Source of the DNA: Styela clava
Lineage: Eukaryota; Chordata; Ascidiacea; Stolidobranchia; Styelidae
NCBI RefSeq assembly: GCF_964204865.1
Contig: NC_135261.1
Coordinates: 3,224,001-3,288,000, forward strand
Length of the DNA stretch: 64,000 bases
Direction: 5' to 3'
Shown piece after piece: positions 1 to 64,000 of this stretch (its first letter is position 1; each line of letters begins with the position of its first letter). A program made the translations under genes and the position numbers. The notes under the pieces were generated by a model, which searched no databases, was not told the DNA's origin, and was given only the letters and a program-made list of their open reading frames with translations.

Positions 1-104
1 CGTTGAATACACCCGATCTCGTTCGATCTCGGAAGTTAAGCAACGTCGGGCTCGGTTAGTACTTGCATGGGTGACCGGCTGGGAATACCGGGTGCCGTAG
101 GCTT
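1..104 (+). rRNA. 5S rRNA gene, copy 1 (5' end cut by window)
   Basis: This is the RNA of the large ribosomal subunit central protuberance, transcribed by Pol III. The first 16 nt of the 120-nt gene lie outside the window. The internal promoter is visible in the RNA-like strand: A box around the GAAGTTAAGC motif and C box around GCATGGGTGACCGGCTGGG. The 3' end GCCGTAGGCTT pairs with the 5' GCCTACG seen in the complete copies to form helix I. It is followed at once by TTTT, the Pol III stop. Confidence 0.97.
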
Positions 105-750
105 TTCGCTTTCAAAGTAATTTTATTTATTCGATAACTTTTGAAGTAAACGCTTTTTAATGTGTTACAAAATGGCATTCAACAAATATGATACATCTGG
201 CTATAGTCCCTTAATTTTTTTTTCTGTTTTGCTTCGAAAAGGCGCTATATGCAAGGGGTGTTTATGTTTATCTAACTGATATCTGTCGTTCAAACATATA
301 TAAAATGCTTTTCACAGTTTGTTAGATGAAAATATTTCTTAAGAACAAATTCTTCCACATTCCCTTGATTTGTAAGGCCCTTATTATTTTCCTAAGCTAT
401 GGGCATAAAATTTGTAATGGTTATTGAAAGTGTGCTGAGTCCCCCTCCACATATAACTTTCTAATTATACGGTAGTATAGCAGAACTACTATTTTTTCGT
501 TCTATTATCAAATACAACTTTTCGGCATTGCATTTGCTTTTTACACCTGCCATTCATTCAATATGTGTCCATCCTTATTCATCTTACGAACAAAAACAAG
601 CATTGAATTATGAGCTAAAACGCAGAGTATTAGTTAGGAACTATATAATAACCATATAATATAATGCTTGATTTTGTTTGCAAGATAAATAAAATTGTAT
701 GGTGTGTTTTCATATTACCACAACACTGGAAATTGAAAAACAAATAGATA

Positions 751-1110
751 GATGCTAACAAAGCTGTAGGTAGTGATGATATATCAGTTAAAATGTTTAA
801 AAATGCTTGTTGTTCCGCCAACTCTATCCACTCTTTTAATCAGAGTTTCACAGATCTTGTGTACCCAGATATACAGAAAATAGCCAAGGTGATACTAGTC
901 TATAAAAAGGATCTAAGCATGATTCGAATAATTAAAGGCAGATCTGATGTGCCCCAGGGTTCCACTATTGGCCTGCTGTCATTTTTATGTTACATAAACG
1001 ATCTGCCTTTGGCATCTGCATTTTATTCAGCACTGTTTGGAGTTGATACTTCTCTGGTAAAATCGATATCCTGCGGTTCAGAACTCCACAATGGGCGAAT
1101 CAACCGAACA
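751..1110 (+). pseudogene. Non-LTR retrotransposon reverse transcriptase relic in 5S spacer, unit 1
   Basis: Translation shows the N-terminal RT block NKAVGSDDISVKMFKNA, then FNQSF, the strand VYPDIQKIAKVI and YKK, followed by VPQGS and the INDLPLAS block. The catalytic block reads FGVDTSLV where an active enzyme has F/YADD. About 120 residues that normally lie between the YKK block and VPQGS are missing, so this is an internally deleted, inactive fragment. It is on the same strand as the 5S gene. The superfamily is CR1/Jockey-like by motif style, but I cannot fix the clade. The fragment was inserted before amplification of the array because it sits at the same place in every complete unit. 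Confidence 0.85.
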
Positions 1111-1362
1111 AAATTATCATGCAATAAGTATTCTTATGGATATTCTTGAGCTATATGGATTTTTCGTGCTAGCTTCAGTTTTCCTTGTTCATAATAATGC
1201 AAATTTTTTATTAGTGGGCCAATGGAATTGCAGCATTAATACGCCGATACCAAATTTATAAAACCAGATATAATATATAACTAATGAGTTCCCAGCTCGC
1301 CAATGTTGCGCAACAATCATGCATGTCTCGCTTGATTCAACTCTCGTTTCGAACAGCCCTTC

Positions 1363-1370
1363 AATATAAA
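1363..1370 (+). promoter_or_regulatory. TATA-like box upstream of 5S genes
   Basis: AATATAAA lies at about -32 to -25 from the 5S start. The same box sits at this distance before each complete copy, for example 2773-2780 and 4183-4190, and is kept even in the divergent units. Upstream TATA-like boxes near -30 assist Pol III 5S transcription in several eukaryotes; the function here is inferred from position and conservation. Confidence 0.6.
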
Positions 1371-1394
1371 TGACGAATAGAAAGGTCTGTCTTC

Positions 1395-1514
1395 GCCTAC
1401 GACCATACCACGTTGAATACACCCGATCTCGTTCGATCTCGGAAGTTAAGCAACGTCGGGCTCGGTTAGTACTTGCATGGGTGACCGGCTGGGAATACCG
1501 GGTGCCGTAGGCTT
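1395..1514 (+). rRNA. 5S rRNA gene, copy 2
   Basis: This is the first complete copy and is exactly 120 nt. The 5' GCCTACG and 3' CGTAGGC form helix I. A box, intermediate element and C box are intact. It lies 1410 bp after copy 1 and is identical to it over the shared part. Confidence 0.98.
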
Positions 1515-1516
1515 TT
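1513..1516 (+). terminator. Pol III T-run terminator of 5S genes
   Basis: Four T residues follow GGC at the 3' end of the gene. Each copy has the same run directly after the helix I strand; copy 10 has five T. Confidence 0.75.
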
Positions 1517-2160
1517 CGCTTTCAAAGTAATTTTATTTATTCGATAACTTTTGAAGTAAACGCTTTTTAATGTGTTACAAAATGGCATTCAACAAATATA
1601 ATACATCTGGCTATAGTCCCTTAATTTTTTTTTCTGTTTTGCTTCGAAAAGGCGCTATATGCAAGGGGTATTTATGTTTATCTAACTGATATCTGTCGTT
1701 CAAACATATATAAAATGCTTTTCACAGTTTGTTAGATGAAAATATTTCTTAAGAACAAATTCTTCCACATTCCCTTGATTTGTAAGGCCCTTATTATTTT
1801 CCTAAGCTATGGGCATAAAATTTGTAATGGTTATTGAAAGTGTGCTGAGTCCCCCTCCACATATAACTTTCTAATTATACGGTAGTATAGCAGAACTACT
1901 ATTTTTTCGTTCTATTATCAAATACAACTTTTCGGCATTGCATTTGCTTTTTACACCTGCCATTTATTCAATATGTGTCCATCCTTATTCATCTTACGAA
2001 CAAAAACAAGCATTGAATTATGAGCCAAAACGCAGAGTATTAGTTAGGAACTATATAATAACCATATAATATAATGCTTGATTTTGTTTGCAAGATAAAT
2101 AAAATTGTATGGTGTGTTTTCATATTACCACAACACTGGAAATTGAAAAACAAATAGATA

Positions 2161-2520
2161 GATGCTAACAAAGCTGTAGGTAGTGATGATATATCAGTTA
2201 AAATGTTTAAAAATGCTTGTTGTTCCGCCAACTCTATCCACTCTTTTAATCAGAGTTTCACAGATCTTGTGTACCCAGATATACAGAAAATAGCCAAGGT
2301 GATACTAGACTATAAAAAGGATCTAAGCATGATTCGAATAATTAAAGGCAGATCTGATGTGCCCCAGGGTTCCACTATTGGCCTGCTGTCATTTTTATGT
2401 TACATAGACGATCTGCCTTTGGCATCTGCATTTTATTCAGCACTGTTTGGAGTTGATACTTCTCTGGTAAAATCAATATCCTGCGGTTCAGAACTCCACA
2501 ATGGGCGAATCAACCGAACA
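2161..2520 (+). pseudogene. RT relic, 5S unit 2
   Basis: Same fragment as in unit 1, but of the second spacer variant: the strand after KIAKVIL reads DYKK and the block before LPLAS reads IDDLP. Confidence 0.85.
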
Positions 2521-2804
2521 AAATTATCATGCAATAAGTATTCTTATGGATATTCTTGAGCTATATGGATTTTTCGTGCTAGCTTCAGTTTTCCTTGTTC
2601 ATAATAATGCAAATTTTTTATTAGTGGGCCAATGGAATTGCAGCATTAATACGCCGATACCAAATTTATAAAACCAGATATAATATATAACTAATGAGTT
2701 CCCAGCTCGCCAATGTTGCGCAACAATCATGCATGTCTCGCTTGATTCAACTCTCGTTTCGAACAGCCCTTCAATATAAATGACGAATAGAAAGGCCTAT
2801 CTTC

Positions 2805-2924
2805 GCCTACGACCATACCACGTTGAATACACCCGATCTCGTTCGATCTCGGAAGTTAAGCAACGTCGGGCTCGGTTAGTACTTGCATGGGTGACCGGCT
2901 GGGAATACCGGGTGCCGTAGGCTT
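2805..2924 (+). rRNA. 5S rRNA gene, copy 3
   Basis: Complete 120-nt copy, 1410 bp downstream of copy 2, with the same sequence, the same T-run and the same upstream TATA-like box. Confidence 0.98.
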
Positions 2925-3570
2925 TTCGCTTTCAAAGTAATTTTATTTATTCGATAACTTTTGAAGTAAACGCTTTTTAATGTGTTACAAAATGGCATTC
3001 AACAAATATGATACATCTGGCTATAGTCCCTTAATTTTTTTTTCTGTTTTGCTTCGAAAAGGCGCTATATGCAAGGGGTGTTTATGTTTATCTAACTGAT
3101 ATCTGTCGTTCAAACATATATAAAATGCTTTTCACAGTTTGTTAGATGAAAATATTTCTTAAGAACAAATTCTTCCACATTCCCTTGATTTGTAAGGCCC
3201 TTATTATTTTCCTAAGCTATGGGCATAAAATTTGTAATGGTTATTGAAAGTGTGCTGAGTCCCCCTCCACATATAACTTTCTAATTATACAGTAGTATAG
3301 CAGAACTACTATTTTTTCGTTCTATTATCAAATACAACTTTTCGGCATTGCATTTGCTTTTTACACCTGCCATTCATTCAATATGTGTCCATCCTTATTC
3401 ATCTTACGAACAAAAACAAGCATTGAATTATGAGCTAAAACGCAGAGTATTAGTTAGGAACTATATAATAACCATATAATATAATGCTTGATTTTGTTTG
3501 CAAGATAAATAAAATTGTATGGTGTGTTTTCATATTACCACAACACTGGAAATTGAAAAACAAATAGATA

Positions 3571-3930
3571 GATGCTAACAAAGCTGTAGGTAGTGATGAT
3601 ATATCAGTTAAAATGTTTAAAAATGCTTGTTGTTCCGCCAACTCTATCCACTCTTTTAATCAGAGTTTCACAGATCTTGTGTACCCAGATATACAGAAAA
3701 TAGCCAAGGTGATACTAGTCTATAAAAAGGATCTAAGCATGATTCGAATAATTAAAGGCAGATCTGATGTGCCCCAGGGTTCCACTATTGGCCTGCTGTC
3801 ATTTTTATGTTACATAAACGATCTGCCTTTGGCATCTGCATTTTATTCAGCACTGTTTGGAGTTGATACTTCTCTGGTAAAATCGATATCCTGCGGTTCA
3901 GAACTCCACAATGGGCGAATCAACCGAACA
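3571..3930 (+). pseudogene. RT relic, 5S unit 3
   Basis: Matches the unit 1 variant (VYKK, INDLP) with one private change, TKLS to TKSS, near the end. That change is shared with unit 5. Confidence 0.85.
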
Positions 3931-4214
3931 AAATCATCATGCAATAAGTATTCTTATGGATATTCTTGAGCTATATGGATTTTTCGTGCTAGCTTCAGTT
4001 TTCCTTGTTCATAATAATGCAAATTTTTTATTAGTGGGCCAATGGAATTGCAGCATTAATACGCCGATACCAAATTTATAAAACCAGATATAATATATAA
4101 CTAATGAGTTCCCAGCTCGCCAATGTTGCGCAACAATCATGCATGTCTCGCTTGATTCAACTCTCGTTTCGAACAGCCCTTCAATATAAATGACGAATAG
4201 AAAGGCCTGTCTTC

Positions 4215-4334
4215 GCCTACGACCATACCACGTTGAATACACCCGATCTCGTTCGATCTCGGAAGTTAAGCAACGTCGGGCTCGGTTAGTACTTGCATGG
4301 GTGACCGGCTGGGAATACCGGGTGCCGTAGGCTT
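4215..4334 (+). rRNA. 5S rRNA gene, copy 4
   Basis: Complete 120-nt copy, 1410 bp downstream of copy 3, sequence unchanged. Confidence 0.98.
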
Positions 4335-4980
4335 TTCGCTTTCAAAGTAATTTTATTTATTCGATAACTTTTGAAGTAAACGCTTTTTAATGTGTTACAA
4401 AATGGCATTCAACAAATATAATACATCTGGCTATAGTCCCTTAATTTTTTTTTCTGTTTTGCTTCGAAAAGGCGCTATATGCAAGGGGTATTTATGTTTA
4501 TCTAACTGATATCTGTCGTTCAAACATATATAAAATGCTTTTCACAGTTTGTTAGATGAAAATATTTCTTAAGAACAAATTCTTCCACATTCCCTTGATT
4601 TGTAAGGCCCTTATTATTTTCCTAAGCTATGGGCATAAAATTTGTAATGGTTATTGAAAGTGTGCTGAGTCCCCCTCCACATATAACTTTCTAATTATAC
4701 GGTAGTATAGCAGAACTACTATTTTTTCGTTCTATTATCAAATACAACTTTTCGGCATTGCATTTGCTTTTTACACCTGCCATTTATTCAATATGTGTCC
4801 ATCCTTATTCATCTTACGAACAAAAACAAGCATTGAATTATGAGCCAAAACGCAGAGTATTAGTTAGGAACTATATAATAACCATATAATATAATGCTTG
4901 ATTTTGTTTGCAAGATAAATAAAATTGTATGGTGTGTTTTCATATTACCACAACACTGGAAATTGAAAAACAAATAGATA

Positions 4981-5340
4981 GATGCTAACAAAGCTGTAGG
5001 TAGTGATGATATATCAGTTAAAATGTTTAAAAATGCTTGTTGTTCCGCCAACTCTATCCACTCTTTTAATCAGAGTTTCACAGATCTTGTGTACCCAGAT
5101 ATACAGAAAATAGCCAAGGTGATACTAGACTATAAAAAGGATCTAAGCATGATTCGAATAATTAAAGGCAGATCTGATGTGCCCCAGGGTTCCACTATTG
5201 GCCTGCTGTCATTTTTATGTTACATAGACGATCTGCCTTTGGCATCTGCATTTTATTCAGCACTGTTTGGAGTTGATACTTCTCTGGTAAAATCAATATC
5301 CTGCGGTTCAGAACTCCACAATGGGCGAATCAACCGAACA
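4981..5340 (+). pseudogene. RT relic, 5S unit 4
   Basis: Matches the unit 2 variant (DYKK, IDDLP), showing the alternation of two spacer types. Confidence 0.85.
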
Positions 5341-5624
5341 AAATTATCATGCAATAAGTATTCTTATGGATATTCTTGAGCTATATGGATTTTTCGTGCT
5401 AGCTTCAGTTTTCCTTGTTCATAATAATGCAAATTTTTTATTAGTGGGCCAATGGAATTGCAGCATTAATACGCCGATACCAAATTTATAAAACCAGATA
5501 TAATATATAACTAATGAGTTCCCAGCTCGCCAATGTTGCGCAACAATCATGCATGTCTCGCTTGATTCAACTCTCGTTTCGAACAGCCCTTCAATATAAA
5601 TGACGAATAGAAAGGCCTATCTTC

Positions 5625-5744
5625 GCCTACGACCATACCACGTTGAATACACCCGATCTCGTTCGATCTCGGAAGTTAAGCAACGTCGGGCTCGGTTAGT
5701 ACTTGCATGGGTGACCGGCTGGGAATACCGGGTGCCGTAGGCTT
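5625..5744 (+). rRNA. 5S rRNA gene, copy 5
   Basis: Complete 120-nt copy, 1410 bp downstream of copy 4, sequence unchanged. Confidence 0.98.
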
Positions 5745-6390
5745 TTCGCTTTCAAAGTAATTTTATTTATTCGATAACTTTTGAAGTAAACGCTTTTTAA
5801 TGTGTTACAAAATGGCATTCAACAAATATGATACATCTGGCTATAGTCCCTTAATTTTTTTTTCTGTTTTGCTTCGAAAAGGCGCTATATGCAAGGGGTG
5901 TTTATGTTTATCTAACTGATATCTGTCGTTCAAACATATATAAAATGCTTTTCACAGTTTGTTAGATGAAAATATTTCTTAAGAACAAATTCTTCCACAT
6001 TCCCTTGATTTGTAAGGCCCTTATTATTTTCCTAAGCTATGGGCATAAAATTTGTAATGGTTATTGAAAGTGTGCTGAGTCCCCCTCCACATATAACTTT
6101 CTAATTATACAGTAGTATAGCAGAACTACTATTTTTTCGTTCTATTATCAAATACAACTTTTCGGCATTGCATTTGCTTTTTACACCTGCCATTCATTCA
6201 ATATGTGTCCATCCTTATTCATCTTACGAACAAAAACAAGCATTGAATTATGAGCTAAAACGCAGAGTATTAGTTAGGAACTATATAATAACCATATAAT
6301 ATAATGCTTGATTTTGTTTGCAAGATAAATAAAATTGTATGGTGTGTTTTCATATTACCACAACACTGGAAATTGAAAAACAAATAGATA

Positions 6391-6750
6391 GATGCTAACA
6401 AAGCTGTAGGTAGTGATGATATATCAGTTAAAATGTTTAAAAATGCTTGTTGTTCCGCCAACTCTATCCACTCTTTTAATCAGAGTTTCACAGATCTTGT
6501 GTACCCAGATATACAGAAAATAGCCAAGGTGATACTAGTCTATAAAAAGGATCTAAGCATGATTCGAATAATTAAAGGCAGATCTGATGTGCCCCAGGGT
6601 TCCACTATTGGCCTGCTGTCATTTTTATGTTACATAAACGATCTGCCTTTGGCATCTGCATTTTATTCAGCACTGTTTGGAGTTGATACTTCTCTGGTAA
6701 AATCGATATCCTGCGGTTCAGAACTCCACAATGGGCGAATCAACCGAACA
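6391..6750 (+). pseudogene. RT relic, 5S unit 5
   Basis: Matches the unit 1/3 variant, including the TKSS change of unit 3. Confidence 0.85.
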
Positions 6751-7034
6751 AAATCATCATGCAATAAGTATTCTTATGGATATTCTTGAGCTATATGGAT
6801 TTTTCGTGCTAGCTTCAGTTTTCCTTGTTCATAATAATGCAAATTTTTTATTAGTGGGCCAATGGAATTGCAGCATTAATACGCCGATACCAAATTTATA
6901 AAACCAGATATAATATATAACTAATGAGTTCCCAGCTCGCCAATGTTGCGCAACAATCATGCATGTCTCGCTTGATTCAACTCTCGTTTCGAACAGCCCT
7001 TCAATATAAATGACGAATAGAAAGGCCTGTCTTC

Positions 7035-7154
7035 GCCTACGACCATACCACGTTGAATACACCCGATCTCGTTCGATCTCGGAAGTTAAGCAACGTCGGG
7101 CTCGGTTAGTACTTGCATGGGTGACCGGCTGGGAATACCGGGTGCCGTAGGCTT
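7035..7154 (+). rRNA. 5S rRNA gene, copy 6
   Basis: Complete 120-nt copy, 1410 bp downstream of copy 5. It opens the unit whose spacer is a mosaic of two variants. Confidence 0.98.
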
Positions 7155-7800
7155 TTCGCTTTCAAAGTAATTTTATTTATTCGATAACTTTTGAAGTAAA
7201 CGCTTTTTAATGTGTTACAAAATGGCATTCAACAAATATAATACATCTGGCTATAGTCCCTTAATTTTTTTTTCTGTTTTGCTTCGAAAAGGCGCTATAT
7301 GCAAGGGGTATTTATGTTTATCTAACTGATATCTGTCGTTCAAACATATATAAAATGCTTTTCACAGTTTGTTAGATGAAAATATTTCTTAAGAACAAAT
7401 TCTTCCACATTCCCTTGATTTGTAAGGCCCTTATTATTTTCCTAAGCTATGGGCATAAAATTTGTAATGGTTATTGAAAGTGTGCTGAGTCCCCCTCCAC
7501 ATATAACTTTCTAATTATACGGTAGTATAGCAGAACTACTATTTTTTCGTTCTATTATCAAATACAACTTTTCGGCATTGCATTTGCTTTTTACACCTGC
7601 CATTTATTCAATATGTGTCCATCCTTATTCATCTTACGAACAAAAACAAGCATTGAATTATGAGCCAAAACGCAGAGTATTAGTTAGGAACTATATAATA
7701 ACCATATAATATAATGCTTGATTTTGTTTGCAAGATAAATAAAATTGTATGGTGTGTTTTCATATTACCACAACACTGGAAATTGAAAAACAAATAGATA

Positions 7801-8160
7801 GATGCTAACAAAGCTGTAGGTAGTGATGATATATCAGTTAAAATGTTTAAAAATGCTTGTTGTTCCGCCAACTCTATCCACTCTTTTAATCAGAGTTTCA
7901 CAGATCTTGTGTACCCAGATATACAGAAAATAGCCAAGGTGATACCAGTCTATAAAAGGGATCTAAGCATGATTCGAATAATTAAAGGCAGATCTGATGT
8001 GCCCCAGGGTTCCACTATTGGCCTGCTGTCATTTTTATGTTACATAAACGATCTGCCTTTGGCATCTGCATTTTATTCAGCCCTGTTTGGAGTTGATACT
8101 TCTCTGGTAAAATCAATATCCTGCGGTTCAGAACTCCACAATGGGCGAATCAACCGAACA
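7801..8160 (+). pseudogene. RT relic, 5S unit 6
   Basis: A third variant reading VIPVYKRD. The proline gives the usual IPVYK of active RTs. The upstream part of this unit is still of the unit 2/4 type, so a recombination junction lies before about 7945. Confidence 0.85.
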
Positions 8161-8445
8161 AAATTATCATGCAATAAGTATTCTTATGGATATTCTTGAG
8201 CTTCATGGATTTTTCGTGCTTGCTTCAGATTTCCTTGTTCACAATAATGCAAATTTTTTATTAGTGGACCGATGGAATTGCAGAATTAATACGCCGAGAC
8301 TAAATTTACAAAACGAGATCTAATAAATAACTGATGACTTCCCAGCTCGCCAATGTTGCGCAACAATCATAGATGTCTCGCTTGATTTAACTCTCGTTTC
8401 GAACAGCCCTTCAATATAAAAGACCGAATAGAAATGCCTATATTC

Positions 8446-8565
8446 GCCTACGACCATACCACGTTGAATACACCCGATCTCGTTCGATCTCGGAAGTTAA
8501 GCAACGTCGGGCTCGGTTAGTACTTGCATGGGTGACCGGCTGGGAATACCGGGTGCCGTAGGCTT
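8446..8565 (+). rRNA. 5S rRNA gene, copy 7
   Basis: Complete 120-nt copy, 1411 bp after copy 6. The flanking spacer has diverged by small indels while the gene has not. Confidence 0.98.
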
Positions 8566-9206
8566 TTCGCTTTCAAAGTAATTTTATTTATTCAATAACC
8601 TTTGAAGTAAACGCTTTTTAATGTGTTACAAAATGGCATTCAACAAATATAATACATCTGGCTATAGTCCCTTAATTTTTTTTTTCTGTTTTGCTTCGAA
8701 AAGGCGCCATACGCAAGGGGTGTTTATCTAACTGATATCTGTCGTTCAAACATATATATAATGCTTTTCACAGTTTGTTAGATGAAAATATTTCTTAAGA
8801 ACAAATTCTTCCACATTCCCTTGATTTGTAAGGCCCTTATTATTTTCCTAAGCTATGGGCATAAAATTTGTAATGGTTATTGAAAGTGTGCTGAGTCCCC
8901 CTCCACATATAACTTTCTAATTATACGGTAGTATAGCAGAACTACTATTTTTTCGTTCTATTATCAAATACAACTTTTCGGCATTGCATTTGCTTTTTAC
9001 ACCTGCCATTTATTCAATATGTGTCCATCCTTATTCATCTTACGAACAAAAACAAGCATTGAATTATGAGCCAAAACGCAGAGTATTAGTTAGGAACTAT
9101 ATAATAACCATATAATATAATGCTTGATTTTGTTTGCAAGATAAATAAAATTGTATGGTGTGTTTTCATATTACCACAACACTGGAAATTGAAAAACAAA
9201 TAGATA

Positions 9207-9566
9207 GATGCTAACAAAGCTGTAGGTAGTGATGATATATCAGTTAAAATGTTTAAAAATGCTTGTTGTTCCGCCAACTCTATCCACTCTTTTAATCAGA
9301 GTTTCACAGATCTTGTGTACCCAGATATACAGAAAATAGCCAAGGTGATACCAGTCTATAAAAGGGATCTAAGCATGATTCGAATAATTAAAGGCAGATC
9401 TGATGTGCCCCAGGGTTCCACTATTGGCCTGCTGTCATTTTTATGTTACATAAACGATCTGCCTTTGGCATCTGCATTTTATTCAGCCCTGTTTGGAGTT
9501 GATACTTCTCTGGTAAAATCAATATCCTGCGGTTCAGAACTCCACAATGGGCGAATCAACCGAACA
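9207..9566 (+). pseudogene. RT relic, 5S unit 7
   Basis: Same third variant as unit 6 (VIPVYKRD, INDLP, FGVDT). Confidence 0.85.
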
Positions 9567-9851
9567 AAATTATCATGCAATAAGTATTCTTATGGATATT
9601 CTTGAGCTTCATGGATTTTTCGTGCTTGCTTCAGATTTCCTTGTTCACAATAATGCAAATTTTTTATTAGTGGACCGATGGAATTGCAGAATTAATACGC
9701 CGAGACTAAATTTACAAAACGAGATCTAATAAATAACTGATGACTTCCCAGCTCGCCAATGTTGCGCAACAATCATAGATGTCTCGCTTGATTTAACTCT
9801 CGTTTCGAACAGCCCTTCAATATAAAAGACCGAATAGAAATGCCTATATTC

Positions 9852-9971
9852 GCCTACGACCATACCACGTTGAATACACCCGATCTCGTTCGATCTCGGA
9901 AGTTAAGCAACGTCGGGCTCGGTTAGTACTTGCATGGGTGACCGGCTGGGAATACCGGGTGCCGTAGGCTT
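9852..9971 (+). rRNA. 5S rRNA gene, copy 8
   Basis: Complete 120-nt copy, 1406 bp after copy 7, sequence unchanged. Confidence 0.98.
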
Positions 9972-10632
9972 TTCGCTTTCAAAGTAATTTTATTTATTCA
10001 ATAACCTTTGAAGTAAACGCTTTTTAATGTGTTACAAAATGGCATTCAACAAATATAATACATCTGGCTATAGTCCCTTAATTTTTTTTTTCTGTTTTGC
10101 TTCGAAAAGGCGCCATACGCAAGGGGTGTTTATCTAACTGATATCTGTCGTTCAAACATATATATAATGCTTTTCACAGTTTGTTAGATGAGTATATTTC
10201 TTAAAGACATTCTATTAATTAGAATGAATTTTTCCACATTCCCTTGATTTGTAAGGCCCTTATTATTTTCCTAATCTATGGGCATAAAATTTGGAAAGGT
10301 TATTGAAAGTGTGCTGAGTCCCCATCCATATATAACTTTCTAATTATACGGTAGTATAGCAGAACTACTATTTTTTCGTTCTATTATCAAATACAACTTT
10401 TCGGCATTGCATTTGCCTTTTACACCTACTATTTATTCAATATGTGTCCATCCTTATTCATCTTTCGAACAAAAACATGCATTGAATTATGAGCCAAAAC
10501 GCAGGATATTACTTAGAAACTATATAATAACCATATAATATAATGCTTGATTTTGTTTGCAAGGTAATAAAATAAAATTGTATGGTGTGTTTTCATATTA
10601 CCACACCACTGGAAATTGAAATACAATTAGAT

Positions 10633-10980
10633 AAATGCTAACAAAGCTGTAGGTAGTGATGATATTTCAGTTAAAATGTTTGAAAATGCTTGTTCTTTCG
10701 CCAACTTTATCCACTTTTTTAATCAGAGTTTCACAGATCTTGTGTAACCAGATATACTGAAAATTGCCAAGGGATACCACTCTATAAAAAGGATCTAAGC
10801 ATGATTCGAATATTTAAAGGCAGATCTGATGTGTCCCAGGGTTCCTCGATTGGCCTGCTGTCATTTTTATGCTAAATAAACGATCTACCTTTGGCATCTG
10901 CATTTTATTTAACACTGTTTGCAGATGATACTTCTCTGGTAAATTCAATATCCTGTGGTTCAAAACTCCACAATGTGGCG
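10633..10980 (+). pseudogene. RT relic with intact FADD block, 5S unit 8
   Basis: This divergent copy keeps the catalytic FADDTSLVNS block that units 1-7 have lost, but has stops elsewhere: TAA after CTTGTG and TAA before INDLP. It is thus not a functional enzyme, only a less homogenised branch of the same insertion. Confidence 0.8.
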
Positions 10981-11278
10981 AATCAACCGAACAAAATTAT
11001 CATGCAATAAGTATTCTTATGGATATTCTTGAGCTTCATGGATTTTTCGTGCTTGCTTCAGATTTCCTTGTTCACAATAATGCAAATTTTTTATTAGTGG
11101 ACCGATGGAATTGCAGAATTAATACGCCGAGACTAAATTTACAAAACGAGATCTAATAAATAACTGATGAGTTCCCAGCTGGCCAATGTTGCGCAACAAT
11201 CATAGATGTCTCGCTTGATTTAACTCTCGTTTCGAACAGCCCTTCAATATAAAAGACCGAATAGAAATGCCTATATTC

Positions 11279-11398
11279 GCCTACGACCATACCACGTTGA
11301 ATACACCCGATCTCGTTCGATCTCGGAAGTTAAGCAACGTCGGGCTCGGTTAGTACTTGCATGGGTGACCGGCTGGGAATACCGGGTGCCGTAGGCTT
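11279..11398 (+). rRNA. 5S rRNA gene, copy 9
   Basis: Complete 120-nt copy, 1427 bp after copy 8. The gene is unchanged although its spacer is clearly more divergent than in units 1-6. Confidence 0.98.
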
Positions 11399-12058
11399 TT
11401 CGCTTTCAAAGTAATTTTATTTATTCAATAACCTTTGAAGTAAACGCTTTTTAATGTGTTACAAAATGGCATTCAACAAATATAATACATCTGGCTATAG
11501 TCCCTTAATTTTTTTTTTCTGTTTTGCTTCGAAAAGGCGCCATACGCAAGGGGTGTTTATCTAACTGATATCTGTCGTTTTAACATATATATAATGCTTT
11601 TCACAGTTTGTTAGATGAGTATATTTCTTAAAGACATTCTATTAATTAGAATGAATTTTCCCACATTCCCTTGATTTGTAAGGCCCTTATTATTTTCCTA
11701 ATCTATGGGCATAAAATTTGGAAAGGTTATTGAAAGTGTGCTGAGTCCCCATCCATATATAACTTTCTAATTATACGGTAGTATAGCAGAACTACTATTT
11801 TTTCGTTCTATTATCAAATACAACTTTTCGGCATTGCACTTGCCTTTTACACCTACTATTTATTCAATATGTGTCCATCCTTATTCATCTTTCGAACAAA
11901 AACATGCATTGAATTATGAGCCAAAACGCAGGATATTACTTAGAAACTATATAATAACCATATAATAGAATGCTTGATTTTGTTTGCAAGGTAATAAAAT
12001 AAAATTGTATGGTGTGTTTTCATATTACCACACCACTGGAAATTGAAATACAATTAGA

Positions 12059-12410
12059 TAAATGCTAACAAAGCTGTAGGTAGTGATGATATTTCAGTTA
12101 AAATGTTTGAAAATGCTTGTTCTTTCGCCAACTCTATCCACTTTTTTAATCAGAGTTTCACAGATCTTGTGTAACCAGATATACTGAAAATTGCCAAGGG
12201 ATACCACTCTATAAAAAGGATCTAAGCATGATTCGAATATTTAAAGGCAGATCTGATGTGTCCCAGGGTTCCTCGATTGGCCTGCTGTCATTTTTATGCT
12301 AAATAAACGATCTACCTTTGGCATCTGCATTTTATTTAACACTGTTTGCAGATGATACTTCTCTGGTAAATTCAATATCCTGTGGTTCAAAACTCCACAA
12401 TGTGGCGAAT
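12059..12410 (+). pseudogene. RT relic with intact FADD block, 5S unit 9
   Basis: Near-identical to the unit 8 relic, with FADDTSLVNS kept and the same two TAA stops. Confidence 0.8.
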
Positions 12411-12705
12411 CAACCGAACAAAATTATCATGCAATAAGTATTCTTATGGATATTCTTGAGCTTCATGAATTTTTCGTGCTTGCTTCAGATTTCCTTGTTA
12501 ATAATAATGCAAATTTTTTATTAGTGGACCGATGGAATTGCAGAATTATTACGCCGAGACTAAATTTACAAAACGAGATCTAATATATAACTGATGAGTT
12601 CCCAACTCGCCAATGTTGCGCAACAATCATAGATGTCTCGCTTGATTTAACTCTCGTTTCGAACAGCCCTTCAATATAAAACACCGAATAGAGATGCCTA
12701 TATTC

Positions 12706-12825
12706 GCCTACGACCATACCACGTTGAATACACCCGATCTCGTTCGATCTCGGAAGTTAAGCAACGTCGGGCTCGGTTAGTACTTGCATGGGTGACCGGC
12801 TGGGAATACCGGGTGCCGTAGGCTT
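12706..12825 (+). rRNA. 5S rRNA gene, copy 10 (last of array)
   Basis: Complete 120-nt copy, 1427 bp after copy 9. The downstream T-run is five T followed by GCC instead of four T followed by CGC. Its spacer stays recognisable only to about 13427, where the array ends. Confidence 0.97.
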
Positions 12826-13427
12826 TTTGCCTTCAAAGTAATTTTATTTATTCAATAACTTTTAAAGTAAACGCTTTTTAAAGGTTACAGAATGGCATTC
12901 AACGAATATAATACATCTGGTTATAGTCCCTTATTTTTTTTCTGTTTAGCTCCGAAAAGGCGCTATACGCAAGGGGTGTTTATTTAACTGATGTCTATCG
13001 TTTTAACATATTATAATGCTTTTCACAGTTTGTTAGATGAATATATTTCTTAAAAACATTCTACTAATTAGAATAAATTATTCCACATTCTCTTAATTTG
13101 TAAGGCCCTTATTATTTTCTTAATGTTTGGGCACAAAATTTGGAATGGTTATTGAAACTGTGCTGTGTCCCCCTTCTTATATAACTTTCTTATTATACGG
13201 TAGTATAGCAGAACTACTATTTTTTCGTTCTATTATCAAATACAACTTTTCGGAATTGCATTTTATTTTTACACCTGCTATTTATTCAATATGTGTCCAT
13301 CCTCATTCATCTTACGAGCAAAAACAAGCATTGTATTATGAGCCAAAACGCAGGGTATTAGTTAGAAACTATATAATAATCATATAATATAATGCTTGAT
13401 TATGTTTGCAAGATAAATAAAATTGTA

Positions 13428-14724
13428 TGTAGGGCTGGGCAAAATATTCGAATAGCGAATCGAATATTAAATTATTCGAATGGCATTTTACTATTCGAAT
13501 ATCGGGTACCACGTGATCTGCGCCGCTTCACTTGGACACAGAACGTCTCTGAATCGATCGTGATTCGGCGCGAGAATTCACCTACAGCGCACGCTAACAG
13601 ACAAAAGCGACAAATTTGAAAAATCGTCTTTGCGTTGTGGTGTTATTTGTTTTCTTTCCTTTTCAATCGTTCATTTCAATTCCTTAGTTTGCAAAAAAAG
13701 GTACCGAAACCGTTCCCTAAATTCAGAAATGTCAAATTAAATTAAAATAAATATCCCAGATTTTAAACTCTGTATGATTGGCGGCATGTGATTAGCCGTT
13801 TCATGCAGGAACCAAACATAAATTTGTTTAACGAAAATTAAAAGTTGAAATAACTTTCGCCTGAAACCATGCATAGTATAACACGAACAAGCTATGATCA
13901 GAAAAGAAATGGCAGGTAATAGTTCTTTTAATGTACTTTCGAATATTTCTTCAGTGATCCCTTTCATTCTTGACCAAGGAATGTTTCGAAAATATAAACA
14001 TTTTACTCGGGCATGCATGGCGGGTGTAGTGTAGAAATCGTGAATTGGAGTAGGACGTAAAATCAATCGTGAATTTCGATGTAACAACGCGCACTGTCTC
14101 GTAAACGAATTGTTGTATCATCGGAAATGATTACATTCGTTATATTTTGAGCATTTTTGCACTAATAAATAGGGCGTGACATTAACAAAATCGTCAAGAG
14201 AAGTAAAAGTGAATTTGCAAATTCCTTAAAAAAAATTGTGAATTACTCGGTAAGGATATCAGCTATAACGATCGCGAGGTTTGTTGAAAGAAAACGTCGA
14301 ACTTGAAAGAGTTGTTATAATTAGCGCCTGGCCAGCCATTGGGCACATAAGTACAAAAGCGCAATTTATTTCAGCATTAGGTGGCATATGTAAATTATTA
14401 TTCAAGAAGCGCTGTTTATTAACGCCATCTTGTCATATGGACATGCAGAAATGCCTCTACCGCCGAATTATTTAGTCACTATTTCAAATCAACATTCGGG
14501 ATAGACGCAATCACAGCTTTGCGAGGTTTGTCTGTAAAGTAACATAGACAACATAGAAATGCATAGCAAAGTTAATTAAGGTATTGTCTTAATAAATATC
14601 TACATCCCGGTATCGATAATAATATTACCGTTCGCTTAATATTGTGACGGTGAATTTACAAACGTTGATAAGTAATATGAAAGCCAACGCAAATGATAAA
14701 AATTAGAATATTAATAATTTAAAT
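13428..14724. other. Insertion or breakpoint DNA at the 5S array edge
   Basis: The spacer breaks off after AAATTGTATG. The new sequence starts TAGGGCTGGGCAAAATATTCG and runs through several inverted ATTCGAAT motifs (to about 13505), a style typical of the ends of hAT-like DNA transposons. No matching right end is visible. The remainder has no gene I can support; two open frames (13737-14087 minus, 14281-14475 plus) show no recognisable domain. Confidence 0.5.
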
Positions 14725-14930
14725 CAATCCTCAACTTTTAAAGTGAACGCTTTTAATGTGTTACAAAATGGCATTCTACGAATAGAATACATCTGGCTAT
14801 ATTTCCTTAATTTTTTTTACTGTTTTGCTTCGAAAAGGCGCTTATACGCAAGGGGTGTTTATCTAACTAATATCTATCGTTTCAACATATATATAATGCT
14901 TTTCACAGTTTGTTAGATGAATATATTTGA
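14725..14930 (+). repeat. Detached 5S spacer fragment without 5S gene
   Basis: From AACTTTTAAAGTGAACGC to GTTAGATGAATATATTT this matches the left part of the spacer, for example 12856-13040, with scattered changes. It is a broken-off piece of a former array unit and shows that the array once extended further or was rearranged here. Confidence 0.85.
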
Positions 14931-15174
14931 CAAAATCAAAGTTGAGTTTGTTTCTACTGTTGGTCCAAGGCGCATTCATAATACTGACACGCTTACATGG
15001 CCTTTTATTTTAGAACGCCTTGGTTGTCAGTAAATTCCGGGACATCCGTAGCCCAGACCGGGACAAGGGACGCCAGATGTCAATTCCGGTCATTCCGGGA
15101 CGGTTGGTATCCCTAATCGAACGGCTTGATATTGGTTCGCGGAACTGTTTGAAATAAATTAAAACGAGTGTTCT
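14931..15174. other. Repeat-like stretch with CCGGGAC motifs
   Basis: Between 15035 and 15115 several CCGGGAC/GGGACGG motifs occur in direct and inverted order, ending in TTGGTATCCCTA. It resembles the end of an interspersed element, but no partner end is seen. No gene is visible. Confidence 0.3.
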
Positions 15175-15415
15175 CATGAGTAAAAATTATCACAGCGAAA
15201 TTTTTGATGAAATATCAAATCTCATACGATTAATAGAAAACTTAGGAATAAATAAAAGTAATAGCCTTCTAGCGAAAAATACAAACTTCATCTGCTGAAA
15301 TTTTCGAAGCAATCGGTCCGGTAATCACGGCGAAAAGCGATTTTTTTCATATCATACCGATAGAACGAAAGTAATGCAAAGAACAACAACAAAATAATAA
15401 TAACCTATCCATAGG
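15175..15415 (+). repeat. Half copy of an inverted-repeat transposon arm
   Basis: The block from GTAAAAATTATCACAGC through AAAAGTAATAGCCTTCTAGCG to CATGTCCAATAA matches, with divergence, the reverse complement of 27870-28110 and more loosely 27566-27765. Here only one arm is present. Confidence 0.7.
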
Positions 15416-15467
15416 TCCGCTACATGTCCAATAAATGCAATCATCATGACTTCAATATAACACTCAC

Positions 15468-15679
15468 TTTGTATGTCATACCAGTCCAAACGTGTATTCC
15501 TCTCATTCCCTCAGGAATCATTGAGTGTAAACAAGTTTTTAGTAGGTTGTAGTGTGTGACGTCATAAATATTATCCATTTTATTCCTGCAAAGTGATTCA
15601 GCATCACTGAAGGTGACGTTTATTTTGGGATATAAAATCACTTAAAAGCGTTTCGAATTGTAAGTGATGTTACAGGGTT
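15468..15679 (-). pseudogene. Exon 6: N-terminal half of a C-type lectin domain with in-frame stop
   Basis: The acceptor CATTTCAG and donor AAA|gtgagt frame 70 codons. The conserved start PCNITYNSKRF is followed by TAA, then VILYPKINVTF, SDAESLCRNKM, and further on GIHVWTGMTYK. The pattern C-x-Y, the F-S-D-A-E-x-x-C helix 1 block and the closing VWTG strand are the hallmark of C-type lectin folds. The stop at 15642-15644 falls between the first strand and helix 1. An alternative is that a weak acceptor CTTTTAAG directly after the stop is used, which would avoid it but lose the first cysteine. Confidence 0.8.
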
Positions 15680-16186
15680 CTGAAATGGAATGATCACATT
15701 CAATCAACAATTTCCAATCTGTCAGTGATTAGTTTATTTTTTCACATTTCGAAAATACGAAAGTGTACAAACAATGCGAACATGAGTAGAATAAAAATAA
15801 TTTATTTAGCTCGGAGGGAGACGCAATATAACAGTCATGGCTATCAAGCAACGCCACCCACTTCAATAATCCGTTGGGCACAAGTAGGCCTATTATTTAA
15901 TATGTTACCACGTTATGATTAGGAAATAGCGAAATGCTAGCTTTTCATTTAATGAGTTAAAATTAAGCATTTTTTGTTCTTTATAATTTTACTATATCAA
16001 GTATTTGATTAACCCTCGAACCGCTGGCAATTCAAATTTTCAAATTATTCCTAACTTCAACTGGATAAGTACTAATTTGGGTACTCCCGAAGTATGCGTA
16101 CCGATATCCGACATTTGTTACCATTGTTACCTTAGAATATTTACAACACAATCTTAAGATGAGGTTTAAAATAAGGTAGATAATAC

Positions 16187-16330
16187 CTTGTATATCGGTT
16201 GTTTCAGGGAAAGTTGTCTCTGTGATTGTAGTTGGTTCTACAGTAGTTTCACGTTGATTAAACTCGGTCGTAGATAGATCGTCATAGCTGGTGTCAATAA
16301 GTGCTTCGGCAGTTAGGAAAATTTTATCAC
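16187..16330 (-). pseudogene. Exon 5: Thr-rich stalk
   Basis: 144 nt, phase 1 to phase 1, from acceptor TATACAG to donor gtatta. The 47 codons include DTSYDDLSTTEFNQ and TVEPTTITETTFPETTD, a mucin-like run of TT/PTT motifs. It joins in frame to the lectin exon downstream. Confidence 0.65.
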
Positions 16331-16609
16331 CTGTATAGAAAATTAAATTTGAAGCACTCTAGCAAATATTTGAATGCTAATTTGCTATGCACCACTAATG
16401 CACTAAGTTATGCACTAAACGCGTTCTGTAAATATGTACGTTTTATATGTGACCTTGCAGTTACTGCATTTGCTATCATTGTCGAAATGGGAAAGGCCCA
16501 TTTACGTAATATAAATATCGTTAATTATCTGATTCAAAACAGTACTTAATCCGTTCTGTTTTTATATACACAACAAACTTTCTTTCTCGATAATTGAGGA
16601 CATTATTTC

Positions 16610-16851
16610 CTGTGGTTTTATACTTCTCTGGTGTTGTCAACTCGAATTCAGATAGCACTGCGGATGTTATTGTTCTGGTATCGAATTCAGTTGTTACTTC
16701 ATTTTCTAAAAATACGTCGTGGTCGATCTTGCCTTCGGTAGTGGGTAGACCGGTTGTTGTAATGTAGTCTTCATTGGCAAAAATGATGACGTCATTAGTT
16801 GTAGAGGTTTCGTCATAGTTAGTGACGAAGTGAAAATAGTTAGTGAAAAAA
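16610..16851 (-). pseudogene. Exon 4: Thr/acidic-rich stalk with lost splice donor
   Basis: About 80 codons are open, rich in Thr, Glu and Asp, including TNYDETSTTND and FELTTPEKYKTTG. The composition is that of an O-glycosylated stalk. The acceptor is TTAGCAG. At the expected 3' end the sequence is ACAG|gaaata, whereas the paralogous exon at 23123 has ACGG|gtgagg, so the donor appears mutated (T to A). Read-through adds about 25 codons before a stop. Confidence 0.6.
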
Positions 16852-17176
16852 CTGCTAATAAAACTGACACGAGATTTCCGTTTTTCTTACTTTTATTCTG
16901 TAATAGCAAATCAAGTTTGGCATGATTTTTTAGAAATGTTTGTCAGCTTTATGAATACCAAAGGTTGATGTATTTTGACTCGACAAACCAATGCAGTAAA
17001 ATTACCAATCTAGAAATTCAATATTGTTTAATTAGGACAACAGTTGTATGACATTTTTGAAAACAGTTTATCCATTGGGGATCTTGTACTTAAAACTCCT
17101 CTAATCATGCTAATGCTTTCGAACTATCATATCTGAAGCATCGATTATTCAATATCTAAATCAATCCATTACTCAC

Positions 17177-17192
17177 CATCTTCGCTTGATGC
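17177..17192 (-). pseudogene. Exon 3: 16-nt microexon candidate
   Basis: A polypyrimidine tract and TTCAACAG acceptor precede GCATCAAGCGAAGATG, followed by donor gtgagt. It fits the phases on both sides (phase 1 in, phase 2 out) and adds SIKRR. Its size makes it uncertain. Confidence 0.4.
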
Positions 17193-17248
17193 CTGTTGAA
17201 TGAAATGAAAATAGTTTTAATATGAATGTGTTATCAATAAAATATCAC

Positions 17249-17347
17249 TTGCTAAAAAGTTGACCCACCGACACCGTGATTGTCTTTCCGTTGCCACAAG
17301 ATGTGCTGTCTGAATCACCGTTGAGTTGAAATTCATCGATATTTCAA
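17249..17347 (-). pseudogene. Exon 2: N-terminal segment after the signal peptide
   Basis: The acceptor is TATTTGCAG and the donor GCAA|gtgata. The 99 nt read VEISMNFNSTV followed by IQTAHLVATE in the phase set by exon 1. Among possible donors, only this one gives a length divisible by three, which the downstream phases require. NST is a possible N-glycosylation site. I recognise no domain. Confidence 0.5.
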
Positions 17348-17946
17348 CTGCAAATACAGAATTTAATTTGTTCAAAATTTATTAGTTTCGACTCTAAAGT
17401 TGTCTTAATGAAACTCTGACTAAGACAAATAAAAACAAAACAAAATAACATCCTGCAAATTTTGTAAGCAACCCGTTTCTCATTTTAATTAATATCAGAA
17501 TCTTCAAATATATCTGTTCTCATAGCCGTTGCGTAACGTTGATTCTAGTGTTGCCAACATGCGATGCAAGTTGATTACGGGTGCTGATTATATCTTAACT
17601 TGTTGAGTATAAACGACGACAAAACATATCACATTGACAAAATGTGCCCTTTTTAAATAGATAATGATGGACGTCCGACTTCAATGCCTCACGCCCATTA
17701 TAATGAACAGGATTCACATTTTATGTCCAATAGGGTAGTTCTGATCTCTTTTATGTGTTCTGAGCTCTTTTATGTATATCCGGTTTCATGTCTGTTACGT
17801 TAACCTCCGAGAGATGACTTGTATGGGAAGATCGCAATGCTCCGCGAGAAGTGTTCGATTATGTCTACGTTTGCAAAAACACTCAATTTTGTATCTTAGT
17901 TCAATTTTATCTTAGCTTGCAAAGTGTAAAATATCAGAATTCTTAC

Positions 17947-17998
17947 CTGCGATTGCACTTCCAAAATATAAGATCAGAGCGAACGCAGACGAAAACAT
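17947..17998 (-). pseudogene. Exon 1: signal peptide
   Basis: ATG opens MFSSAFALILYFGSAIAG, a short n-region, a hydrophobic core and a small-residue cleavage site (AIA). The exon ends in phase 1 at a strong donor, gtaaga. The first ATG is chosen because it begins the signal peptide directly. Confidence 0.75.
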
Positions 17999-17999
17999 T

Positions 18000-18455
18000 T
18001 TTATTGGCTTTTACATTAGCGCAGCAATAAACTACTTTTTCAAAATGCTCTAAATGAAACTACCAGGTATGTGGACCAACAAAAGGTGCAGGCCTTTTTC
18101 AATATGTAATATTTTCTATTTCAGTATCATCTGAGTATTACTATTGACCAAGTTTGGTGTGCTGAAAATAGTTAGTTTATGCGGGTACAATTTTGGTGAT
18201 TTGAAAATTGAAAATGCGAGTACTCAGTAGAACCAGGAAATAACACTGTGCTCTATCCGACTACATATATGCATTGGGTTCAGTTGAAGACAAGGGATAT
18301 TTGCACCCAGATATATCACTGAGTAATATATAAGACCTATTTTGTCCGATCACGATATTTGACTATTCATGAATCTTCATAGTAAAAGAAATTAAGCGAT
18401 ATCCAAGGTATTTTATACAATACTGTGTGAGCATAATAAAATAAAACTGAATGTT
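18000..18455. other. No recognised gene (5' flank of the lectin gene)
   Basis: AT-rich, non-coding in all frames at any useful length. This is where the promoter of the lectin gene would lie; I see no clear TATA or initiator that decides a start. Confidence 0.3.
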
Positions 18456-18469
18456 CTTGTTAATTCATT

Positions 18470-18715
18470 ACTTATCGATCTTAAGATCGGTAAGTATGTT
18501 GATAGGTATTTGTCTGTTTGTTTGTTTGTCCGCCTGTCTGTTAGATTCACGCGATATCTCACGAAAGCAAGGTTGAATCTGCTCCAAATTTTGCATGTGC
18601 ATTCATCATAGCTCGGATCAGAAGCCTATCGATTTTGGATGGATTATGTCTCATAATTAGCGAGTTATTAATTAATTAGTGATGGGACACACGGTGTCAC
18701 TATGGAGTAAGACCA
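18470..18715 (+). repeat. Interspersed repeat family R1, copy 1
   Basis: It begins CTTATCGATCTTAAGATCGG, passes a TTTGTCTGTTTGTTTGTTTG run and CACGCGATATCTCACGAAAG, and ends near CTATGGAGTAAGA. The 3' part (18605-18715) is matched in reverse by 22945-23055 and the 5' part in reverse by 36485-36640. Confidence 0.65.
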
Positions 18716-19256
18716 CTGTTTTGGGGGATCCCCTAATCTTCGATCGATAAGTCTTCGGTTTCTGACCGATATTCTAGTAAATAGTTGTTGCTCACAAATC
18801 TCACAGTATAAAGGTAAATAGTTCAATTGGTTCATTTCAAGATAAACAATTATTGAAACGTAAATCGTATATTTCACACTCACAAGTTGTGGCGGTAATA
18901 CAAAACTACAAACTAATTGTGTAACGATAACAAAATTGAATGAGGATCCATACTTCTATCGTTAATTTCCTCTAACATAATAACAAATTAACAACATCTT
19001 CACTTTGAAACTAATTGATCGTTAATATCGATTATGCGGTCTTCGATATCACATTGTTCGATAAATAAATTACTGGTCACGATGTACGAAATATAAAAAA
19101 AATTGGGTAGTAATCGAGATCACTTTTTGATATATTTCTAAAAAAATTCAATCACATGAACAGAAAATTCATTTGTTTGAATCCCGACGACTAAAATCAT
19201 CTCATCAAGTCGATTGTGTTTATGTGGGCTTTATTTGTAAATGGATGCAATTTCGC
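18716..19256. other. No recognised feature
   Basis: AT-rich sequence with short open frames only; none shows a domain or codon-like pattern. Confidence 0.3.
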
Positions 19257-19420
19257 ACACGTATGTATGTTTATTTGCCTCAAAAATGTAACAATAACTG
19301 CATAAGAATTAAACAGTATAACAGAGACGGGATACATGTTCAAGATCTTACTGCCCTAGAACAAGGATGTGCGACGTGCACCCCAACAAGTATAACTGCA
19401 GTTTAGGACTGCTGCGTTAT
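19257..19420 (-). repeat. Retroposon 3' tail family R2, copy 1 (reverse)
   Basis: Read on the minus strand it contains GCAGCAGTCCTAAACTGC, a CAGTAAGATCTTGAACATG block, ATCCCGTCTCTGTTATACTG and a GAGGCAAATAAACATACATAC end. The same sequence occurs on + at 32660-32806 and 60713-60885. The CATACATA tail suggests the 3' end of a LINE or SINE with a short tandem-repeat tail. Confidence 0.65.
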
Positions 19421-20530
19421 GGTAGGACAATATAATTGTCGTTTGGTGACTTCTGACGCGAAGTGACGAAAATATCCTTGTCCGATTTAAACTTTGACGA
19501 CGGTAGGAAACCTAATTTTGAAAAAAAGCTCCAAATATTTTCATTTCCTTTCAACGACTTCTTGATTTCTTTATCAACATATTTTACCAAGAAATTGCCT
19601 AATTTAGGTGACCAAGTATCGCAATTACAAATTAAAAAACAGCGTTTATCTAAGTAACATTTAAAATATAATATAGTAAGTGACAAAATTAATTCAATTT
19701 AGAAAAAATTATACAAGAGAAACTAATAAGTTAAATACACAATCATGATAAAAGTAAGGGAATGCAATTTTAATATTGCTTGGTATTTTTTGATCCATGG
19801 GGATTGCAATAAAAAATCAAACTTGGCGAATTTTCACTGGAGGATTTTTTGATTAACTCTCACAATGATATTGATTTGATTGTCTAATTATTTTATTGAT
19901 AATTTCTTGATTTCATCTGCAAGTTTTTCTTTATATAACCTTTTATTAGGTAATTCAGGTATCAGGATGACTGCATGAAATGACCTAGAAATAACTAAAA
20001 AATTCCAGTCAAAATCAACGCTGGAAATTATTAAAGTCAAGAAAATATTTGCAGTATTTTTCAGTGTGTAAGGTCACAATTATTTTCGAAAACTGATAAT
20101 AATTAAATTTCCAGAAGTATACATTTTTATAGGATGCTAAACGCATTAAAATATAGACAAATAGTACAGAGATTAGCAATCTTAAATTGCCAAAATTCTT
20201 TGGTAAATGATCTTACAAATATCAATGATAGAAATAATTTTGATTTCAAGTAAAAAGTGACAAAATAAATCAAAATGTTCTGCTCTGAAGCATCGTCCAC
20301 GCTTAAAATTATCCACGCTATAAATTATAAAACAAGGGTTGTGAGTGACCTAAAAATCTATCTGTTTTCACATTTCACATATAACTCCGTTGTATGGCCA
20401 TGTTGGTAAAATATTCATGATACCATTGTACGGATTTGAGACCAGATGCTCGAAAATAACAACATTTGTGAACCAAACACCTGACAGTGGATAATTTTGG
20501 TGCCACACCCCCAAGAGAAGAGATGTTGGT
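19421..20530. other. No recognised gene
   Basis: Overlapping open frames on both strands at 19417-19686 are low-complexity, Lys/Phe-rich and lack a domain. The rest is AT-rich. The 3' untranslated part of the gene end at 20531 would lie here, but no AATAAA is evident close to the stop. Confidence 0.3.
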
Positions 20531-20559
20531 TTACCAGTTGTCAGCAGGAGTTTGCCGTT
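20531..20559 (-). CDS. Candidate terminal coding exon, partner of 21097-21290
   Basis: Strong acceptor CTGATTTTTACAG, then nine codons (ERQTPADNW, the first split with the upstream exon) and TAA at 20531-20533. Phase matches the upstream exon exactly. The evidence is splice signals and phase only. Confidence 0.4.
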
Positions 20560-21096
20560 CTGTAAAAATCAGGAAACACGAAAAAAGTTCAAGCAATATT
20601 TAAAGACTTAGGATGGGAATATTTTATGATATTGTTAATCGAAAAATTTCAAACTTCAGTGGATAATTTCAATTGATATATATCTATTCTATCATTACTG
20701 AAAAATTTTACATCATGACAAAAATATGGTATTTCAAAAATAAACGCAGTCATAACATCTGTTTAATATATAAAAATGGGAAGTTATATATATCTAATAT
20801 GCCATATCGCTAATTATCCAAACAGTCGGACGAAGACGGCCACCATTCAGCGAAAATTTAACAAGCCTTTGATTTGGCCTGTCTCTACAAAACTGAACAA
20901 ATACAGCCAGCTGTTTTCGTAAATGTCAGTGAGGTGTTAGTGAGTGCAAACGCCAAGTTAATAATACTCGTAAACATTTAGGGGCCAGAGGTTCAAATAT
21001 CGACTGGAAGGTAAAACAGGCAATATATATTGCTGTTTCACGAAAAGTGACAACCGCTATAATGCAAGGTGTTGTCCTATAAGTTGTGTAACTGAC

Positions 21097-21290
21097 CTTT
21101 CTTCTTTCTTGCTCCTCTTTGAGAAGACTCGGTATTTCTTGGTGACAAATCCGAAGCATCGACACTTTCAGCAGTATTTTGTGAAGGAAAGTTGTCAGTT
21201 GCCTGCCGTGGACCTACATTCTGTTGCTCAGCTGCCTGCGGAATATTCATCTGTCCAATCTCACCTGCAGCAATCTCAGTTGTCCTTGTT
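21097..21290 (-). CDS. Internal coding exon of unknown gene, Ser/Gln/Asn-rich
   Basis: Acceptor TTTTATTCAG and donor AAAG|gtcagt bound 194 nt that are open in one frame: TTEIAAGEIGQMNIPQ, then AEQQNVGPRQATDNF, DASDLSPRNTESSQRG and a basic ARKKK end. The composition is that of a disordered cytoplasmic or nuclear tail. I do not recognise a family. It could be the 3' end of the FN3 gene that lies upstream on the same strand, but the intervening transmembrane exon and phase link (phase 1 to 2) were not found. Confidence 0.5.
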
Positions 21291-21299
21291 CTGAATAAA

Positions 21300-22026
21300 A
21301 TACGGATGCATACATAAGGCATTTGGAATTGGCCACGTTTCATTATTCTAACCATCCAGTCCTGCTTAGGTATGAGACTCTGGCATTTAGGTATTTCTAC
21401 AAACTAATATTTCATTTGTGAATCCTTAGTATTTCTACATTTATAAATATATCTTATCAATCAGATGTCACCAATCACCATATATAATTTCCAAAAAAAT
21501 TTTTGTAAGTGTTTACAGCCATCAGGATTTAAATATTATGTTTCGACATTGCATTTCTAGCTGAAATACATTGAAATTGTGTATTCGAAATCTCAAATGC
21601 GTTTTTATTGTTAAATTCAAAGATGCGACGTGAGAGACATACGAGTAAACCTACGTCACCCCCTCCTCTAAAAATACTCCAATCGCAACACCGTCTGATT
21701 TAAAGATTTGTCTTTGCAAACTTGGGTTGTAGGCTACAAAATTAGGTAGTTAACTTACTGTACAATTTCCATTTGTTTCTTCTCGTTATATATATGATTA
21801 TCATATGCAGTTTGCTTTTAGTATTGCTGGCCACCTTCTGCTATTCCGGCTGCTCACAACAACTCCGTAAATGTTTCAAATTTGCAAATCCTAAGTGTGA
21901 CAATACGAATCGACTTCAATACTGCCTACGACTGCTACGAGGCTACAAAGTTACTCTGTCATGCGTTTTTCAGCAGACAGCTCTATCGTTTTCGAAATAA
22001 ATTGCAAGAATACTATTTAATAAGGC
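21300..22026. other. No recognised gene; part may belong to the SINE that follows
   Basis: A hydrophobic open frame at 21773-22000 on + has no start context and runs straight into repeat-like DNA (GTGACAATACGAATCGACTT onward), so I do not call it a gene. Confidence 0.3.
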
Positions 22027-22390
22027 ACCGCAAGGCCACCTCTGGGAATAAAGGCAGCTGTTCGGCTGCTCAACGTGTTGCATGCACATCGTGCTAAACG
22101 TAGACACTCGCCACCGCACCTCTGATTACCTTGCGTGGGTTCGAATCCTATTTAGGATGGTTATGTGCGAGAGGATTGCTTGGACTCCTTGCCGCCGCTG
22201 GGTGGTTTCCGTAAAAACTGGTCTGTTAAAGCTTCCTTCGCCATAAAGTCCACGCTTTCGAACTGGATTGTTTCGATTATTAGTTTTCAGCCAATAGCCT
22301 ATTTACCAATCCTATATTTTATGTCAAATACAACGGCGCAACGGCTATTCAAACACGGCCTAGCGATATTTTTGTGAGGAATTCTGCAAC
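22027..22390 (+). repeat. SINE-like element with tRNA-type B box
   Basis: GGTTCGAATCC at 22138-22148 is a canonical Pol III B box. It is followed by a body GTGCGAGAGGATTGCTTGG ... CGCCGCTGGGTGGTTTCCG that looks like a SINE body. The A box is not clear. The limits are approximate. Confidence 0.5.
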
Positions 22391-22449
22391 CCCAAACCTG
22401 ATAGACGGATATGGACATTGCTTAAAGAGTAATTATAGGTAATCTCGCG

Positions 22450-22698
22450 GGTTACCGTACATTTGAACCCACGTACATTTTAACCCACGTACATTTGAAC
22501 CCATGTGTATAACCGCGGGTTCAATCTATATGCGGGTGCTAAAACCCATGGGTTACGGTTAGTATGGGTTCAAATATCCGCAAAACAAAATATTCTCATA
22601 GGTACAATAGTATGCAGGTGCAATTGTTGTGGGTTCAAATGTACGTGGGTTTAAATGTACGCGGGTTCAAATGTGCTGGGTTCAAATGTAATGGAACC
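22450..22698. mobile_element. Foldback MITE with tandem GTACATTTGAACCCAC arms
   Basis: The left arm repeats GTACATTTGAACCCAC-like units and the right arm repeats the reverse complement. The ends GGTTACC and GGAACC are near inverted. It is flanked by 9-bp direct repeats AATCTCGCG (22441-22449) and AACCTCGCG (22699-22707), one mismatch apart. A 9-bp target duplication is characteristic of Mutator-like elements; assignment is inference. Confidence 0.75.
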
Positions 22699-22944
22699 AA
22701 CCTCGCGGCGTGTATCATTCGCTCTGACTCAAGAGCGTTAAAAATTTCTCGAAGGAAACTTGCGCATCGCGACGACGTCAAAGTTACAAGAGGTCTGTGG
22801 ACGATGCTTGAAGATTAATCACGAGATACGATCTAGCGGTGTGTATCCTTCGCTCTGACTCACTAGCGCGGGAACTTGCGAATCGCACACACACACTCAG
22901 CGCGTTTAAAGAATCTCTCGCTTTCTTACTCCATAGGCGGTTTC

Positions 22945-23056
22945 GATTCATCCGCTCTTACTCCATAGAAACACCTCGTGACCAATCACTAATTAATTAA
23001 TAACTCGCTAATTATACGACATAATTCATCCAAAATCAATAGGCTTCTGATCCGAG
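22945..23056 (-). repeat. Interspersed repeat family R1, copy 2 (reverse)
   Basis: Reverse-complement match to 18605-18715, including the TAATTAGCGAGTTATTAATT block. It ends at a TA microsatellite. Confidence 0.7.
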
Positions 23057-23068
23057 ATATGATATCCG

Positions 23069-23089
23069 ATATATATATATATATATATA
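23069..23089. repeat. TA dinucleotide microsatellite
   Basis: About ten TA units directly next to the R1 repeat copy. Confidence 0.9.
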
Positions 23090-23122
23090 ACTCTAATTAT
23101 AGGAATATTTAAGAGTCCTCAC

Positions 23123-23172
23123 CCGTGGTTTGATATTTCTCTGGTGTTCTCAATTCGAATGCAGATGGCACT
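23123..23172 (-). pseudogene. Stray copy of the lectin stalk exon end
   Basis: On the minus strand PSAFELRTPEKYQTTG matches the exon 4 end SEFELTTPEKYKTTG at both DNA and protein level, followed by a good donor ACGG|gtgagg. Similarity stops upstream of AGTGCC. It shows that the lectin gene has, or had, a paralog nearby, and it supplies the reference for the donor lost in exon 4. Confidence 0.65.
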
Positions 23173-23724
23173 AAAATTTGAAAACTTCTCTCAAAAATGA
23201 AAAGCTTGAGTGTGATGTGGAGATAGCAAAGCGATCTAACGTAAAAGATGCTCGAACGCGGCGATAGAGCAGGTTGTAATCGATAAGTGGTCCGTGGGCT
23301 GTACCACACAGCGAGTAGTCTATAAGTACTGAACTCTGTCTACTTATTAATTTTCCACTCGGCTAAAATAAAATTTTATTACAATTAAGGCGTTTGTGTT
23401 GATATTGCTCAAAGCATTTTCCCACCACCATTCTAACAAATGTCGTTTCACATGATTTATTTCTTTTTTTATTTATTTTCTGTCTCACGATTGAGTAGTT
23501 GTTATATGTTACTCAAAACGAACTCAGAGTTGCATGGATATTCATTCCCATGAAACGTTTCTATGCAGAAGTTTGATGTAAATTCGATACTGTAATAATA
23601 CTTCAATGCAGCGCTCACGTTCCGGATATAGTCGAGCATGAATTTTCTAAAATCGGGCACAGATAAACTCATTTTCACTTAAGGTAATGTGTGGAAAATT
23701 TCATTTTAAACTCAAGATCCTTTT

Positions 23725-23830
23725 TATTTTAAGCTATGAGCCATTTTATTTTCGACTCAGTGCTGTTTTATTTTAAGCCAAAAACCACTTTATTTTCAGT
23801 CCAGAGCCGTTGTATTTTAAGTCAAGAGCC
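23725..23830. repeat. 22-bp minisatellite, five units
   Basis: Units begin TATTTT at 23725, 23747, 23769, 23791 and 23813. Consensus is about TATTTTAAGCCAAGAGCCGTTT, with alternate units reading TATTTTC and TATTTTAAG. Confidence 0.75.
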
Positions 23831-24950
23831 AACCACTCAAACAAATAACAAACGTTCAAACATGGTATTAACTTTATCAAACCATGTTTCACAATAATTT
23901 ATAATATGATGAAACGGTTTCAATTGACTTAACACGATTTTTTTCGAATGAGGCTAAACAACCGCTTTCTAACCGAATTTGATTACTTTTTCAAATTGAA
24001 ATTTATCTAAGGAAGTCGATGTATCTTACACAAATCTTTACGCGCCTTGTATATTAGCGGCATGAAAATAAAAACCCCTAACATACAATAGTAAATAGAT
24101 AGGCCCAACTCTTATAATTAAATTATCAAAATAGTTTTCAATATTCTCAGCCCTTAGTGATTTAATTTTATTTCAATGTCCATTTCATGATTAGTAAGAT
24201 AAGACATTTACATACAATAAGATAATTTATGAAAATAATCTCTTTTTCTTTTTTTATATTAATTCGACAATTTTCAAAAACATTGAAAAAATAATTATTG
24301 TGCTAAAATCACAAAAAAAGTTCAAGCGCTTACTAATAACGAAAAGACAAATATTGAATATTGCAAACCAATTGTAGATCGCAAAGTGTCAAAGGATTTC
24401 TTCGGATTTTAATGTTCGTAAATCTTTGCTAGACACCAGTAAATTGCTAAAATTCGCAAAGTTCAATTGACACTGAATTCTTTTCCAAATTTGTGGATGG
24501 GCCGTACAAAATATACTGACTAAAGCATTAACCGGAAGCAATAAAATCGAAAAAGGAAATGACATTCAGTCGCTCTAAAACCAAGCTGACTACTAAACAA
24601 GCAAATATTAAAATAGCGACAACAATACATAGCTATTTAAAGTATCACATTCCTCTCTGCATGTAGGTTTGTAACAGATGAAAACAAGTTCGTGAGTGAA
24701 ATCAGAATACAATGTGCATACATTTATGTGGAGATTCAGTTTATTATTGAGCACCATTCCCCGGCAACCGTGCGCCGTATAAATCGGGTGTTGTGAAGTT
24801 GATTTAATATGCTTGAAATGACTTCGATAAATGACTTTAATCACGATAGATTAATAAAACTTCTACATTGTCACCTTTCAAGGCTTGAGGATTGTAGAAA
24901 AACAATCTTTTTGTTTTTTTCAGTCGTTTTTCTCTTGTTGTATCTTTCAT
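23831..24950. other. No recognised gene
   Basis: AT-rich. The 24608-24844 minus open frame has no domain and is treated as chance. Confidence 0.3.
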
Positions 24951-24956
24951 CGAAAA

Positions 24957-24965
24957 CTTTATTGG
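24957..24965 (-). promoter_or_regulatory. Poly(A) signal of the MFS exon
   Basis: AATAAA on the minus strand (CCAATAAAGTTTTCG), about 45 nt past the stop codon at 25007. The spacing suits a short 3' UTR. Confidence 0.55.
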
Positions 24966-25006
24966 TCGTTCATGTTCAATAACGACGTTTTCTCACCCTT
25001 GACTGT

Positions 25007-25402
25007 TTATTTGTCGGACGTTGAATCATTCTTTTGAATGGAAGTTTTTACCGGGAGGAGCTTTTTGTATGTAAAACACAATACAATCAGTGACACAAGC
25101 ATTAAAAAAAGTACAACGCCGCTCAGAATAGGCGAACGTTCAATAGTTACCATTGAGGTTGACAACAACGGGCCAACGATCCTGCCATCTCCAGCAAACA
25201 TTAATAATGCTCCCTGTTTAAAACTTTGTGTTTCAATGGAAGTTATCTTTGAATAAAGTGAAATTATTGTAATATACGTAAGCGGAAATGATATTGTCAT
25301 AATAAACCAATCAGTCCAAAATAGTGGCAAGAGCCAATAAGCCTGGCCAATATTATTTTGGAAATATAAAACAGTGGAGTAAACATTGAGTATTGAGTAC
25401 AC
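25007..25402 (-). CDS. Last exon of a probable major facilitator superfamily transporter
   Basis: The reading frame ends in TAA at 25007-25009. It contains hydrophobic segments around LLPLFWTDWFIMTISFPLTY and SGVVLFLMLVSLIVLCFTY, joined by LYSKITSIETQSFKQG and AGDGRIVGPLLSTSM. The order helix, short basic loop with a Q-G turn, then G-x-x-R-I-V-G-P in the next helix is typical of the C-terminal bundle of MFS carriers, and MFSD8/CLN7-type proteins are the closest style I recall. A possible acceptor is TATTGGCCAG at about 25347, and the coding sequence may begin there. No earlier MFS exons are visible upstream, where FN3 exons lie, so this may be a fragment. Confidence 0.5.
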   Translation of the reverse strand: MYSILNVYSTVLYFQNNIGQAYWLLPLFWTDWFIMTISFPLTYITIISLYSKITSIETQSFKQGALLMFAGDGRIVGPLLSTSMVTIERSPILSGVVLFLMLVSLIVLCFTYKKLLPVKTSIQKNDSTSDK

Positions 25403-25708
25403 GGAGCAATGGAGTCTTATGTGGAATTTTCGTCTTGATATTATACCGAATCAAATAAGTGAGCTGTTATAGGGGACTGGAATGAATCCGAAGGGCATAT
25501 TTTGAACTTTAGGCTATTGGAACATATTAGCAATTTAGATTGAAAAACTATCTAATGCGTTAAATTTAGCCACAAACACAACGGAGTGCCTTATTTTCAA
25601 CATGCGAGTGCGAGTAGTAGTTTCGCTTTTGTACAATGTGCGTAGTTTATAAAGTGTGCACTAATAAGAAATATATTTATAATAAAAAATAAAGAATATC
25701 AGTAATAC

Positions 25709-25978
25709 TGGATTTAACTGTTTTAATTTTGTCCTGAGAATCTTTTCCGTAACCGCTTTTATTACCAGCTTCCACTGATATTCTGTACTCCGTGTCGGGA
25801 GTTAAATTTTCAAATTTGAACTGTAGATTCTTTATCACATGTTCTTGTAGAAAACCATCTGACATTGCTTGTATTTTATACTTTGTGGCATTGGGGGTTT
25901 CATTCCACTTACAAAAGATCACCTTATCAGGGTGCTGATCATCTAGCTTCATCTGAAGATTCTAGGCATATGATGGCC
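25709..25978 (-). pseudogene. FN3 exon d: TAG near its start
   Basis: 270 nt, phase 1-1, acceptor TTTTTCAG and donor A|gtatta. After GPSYA comes TAG (25962-25964; a GAG to TAG change would explain it), then NLQMKLD, KVIFCKWNETPNATKYKIQ, FENLTPDTEYRISVEAGN. Core Trp and the LTPDTEY corner identify FN3. An alternative is that a downstream start at MKLDDQ begins a shorter product, which I think unlikely. Confidence 0.7.
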
Positions 25979-26279
25979 CTGAAAAACATTTAGTGTACAA
26001 TCTTTTTACCAAACGTGGTTTTTTGATGAACAGTGGAATAGGGATAAATTTACTACTGACTCAGATTTCAAGGTATTTCAACAAAGGCTGTCCTGCCTGC
26101 CAGCTCTTGTTTTTTAAATATCCGGATATATCTGTTCAAAATTTAAATTAGGCGTTTTGAAAGCCTTCGACATTATCTTTTTTGATAAAATAAAAATTTA
26201 TTATGTGATAGCGTCTGCCTTCTAGACCCTCATGCAAAGAGAATATGTGAAACCATCTAATAGAAAGAAAAAAAATAAC

Positions 26280-26552
26280 TTGAATCTGTTGTAACCTCAT
26301 TCATGCGGTATCCATCACTTTCAGAGTCATTGTGGACCGCAATGATACTGAACTGATATGAGAGACCACTCTTTAATCAATCTAGTGTACAGCTAGTTTC
26401 ATTGACTTTTTTCGTCATGTCGGGTGTATTTGCCTCTTTTACGAGATAATGTGAAGGAATCGATTCTTCTGGAGCTGTCCGTCGAAGGTCAACACACTCC
26501 GTCGTCTTTCCTTTGTTCAAGAAGGTTTTCGCCATTCTGGGGATGGAGCCGC
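26280..26552 (-). pseudogene. FN3 exon c: diverged, TGA inside
   Basis: 273 nt, phase 1-1, acceptor ATTCTGGAG and donor A|gttatt (weak). Recognisable parts are RRTAPEESIPSHYLVKEA, NETSCTLD, a TGA at 26377-26379, then LKSGLSYQFSIIAVHNDSES. The last matches the FN3 E-F strands with the tyrosine corner. Confidence 0.6.
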
Positions 26553-27042
26553 CTCCAGAATGTAATTTTTGTGGAAGAAAAAAAAAAAAAGATCAGAAAT
26601 CGATAAGATGGCGAACCATTGCTTTTATGCAATTGTAAGTCGATTTTGATAACAAAAATAGACCACCTGTGTCAGATGCTAGGTTATGACAGAAATTTGC
26701 ATTTGTTTAGCAGTGAAAAAATTATGATAACCCACTTTATGCATTACTTGAACAAGTTTTGGTAATCATTGAGAAGAGTCTTAGTGATTCAGCAATTGCA
26801 CACGAAGAGGAGCTTTGGGCTTAGAATTAGGATGAACTTAGACACAATCGACCTTTTTTTATACACAAGTTTACTTTAAGTCAACTCCTAAATTATCATC
26901 CAACAGTGGAAACAGAACTAATAGAAGAGTAATAATCCACGCCAATATGCCCAGAGCTAGATATTCTCTGATTGAGTGACACAGGCGTCAGTGGTTCGGT
27001 GATTTGAAATAGTCGAAGAAACAATGGAATAGTTTGTCTTAC

Positions 27043-27309
27043 CTATCAAATAGTTTATAGTTTTTGTAGTGTATCGATTGTCTTTACCATGGGCAGTGAC
27101 TTGGAAGGTGTAATAAGTTCCAAGAGAAAAATCGCCAATTAGTTTTGTATGCTTTGTCACGGCTTTGCTGACTTCCTGGTAATCGACTTGCTTTTTGCTC
27201 TCGGACTCAAATATTTTAAGTTCGTATCGTTCAGCAACCTGTGCACTGTCCCATTGTACCAGCACTTGATCTTTCTCTACTTTCACTCTAACATTTGGTT
27301 CGGTAGGCC
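27043..27309 (-). pseudogene. FN3 exon b: intact domain
   Basis: Exactly 267 nt between acceptor GCATTCTAG and donor gtaaga, phase 1-1. The domain reads PTEPNVRVKVEKDQVLVQWD, then RYELKIFESESKKQ, TKLIGDFSLGTYYTFQVTA and closing TKTINYLIG. Core Trp (VQWD), the tyrosine corner (GTYYTFQV) and the length of 89 residues are all as in ordinary FN3 modules. No lesion is seen. Confidence 0.8.
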
Positions 27310-27357
27310 CTAGAATGCAAAAATTAAATAGGTAGTTGCATTTACATATGTTTGTTA

Positions 27358-28292
27358 CAGAAACAAGAGAGCTACGCCCAAATATATGGACACGTCTGTT
27401 CGCAGTACAGTACGGTTTACCGTACCGTCAGATCACAGTCTACAAATATATTCACACCAAGCGAAGCAGTACAGTAGGACACAAAATGGCGTCCGATGTC
27501 CGCAGAACGTTTAATGACGTCATGGCAAACAGAAACAAATCTCACAGAGCTAACAGAAATATTTAAAATGAATAAAAGTAATAGCCTTCTGGGGAAAAAT
27601 TTTATCTTCAACCACTGAAAATTTCAAAGCAATTGTTCCAGTATTCGAAGAGAAAAGCGTTTTTTTAATATTTCCACTAGGTGTGTTATTCTGTGTCAAA
27701 CAACAAGAACAATAACAACATAATTTTGAAACGATCGTTATGTCTACTACGTGTCCAATAACAAACTAAGAAAATGAAATATGGCTACATTGAACTATGG
27801 GGAAAGCTGGCTGCAAAGCTTTGAATAAATCAATTGAATTGAAAACAGTCTTAAAATCTGCTTCAATTATTGGACACGAAATGGACATAACGATCGTTTC
27901 AATATTATGTTGTTGTTGTTCTTGTTCTTTGACACGTTTTTAAAAAGTCGCTTTTCTCTTCGAATACTGGACCAATTGCTTTGAAATTTTCAGTGGTTAA
28001 AGATTAATTTTCTCGCTAGAAGGCTATTACTTTTATTTATTTCAAAATTTTGCGTGAATTCTATGAAATTTGATATTTCGTCTAAAGTTTTGCTGTATTA
28101 TTTTTTATCCATGGGAACACGGATTTTAGTCAGTGTCATGACTGGCTGTACGTTTTGATTCTGCAAAATTCTTGCTACTGGAAATTCAGAACTTTTTTGA
28201 GGGTACCGGTAGCGTCAAAGGTACCGGTAAGGACTGATTCGCTCTGGTCTAACGTGTCCATATATTTGTGCGTAGCTCTCTTGTCTTCTCTG
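27358..28292. mobile_element. 935-bp foldback transposon beside FN3 exon a
   Basis: The ends are inverted: CAGAAACAAGAGAGCTACGC on the left and the complement of CAGAGAAGACAAGAGAGCTACG on the right, extending to ATATATGGACACGT with few mismatches. Two inner inverted arms lie at 27566-27765 and 27870-28110. There is no transposase and no clear target duplication, so it is non-autonomous. The same arm is found once more at 15175-15415. Confidence 0.75.
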
Positions 28293-28299
28293 TGTTGAT

Positions 28300-28558
28300 T
28301 TCTTCATATACTGTTTTTATATGCACAATTGCACAGTATAACATTTCCCCAAATTGATGAGAAAATTTTCTGTGCAAGTTTGGTGTATGAGATGTTTATT
28401 AAACATCGTATGGCTTTCTTGTCGCACTTTAATATTGTATTGTAGAATCTCGTAATCGTCGGACTCTCCTGAAAAGCCGGGAGGTTCCCAACTAACGGTT
28501 GCCATTTCGATGCCTCCATCATTCGTTGACATATTTGTTTCAACGTTGCGTGGTTTGT
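28300..28558 (-). pseudogene. FN3 exon a: frameshifted, next to an inserted transposon
   Basis: Acceptor CTTTTCCTCAG, then KPRNVET, ATVSWEPPGFSG, YEILQYNIKVRQES and NLGKCYTVQLCI, the B, C, E and F strands of an FN3 fold with the core Trp and Tyr. TAA follows at 28317-28319, but a 2-nt shift in the ATATAAAA run restores KTVYEEINTE, the expected last strand. Then the 935-bp element begins, so the original donor is lost or displaced. Confidence 0.7.
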
Positions 28559-28569
28559 CTGAGGAAAAG

Positions 28570-29452
28570 ATATCAATATAGAAGTTATAAAAAGTTTTGT
28601 GTTTTACACATTACATTTTTCTTCTTTTTATCAGTAAATGTGACAAATATTTGTTGACCAAAGCTTAATAAAAAGAAGTATGCCTATAAAAGCCTGAGTA
28701 ACACACCGCTAAGTATTTGATCGGTTAGAAATCTCCCAGGATATATGGAAATTAAAGACATTATGAACTCTCCATCCTTGCAAGGTTGCCTCCACCAGCC
28801 AAATAAATGAATCGCTATTTTTGGGATAAAATAAATATAAAGCATCTTATCCTGTACAATTATTACCTGTGACCACATTTTTCAAAAATTACATAAGTCT
28901 AATAAAATTGAGAAAAATGAACGCAGTGATCACCAAAATCATTTTTTCTGACATTTGTCACTTGACTGTGATCTGAAAACAAATTCACCAAATCACAAAC
29001 AACAAACCATTCAATATAAAAAAATATTATATTCATTCCAATAAATTTGTTGTCACGAATCTCCATTAGTTGATCGATAACAGCTGGACTGTGTTGTTAA
29101 AAGCAGTGTGCACTGGAAAATAAAGTATACAAATTAAATTGATAGAACTGACATAAAAAAAAAGACCAGGATAATATCACAAGACAGTTTAGTAAAGTTC
29201 AACATATAACAGTGTTTTGTATATAAAAAAAAAACTGAATCATTATTGGGATTCTACGTTTATCTGGTAGTAGACTATCACTATTTTGGTATATGTACAA
29301 ATTTGCAATTTGTATTTGGTTCATACAAAAGTGTGACTGGGTATCATCATGCTTTGACTAGATATTTTATCAAACAGTCGATAAACGAAATAAAGTGGTA
29401 AATACTTACTCTAGGACCAGTTCTTCAAAGCTTTCTGATGGGCGGTCAGTAC
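28570..29452. other. No recognised feature
   Basis: AT-rich. I looked for a further FN3 exon upstream of exon a on the minus strand and did not find one. Confidence 0.3.
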
Positions 29453-29460
29453 CGGTAGGC

Positions 29461-30478
29461 CAGACTGGATTCCATGGCAGGTGCACGCCCGAGAGCGCTA
29501 GCGCTCCGCAAAAATGCACGCGAGCGAAATCAATTTTGCACGCCGAAAATTTGCAATTGCTCACCAATGTAAATCGGTTTAAATGGTTTTAAAATCAATA
29601 ATCCAGTAATATAAAGATGCCAAAATATTATAACTCCACAATTGTCGACAAATACCAGCTTGCAAGATTTGGTCTGATCGAAATATTGCGAAGCAAAAAA
29701 GACCATGGACCTTTCCCCGACCTTTGACCCGCAAAAAATTCCTCTCATTGTTACGTCCTTTTTTGCATCTTGCTGATTGGCCAATGTCACGAAGTAAACA
29801 AGGAAGTCGATGCTCGGGGAAAGGTCCATATCGTGTTGAATGATAGGAATCCCGTGAGAATAGTTATGGACGAAAAGATCGCCTCCGCACCAATGGCCAA
29901 GTACGGCTCTGATTCAGCGTATTTTTCATACAATGATTTCACACGAATGTATTGAACAGTACCGGTATCTAAAGTTGCTCAAACACTCCCAAAATTAGTG
30001 ACAAAGTATGAAAATAATGTTTGGGGTTAAAGGTCAAACGTCCATTTTGCTCTAATTTTACGTATTTTTTATCCATTATTTCTACGTAAAAACACTACCA
30101 AAATTAATGACAAAGTATGTCCATTTTGCTCTGGTTCAACGTATTTTTTATCCGATATTTTACGCGGATGTACTGAACAGTACCGGTATCCAAAGTCGCA
30201 CAAACACTCTCAAAATTAGCGACAAACTATAGAAATAATGTTTGGGGTCAAAGGTCAAAAGTCCATTTTTTCTCTGATTCAACGTATTTTTTATCCGATA
30301 CCGGTAATTTACGCGGATGTATTGAGAGGTATCTGATGTCAAAGTCAGTTGCACCCGAGCGCAGTTGTTTTGCACGTCGTGAGCTATAATTGCACGCCAG
30401 GAATTCTTATTTGCACGCGGGAATTTCTGATTGCACGCCCGATTTCTCGTTCAAAAAGGCCATGAAATCCAGACTGGC
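29461..30478. mobile_element. hAT-like element with 8-bp target duplication
   Basis: Left end CAGACTGGATTCCATGGCAG and right end CCATGAAATCCAGACTGGC are inverted over their inner part. The 8-bp flank CGGTAGGC occurs at 29453-29460 and 30479-30486. GTGCACGCCCG/TTGCACGC motifs repeat near both ends. It contains no coding frame and carries the tandem repeat listed next. Confidence 0.7.
29955..30335. repeat. ~110-bp tandem repeat, about 3.5 copies
   Basis: CAAAATTAGTGACAAAGTATG recurs with small changes at about 29991, 30097 and 30211, and AACAGTACCGGTATC recurs 221 bp apart. The block lies inside the hAT-like element. Confidence 0.75.
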
Positions 30479-30486
30479 CGGTAGGC

Positions 30487-32047
30487 CTACGATCATTACA
30501 TAAAACGCCGTGGCTTGATCCCCTCACATTCAGAACTTTATATACAATAGCATTTATGTTTAACAATACATCATTGTTTCAATCTTTATTAAACTACTCG
30601 GTGAGAAACGTGATTCAAACGCCAAAACAGGTTGAACACCTTACTCGCCAATGGCGAGGGAGCTAATTTCTGAAATGAGTTCTCACTACTACGTCATCAA
30701 AGCCGTTTCCGAACCTGGGTAGATTTTCGTTAGGGCGGGTTTTGAAAATTCATAAGTAGAAAACTAAGTCCACTTTATGCAAGTGGTAAACGTTAAAAAT
30801 TCTCAAAAAAATAAATAGAATCAAATTTTCCACAATAATGTTCGCGTGATAACCCACCTTTGAAAACTGGTCCTTGAAATTATCTCGAGTCAGTTTTGGA
30901 TGCTGGTTTATTAACACCCACAATAAAAATTGCCCTGGCATAGTCGCCTTGTGTTTGTGATTTAATAGCGTCGTTATTTAATTGATACTCAGTTGTCGAT
31001 AGGGCTTTTAAAAATGAGGGCAATGACTAAACGTATTTATTTCATTCATACAATGACTATTTAGATTGCATCGATATTCCAATATTTGCATATCGACAGT
31101 TTACGCGGTCTCAATTTACATTGTGACACCATAATATGAATGTATGATCATTGACCAACAAGTACTAGAGATGTTAGGCGCCATTATTAGTTTTCTTTGT
31201 CTGGTAAGAGCCGTGGGACTGCTTAAATTCAGCTTAGATTACTTTGTGAATCGGAGCCTCGAAGATTAGTGGGGGTGGTAGCCCTCGGATAGTACATAGT
31301 TTGTGAAACGAGAGAGGGTGTAACCTTGTATATGTAACGTAGCCTGATGGACTGCGTGAGATCGCCTGCGAGTCTTGGACAATGGTGTGCAGATTTTGAG
31401 TCAGTGGGGATATGCAGATTTTACGTATTTGTGACCTTACTTTTAGATGACGTTGTCAGGTGGGATTCAAGACATATTGAAAAAGATGTTGATCGACGCC
31501 TACTCGTGGTACTAAACTATACCAGACCATGGTTAAATAATATGTATGCTTGTCATCGGACCATGTTTCTCCGTGTATGTTTGCGGAGAAGAGTTAACGT
31601 TGTAGTGCATGGATACTGTGCGGGTTAGTGTAGTTTCGTACCTGATCCTGTGTTTTGCTGACATTCGCTGTATCACGTAGGGTTCATATTACGTCGAGAG
31701 ATTTTGCTCGCGCTGTTTGGTTGTACAATTGTATTTAACTTGTATGGAATTGTGGGGTTCCACAAACTTCCACAAATTTTTTTGAAAATATTCATGGCGC
31801 ACATACACGAAAAAAATTGTGCCTTTAACTAAAACTCAATTTTGTGATTGTTTATCTGTACCTTGATGTTTTTAAACATGTAGGCCTAAGGAATAGGCAA
31901 ATGGTCAACTATTCTTCTTCTTCTCCGTCTGCTTCCCATTTAAAATACCGGAAAATCTCTCATCTTAGTTAAACTCTGTTTAGTAGATATATAAACTGCA
32001 TTGCAGAAAGTAGGGTCATTATCCATTGTTGCGTAACAATAGGGGGC
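30487..32047. other. No recognised gene
   Basis: A 93-codon open frame at 31347-31628 on + has no domain, no splice signals and ordinary intergenic composition; not called. Confidence 0.3.
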
Positions 32048-32220
32048 GCTCCTGTAGTATGTGAACCAGGAAGGCGGACACCGGAACGTAGTATGTGTAC
32101 AGGGTTATAGGGATAGGCCATATTTTATTCAAATCTTCCCTATTTCAGTTATATTAAGAGTTCGGGGACTAGCCAAGTGACTCCCGTAATGTTTATACCT
32201 GAAATTTTGGCCTAACCTGG

Positions 32221-33080
32221 GGCGCCATTCGCCAAACTTCGTGAAAAGCCGCGTTTACGAGCACGTAGCCTAGTCTCTTAAAAACGCAGTTACGAAATCT
32301 CGTTAAGTGCGATTCACATTACATCTCGTAAAAACTTTACGCACGGTCACGAAAGTTCTCTCGAAATCTTACGCACGGTCGTCGATGAACAAAAGCCACC
32401 GTATGATCACTCAACCGTATCATTAACTGCCGCCAGCCGCCCGGCGCGGATAAGCTTATTTTGCAATGATCTCTGCTTTACTTTTTGCAGCCTGTGATTC
32501 AAAGTTTGGGGAATATAGCAGTAATCTATGAATGAATGGAATAAATTCGGAGATACATATATTTAAACGACTTCTGTAACAGACAACAAAATAGATGAAT
32601 AATGTAATCCCATACTTGATGTTGGTACGTTGTTAGTTGGCATATATACGTGGGTCCACCACGTATGCAAACACCACAGCATTTGTTGGGGTGCATGTCG
32701 CACGTACTTGTCTTAGGCCAGTAATGTATTGAACATGTATCCCGTCTTAGTTATACCGTTTAATTATTATGTAGATACTGTTGCAAATAAACACACATAC
32801 ATTTTAACTTGAATCCATGCTAAAAACAGGCCGAACTACTGTTAACGAGTAAAATTTTCCCCTCGTTAGTTTGCGAGCACTCCGGCGCGTTAAGGAACTT
32901 TAGTAAATACCGATTTTCGGTAAAATGAGAGAAGAAGGCACTTTACGAGACGTCTGTTTTAGCGCGCAAAAAATTCTCTCGAATATTAACGATACTTCGA
33001 GAATACCATTTTTGCCTTTCACGAGAAAGTGGGTGCTTTACTAACATGTTAAATGATAAAGAAGTTTGGCGAATGGCGCC
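32221..33080. mobile_element. 860-bp TIR element nested in the M1 MITE
   Basis: Terminal inverted repeat GGCGCCATTCGCCAAACTTC at both ends, flanked by CCTGG on both sides (32216-32220 and 33081-33085), which in the undisturbed MITE occurs once. This gives a 5-bp target duplication. No coding frame. It carries a nested retroposon tail. Confidence 0.75.
32660..32806 (+). repeat. Retroposon 3' tail family R2, copy 2
   Basis: TTGGGGTGCATGTCGCAC, TTAGGCCAGTAATGTATTG, CATGTATCCCGTCTTAG and the end GCAAATAAACACACATACAT match copies at 19257 and 60713. It is nested in the 860-bp element. Confidence 0.65.
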
Positions 33081-33139
33081 CCTGGTAAACATACTACGTC
33101 CCATTGTCCACCATCTTGGTTCACATACAAACAGGAGTG

Positions 33140-34510
33140 ACCAATAGAGGCATACACTACGCAACAGAAAGAAACGACATATAGGGGTAAAATGAAGTTA
33201 TTGATTCATATACACAACATTTAAAATAAGAAACAACAAAACATTTACAGGTAATACAACATGTAAAAAATTCAATCATACTTTAGTTATGATTATCACA
33301 ATTCTGTTTAAATTTTGCGGCGCACGCCTTTGGAAACGCTGAGAAGTAACGAAGTACCGGTAACTACCCCGTTGCTTGGCACGCTAATTCATTTTTATTA
33401 GCGCTTGGTCATATAGCTGATCATTATCTTGATCTGTTTGTATTTAGGAATGGGTATATAAATCACCAGATGTCGCTAATAAGCTATCTATTTCTGGATG
33501 AATCATAATGTCTGTTGCTGTTGTCTAATTTAATTCAATTTTAATGTTATTTTCAATTAATTCAATTTTTGTGTTATTTTCCGATAATTTTGTAATTTAG
33601 AGATAATTTTCAGATTACTTCATTGCTATATTTGCTGTTATAATGCAGCATTTGGTGTCGCTGACTGGATGACTCATTGAGTCTTTCGCTATCCCACTTT
33701 TATTGCTGTTTATCAATGTTTCTTGTATTTTTTTTTTAGTTTATTATGCTTTTCTTTTGCTTCATATTGATTCTTGCTTGACGGAATATCTGAATCTATA
33801 ATTAGACAAATTCCAAGAAATCGCAGAAAGTCGATGCTAAGTGCAAAAGCTTCAATGGCGCAGAAAATATTCAAATGTTTTTTTTTGCTATGCAATAAGG
33901 AAATAAATCTATATTCTGTTCTAGAGATGTATCACTGCTTTATTTATTTTTTAAAAAAGTTTCTTCTTTGTAGAAAACTTCATCCAAATTTGACAAACCG
34001 TGCGAAAAAAATTCACATCGATGTTTTGAAGTACATGGTACATATGCATGCGAACAATTATTTTTGAAAATGAACATTAGAATAAACAAGCTGAGAACTC
34101 GGATTAGTGATGCCAATTTATGAAATGTTTTAATTCAAAAGTTAATTTCTGGCTTAATCTTATTTATCCCAAGGTAGGTGAACATAATACAACAGCTGAA
34201 ACATTTGGGTGAAACGCAATTTTTCAATCCAGGCCTGTCCAGACTTTTGCATACACAAGCCTTCCTTATAAGACTGTTAAGAACGCTTATCATCTGTTGA
34301 AAATTCCGACCTCTTTTATCGCCTTTGAAAGTGTTTAATCCCAACTCTGGCATTTTGACTACAGTGAATGCATGCCACACTCCGACAGGCCCTGCTTTTT
34401 AGTTTAGTAATTTATTTTTACTGCAATGCCTACTTTGATGATGAATTTTAAATTATCAAATTATCTATTCCTATCAAATTGTACCCCGCAAACTAATATA
34501 GTGTAATGTG
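33140..34510. other. No recognised gene; one weak exon candidate
   Basis: A minus-strand frame from acceptor AAAAAGCAG (exon start 34391) opens GG-CCT in phase 1 like the FN3 exons and stays open to 34135, but no FN3 motif is visible. A frame at 33774-34067 on + is Phe/Lys-rich chance sequence. Confidence 0.25.
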
Positions 34511-34513
34511 TAA

Positions 34514-36103
34514 CATATGGTTCTCAAAGTGCTCCGTGAAAGAAACCTAGGGGCTCCGCGAGCTATTCGATAACTTATCAAGATACTGACTTGGCTAATT
34601 TTGTAACTTTCCAAAGAAGCGATAACATCATTAAGTCATATCATCATTGAAAAATATCGTCAAAAAATTTGACAATAGTAGCGTCGAATTGTGGCAATGA
34701 GGCGGTAATTCAAATATGACATTATCTATAAGCAGGAGCGCAGTCAGGATTAAAAAGGAGGAGAGGGTTCAATATTATAATCGAAAATTCCTGTTCAGCA
34801 TTCTTCGCAATTGGATCACTCGTCAAAAAAGGCTTTTTTAGTGGAAAACAAGTTTTATGTAGCGTAAAATACTAAATCCATTGCCGATGCGAGCATTTAA
34901 AATGTATTGTCACAACAATTTAATTGTGTTCATCGTTACTCGGCTTTGAGTCGAAATTACTATTACTAAAATTAAAGATTACTATTTTATAATAACATAA
35001 AATAAGCGCTAAACTGCCAACTGGAAATGAATTTGAATTGCATTTTGCAATCTTGGAATTCGCCGTATTGGAATTTCTTTTTTCAGCTCTCAAGAATATT
35101 TTAAAGCAAGATATTGCCCTTACAAAAATCCCAAGGTCGGCGTTAAAATCTCAATAAGTACAACTTACAATTGCGCAATCTACGAGGGATGCGGGCATAT
35201 TTAAAATGCCTTGTTTATTGGCTCAATTGTGTTGAATGTAATTTTATTACAATAAAAATTGATTGATATACATTAAGTATCTAAAATGTCGTCACATATA
35301 TACCGCGAAAAAGGCGCATGCGGCTCCGGCGGTAGAAGAGATAAAAAGGGACATCGCGCGCACAGTTGACTGTGTTTCGATTTAAGTGACTATGGTATGA
35401 TTTCCAAAGAAAACCTAACATAACACCAACTTTTTTCATTTACATTCTGTCGTGAGTCTGCTCAAACAAAACTTACGGTGTTATCTTCCGAATTAGGTTC
35501 AAGTTTTAATATTTTATAATGCCGAAATTAGGGTTGCGGATTCACCTCTTAATTATATATTTTTGGCATCTCGTTGCCGATGATTATAATATACTAAATT
35601 GTTTTTCACAATGAACTCACAATTTCGTACGAGAACAAAAATGCAATTATCGTCGTCCTCGTGGAACAACACATGCTTAACTCGGTGAGAATTTGTGATT
35701 TAGGGAGAATAAACATCGACGTAGAGATCTTTACAGTCTTAAAAACACGTCACGCTGGCAATTTCAACAAAATGCAATCGCGCACGTTATTAGCGATTTT
35801 CTGAGTCAAAATCAAAAGGGATGGGGCTCGACCCCGAATTTATTAATATGTTTGCCAAGTGTCAAATCTACAGCCTTAGTATATATAATTTATCTGTGAA
35901 ATTCAGGTGTATTCATGGCTTGTATTAACCCAATAAAAAAAGGTTTAGCATTTAGATTAAGGAAAGTAATTTTAATTTATTCAGGAACAATCGGTAAGCA
36001 ACAATGTATTTTTGTCTGTTTCATTTTTAAAATTTATTTGTGAGGCTCCGTGAATAATAGTCAACTTTTTCACGGTCTCCGTAACACAATTTGAGAACCC
36101 CTT
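34514..36103. mobile_element. hAT-like element, family H1, copy 1
   Basis: Starts CATATGGTTCTCAAAGTGCT and ends CAATTTGAGAACCCC, with GGGCTCCGCGAGCTATTCG inside the left end. It is related along much of its length to 47124-48399. No transposase frame and no clean target duplication. Confidence 0.65.
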
Positions 36104-36196
36104 TCAACGATTGTATGTTTCCAACGCTTTGCAGAATGCAACAGAGAGCAAAAAGTTCATGGACCTTAATTCCAAGTTAAATATATTTGAATTGTT

Positions 36197-36425
36197 ATAT
36201 TTTTTCAAGATTGGAAAAACCTTCAGATTTGAATGTCAAGCTTGACAATGTTTCGCCAACAAGCAAAGCCGAATGCATATGGAACAAATCTCCTGGAATA
36301 CTGAAAGCAAAGTAGAAGTTCAAGATTTTCAGGAAAATTTCTTTAAAGACTCGGAGACTCCAGACTTGAAATTTGATCAAGTCTCAAGTCTAACCAAGCA
36401 TATGAATTGCATCTCTATAACACAA
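36197..36425 (+). pseudogene. Broken FN3 exon on + strand
   Basis: EKPSDLNVKLDNVSPTSKAE and CIWNKSPG (A-C strands with the core Trp) are followed by a frame change, after which KVEVQDFQENFF, LKFDQVSSLTKHMNCISITQ continue the domain. A run TTTTTTCAAG just upstream may be the acceptor. It is a frameshifted FN3 relic in the opposite orientation to the FN3 gene at 25.7-28.6 kb. Confidence 0.5.
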
Positions 36426-36484
36426 CTTGGGAAACATGTCAAATGCCTGAATCATGGAAGCATCCAATAATGATACCGATTTTG

Positions 36485-36655
36485 AAACCTGGTAAACTAA
36501 AAAACGAGAATATCGAGAATTCAATCTCGCTTTCGTGAGATATCGTGTGCATCTAACAGACAGACAGACAAACGAACAGGCAGACAAATACATATCAACA
36601 TACTTACCGATTAAAATCGAAAAGTAATGACCCAATTACTTACCGACCCATATCA
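36485..36655 (-). repeat. Interspersed repeat family R1, copy 3 (reverse)
   Basis: Reverse complement of the 5' part of the copy at 18470, including the CAGACAGACAGACAAACGAA run and CATACTTACCGAT. Confidence 0.7.
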
Positions 36656-36956
36656 TCCACCCACACCACAATGTTATGCAAATTATTGTGAAAAATTATT
36701 GTAAAACGACTAATGACTTATTTGGAATTTAACGGGAAACTAAACTCAGTGCAAAGTGCAATTAGGAAACAGAGGTCAACTCTGGATACTCGTATACACG
36801 AGATGACAAACTCAAGGCATTACAAACTAGATAAGTGACATTAGACGTATTCTCACAAAGCTCATGACACTTTCAAGTTAGCAGATTTGGGGGTGGATGA
36901 CTTAACCTGACTTATTGCTCCTTCAAAGCCCAATAGCGTGTGTACCTCATAAACAG

Positions 36957-37003
36957 CAATTATATATATTATAATTATTATATATATTAATTATATATAC
37001 TGT
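36957..37003. repeat. AT-rich microsatellite
   Basis: Imperfect TATATA/TTAATT run next to the left end of the following hAT-like element. Confidence 0.8.
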
Positions 37004-37007
37004 ATAG

Positions 37008-37699
37008 CAGCGGTTCCCAAACTATGGGTCGCGACCCACTGGTGGGTAGCAAAAGGAATTATAGTGAGTCGTGAAAAGATGTAGAAAGCTTTGATTAATT
37101 ATACTGGTTATCAGAATAGGTGGCGATTCGAATAAAAAAATTGCTACACAAAGAATGACTATGTGGCTTTTTTTACGCATAGCAGTTTTGTACACTGTAC
37201 AGCACTTCTTACCGCGTTTCCCCGAAATTTAGACAGGATTTAGATTTATTTTCTTTTGAAGAATAACACTATGGTTTTTTTTTTTTGGAAGAGGTCTTTT
37301 GTGTTCATTTATCAAAAATAAAATTACATTGTAGAAAATCACGAGATTTTCAATAAACATTGTATAAAGACCGACATCCATTGTTTTTATTTGTATTTCC
37401 TATACAAAAATCAAGTGACAAATATCGTAACTGTGATTCTGACATCACACAATCTTGAATAGTGGTGTGATCTTCACCTTACCTCAGGTCATTGAACCTT
37501 TCTGCTCCCACACATTTTAAGGGTAGGGTTTAATTAAAATCATTTTTAAAGTTCAAATTAGGTCTTATTTTGGAGGAAACACGGTAGTTTTGTGATGGTT
37601 AGCGATTGCTGTGTTCTGCTTTATGTCATTTTATTAATTTATTAAAGTTAAATGTGTCGCCATAAGCTGTGGTAATAAAAAATAGTTTGGGAACCACTA
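37008..37699. mobile_element. hAT-like element, family H2
   Basis: Left end CAGCGGTTCCCAAACTATGG with GGTCGCGACCC, right end AGTTTGGGAACCACTA, inverted over 15 bp. No transposase and no matching target duplication. Confidence 0.7.
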
Positions 37700-37704
37700 C
37701 ATTT

Positions 37705-38145
37705 GCCTATGCTAATATCTGTATATTCAATTTGCCGATGTATATTTAATTTTTCCATATGTCGGTGCCGGTGACTATTTTGTAAACTAAAGAATCCTGG
37801 AATGTACCTCGCCTAAACGGACTACCGGTTCCAAATTGTTAGTACTTTTATCAAATACTTTTTTACACAGATTTCGACTATATCCATTGTAGTAATAAAA
37901 ATTTACCAGGTCTAAATTAGTTATAAGTTGCGACTTCACTCCGAAGATGTTTGTTTTGACTAGACTCGGGTTTTCCCCAGGCTATCACGTGATATACTTT
38001 CTCAATTTTTTTTGTTCTTTAATAATAAAGCCCCCCCTCCCATTCTTGAAAACCCTTGTATTTATATATTATCATTTATATTTAAATAGATTCTTAGCAT
38101 AGTAAACTCGAAAATACAAGCACTAAGTCACCGGGGCCTTAGGCG
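37705..38145. other. No recognised feature
   Basis: AT-rich flank of the tandem array that starts near 38150. Confidence 0.3.
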
Positions 38146-38311
38146 CACAATAAAATCTATGGCACCGCGAAGAGGGCTGTTCTATTTTTCAGTTGCTTTT
38201 TAAGTAACTTTTTTCAACTATCAATATACCGTTACTATCATGTATAGGTAGAATATAAGTCCCTTCGTTCTTATTCGACCACGTAAGATTGGACCACATG
38301 AAAAGTATGAG

Positions 38312-38548
38312 ATGCGTCTTTATCGCACAATTTCATCTGTTGCGCGTAAACGACAAAACGTAAAACGGTATTGGTGTTTTGAATGCCAACTTATTCCTAT
38401 TTTATTTGAAAAACAACAAAATGTCTTAGGATTCATTGTGTATTTCTTGCCGAGCGTTATGTTAGACTTGGACAAATTATTAGGTCGGCGGCTTTATGAA
38501 ATGAGAACAAATTGTTTTGAGAAATTTTACTATCTCTATAAATCCTAA
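38312..38548 (+). other. Unit 1 A-half conserved open frame
   Basis: A frame reading SSVARKRQN, CQLIPILFEK and FIVYFLPSVMLDL is open here and in the A halves at 41201-41407, 44185-44391 and 48536-48704. There is no ATG at a shared position (the first shared codon is TTG or CGT). Indels between units inside the core are of three bases, which hints at coding, but unit 5 has a 2-base shift just past the core and the related B halves have stops. I do not assign a function. Confidence 0.3.
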
Positions 38549-39302
38549 TAAAGATGCTGGAATTTTTTTGTAAAGTTTAATTCAAGGAATTGCTGCCCAA
38601 ACTGCTGCTAATAAAACATGACAGCTATTTTTATTTAAGTTCCTCTTTAGCTTACAAAGTTTTTATTGTTTATTCGAGAAAACTGCTGTCTGAGCAAGAT
38701 AGGTATTTTGTTGAAGACTTTATATTCGATGTCTTACTATCTTCGTAATATATTAAAAATAAAACCACGCGATGATTTGTAACGAAACATTTTTAGATAT
38801 TTTGTACTCTCCAGAAAGTTCATGTTTGTTTGTTTGTGCCGATGCCAAACTCAAGGGACTATTGGGACTCTAATCAGATATTCATATGATACGGTGCGTG
38901 TCCGGTTAACCCTTAGTTTGTCCATCATCTTGTTTTATATAAGGATATGAGCTGTTTTATTCAGACTGTAAAAATTAAATGGAAGGATTCATGAGAGTTA
39001 CATTGAAGGATGAGTTAGGCATTAGAGGCGAATGGGAGACTCAGGAGGCAATATTGAAGTGAATAACTTTGGAAAGATATTTCTGTAGCTGCTTTCTAAG
39101 GATAAAAATCAATGAAAAGATAATAAATATGCTGAAACATCCACGTTATTTGATTTCATTATAGTAAACTCTAGTTAAATTTTTTGTTTTTTCAAGAAAA
39201 CAGCTGTGAGAGGTATTTTTATTTAGAGTATTGATGTTTGATTCTTGCGTGACGCATTACTTACACCACATCTTCAGATAAGCAAGTAACATGATACATC
39301 CA

Positions 39303-39318
39303 CCCCCCCCCCCCCCCC
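39303..39318. repeat. C homopolymer (16 C)
   Basis: The same place in units 2 to 5 has only four to seven C, so the run has expanded in unit 1. Confidence 0.85.
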
Positions 39319-41440
39319 ACAGGTATCACGACAAAAAAATTCATTGTGTTTCTGTAATACCTAAACCTATATTATAATACAAAAGCCGCATAGTTGTCTG
39401 TTTTTTGTAAGTTGTCTATATGTTAAATTCTTTATTGGTATTGTTTTATCTACGCTCACACGCTCGAAAATTGCGCGTAAAAATACAAAAAAAAATTCAA
39501 TTAACTCCTAATTTATGAGCTGATGTATGACAAATAAATAAAACGCACCACTAAAGAAATTTTATCTATTAAACATGAATCGCAAAGAGAATAATAATGT
39601 GTTGGTCTCTAACTTTTTCAACTATATTTTAAGGGTATCAAACCAAAAATGATAATAAGCTGAATAATCAGTTCAAACTATCAAACAAGATAAGAATACA
39701 TAAAAATGACATGGCACAAGAGTAAATAGTGATTAACTATGTTGAAATCTGATAAATCGTATAATGAATACTATCTGTAAACTATTATATATATGAAAAA
39801 ATCTGTTTGGTCGTTCAAACATTAAGGTAGTTGAACTAACTTCGGGAATGAAGTTATTAAAATAATATATATATCTTAAATACCCTGTACCACAAGGAAA
39901 TGTATTGCACCGCGAAGACGGCTGTTATATTTATCAGTTGCTTTTCAAGCGGTAATGCCTTTGTTTTATTCTTATTGTTTTTCCATACGACCAGTATAAT
40001 GTTACCTTCGTGTCTCGAGATATTTAGTATCTTTGTTCTTGTGACTATATTTAACAGAGATCAAGTATGGAAAGAATAGGAAGCATATCTTTAAAGCACT
40101 ATTTTATCTGTGGCCCGTAAATGGCAAAGGAAAAGGGGGCATTCATTTATCGAACGCTCACTTCTTTAATCTTTTCGAAAGACGTAAGGTCTCAAAAATG
40201 TTTTGTTTATTTTTTGCCGAGCGTCTTGTCAGATTTTGACAGAGTATGGTCGGATGAAACGGTTGACCAATTGGGTTGTTTTTTGACATATGATACTACT
40301 GCAGGTAGCTTAAGGAAATGAGCTGGAATCATGTAGCAAAGTATAATTCCTGAACTTAGATGTCGGAAAGACTTTTAATAAATCTACATATTCTATTTTG
40401 TGGCGTTAACTTACAGCTCTTTTGATTTCGGTCAGTGTAAAATATTTTTTAAATTACTAAATAATTTTTGAACTATTCAACATTTAGCAACTAGTAGTTA
40501 CTAACTACCCATTTGAATAGAAATAAACCAAAATTTATATGATACATATTTATTTGCTTGAAAAATTCGTCTTTGCTGCTGAAATAGCGGCATTTAATAT
40601 GATAGTTCTTGTCTGAACAGGCCTGACCTCGATCAGACAAAACGATACGAAAATACGTTTGTGTAAGTGTGCAGCAAGATTTCCGAATGGAATAGAATGG
40701 TTTACTCTTCATACTTGCTTAGTTCTATCTTTGATAACTTCTTATTGTCACGATATATTGTCGAATAACTCGAGGATTATAAAGCTATGTAATTTAGCAA
40801 ATCTGGTATGTTTTAAAGTTAAACCATTGCTATTGTTTGATTTGCTTAAGTAAGGTTAGAAAATAAATTGAACACAGCTGCCAAAAGGAGTGAATTGCTA
40901 TGTTGAAATGTCAAGTATCCTACTGTGAATACTATTTGTAAACTATTATATAAAAAAAAAATTTGTTGTGTAAAACATCGTGACTTTTAAACCAACTTGA
41001 ATGAATGAGGTAAAAATTCCACAAAAAATTGTAAGTCAAAGAAAATAGAGGGGTTATATTTTTGTTGTTGGTATTCAAGCGTTGGTGCCTTATTTTGATC
41101 GTATCATATTTTTATACTATCAATATATCGTTACTATCATGTATAGGTAAAAAATAAATCCCTTCGACCATGTAAGACTGGACCACATGGCAAGTATCAG
41201 TTGCGTCTTAATATCCCAATTTCATCTGTGGCGCGTAAACGTCAAAAAGAAAAACGGCGTTGGTGTATAGAATGCCAACTTATTCCAATTTTATTTGAAA
41301 AACGAAATGTCTTAGGATTCATTGTGTATTTCTTGCCGAGCGTTATGTTAGACTTGAACAGGATTTATAAGTTCGGTGGCTATATGGAATGCAAACAATT
41401 TTTTTAAACAAATTATACTATATTTATTATCTTAATAAAT

Positions 41441-41535
41441 GGGCTACCAAGATTGCGCACAAACTGAACCCTAACCTTGTACACATATTATATTTAGGTT
41501 GTGCGCCATCTTGGTACACATACTTCGGGAGCTCC
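41441..41535. mobile_element. Snap-back MITE alpha, unit 2
   Basis: Ends GGGCTACCAAG and CTTGGTACACATACTTCGGG are inverted around an AACCTTGTACACATA core. It is absent from the same place in unit 1. Confidence 0.65.
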
Positions 41536-42093
41536 AATGAATGTTCTGAAATTTTTTAGCAAAGTTTAACTCTGGTAATTGCTGCCCAAATTGCTGCTTA
41601 TGAAGTCTTACACTTAATTTTAATCAAGCACCTCCTCATTCAAGAAAACTGCCGTCTGTGCGAGATAGGTATTTTATTTAAGACTTTATATTTGACGTCT
41701 TGCTATCGACGTAATATATATTACAATCGCGGAACGTTTTGTAACGAAACATTTTTAGATATTTTGTATTCTTCATGAGGTTCATGTTTGTGTGTATCTA
41801 TGCCATTTATTTTCGGGACTCTAATCAGATATTCATATGATACGGCGCGTGCCCGGTCAACCCTTAGTTTGCCCATCATCTTTATTTATATTTATAGATG
41901 TGATATGTAAAAAGTAAATGGAGGGATTCATGAGAGTTACATTGAGGGCTGAGTTAGACATTAGACGCGACTAGGGGACTCAGGGGGCATTATTGAAGTG
42001 AATAACTTCGGAAGGATATTTCTGTAGTTGCATTTTAAATATAAAAATCAAGTAAAAGATTATAAATATTTTAAACAATATATTTATTTCTAT

Positions 42094-42205
42094 GGCGCTC
42101 CAGCAGTATGTGCACCAAGATGGCGCACAACCTGATAACTCTAACCTTGTACACATACTATGTTAAGGTTGTGCGCCATCTTGGTGCACATTCTTCAGGA
42201 GCACC
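42094..42205. mobile_element. Snap-back MITE beta, unit 2
   Basis: GGCGCTCCAGCAGTATGTGC and CAAGATGGCGCACAACCT on the left pair with AGGTTGTGCGCCATCTTGG and TTCTTCAGGAGCACC on the right. Absent from unit 1. Confidence 0.8.
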
Positions 42206-44424
42206 GATTTTATTATAGATACCTTCAGTTGATTTCTTTGTTTTTTCAAGAAAACAGCTGAGAAAGGTGTTTTTATTTAGAGTATTGATATTTGATTCTT
42301 GCGTGACCCCTTTTCTTACACCACATCTTCAGATAAGCAAGTAACACGATACATTGATACATCCACCCCCCACAGGTATCACGACAAAAAATTCATTGTG
42401 TTTCTGTAATACCTAATGTTATATTATAATACAAAAGCCGCATAGTTGTCTGTTTTTTGTAAGTTGTCTATATGTTAAATCCAATATTTGTATTGTTTTA
42501 TCTACGCCCACACGCTCGAAAATTGCGCGTGAAATTAAAAACAAATTCAAATACTCCTAATTTATGAGGTGATGTATGGAAAACAATTCAAACGCACCAC
42601 TAAATGGATTTTATCTATGAACCATGAATGGCAGAAATTTTTAACTTATTCAACTAGTCAATTAGTAAACAAGGTAAGAAAAAGGATAAATTTGAATGAC
42701 ATGGCACAAGAATAAATGGTGATTAACTATGTTGAAATCTGATAAATCGTACAATGAATACTATATGTAATTTGTTATATAAAAAAATCGGTTTGGTCGT
42801 TCAAACATTAGGGTAGTTGAACTAACTTCGGGAATGAAGTTATTAAAATAATATATATATCTTAAATACCCGGTACCACAAGGAAATCTATTGCACCGCG
42901 AAGACGGCTGTTCTATTTATCAGTTGCTTTTCAAGCGGTAATGCCTTTGTTTTATTCTAATTGTTTTTCCATACGACCAGTATAATGTAACCTTCGTGTC
43001 TCGAGATTTAGTATCTTTGTTCTTGTGACTATATTTAACAGAGATCAAGTACGGAAAGAATAGGAAGCATATCTTTAAAGCACTATTTTTTCTGTGTCCC
43101 GTAAATGGCAAAGGAAAAGGGGGCATTCATTTATCGAACGCTCACTTCTTTAATCTTTTCGTAAGACGTAAGGTCTCAAAAATGTTTTGTTTATTTTTTG
43201 CCGAGCGTCTTGTCAGATTTTGACAGAGTATGGTCGGAAGAAACGGTTGACATATTGGGTTGTTTTTTAACATATGATACTACTGCTAGTAGCTTAAGGA
43301 AATGTGCTGGAATCTTGTAGCAAAGTATAATTCCTGAACTTAGATGTCGGAAAGACTTTTAATAAATCTACATATTCTATTTTGTGGCGTTAACTTACAG
43401 CTCTTTTGATTCGGTCAGTGTAAAATATTTTTTAAATTTCTAAATAATTTTTGAACTATTCAACATTTAGCAACTAGTAGTTACTAACTACCCATTTGAA
43501 TAGAAATAAACCAAAATTTATATGATACATATTTATTTGCTTGCAAAATTCGTCTTAGCTGCTGAAATAGCGGCATTTAATATGATAGTTCTTGTCTGAA
43601 CAGGCCTGACCTCGATCAGACAAAACGATACGAAAATACGTTTGTGTAAGTGTGCAGCAAGATTTCCGAATGGAATAGAATGGTTTACTCTTCATTCTTG
43701 CTTAGTTCTATCTTCGATAACTTCTTATTGTCACGATATATTGTCGAATAACTCGAGGCTTATAAAGCTATTTAATTTATCAAATCTGGTATGTTTTAAA
43801 GTTAAACCATTGCTATTGTTTGATTTGCTTGAGTAAGGTTAGAAAATAAATTGAACACAGCTGCCAAAAGGAGTGAATTGCTATGTTGAAATGTCAAGTA
43901 TCCTACTGTGAATACTATTTGTAAACTATTATATAAAAAAAAAAAATTGTTGTGTAAAACATCGTGACTTTTAAACCAACTTGAATGAATGAGGTAAAAA
44001 TTCCACAAAAAATTGTATGTCAAAGAAAATAGAGGTGTCATATTTTTGTTGTTGTTATTCAAGCGTTGGTGCCTTATTTTGATCGTATCATATTTTTATA
44101 CTATCAATATATCGTTATTATCATGTATAGGTAAAAAATAAATCCCTTCGACCATGTAAGACGGGACCACATGGCAAGTATCAGTTGCGTCTTTATATCC
44201 CAATTTCATCTGTGGCGCGTAAACGTCAAAATGAAAAACGGCATTGGTGTATAGAATGCCAACTTATTCCAATTTTATTTGAAAAACAAAATGTCTTAGG
44301 ATTCATTGTGTATTTCTTGCCGAGCGTTATGTTAGACTTGAACAGGATTTATAAGTTCGGTGGCTATATGGAATGCAAACAATTTTTTTAAACAAATTTT
44401 ACTATATTTATTATCTTAATAAAT

Positions 44425-44519
44425 GGACTACCAAGATTGCGCACAAACTGAACCCTAACCTTGTACACATATTATATTTAGGTTGTTCGCCATCTTGGTA
44501 CACATACTTCGGGAGCTCC
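44425..44519. mobile_element. Snap-back MITE alpha, unit 3
   Basis: Same element and site as in unit 2, with GGACTACC at the left end. Confidence 0.65.
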
Positions 44520-45078
44520 AGTGAATGTGCTGAAATTTTTTAGCAAAGTTTAACTCTGGTAATTGCTGCCCAAATTGCTGCTTATGAAGCCTTACACTTA
44601 ATTTTAATCAAGCACCTCCTCATTCAAGAAAACTGCCGTATGTGCGAGATAGGTATTTTATTTAAGACTTTATATTTGACGTCTTGCTATCGACGTAATA
44701 CATATTACAATCGCGGAACGTTTTGTAACGAAACATTTTTAGATATTTTGTATTCTTCATGATGTTCATGTTTATTTGTATCTATGCCATTTATTTTCGA
44801 GACTCTTAATCAGATATTCATATGATACGGCGCGTGCCCGGTCAACCCTTAGTTTGCCCATCATCTCTATCTATATTTATAGATGTGATATGTAAAAAGT
44901 AAATGGAGGGATTCATGAGAGTTACATTGAGGGCTGAGTTAGACATTAGACGCGACTAGGGGACTCAGGGGGCATTATTGAAGTGAATAACTTTGGAAGG
45001 ATATTTCTGTAGTTGCATTTTAAATATAAAAATCAAGTAAAAGATTATAAATATTTTAAACAATATATTTATTTCTAT

Positions 45079-45190
45079 GGCGCTCCAGCAGTATGTGCAC
45101 CAAGATGGCGCACAACCTGATAACTCTAACCTTGTACACATACTATGTTAAGGTTGTGCGCCATCTTGGTGCACATTCTTCAGGAGCACC
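45079..45190. mobile_element. Snap-back MITE beta, unit 3
   Basis: Same element and site as in unit 2; no difference seen. Confidence 0.8.
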
Positions 45191-46643
45191 GATTTTATTA
45201 TAGATACCTTCAGTTGATTTCTTTGTTTTTTCAAGAAAACAGCTGAGAAAGGTGTTTTTATTTAGAGTATTGATATTTGATTCTTGCGTGACCCCTTTTC
45301 TCACACCACATCTTCAGATAAGCAAGTAACACGATACATTGATACATCCACCCCCCACAGGTATCACGACAAAAAATTCATTGTGTTTCTGTAATACCTA
45401 ATGTTATATTATAATACAAAAGCCGCATAGTTGTCTGTTTTTTGTAAGTTGTCTATATGTTAAATCCAATATTTGTATTGTTTTATCTACGCCCACACGC
45501 TCGAAAATTGCGCGTGAAATTAAAAACAAATTCAAATACTCCTAATTTATGAGGTGATGTATGGAAAACAATTCAAACGCACAACTAAATGGATTTTATC
45601 TATGAACCATAAATGGCAAAAACTTTTAACCCATTCAACTAGTCAATTAGTAAACAAGGTAAGAAAAAGGATAAATTTGAATGACATGGCACAAGAATAA
45701 ATGGTGATTAACTATGTTGAAATCTGATAAATCGTACAATGAATACTATATGTAATTTGTTATATAAAAAAATCTGTTTGGTCGTTCAAACATTAGGGTA
45801 GTTGAACTAACTTCGGGAATGAAGTTATTAAAATAATATATATATCTTAAATACCCGGTACCACAAGGAAATCTATTGCACCGCGAAGACGGCTGTTCTA
45901 TTTATCAGTTGCTTTTCAAGCGGTAATGCCTCTGTTTTATTCTAATTGTTTTTCCATACGACCAGTATAATGTAACCTTCGTGTCTCGAGATTTAGTATC
46001 TTTGTTCTTGTGACTATATTTAACAGAGATCAAGTACGGAAAGAATAGGAAGCATATCTTTAAAGCACTATTTTTTCTGTGGCCCGTAAATGGCAAAGGA
46101 AAAGGGGGCATTCATTTATCGAACGCTCACTTCTTTAATCTTTTCGTAAGACGTAAGGTCTCAAAAATGTTTTGTTTATTTTTTGCCGAGCGGCTTGTCA
46201 GATTTTGACAGAGTATGGTCGGAAGAAACGGTTGACATATTGGGTTGTTTTTTAACATATGATACTACTGCTGGTAGCTTAAGGAAATGTGCTGGAATCT
46301 TGTAGCAAAGTTTAATTCCTGAACTTAGATGTCGGAAAGACTTTTAATAAATCTATATATTCTACTTTGTGGCGTTAACTTACAGCTCTTTTGATTTCGG
46401 TCAGTGTGAAATATTTTTTAAATTACTAAATAATTTTTAAACTATTCAACATTTAGTAACTACTAGGGATGGGCCGGGATTCGGATCCGGACTCGGATTC
46501 GAGTCGAAACCACGCATTTTTTGGACTCGGATTCGATTTCGAGTCCACGTCATTTTTACAGAGTCTATGATAAATTCTGTTTTTACTAATTTTTGCCTAT
46601 GTTTGTACTTTTACCTCTATAAATCTCAGTATATACCCTAACT

Positions 46644-46948
46644 CAGGGGTGGGCAAACTACGAACCGCGGGCCAAATCCGGCCCGTTGGGTAATTCAATG
46701 CCGTCCGATGCTGCCACAACCGAACTAAAACCAAATTTTGATGTTTTTGCAAAAAATAGCTCAAGGTATTTGTTGAGATCGTTCATTAAATTTAGTTTTG
46801 GCACGGGGATTATTGTTTTCCACTTTTGCTTTTGTAACACTCTAAATATTATGCATAAAATATAATTTTTTACGTCACATTTACAGGGCCCGCCAGTCTG
46901 AATGGGCGAAATTTTTGGCCCCGGGTCCAAAAACCTTGCCCATTCTTT
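46644..46948. mobile_element. hAT MITE with 8-bp target duplication CCCTAACT
   Basis: Left end CAGGGGTGGGCAAACTACG with CGGGCCAAATCCGGCCCG; right end carries the inverted GACCCGGGGCCAAA-like block. CCCTAACT flanks it at 46636-46643 and 46949-46956. The target has TA at its centre. Confidence 0.85.
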
Positions 46949-47123
46949 CCCTAACTGATTAAAACGCATGGTAACAACTATTGATCGCTCATAACAATGA
47001 TGTCGTCGCCAGTCGCCTTCAAAAACTATATATCCTTTTTGGTATACACGTGAACAATAGAATATGTGTTAGCGCAATATTTTTAAGTCTTCGATTCGCG
47101 TAAAAATGAAACATGCTCTAGAT

Positions 47124-48399
47124 CATAGGTTCTCAAAGTGCTCCGTACGGAGCCCCAGGGCTCCGCGAGAGAAACCCAGGGGCTCCGCGAGCTATTCGAT
47201 TACTTTTCAAAATAATGACTAGTTTTGTAGCTGTTCAAAGAAGCAATACAACACTTTGATAAATTTTGACAACAATATAGCCTCGAAATATGGCAAAGAG
47301 GCGGAATTAAAAAAAGACATTATTTATAAGCTGGAGCTCAGCCAGGATTCTCAAGAGGTGGGGATTTGCGCGCAACATTCTTTGCGATTATAAAAACGGA
47401 TAACGAGATTTCTGTTGCGTAAAATATTCAATGTATGGCCGATGCGAGCATTTAAATAAAGTGTCTTGTCGTAATAATTCAATTGTACTCATAGATACTC
47501 AAGTTTGATTCGAGATTACTATTAGGATTACTAAAATGAAAGAATACTATTCTAAAATAACATAAAATACGTGATAAACTGCCAACTATAAATAAATTGG
47601 AGTCGTATTTTTGCGATCTTGGAATTTGTCAAACTTAATTTGTTTGTTTGCACTCGAGATTAATATTAAGCAAGATATCGCCGTTTAAAAAATCACAAGA
47701 TCTGGGCAAAATACGATTGAAATTTATTTTAATGCATTCGGCACCGTCGGTTGTTTCAGAATAATAAAAAAAAGGTAAATCGCGCACACAATTGACTGTG
47801 TTTCGATTTCGCAGTTACTATACGATGAATAACCAAAAAAAAACTAACATTACACCAAATTTTGTGATTTACAATGCCTATAAAAGCGTTTTTCACATTG
47901 AACTCATAATTCCCCACGAGAACAAAGAAGCAATTATCGTCGTCATTGTGGAACAATACATGTATATGCCGAAGAAAATTTTTGATTTAGGGAGAATAAA
48001 CACCGGCGTAAAGATGTTTAAAAACATGCCATGCTGACGAAAACTATCGGTGATTGTAACAAAATGCAATCGCGCACGTTATTAGGGGCCTTTTGAGTCT
48101 TCCGAAAATGTCAAAAGGGAAAAGATTCGACCCCTAGTTTATTAATATGTTTGTCAAGTGGAAGTCAAATTTACAGGTTTAGTAAGAGTATATATAATTT
48201 ATCTTTGAAATTTTGATTTATTTATGACTTGCATTAACCCCATTAAATAAAGGTTTAGCATTTAAATTAAGTTAAGTACTTTTAACTTACTCAGGAATAT
48301 TTATCGGAAAGCTACAATTTTAACATATCTTTTGGGGCTCCGCGAATAATAGTCAACCTTTTCAGGGGCTCCGCAACACCAAAAGTTTGAGAACCCCTG
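47124..48399. mobile_element. hAT-like element, family H1, copy 2
   Basis: CATAGGTTCTCAAAGTGCTC at the left, AAAGTTTGAGAACCCCTG at the right. The 8-bp flank CTCTAGAT occurs at 47116-47123 and 48400-48407. 1276 bp, no transposase; a short open frame inside is not conserved in copy 1. Confidence 0.88.
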
Positions 48400-48737
48400 C
48401 TCTAGATCAACCCAGGGGGGAATTATTCAATACCTCTTTTAAATCGAGTTTATTACGTGCAATCATTTCCCTAAAAAGAGAGCAATTGGAAACATGGAGA
48501 ATTTTAGAATTTTTACATGCACTACTAAATAAAAAGCGTCAAAAAGAAAAACGGCGTTGGTGTATAGAATGCCAACTTATTCCAATTTTATTTGAAAAAC
48601 AAAATGTCTTAGGATTCATTGTGTATTTCTTGCCGAGCGTTATGTTAGACTTGAACAGGATTTATAAGTTCGGTGGCTATATGGAATGCAAACAATTTTT
48701 TTAAACAAATTTTACTATATTTATTATCTTAATAAAT

Positions 48738-48832
48738 GGGCTACCAAGATTGCGCACAAACTGAACCCTAACCTTGTACACATATTATATTTAGGTTGTT
48801 CGCCATCTTGGTACACATACTTCGGGAGCTCC
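48738..48832. mobile_element. Snap-back MITE alpha, unit 4
   Basis: Same element and site, downstream of the composite insertion. Confidence 0.65.
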
Positions 48833-49393
48833 AGTGAATGTGCTGAAATTTTTTAGCAAAGTTTAACTCTGGTAATTGCTGCCCGAATTGCTGCTCATAA
48901 AGCCTTACACTTAATTTTAATCAAGCACCTCCTCATTCAAGAAAACTGCCGTATGTGCGAGATAGGTATTTTATTTAAGACTTTATATTTGACGTCTTGC
49001 TATCGACGTAATACATATTACAATCGCGGAACGTTTTGTAACGAAACATTCTTAGATATTTTGTATTCTTCATGATGTTCATGTTTATTTGTATCTATGC
49101 CATTTATTTTCGGGACTCTAATCAGATATTCATATGATACGGCGCGTGCCCGGTCAACCCTTAGTTTGCCCATCATCTTTATTTATATTTATAGATGTGA
49201 TATGTAAAAAGTAAATGGAGGGATTCATGAGAGTTACATTGAGGGCTGAGTTAGACATTAGACGCGACTAGGGGACTCAGGGGGCATTATTGAAGTGAAT
49301 AACTTCGGAAGGATATTTCTGTAGTTGCATTTCAAATATAAAAATCAAGTAAAAGATTATAAATATTTTAAACAATTCATATTTTTAATCTAT

Positions 49394-49503
49394 GGCGCTC
49401 CAGCAGTATGCGCACCAAGATGGCGCACAACCTGATAACTCTAACCTTGTACACACTATGTTAAGTTTGTGCGCCATCTTGGTGCACATTCTTCAGGAGC
49501 ACC
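49394..49503. mobile_element. Snap-back MITE beta, unit 4
   Basis: Same element and site; two bases shorter in the loop. Confidence 0.8.
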
Positions 49504-51711
49504 GATTTTATTATAGATACCTTCAGTTGATTTCTTTGTTTTTTTCAAGAAAACAGCTGAGAAAGGTGTTTTTATTTAGAGTATTGATATTTGATTCTTG
49601 CGTGACCCCTTTTCTTACACCACATCTTCAGATAAGCAAGTAACATGATACATCCACCCCCCACAGGTATCACGACAAAAAATTCATTGTGTTTCTGTAA
49701 TACCTAATGTTATATTATAATACAAAAGCCGCATAGTTGTCTGTTTTCTGTAAGTTGTCTATAGGTTAAATCCATTATTTGTATTGTTTCATCTACGCCC
49801 ACACGCTCGAAAATTGCGCGTGAAATTAAAACAAAATTCAATTAACTCCTAATTTATGAAGTGATGTATGGAAAACAATTCAAACGCACCACTAAATGGA
49901 TTTTATCTATGAACCATGAATGGCAAAAAATGATAATATTGTGTTGGACTTTAACTTATTCAACTAGTCAATTAGTAAACAAGGTAAGAAAAAGGATAAA
50001 TTTAAATGACATGGCACAAGAATAAATGGTGCTTAACTATGTTGAAATCTGATAAATCGTAAAATGAATACTATCTGTAAACTGTTATATTAAAAAATCT
50101 GTTTGGTCGTTCAAACATTAGGGTAGTTGAACTAACTTCGGGAATGAAGTTATTAAAATAATATATATATCTTAAATACCCGGTACCACAAGGAAATCTA
50201 TTGCACCGCGAAGACGGCTGTTCTATTTATTAGTTGCTTTTCAAGCGGTAATGCCTTTGTTTTATTCTAATTGTTTTTCCATACGACCAGTATAATGTTA
50301 CCTTCGTGTCTCGACTTTAGTATCTTTGTTCTTGTGACTATATTTAACAGAAATCAAGTATGGAAAGAATAGGAAACATATCCTTAAAGCACTATTTTAT
50401 CTGTGGCCCGTAAATGGCAATGGAAAAGGGGCATTCATTTATCGAACGCTCACTTCTTTAATCTTTTCGAAAGACGTAAGGTCTCAAAAATGTTTTGTTT
50501 ATTTTTTGCCGAGCGTTTTGTCAGATTTTGGCAGAGTATGGTCGGAAGAAACGGTTGACATATTAAGTTGTTTTTTAACATATGATACTACTGCTGGCTT
50601 AAGGGAATGTGCTGGAATCTTGTAGCAAAGTTTAATTCCTGAACTCAGATGTCGGAAAGACTTTTAATAAATCTACATATTCTATTTTGTGGCGTTAACT
50701 TACAGCTCTTTTGATTTCATTCAGTGTAAAATATTTTTTAAATTACTAAATAATTTTTAAACTATTAAACATTTAGTAACTAGTACCCATTTGAATAGAA
50801 ATAAACCAAAATTTATATGATACATATTTATTTGCTTGAAAAATTCGTCTTAGCTGCTGAAATAGCGGCATTTAATATGATAGTTCTTGTCTGAACAGGC
50901 CTGACCTCGATCAGACAAAACGATACGAAAATACGTTTGTGTAAGTGTGCAGCAAGATTTCCAAATGGAATAGAATGGTTTACTCTTCATTCTTGCTTAG
51001 TTCTATCTTCGATAGCTTCTTATTGTCACGATATATTGTCGAATAACTCGAGGCTTATAAAGCTATGTAATTTAGCAAATCTGGTATGTTTTAAAGTTAA
51101 ACCATTGCTATTGTTTGATTTGCTTAAAGTAAGGTTAGAAAATAAATTGAACACAGCTGCCAAAAGGAGTGAATTGCTATGTTGAATTGTCAAGTATCCT
51201 ACTGTGAATACTATTTGTAAACTATTATATAAAAAAAAAATTGTTGTGTTGATATCGTGACTTTTAAACCAACTTCAAGAATGAGGTAAAAATACCACAA
51301 ATAATTGTAAGTCAAAGAAAACAGAGGGGTTATATTTTTGTTGTTGTTATTCAAGCGTTGGTGCCTTATTTTGATCGTATCATATTTTTATACTATCAAT
51401 ATATCGTTACTATCATGTATAGGTAAAAAATAAATCCTTTCGACCATGTAAGACTGGACCACATGGCAAGTATCAGTTGCGTCTTTATATCTCAATTTCA
51501 TCTGTGGCGCGTAAGCGTCAAAAAGAAAAACGGCGTTGGTGTATAGAATGCCAACTTATTCCAATTTTATTTGAAAAACAAAATGTCTTAGGATTTGTGT
51601 ATTTCTTGCCGAGCGTTATGTTAGACTTAGACAGGTTATAAGTTCGGTGGCTATATGTAATGCAAACAATTTTTTTAAATAAATTTTATTATATCTATTA
51701 TCTTAATAAAT

Positions 51712-51821
51712 GGGCGTTCCCGAAGTATGTCTACCAAGATGGCGGACAAACTGAACCCTAATCTTGTACACATATTATTTTAGGTTGTGCGCCATCTTGA
51801 TACACATACTTCGGGAGCTCC
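51712..51821. mobile_element. Snap-back MITE alpha, unit 5 (most complete)
   Basis: This copy keeps the left end GGGCGTTCCCGAAGTATG that units 2-4 have lost, so its ends are inverted in full with CATACTTCGGGAGCTCC. Confidence 0.75.
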
Positions 51822-52368
51822 ATTGAATGTGCTGAAATTTTTTAGCAAAGTTTAACTCTGGTAATTGCTGCTCATAAAGCCTTACACTTAATTTTTATCA
51901 AGCACCTCCTCATTCAAGAAAACTGCCGTCTGTGCGAGATAGGTATTTTATTTAAGACTTTATATTCGACGTCTTGCTGTCGACGTAATATATATTACAA
52001 TCGGGACGTTTTGTAACAAAACATTTTTAGATATTTTGTATTCTTCATGATGTTCATGTTTGTTTGTATCTATGCCATTTATTTTCGGGACTCTAATTAG
52101 ATATTCATATGATACGGCGCGTGCCCGATCAACCCTTAGTTTGCCCATCATCTTTATTTATATTAAAGATGTGATATGTAAAAAGTAAATGGAGGGATTC
52201 ATGAGAGTTACATTGAGGGCTGAGTTAGACATTAGAGGCGACTAGAAGACTTAGGGAGCATTATTGAAGTGAATAACTCCGGAAGGATATTTCTGTAGCT
52301 GCGTTCTAAGTATAAAAATCAAGTAAAGGATAATAAATATTCTAAACAATCCATATTTTTATTTCTAT

Positions 52369-52480
52369 GGCGCTCCAGCAGTATGTGCACCAAGATAGCG
52401 CACAACCTGATAACTTTAACTTTGTACACATACCATGTTAAGGTTGTGCGCCATCTTGGTGCACATTCTTCAGGAGCACC
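52369..52480. mobile_element. Snap-back MITE beta, unit 5
   Basis: Same element and site as in units 2-4, with AAGATAGCGCAC on the left arm. Confidence 0.8.
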
Positions 52481-53957
52481 GATTTTATTATAGATACCTT
52501 CAGTTGATTTCTTTGTTTTTTCAAGAAAACAGCTGAGAAAGGTGTTTTTTTTTAGAGTCTTGATATTTGATTCTTGCGTGACGCCTTTTTTATACCACAT
52601 CTTCAGATAAGCAATAACATGATACATCCAACCCCACAGGTATCACGACAAAAATTCATTGTGTTTCTGTAATACCTAATTTTATATTATAATACAAAAG
52701 TCGCATAGTTGGGTCTTTTTGTAAGTTTTCATTATGTGTAAGCCTTTATTTGTTTGTTAAGCTCTCACACGCTCGAAATTGTGCGTGAAATTGAAACAAA
52801 ATTCAACGAACTCCTAATTTATGAGGTGATGTATGGCAAACAATTCAAACGCACCACTAAATGGATTTTATCTATGAACCTTAATGGCAAAAAAAATAAT
52901 GTGTTGGACTTTAAATTATTCAACTAGTCAATTAGTAAACAAGGTAAGAAAAAGGATAAATTTAAATGACATGGCACAATGGTGATTAACTATGTCAAAA
53001 TCTGATAAATCGTATAGTGAGTACTATCTGTATACTATCATATGAAAAAATCTGTTTGGTCGTTCAAATATTAAGGTAGTTAAACTAACTTCGAGTATGA
53101 AGTTATTGAAATTATATATACGTCTCACATACCCGGTTCCACAAGGAAATCTAAGGCACCGCGAAGAGGGATGTTCTATTTTTCAGTCGCTTCTTAAGCG
53201 TGAATGCCTCTGTTTTGATTTTATTGTTCGTCCATACGACCAGTATAATGTTACCTTCGTGTATCGGCAAGATATGAAGTACCTTTGTTCTTGTTCGACT
53301 GTATTTAACAGAGATCAAGTATGGCAAGAATAGTAAGCATATCTTCAAAGCACTATTTTATCGGTGTCCCGTAAATGGCAAGCGGTTGACATATTGGGTT
53401 GTGCTTTGACATATGATACTACTGCTAGTAGCTTAAGGGAATGTGCTGGAATCTTTCAGCAAAGTATAATTCCAAAAATTAGATGTCCGAAAGGCTTTCA
53501 ATAAATCTTCATATTCTATTTTGAGGTGTTAACTAACAGCTTTTTCGATTTCGGTCAGTGTAAAATATTTCTTAATACTGAAAAATTTATAAACTATTCA
53601 ACATTCAGTAATTACCCACCTGAATAGAAATAAATCAAAAATTATATAATTACATATTTATTTCCTTGAAAATTTCGTCTTAGCTTCTGAAATATCGGCG
53701 TTAAATATGATAGTTCTTATCTGAACAGGCCGAACCTCGATCAGACAAAACGATACGTAAATACGTTTGTGTCCAAGATTTCCGAATGGAATAGAATGGT
53801 TTACTCTTCATTCTTGCTTAGTTCTATCTTTGATAACTTCTTATTGTCCCGATATATGATAGAATATCTCGAGGCTTATAAAGCAATACGATTTAGCAAT
53901 CCTGGTATGTTTTAAAGTTAAACCATTGCTATTGTTTGATTTGCATTGTAATATAGG

Positions 53958-54264
53958 TCAATTCATGCCTCTATCGCCGTATTTTGAATTTATCGTTTAT
54001 TTGAGTATCTATCTTCACGTTAAGTGTATTTTCACTTAGAATATTGAATGTCTTACTATCGTTATAATATGTCACAGAATTACGCGAAGCTTTTTAACGC
54101 TGCGTTTTATGATTTTTTATTATTATTCTGAATGTTCATGTGTGTTTGTTTGTACCGATCAGTTTGTCCACCACCTTATTTTTCATTTATAGATTCTGTT
54201 TTATTCAGACATTGAAAACTAAATGGAGAGATTTATATTGAAGACATTATGTATTTCATTGTGT
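53958..54264. other. Degenerate end of the A+B array
   Basis: Scraps of A-half sequence (for example AGAATATTGAATGTCTTACTATCG and the GTTTGTTTGTACCGAT stretch) are still visible to about 54250, then similarity is lost. Confidence 0.45.
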
Positions 54265-54272
54265 ATCTAGAT

Positions 54273-54579
54273 CAGGGGTGCACAACACAAATGAGGACAT
54301 GTGCCAAATTTTTCAAATTAATCTCGTCGCGTGCCACGCACAATCGTTGGTATTGTAAATTAACTCCTGTAAAACAAACAAATTCCAATAATAATACATA
54401 ATAACGAATATCTATTTATTGAAACAGTTTAATGTCCTGAAAAACTGCTGATTTTGATATAAACGTGATATTTTAATGTATATCATATATAATTCTTTTT
54501 GTCCAAAACCTTTCGCGTGCCACGTTTGAGCGTATGGCGTGCCAAATTTGGCACGCGTGCCCCGTGTTGTGCACCCCTG
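54273..54579. mobile_element. hAT MITE with 8-bp target duplication ATCTAGAT
   Basis: CAGGGGTGCACAACAC at the left is perfectly inverted as GTGTTGTGCACCCCTG at the right. ATCTAGAT lies at 54265-54272 and 54580-54587. 307 bp, non-coding. Confidence 0.93.
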
Positions 54580-54589
54580 ATCTAGATTA

Positions 54590-55235
54590 CTCGATCTCAT
54601 ACTAAAATCAATACTATTGAAAAGGTGGCTGTTTTTGTAACTTTCCATTCGAGCGTGTGTGCCTTTTTTGTATTGAACTGTTGGAAAAATATCATTGCAC
54701 TCGTAAACAATTCATTCCAAAATCAAGTGAGAGAAACGTAAAATAGTGACCTTTGACCCGTTTCCCTCCATGTCCGAAGGTGACTTTTAAGTTCCGTGTA
54801 CTTGACACATGTACGGTGGCACAGACATGCATTAGTTGTTACTGTGTGCATTAGCTGTTCAAGTTTATCTATCTGGAATGTGTTCTGTTTTGGAATGTGA
54901 ATGAAGTTTGCAATAGCAATATAGTTGTGCGTGCATACACACCACCTTGCGAAGAAGACATTTGACAGTTTTGTCTCCAATGTTACAATATCGCAGGGAT
55001 ATTTCAGAGATGAATTAAAACGAAGCGAAATAAACTAACATAAGGCCAACATAGAATAAATATTGAACACACAAAACACATATGACTAAAAATAACAAAA
55101 AATAACTTTCTCTCCAAAAGGGTTTTGACAGACAAAGAAAATCTAAACATGAAATGATTTTCGTCGTATTTGAATTTTATTGCATTCGCTTTTAGAATTC
55201 GACGGTTGGAAGACATTATTTAAACCTATCATACT
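54590..55235. other. No recognised gene
   Basis: Two minus-strand open frames (54723-54980 and 55004-55216) show no domain or splice pattern that I can support. Confidence 0.3.
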
Positions 55236-55239
55236 TAAC

Positions 55240-55330
55240 CTATCATAGTTGCGCAACAATCATAATGTCTCGCTTGGTTTGACTTTTATGCTCAATATAA
55301 AATGCTGAATAAAAACACTTTGCCGATGCA
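55240..55330 (+). repeat. Decayed 5S upstream spacer
   Basis: TTGCGCAACAATCATAATGTC and TCAATATAAAATGCTGAATA match the last 100 bp of the array spacer (for example 8355-8440), including the TATA-like box. Confidence 0.8.
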
Positions 55331-55430
55331 TGCGAATATACCTTGCTGAATGAATACAACCGATCTCGTTTGATTCAGGAGGGTAATTATTAATTGGTGA
55401 ATGGCCAAGGATACCAAGAGTTGCAGGCGT
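55331..55430 (+). pseudogene. 5S rRNA pseudogene (orphan copy)
   Basis: TGAATACAACCGATCTCGTT and GGTGAATGGCCAAGGATACC align to the 5S gene with several deletions. The A-box region is lost and the C box damaged, so it should not be transcribed as 5S. It is preceded by matching spacer, so it is a former array unit and not a retroposed RNA. Confidence 0.8.
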
Positions 55431-55594
55431 TTTCTCAAAATCAGTTTTAAATTGAAACCGTGAAAGTTTTATTGTCCATATTGTTACAATGCATTTTTCC
55501 TCATTTCCCCGATCTTCTTCGGTTTCATATGATTTTCCTCAAATATGTTAGCGTGAATTTGGAGTTGTTATTAGATGTGAGGTAGTACTTCGGT

Positions 55595-55818
55595 CCTCCT
55601 GTAGTATGGGAACCAAGATGGTGGACACCGGAACGTAGTATGTGTACCAGGTTAGGGTTAGGCCATAATTTCAGGTACAAATACTACGGGAGTCACTTGG
55701 ATAGTCACCGAACTCGTAATAGAACTAAACTAAGGAAAATTGGAATAAAATTATGCCCTAACCTGGTACACATACTACGTTCCGGTGTCCGCCATCTTGG
55801 TTCGCATACTACAGGAGT
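55595..55818. mobile_element. Snap-back MITE family M1, uninterrupted
   Basis: CTCCTGTAGTATGGGAACC, CACCGGAACGTAGTATGTG and CCAGGTTAGGGTTAGGCC on the left are inverted on the right (CCTAACCTGGTACACATAC ... CGCATACTACAGGAG). It is the reference for the split copy at 32049-33139. Confidence 0.85.
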
Positions 55819-57416
55819 AGCGGAACTTCAACTACTCTACATGGCCTGCCGTATATTTCTTTATCTTGCATTTCTCGTGATATATTCACACCACTACTAC
55901 TATTCATATTTGAGCTGTTTTTAAACTTTGGATTGTGTTTGTTCACATGAATTCAAAACAGCAAAAAAAATTGAACTATTTCGCCTTGATAAGAAAAGTA
56001 ATTTGTATATTGATGCCAATTATTGATTAAGAAAGCCGGTTTTTCTTATTAATGACCAATTTTGCACGCAAGATTCTGGAGACAGGAATTTTTGCGGTTC
56101 TTCATTGTTTATTCAATTAATTCATCCTGAGTGAACCGACTAAAGCAACGATCTTCTGTAAATATAAATGCTATAAAGAGAAAAATACTATTGACGCTCA
56201 TAACACTGTCACTCAATTGCATCTATTAGTACCCGCTAACCAGCACAAATTTGACCTTTATAGTCACTTGCCTGCGCACGTTTAACAGTAATTAGGCACC
56301 CCGGTGAGGCCGCGACTCACAGTTTGGGAACCACTGGTCTACGGGTTGCACAAAAATACAGTGTTCATGCTTCAATACTTTGGTAGAATGTTTGAGTATT
56401 CATATAAAATGATATTAACACAGGCAGGTGGGACATGGAATTTTTGACACACCAGCGCCACAGTGTCGTTAATGGCGCAAACCATTCCCTCGCTTGGCAA
56501 AAACCACTGTATTCATGAGTATACGAATAAAGAACTAAATTAGGCAAAGCTAAGCGATAAATGCATTGCTGTTTTAGATAGTGATTTATGTCTATTTTTA
56601 GGTTTTGCTGTTAGATCTAAGAACTACAAAAATGTTTTAAGCAAATAATCGATTCTAGAAATGCATCTGAAATTATGAACGCGCGAACCATGTGTGGGCC
56701 GCACTTATTGAATAACAACTGTGGGATGTTTGCGCGCGTCGAATAACCTCTGGATGGATTGAGGGAAATACCCGGGTTTTGTATACTCGGTGCTACCGCT
56801 GTATCACTTCCTTTTGTAGTTACATACATTTATCGTGACTCTCGCTCGTTCTGTAACTCAGTATTTGAGGTTCCTTTAGTTTAGACTACTTCGCCACAGT
56901 AAGAGCAATATTGCCAATAAGTTAACAGGATTTATTTAGCGAGTGGTGCGTTTTTAAGGCGTTTTTTTATTACTACCTATTGAAAATTGTAGTTATGCAT
57001 GGACATTGCGATTCTCTAAAGCAACATATTCAGATATCAGACATACAATGTTATTGCAGTACCGCATATACTGCTGTACTGCGAATTGCATAGAGGCATG
57101 TTCAAGACATTTCAGTTCCAAGAGATTGAATTGACGAGTTGTGTTCACATTATTTCTCCGTATACAGATTTCCCATGTCCATTATATGGCATAGATGGCA
57201 TGGTATAGAATCTCCAATACTTTAAAATGGCTGTATGGGGATAGTTGCTACATTCGAAAATGGGTGCCATAGGTGGGGATAATGTGTCTTTTCAGCGACC
57301 TAGCATTGCAGTCCGAAGAATAACATTGTTTCCATTTCTTTATAAATATGCCACAGATGGGCCGTGTATCTGTGTCATGCTTCATGAAGAGACCTAGTCA
57401 GATGAGCATAAAGTGA
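55819..57416. other. Intergenic; one solitary hAT end
   Basis: 56290-56337 reads CACCCCGGTGAGGCCGCGAC ... AGTTTGGGAACCACTG, the right end of an H2-type hAT element without a visible left partner. The rest has no feature I can support. The region next to 57417 would hold the promoter of the gene at 57703. Confidence 0.4.
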
Positions 57417-58972
57417 TGTTTTGTTTATGTAATTCATCTGACATTTTCACTTTTGCTCGGAACAAAGCCTTGGACTAGACACTACTACCAAGAAGATGTC
57501 ACCTTGTGTTTGAAATCAACGAAATCCGTCCAACTCATCACACCGTAGATAAGGCGTTGAGCATAGATTTTGAATCATAGATCTCTAACATATTATTCCT
57601 AATATTCCGACCACTATGCCATGAAAATTTCAACATAGCGAAGTTTAACATGTTGTTCTCAAACTATTGAATGTAATATAACTATGTTTCTTGTTTTACT
57701 AGAATCTTGCTGGGTTTAATATATCAAGTAGTTATTTTATGCAAGCTTACCACCGTATTTTTGAAATGTGAAAAAATGTCGGCTTCATCAACCTCGCCCA
57801 AGGCACCAGAAAGTTCTGGAAAAGAGGACGAAAACCAAGGTTGGACTGAATAATTAATTAGTCTTCACAAAATAGTAGCTTTCAATATAGCAGTAGCTCC
57901 TTGTTGAGGCCTTTTTCACTGTCCTCGTTAGAAAACCTGACAACAATATCATATGATATGATGAAATATCATATGAAGCTAAAAAACTTCAAAATTGAAT
58001 GAAAGATTTTTAGATCTAAAATGCTAAAACACTTCTCAATCATCGAAATTATTGCATGAAACATTCCTATTTAAAATTTTTCTCAAATAAAATTTTCTTG
58101 ACTTACAGCCCTAATCTTCATTGTCATAACTTAGAATTTATTGCACTATTTTATTGTTATTAGCCTTCCAAGAAAAATAGTTGTAGTTATAAATTCTAAT
58201 TCAAACTTTTTTGTGACTCGATCTCAACTTGAGATTTGAATGCTCAATGACTCAATTCAAGATGTAAGGAATTTTAACATTAATCAGATTTATGGCATCA
58301 AAAAGTCATAACCAACTAGAAGATATGTAAGCAACTTCGCAGCTTTTCTGCAAATATTATCAGTGCAAAGCAAAATGTTCCTTTTGCCTATCGTAATAAA
58401 TGCACTGTCTGAATAAAGTGTTTATATTTCTAAAACTCCCATAGTATGTGTACCAGGTTAGGGTTAGGCCAGAATTTCCTCTATTTTTGTTCTAGCCTCT
58501 ATTATAGCCAAGTGAATATTCCCCCTGCCCATAGGTTTCAGTCCATTTACACAACTTGATGTAAAGAGGCGAACAAAATTACCGTAGTACCTACATATTG
58601 GTACACACATTTCTGGAGCACTATATTTTTGTTTATCAAAGTTGCAATTGGCTATGCAATGTCGTTAGTGTTTTATTGATCAGCTTAATGAACCATCTGT
58701 TAATTCTCTGTATCGAGTTTTGTGTGTGAATTCAATAAAAATTTATAATTATCATGACATCATGAATTTTGAGACATGTCGACAATAAATTTCATACAAT
58801 AGGCCTCATGAAATTGGCCCGCTTTTTATGCCAGACCCTCTATTGTTCTCATCTCTTTTGTCCAGTGCAAACTATGATTAACAACCCAAGTGTAAACAAA
58901 GGTTTTCTACATTTATCTCTTACAAATTTTTCTCGTGTCGTCGTACCATAGTTTCTGACAAGTTTATATCCC
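57417..58972 (+). repeat. 1556-bp tandem duplication, copy 1
   Basis: From TGTTTTGTTTATGTAATTC to GACAAGTTTATATC. The whole block is repeated directly afterwards, and I saw no mismatch while comparing lines. It includes one coding exon and a degenerate M1-type MITE (58436-58625). Confidence 0.95.
57703..57839 (+). CDS. First coding exon of an unknown gene, copy 1
   Basis: A possible acceptor TTGTTTTACTAG at 57691-57702 precedes a short 5' UTR. ATG at 57776-57778 (context AAAAAATGT) opens MSASSTSPKAPESS then GKEDENQ, 21 codons plus one base, ending at CAAG|gttgga. The protein starts with a Ser/Pro/Lys/Glu-rich, disordered N-terminus. It joins in phase 1 to the exon at 62985. I do not recognise the family. 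The donor gttgga is weaker than consensus. If splicing were skipped, the frame ends at GWTE and TAA. Confidence 0.55.
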
Positions 58973-60528
58973 TGTTTTGTTTATGTAATTCATCTGACAT
59001 TTTCACTTTTGCTCGGAACAAAGCCTTGGACTAGACACTACTACCAAGAAGATGTCACCTTGTGTTTGAAATCAACGAAATCCGTCCAACTCATCACACC
59101 GTAGATAAGGCGTTGAGCATAGATTTTGAATCATAGATCTCTAACATATTATTCCTAATATTCCGACCACTATGCCATGAAAATTTCAACATAGCGAAGT
59201 TTAACATGTTGTTCTCAAACTATTGAATGTAATATAACTATGTTTCTTGTTTTACTAGAATCTTGCTGGGTTTAATATATCAAGTAGTTATTTTATGCAA
59301 GCTTACCACCGTATTTTTGAAATGTGAAAAAATGTCGGCTTCATCAACCTCGCCCAAGGCACCAGAAAGTTCTGGAAAAGAGGACGAAAACCAAGGTTGG
59401 ACTGAATAATTAATTAGTCTTCACAAAATAGTAGCTTTCAATATAGCAGTAGCTCCTTGTTGAGGCCTTTTTCACTGTCCTCGTTAGAAAACCTGACAAC
59501 AATATCATATGATATGATGAAATATCATATGAAGCTAAAAAACTTCAAAATTGAATGAAAGATTTTTAGATCTAAAATGCTAAAACACTTCTCAATCATC
59601 GAAATTATTGCATGAAACATTCCTATTTAAAATTTTTCTCAAATAAAATTTTCTTGACTTACAGCCCTAATCTTCATTGTCATAACTTAGAATTTATTGC
59701 ACTATTTTATTGTTATTAGCCTTCCAAGAAAAATAGTTGTAGTTATAAATTCTAATTCAAACTTTTTTGTGACTCGATCTCAACTTGAGATTTGAATGCT
59801 CAATGACTCAATTCAAGATGTAAGGAATTTTAACATTAATCAGATTTATGGCATCAAAAAGTCATAACCAACTAGAAGATATGTAAGCAACTTCGCAGCT
59901 TTTCTGCAAATATTATCAGTGCAAAGCAAAATGTTCCTTTTGCCTATCGTAATAAATGCACTGTCTGAATAAAGTGTTTATATTTCTAAAACTCCCATAG
60001 TATGTGTACCAGGTTAGGGTTAGGCCAGAATTTCCTCTATTTTTGTTCTAGCCTCTATTATAGCCAAGTGAATATTCCCCCTGCCCATAGGTTTCAGTCC
60101 ATTTACACAACTTGATGTAAAGAGGCGAACAAAATTACCGTAGTACCTACATATTGGTACACACATTTCTGGAGCACTATATTTTTGTTTATCAAAGTTG
60201 CAATTGGCTATGCAATGTCGTTAGTGTTTTATTGATCAGCTTAATGAACCATCTGTTAATTCTCTGTATCGAGTTTTGTGTGTGAATTCAATAAAAATTT
60301 ATAATTATCATGACATCATGAATTTTGAGACATGTCGACAATAAATTTCATACAATAGGCCTCATGAAATTGGCCCGCTTTTTATGCCAGACCCTCTATT
60401 GTTCTCATCTCTTTTGTCCAGTGCAAACTATGATTAACAACCCAAGTGTAAACAAAGGTTTTCTACATTTATCTCTTACAAATTTTTCTCGTGTCGTCGT
60501 ACCATAGTTTCTGACAAGTTTATATCTC
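58973..60528 (+). repeat. 1556-bp tandem duplication, copy 2
   Basis: Offset exactly 1556 from copy 1; similarity ends after TTTATATC at 60526. Its MITE scrap is at 59992-60181. Confidence 0.95.
59259..59395 (+). CDS. First coding exon, duplicated copy 2
   Basis: Identical to 57703-57839 with ATG at 59332-59334. It is nearer to the next exon. If both exons were spliced in series, the second would be entered as AA TCT TGC TGG GTT TAA and stop, so only one copy can be used in a productive mRNA. Confidence 0.55.
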
Positions 60529-60712
60529 GAACAAATAATCTTCACATGTTTCATGAGATTTAGCGTAAAAACATATCAATTTAGCAACCCATACCCTATC
60601 TCCCTGGGACGTGCCATAAACCGACTATTGTACATATTGTCGTTGTTCCTTATCTCTTTGTTTTGTGTATTTCACTATTTTATTTGTATAGGCCTTTTCA
60701 TGTCTGTTGTCC
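60529..60712. other. No recognised feature (intron)
   Basis: AT-rich flank between the duplication and the R2 tail. Confidence 0.3.
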
Positions 60713-60885
60713 TAGTATAACGCAGCAGTCCTAAAATGCTGTTATATTTGTTAGGGGTACATGCCTCACATCTGTGTCCTAGGCCAGTAAGGTCTCAAAC
60801 ATGTATCCCGTCTCTGTTTCACTGCTTAATCATTATGCAGATACTGTTACATTTGTGAGGCAAATAAACATACATACATCCATAC
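60713..60885 (+). repeat. Retroposon 3' tail family R2, copy 3 (most complete)
   Basis: CGCAGCAGTCCTAAAATGCT, TTAGGGGTACATGCCTCAC, CATGTATCCCGTCTCTG, TGTGAGGCAAATAAACATAC and a CATACATC tail. Lies in the long intron of the + strand gene. Confidence 0.7.
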
Positions 60886-61469
60886 AACCCTGAGTATTAG
60901 GATTAAAACACAAAATTTGTTAATGTTAGAGCCCTAAGTTGCGTCAAGTCACTTGCACTTCCAAGTCAGAATTTGAGTCAGATCAATGCTCGCGTTGAGT
61001 CCTAACCAAATTTAATTAACAGGAGTGCCATGAATAAACATGAGTCACATTCACGTCTACAGTGCATCTAATGTTGTTTTAAAAAACTAGGTAATTATTA
61101 CTAGGGTTTATTGATACAGAGTGTCTCAAAAGTAAGTATACACTCTTAATTTTGATTTGCTGCGTCAGAAAACATAATATGGATAAGTAGCAAAATTTAG
61201 GTATTGTTTGCATTTTTCATCAACCCTCCGAATGACGAGGAGTTTAACCCAAGAAATAATGTTCAAAATTACTGTTTGGCAAGTAGCATATAAACCGGTA
61301 TTGCAATTTGCAAACTTATTTCCTCTATAACAGTGAAATTGGAATTAGTTTGGCTCTTAATGTTTTCCTCCGAGCGACCGCTCTTTGGTCTTCATGATCT
61401 TTGTTCATCGACTACAGATCTTCTTTCCATGAATTTATAAGAATTGCATAAATTGTTCATCGTGAGGTA

Positions 61470-61775
61470 CAGGGGTGTGCAACCGTTAATACAGGAGGGA
61501 CAAATACAAATAACTGGGGGAAACCGCGGGCCACACCATCTATAAACATGCTAGATGTTATAGGAATAGATAATAAAATGATTAGACCCATGCATACCCC
61601 TCGCAACGCAATGGATTGGAATTATTCTCACTTTCCAGATTTAACTACCAGTAAATTAAAAATTTCCTGGACTGCACAGTAAACATTCAAATTGAAAATC
61701 AGCACTTCTTCGCGACCGCACAATTTTTGCTTGTGGGCCGCATTTGGCCCGCGTGCCGCAGGTTGCACTTCCCTG
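61470..61775. mobile_element. hAT MITE inside the mariner-like element
   Basis: CAGGGGTGTGCAACCGTTAA at the left, CGCAGGTTGCACTTCCCTG at the right. The flanks GTGAGGTA and GTGTAGGA are only partly alike. Confidence 0.75.
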
Positions 61776-61953
61776 GTGTAGGAGCCAAATTAATTTCACA
61801 TTTTCTATTAAAGAGGCGCAGAGTTTGCTTTACTGATTTATATGCTTTTTGCCAAATAGCAATTTTGCAACTCATTTCTTGGCTTAATCTCCTTATCATT
61901 CTTTAGGTTGATGAAAAATGCAAACAATACCTAAATTTTACTACTATCTATAC

Positions 61954-62590
61954 CAGGGTTGCTCAACCTTTTTGGCTGAAGGGCTACATTTCGTTTACGA
62001 ATGATTGCGCGGGGCACTTGACATGGTAGTTATGTTCTAGTTTTCACTACACTGATGATGAGAAAACAAACGAATTCCTTACACCAAATTTATAAGAATA
62101 GTAAATACGAAGATACAGTAAGTCGAAAGTCTTTACCACACATAGATATTTCAATGTCAGGTATGATACCGCTTTTATCCAATAATTTTGTCAATGTTTG
62201 GGGTGATGGACTATGCAGAACAAATTTTTATATGACTGTCAGAAATTAGTGATCTCACGGAGGATTCGACATGATTCATCCGTGAAAATACTTGCTCGTA
62301 TAATGTAAGTGCTGTCAAATATAATAAACTACTTTTTCTAGCTTCACAGAAATATGACACGAAAACAGATTGAAATACATTGCAGACAATAAAAATAAAT
62401 TTAAACATCTCTTCCCAGCAATAACGACAACAAAGAGACATAAAAAATCTTTCGATAGCTGGATGGTGCTTTTCGCGCGTTTGAACGACGAGAAATAATT
62501 TATTTATTAAAGGTTCCAATAATGGCTCAGATTTGTAAAAGACATTGGGATTTGGATAATACCACGCGGGTCACGGGTTGGACGACCCTG
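61954..62590. mobile_element. hAT element with 8-bp target duplication ATCTATAC
   Basis: CAGGGTTGCTCAACCTTTTT at the left, GGGTTGGACGACCCTG at the right; ATCTATAC at 61946-61953 and 62591-62598. 637 bp, no transposase. Inserted in the right arm of the mariner-like element. Confidence 0.88.
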
Positions 62591-62984
62591 ATCTATACTA
62601 TATTTCTAACGAAATGAACGCTTTATGATGAGTATCTGAAAAGCAAATCAAAATTAAAAGTGCATACTTATTTTTGAGACATCCTGAATACCAACATTTA
62701 CCTCGCCACTAACATGGCCTATTCCGAGTTAATGCTGCAACCAGATGGGGGATTTTCATTTATTTTGTATACAACATAGATATATGTGGTAAACCATTCT
62801 TCAGCATTGTTTTCTGCTAATCGTAGACTCTCTTAAATTTGGATTTTGATCATAGGATTTTGTAGTGACCTGCAAAGCTGTATTTGGTAATAAACTGTGC
62901 GATTTCAAAAGTTTTTCTAATGATTAGCATGAAGTGCCAGTTATCCCACCTCTAAACCAACTTTTTTTATTTCTATTTTATTAG

Positions 62985-63053
62985 GTCAGCGCAAGTTAAC
63001 CTACGATTTGCATGATGTTAATATGACGTTAGGAGACAAACGGAAAACATCAG
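62985..63053 (+). CDS. Second coding exon of the unknown gene
   Basis: Acceptor TTCTATTTTATTAG and donor CAG|gttagt bound 69 nt, phase 1-1. With the split glycine the peptide is GQRKLTYDLHDVNMTLGDKR then KTS. The conserved-looking KLTYDLHDVN block, strong splice signals and exact phase match to the first exon support a real gene. The remaining exons would lie beyond the window. Confidence 0.6.
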
Positions 63054-64000
63054 GTTAGTTTAGGGGAAATTTTACCTCTGATTTTTACAATTTGTTTGGA
63101 GCTGGTTAAATAGACACATATTTTGACAAAAGGGTCATTTTATGGGCTTTTTAAAGTATGATGCAATCCTATCATATAACAAAAAAATATTTTTCTCAAT
63201 GAATATCCGGATTGGGACTTTTCTCGTCATCATAAAGCCTCGTCTCTTTTTTGAATTTTTGTAGTTTATTCAATAAAGTCACCATAGGACAGTCTGAGTA
63301 AATTATGCCCCACAATACAAAGATAGTTCTCACACAACGCTTTCTTATGTATTTTGCTGTGAACAAGGCCATGTATGAGAATCCACGGACATCTTTCTAT
63401 AGGTGAAGAGCTATAATGTTTGAAAAACCCATAATTTTAAAGAATAATTCATCCTCATTGTTCACCCAATTTATTACACCATGGGTGGTACGATTTTTCT
63501 ACAACCTCTCTAAAATAAACTCTCTAAACACCCCCTAATTTTTAGGTGTGACACCATACTTATGTATTTGAATATTCAGAAAGTGGCTCATATACCGGTG
63601 AAGATTATCAGTCAAATACAAATACAACACATTTTATAAGTTACAAATAGTTTTGTCAATAATAACAAAATATCTAACACCCCCTAAATTTGGAACCCTC
63701 CTAAAATAGTGAGCCGGGATACAAGTGACAAGTAAATTTTTGTAATCTGCATTTCAGTTTTTAGACTTTTCCCGTTCCGATTTTGATTCCCAATAAGTTC
63801 TTTCAATATTTTACAACCCGTTCCCATCCGTCCCCACAGCATCGTGCGCCCACAAACATACGTCGTAGCTCATATTTTTTGCCTAATGGTTCCGCAGATA
63901 GCTGTTGAATCATTTTAAATATATATATTTTCTCTTTTTTTGCGGCCATAATACAAACGTAAACGTGGTCAATGTGCGCCTTGGCTGTGAACTGGATTTC
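63054..64000. other. Intron or intergenic DNA to the window end
   Basis: No further exon in phase 1 with good splice signals was found. A CATTTCAG acceptor-like site near 63757 leads to a stop within ten codons. Confidence 0.35.

Follow-up and report, generated by a model that had tools for sequence, protein, structure and literature searches.

Introduction

A zebrafish study reportedly describes maternal and somatic 5S types together with non-LTR elements. Mutsu is a 5S-specific non-LTR retrotransposon of zebrafish that targets 5S genes (PMC11202950, PMC3706591). In Tribolium freemani, Jockey-like LINEs of ∼5 kb break up satellite arrays, for the most part in association with 5S genes (PMC11202950). 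Rex3 was located with 5S rDNA by FISH in Erythrinus erythrinus, and the authors hypothesize an insertion into the 5S rDNA followed by joint spread (PMC2944182). Spacer variants and a higher-order organization have been described for the 5S rDNA of pike (PMC5437419). Our comparisons refer to excerpts of these reports.

Here, we describe a minor 5S locus of Styela clava, on contig C16, in which a reverse transcriptase (RT) fragment accompanies the 5S genes. The locus resembles the Mutsu system in combining a non-LTR RT with 5S repeats, and the T. freemani arrays in that a non-LTR element is a regular part of the 5S array of one species. Unlike Mutsu, the C16 fragment lies in the spacer and the target junction is absent; unlike the T. 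freemani elements, it is a 0.4-kb dead piece inside every whole spacer. In contrast to both, its family is dispersed. A non-LTR element is also co-located with 5S rDNA in E. erythrinus, although that association is based on FISH, whereas the C16 association is read at base level. Unit variants and higher-order organization are shared with the pike arrays, for which the excerpted account, unlike ours, notes no captured RT.

Organization of the C16 array

The stretch of DNA analyzed, a 64-kb window, contains ten 5S rRNA genes identified with Rfam, all on the + strand. As the first gene is truncated at the window edge, there are nine complete spacers, in units labelled u0–u8. The genes below are from Rfam, the RT fragment copies from nhmmer with a profile of the family and from tblastn, and the detached spacer piece from sequence comparison.

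1..103, +, 5S rRNA gene, truncated at the window edge, with its start in L016
705..1102, +, RT fragment copy 1 (u0)
1395..1513, +, 5S rRNA gene
2115..2512, +, RT fragment copy 2 (u1)
2805..2923, +, 5S rRNA gene
3525..3922, +, RT fragment copy 3 (u2)
4215..4333, +, 5S rRNA gene
4935..5332, +, RT fragment copy 4 (u3)
5625..5743, +, 5S rRNA gene
6345..6742, +, RT fragment copy 5 (u4)
7035..7153, +, 5S rRNA gene
7755..8152, +, RT fragment copy 6 (u5)
8446..8564, +, 5S rRNA gene
9161..9558, +, RT fragment copy 7 (u6)
9852..9970, +, 5S rRNA gene
10589..10985, +, RT fragment copy 8 (u7, edge type, FADD kept)
11279..11397, +, 5S rRNA gene
12015..12412, +, RT fragment copy 9 (u8, edge type, FADD kept)
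12706..12824, +, 5S rRNA gene, last (broken) unit
14715..14928, +, detached 5′ spacer piece (86% identity), without the RT fragment

All nine complete spacers contain one RT fragment at an identical place and on the same strand, as the first-pass annotation had proposed. The fragment spans unit positions 716–738 to 1113–1134 and ends ∼290 bp before the following 5S gene. It sits in the spacer and not in the gene, and the 5S genes of u1–u8 are intact and alike. In the last, broken unit, the spacer similarity ends at 13429, just 5′ of the expected start of the fragment.

The array extends to the left of the window with three further RT-bearing units, one of which has a shortened 5S gene. Beyond these lies a leftmost unit without the fragment (L016 4508–5794), in which both spacer ends are present and the interior is substituted by other sequence; the fragment may therefore have been lost there. 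No empty site was found. A genome search with the 5′ spacer of the C16 units gave 14 matches, all inside the C16 cluster.

A profile built from 11 dispersed copies of the family matches both blocks of the fragment in all 12 RT-bearing units (E 5e-47 to 1e-39). The same profile gives no match, at E up to 10, in 15 reversed sequences, in the broken unit that closes the array, in the leftmost unit or in one unit of a second 5S locus (C14, see below). The matches in the array units exceed chance. When the 583-residue RT frame of one dispersed copy was used in tblastn, the same nine places in the window were recovered (E about 1e-10 to 1e-17). The motifs read in the first-pass annotation are present: NKAVGSDDIS in 9/9 window copies, VPQGS in seven (VSQGS in u7 and u8) and INDLPLAS in seven (IDDLPLAS in u1 and u3).

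Identity and truncation of the fragment

Searches of the fragment itself against Pfam and PDB gave no RT, only weak unrelated families below the cut-offs or nothing; RVT_1 was found in a dispersed relative. The fragment is 67–88% identical to a family dispersed in the same genome, with at least 37 matches on 11 contigs apart from the 12 array copies (49 matches listed), in a search in which the best candidates were scored (40 of 41). In one dispersed copy, RVT_1 is found (E 2.1e-34) within a frame of 583 aa, for which the PDB list opens with chain 8c8j_A (“RNA-directed DNA polymerase”), followed by LINE-1 ORF2 and R2. The array fragment is 58–71% identical to this RT over two stretches of 49–72 residues, with an additional matching stretch of 12 residues in most units. 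Its description as a fossil of a non-LTR RT is thus borne out through these relatives. Judged by its motifs, and with the RT frame as the part searched, the family may belong to a clade such as those of the CR1/L2/Jockey group. No relative of the fragment was found in a search of viral contigs. SINE3 is a 5S-derived SINE, whose dispersed copies carry a 5S-derived head and a LINE tail; this identity was rejected, as 5S similarity is absent at 13 distinct dispersed copies.

The internal deletion noted at first pass is real: 368 bp are missing compared to dispersed family members, including the beginning of the RT domain, with the join in copy 9 (u8) at about 12254. The array piece is also truncated at both ends, past which the dispersed family continues. 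Both ends and the internal deletion are common to all 12 array copies. An open frame of 133 aa runs across the deletion in u0–u6 (seven of the nine window copies), and the fragments of the edge units contain frameshifts and stops.

The 5′ starts of the dispersed copies vary from L048 3083 to 4128. The common 3′ end of the family rests on the four dispersed copies with longer 3′ flanks, three of which, with starts at L048 3741, 3743 and 4044, cease to match inside a 15-bp interval (L048 6498–6512); in the fourth, the match reaches 6165. Varied 5′ truncation combined with a common 3′ end is LINE behavior. In the array piece, the match extends to about L048 4292, ∼2.2 kb before this 3′ end, and the junction able to reveal targeting is therefore absent. 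No parent element turned up nearby when the fragment was used in tblastn against the DNA left of the array (L009–L015 and bases 1–4500 of L016) and against the window beyond position 13431 (best E 0.20).

Drift and homogenization

Between u1 and u8, the fragment differs at 36 of 504 positions, the 5′ spacer at 30 of 580, the 3′ spacer at 19 of 200 and the gene at none of 119. The fragment drifts at the rate of the remaining spacer, with a u1–u8 spacer divergence of 5–9%, and the 5S gene is unchanged. Substitutions in the fragment at codon positions 1/2/3 number 9/9/9 (u1–u8), 9/10/9 (u1–u7), 4/11/7 (u1–Lb) and 7/8/10 (Lb–u8), with no third-position excess in any of the four pairs compared.

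Units u5 and u6 are mosaics in which the type changes along the unit, and unit Lb is core-like across its last 200 bp. In addition, u1 equals u3 and u2 equals u4 exactly, such that a dimer of 2820 bp is repeated without change in the assembly. The mosaics and the exact dimer point to crossing-over or conversion and, together with the likeness of units within each array (C16 and C14), they are the marks of concerted evolution. The edge units keep an FADD or FGDD motif, which reads FGVD in the core. In these motifs and in the u1–u8 spacer divergence, the array edges retain an older state that was overwritten in the core, and the direction of homogenization can be read from them. In an unrooted tree of 159 columns, with 4 of the 12 array and 11 of the 13 dispersed copies, the four array copies fall together on the same side of a branch supported at 98/97, values for which the bootstrap had not settled.

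A second 5S locus

C14 carries a larger 5S array, with 47 genes scored, of which eight loci of about 3.1 kb were read. These loci have only a 128-bp gene region in common with the C16 units, and of eight genes examined from the center of the C14 array, six match the C16 gene exactly. Spacers are alike within each locus and unrelated between the two, sharing almost nothing but a TATA-like stretch adjoining the gene, AATATAAAT..CGAATA. No RT was found by tblastn in the eight C14 loci read, and no family match on C14 is among the 49 listed, which come from the best candidates scored and are not exhaustive. No tRNA gene was predicted at the four C14 loci tried for a tRNA-like stretch in the spacer. 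Thus, the first-pass claim that every complete 5S rDNA repeat carries the fragment holds at the C16 locus (9/9 window spacers) and not genome-wide.

Origin of the fragment

We consider it very probable that a LINE relic was captured once, without targeting, in the spacer of the minor 5S locus and was spread by array turnover. A piece of a dispersed LINE, truncated at both ends and with an internal deletion, would have entered the C16 spacer, from which neighboring repeats would have received it through unequal crossing-over and gene conversion. The likely order of steps is insertion, loss of the 3′ part, internal deletion and spread. At present, the piece would be passive spacer filler without function, neither coding nor regulatory. 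The first-pass annotation had envisaged one insertion into an ancestral spacer followed by concerted evolution. One event, then homogenized, stands as the simplest account of the ends and deletion common to 12/12 copies and of the tree; the insertion itself is not told apart from the uptake of host DNA in which a dead LINE piece was already present.

The latter possibility, in which a 5S gene landed in ordinary DNA containing the relic, and spacer and relic were amplified together with no insertion into a spacer, is a serious one, if somewhat short of probable. It departs from the single capture into the spacer in the first step alone, and the confidences in the two overlap. It would account for a fragment that lacks the family 3′ end and is exceeded by the family on both sides. 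The C16 and C14 spacers are also almost completely different, so that the C16 spacer may have arrived as a single block. However, the leftmost unit, with both spacer ends and no fragment, fits a spacer that is older than the fragment, although loss explains this unit equally well.

Insertion of a 5S-targeting LINE that left a remnant is highly improbable, even though such elements exist in fish, as Mutsu does in zebrafish (PMC11202950, PMC3706591). The family is dispersed, and the fetched flanks of 13 distinct dispersed copies (four with longer 3′ flanks) contain neither 5S nor C16 spacer sequence. No C14 match is among those listed, and the fragment lies in the spacer with its 3′ junction missing. 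A Mutsu-type element was rejected, as the fragment is not inserted in a 5S gene and the family members, judged by the flanks of these 13 copies, are not at 5S genes; the earlier hint of 5S targeting is likewise unsupported. We also regard as very doubtful that selection maintains the fragment as a peptide, a regulatory sequence or a boundary. Its presence in 12/12 whole spacers of C16 type and the 133-aa frame in u0–u6 could be read in this way, but the substitutions lack a third-position excess and accumulate as fast there as elsewhere in the spacer. Moreover, frameshifts and stops occur in the edge units, the RT domain has lost its beginning to the deletion, and the C14 loci read manage without the fragment. 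Thus, we favor a single, probably untargeted, capture of a relic that has since been carried along by the array.

Implications

We suggest, tentatively and as one of the less likely readings, that the C16 spacer, built in part on the relic of a LINE, may be the sign of a locus that either arose recently or is dying, of which only the gene is kept homogeneous with the main locus, by selection or by gene-limited interchromosomal conversion. The comparison of the two loci cautions that a feature present in every repeat at one locus need not apply genome-wide. The C16 array is a clean base-level case in which a piece of a transposon became a fixed part of the unit of a gene array.

Organization of the C16 5S array

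The window (C16:3224001–3288000, from a genome of 376.6 Mb in 379 contigs) contains ten 5S genes by Rfam, all on the + strand. The first is clipped by the window edge, so that nine complete spacers (units u0–u8) are present. The array extends leftward in locus L016 with three further fragment-bearing units.

Units and edges of the C16 5S array
Window, u1 to u8: unit lengths, gene to next gene, 1410, 1410, 1410, 1410, 1411, 1406, 1427 and 1427 bp
L016 4508–5794: leftmost unit, without the fragment
L016 5795–7164: Lb, fragment-bearing, 5S gene shortened
L016 7165–8574: Lc, fragment-bearing
L016 8575–9984: Ld, fragment-bearing
Window 14715–14928: detached spacer piece

By eye, the 5S gene of the leftmost unit is short of 10 bp, and the interior of this unit is other sequence that includes an inverted-repeat element. 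This short element (L016 ~5460–5673) has CAGGGTGGCCCAAAA inverted ends and TATA on its flanks. At the right end of the array, the last unit ends at window position 13429. The sequence that breaks it begins at 13430 with TAGGGCTGGGCAA, a start that we take to resemble a hAT terminal repeat; exact-word searches within the window found no matching second end.

Several other features lie nearby. A 72-bp stretch ~3.3 kb left of the array (L016 1069–1140) matches the C16 3′ spacer at 79% identity. A degenerate 5S orphon (window 55248–55430) consists of a 38-column match to the gene-upstream region followed by a decayed 5S-like stretch with a 24-bp 5S match. A 1554-bp segment is present as two 100% identical tandem copies (57417–60526), and several kilobase-scale direct repeats of ~79–97% identity occupy 39152–53944.

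Identity of the fragment

The first-pass annotation had recognized a reverse transcriptase (RT) in the spacer fragment from its motifs. Direct searches did not bear this out: no Pfam RT model was found for three core-type translations at E up to 1, or for seven fragment pieces, edge copies included, at E up to 10, and neither of two fragment queries matched the PDB. The Pfam matches obtained were weak, to unrelated families and under their cut-offs. By the annotation's own criterion this failure at first looked like a refutation, but dispersed relatives in the genome settle the RT identity. A 471-bp query, covering the last complete unit's fragment and its surroundings, gave 49 genome matches. 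Twelve of them belong to the array; the other 37 are 67–88% identical to the query and located on 11 contigs (C1, C2, C4, C5, C6, C8, C9, C10, C16, C17 and C18). One dispersed copy, L048, carries a 583-residue open frame. It matches Pfam RVT_1 (E 2.1e-34), and its PDB matches begin with chain 8c8j_A (“RNA-directed DNA polymerase”), followed by LINE-1 ORF2 and R2 and then by bacterial RTs. This frame recovers the nine window fragments and the three in L016 (E ~1e-10 to 1e-18). From its motifs, the family may belong to a clade such as CR1/L2/Jockey.

Two match blocks lie 375 bp apart in several dispersed loci, compared to a gap of 7 in the array copy; the same blocks on L047 give a spacing difference of 368 bp by BLAST. 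The internal deletion removes residues ~230–236 to 365 of the L048 frame, which is the first part of its RT domain (RVT_1, residues 232–475).

Ends and origin of the fragment

The 18 loci L029–L046 represent 13 distinct copies, 11 of which (L033 and L039 excluded) make up a family profile. This profile places the fragment at unit positions 716–738 to 1113–1134 in the nine window units. It finds no match at E up to 10 in any of 15 reversed sequences, in the leftmost or the last unit of the array, or in one C14 unit. All 12 array units match over profile ranges 420–423 to 674 and 1041–1042 to 1200, and thus have common ends and a common deletion. The array rows also group together (branch support 98/97) in an unrooted, short tree whose 159 columns cover 11 dispersed copies and four of the 12 from the array; its bootstrap is not fully settled. 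The first-pass annotation had suggested one insertion, and a single origin of the array copies is likely. The fragment may have inserted into an existing 5S spacer, or it may have arrived with DNA that later turned into spacer, with no insertion into a spacer at all; no empty site was found among the 5S units read.

Eight of the 11 dispersed copies are 96–99% identical to one another, with L034, L035 and L040 at 77–93% to the rest. Since the array piece is less like the dispersed copies than most of these are like each other, we infer that it is old, or derives from an older branch.

The 5′ starts of dispersed copies vary from L048 position 3083 to 4128, with three copies at 3083. Most 3′ ends in this comparison are limited by locus length, and 3′ stops were therefore taken from four copies with longer flanks: 6498, 6502 and 6512, with the fourth at 6165. 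The array piece ends near L048 4292 (converted from BLAST coordinates), ~2.2 kb before the first three of these stops. Thus, it is not an ordinary 3′-anchored LINE insertion, and the junction that would record target choice is missing.

The first-pass annotation had left targeting open. No 5S or C16 spacer sequence was found at E 0.01 in the 20 dispersed loci L029–L048 (13 distinct copies; flanks of 1.5 kb, longer for two), or in the longer 3′ flanks of four dispersed copies, and none of the 49 matches listed lies on C14, the contig with the larger 5S array. In these loci and matches there is therefore no support for a 5S-seeking LINE as the source, and we rejected this candidate.

Constraint and spread across the array

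Between u1 and u8, differences amount to 36/504 (7.1%) in the fragment, 30/580 (5.2%) in the 5′ spacer, 19/200 (9.5%) in the 3′ spacer and 0/119 in the 5S gene. Units u0–u6 have an open frame of 133 residues in the fragment. Over a 399-bp frame, substitutions at codon positions 1/2/3 number 9/9/9 (u1–u8), 9/10/9 (u1–u7), 4/11/7 (u1–Lb) and 7/8/10 (Lb–u8), and the edge units carry frameshifts and stops. Based on this codon-position spread, the spacer-like divergence and the edge lesions, the open frame is best taken as chance; the fragment has no sign of constraint.

Two variants, distinguished by 10 sites, alternate along units u1–u4 (window 1395–7034), with u1 = u3 and u2 = u4 exactly. The exact pair reads as a recently copied 2820-bp dimer, either a higher-order repeat or an assembly duplicate.

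Unit u5 shows no difference from u1 anywhere in the 5′ spacer (0/586), yet its 3′ spacer is edge-like (17/200 from u1, 2/201 from u7). In u6, both ends are edge-like and the middle is mostly core-like; in Lb, at the left edge, the 5′ part is mixed and the last 200 bp are core-like (0/200 from Lc). These switches of type are traces of crossover or conversion. The array edges retain older states of one motif: u7 and u8 read FADD, as L048 does, and Lb reads FGDD, compared to FGVD in core units.

The C14 5S locus

The C14 array is larger, with at least 47 genes over 1.615–1.807 Mb, a lower bound because only the best 47 of 13568 candidates were scored. Eight loci (L001–L008, ~3.1 kb each) were read. 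They share only the 128-bp gene region with the C16 units (E 1e-5); within these 128 bp, six of the eight central genes match the C16 gene without a difference. The L048 RT frame has no match in the eight loci, and all 14 matches of the C16 5′ spacer lie in the C16 cluster. A TATA-like stretch precedes the gene in both loci (TAAATATAAATAACCGAATA on C14, near-matches on C16), which we infer to be an external Pol III promoter element.

Of 21 C14 5S genes examined in L001–L008, ten are missing 10 bp between GATCTCG direct repeats and often alternate with full-length genes, a share biased by the choice of loci around full-length genes. A tRNA-like stretch in antisense orientation, in which GGTTCGAATTCC resembles a B box, was seen by eye in a C14 spacer (L005 ~1980–2200) and is perhaps a SINE head; ARAGORN found no tRNA gene in the C14 spacer at any of four loci tried.

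Relation to known LINE–5S associations

LINEs with 5S arrays have already been published for Tribolium freemani (PMC11202950), zebrafish (Mutsu; PMC11202950, PMC3706591) and Erythrinus (Rex3; PMC2944182). A pike paper describes a higher-order 5S organization and cites work on electric fish whose title names recurrent transposable elements together with 5S rDNA (PMC5437419). The portions seen of the cichlid work name transposons near 5S genes and no captured RT. In the portions seen of the open-licence literature, a body that leaves most subscription journals outside, no 5S array was found in which an RT relic is fixed in every unit. The association of LINEs with 5S genes is thus already known, and the RT relic in the C16 5S units of Styela clava is a new instance of it.
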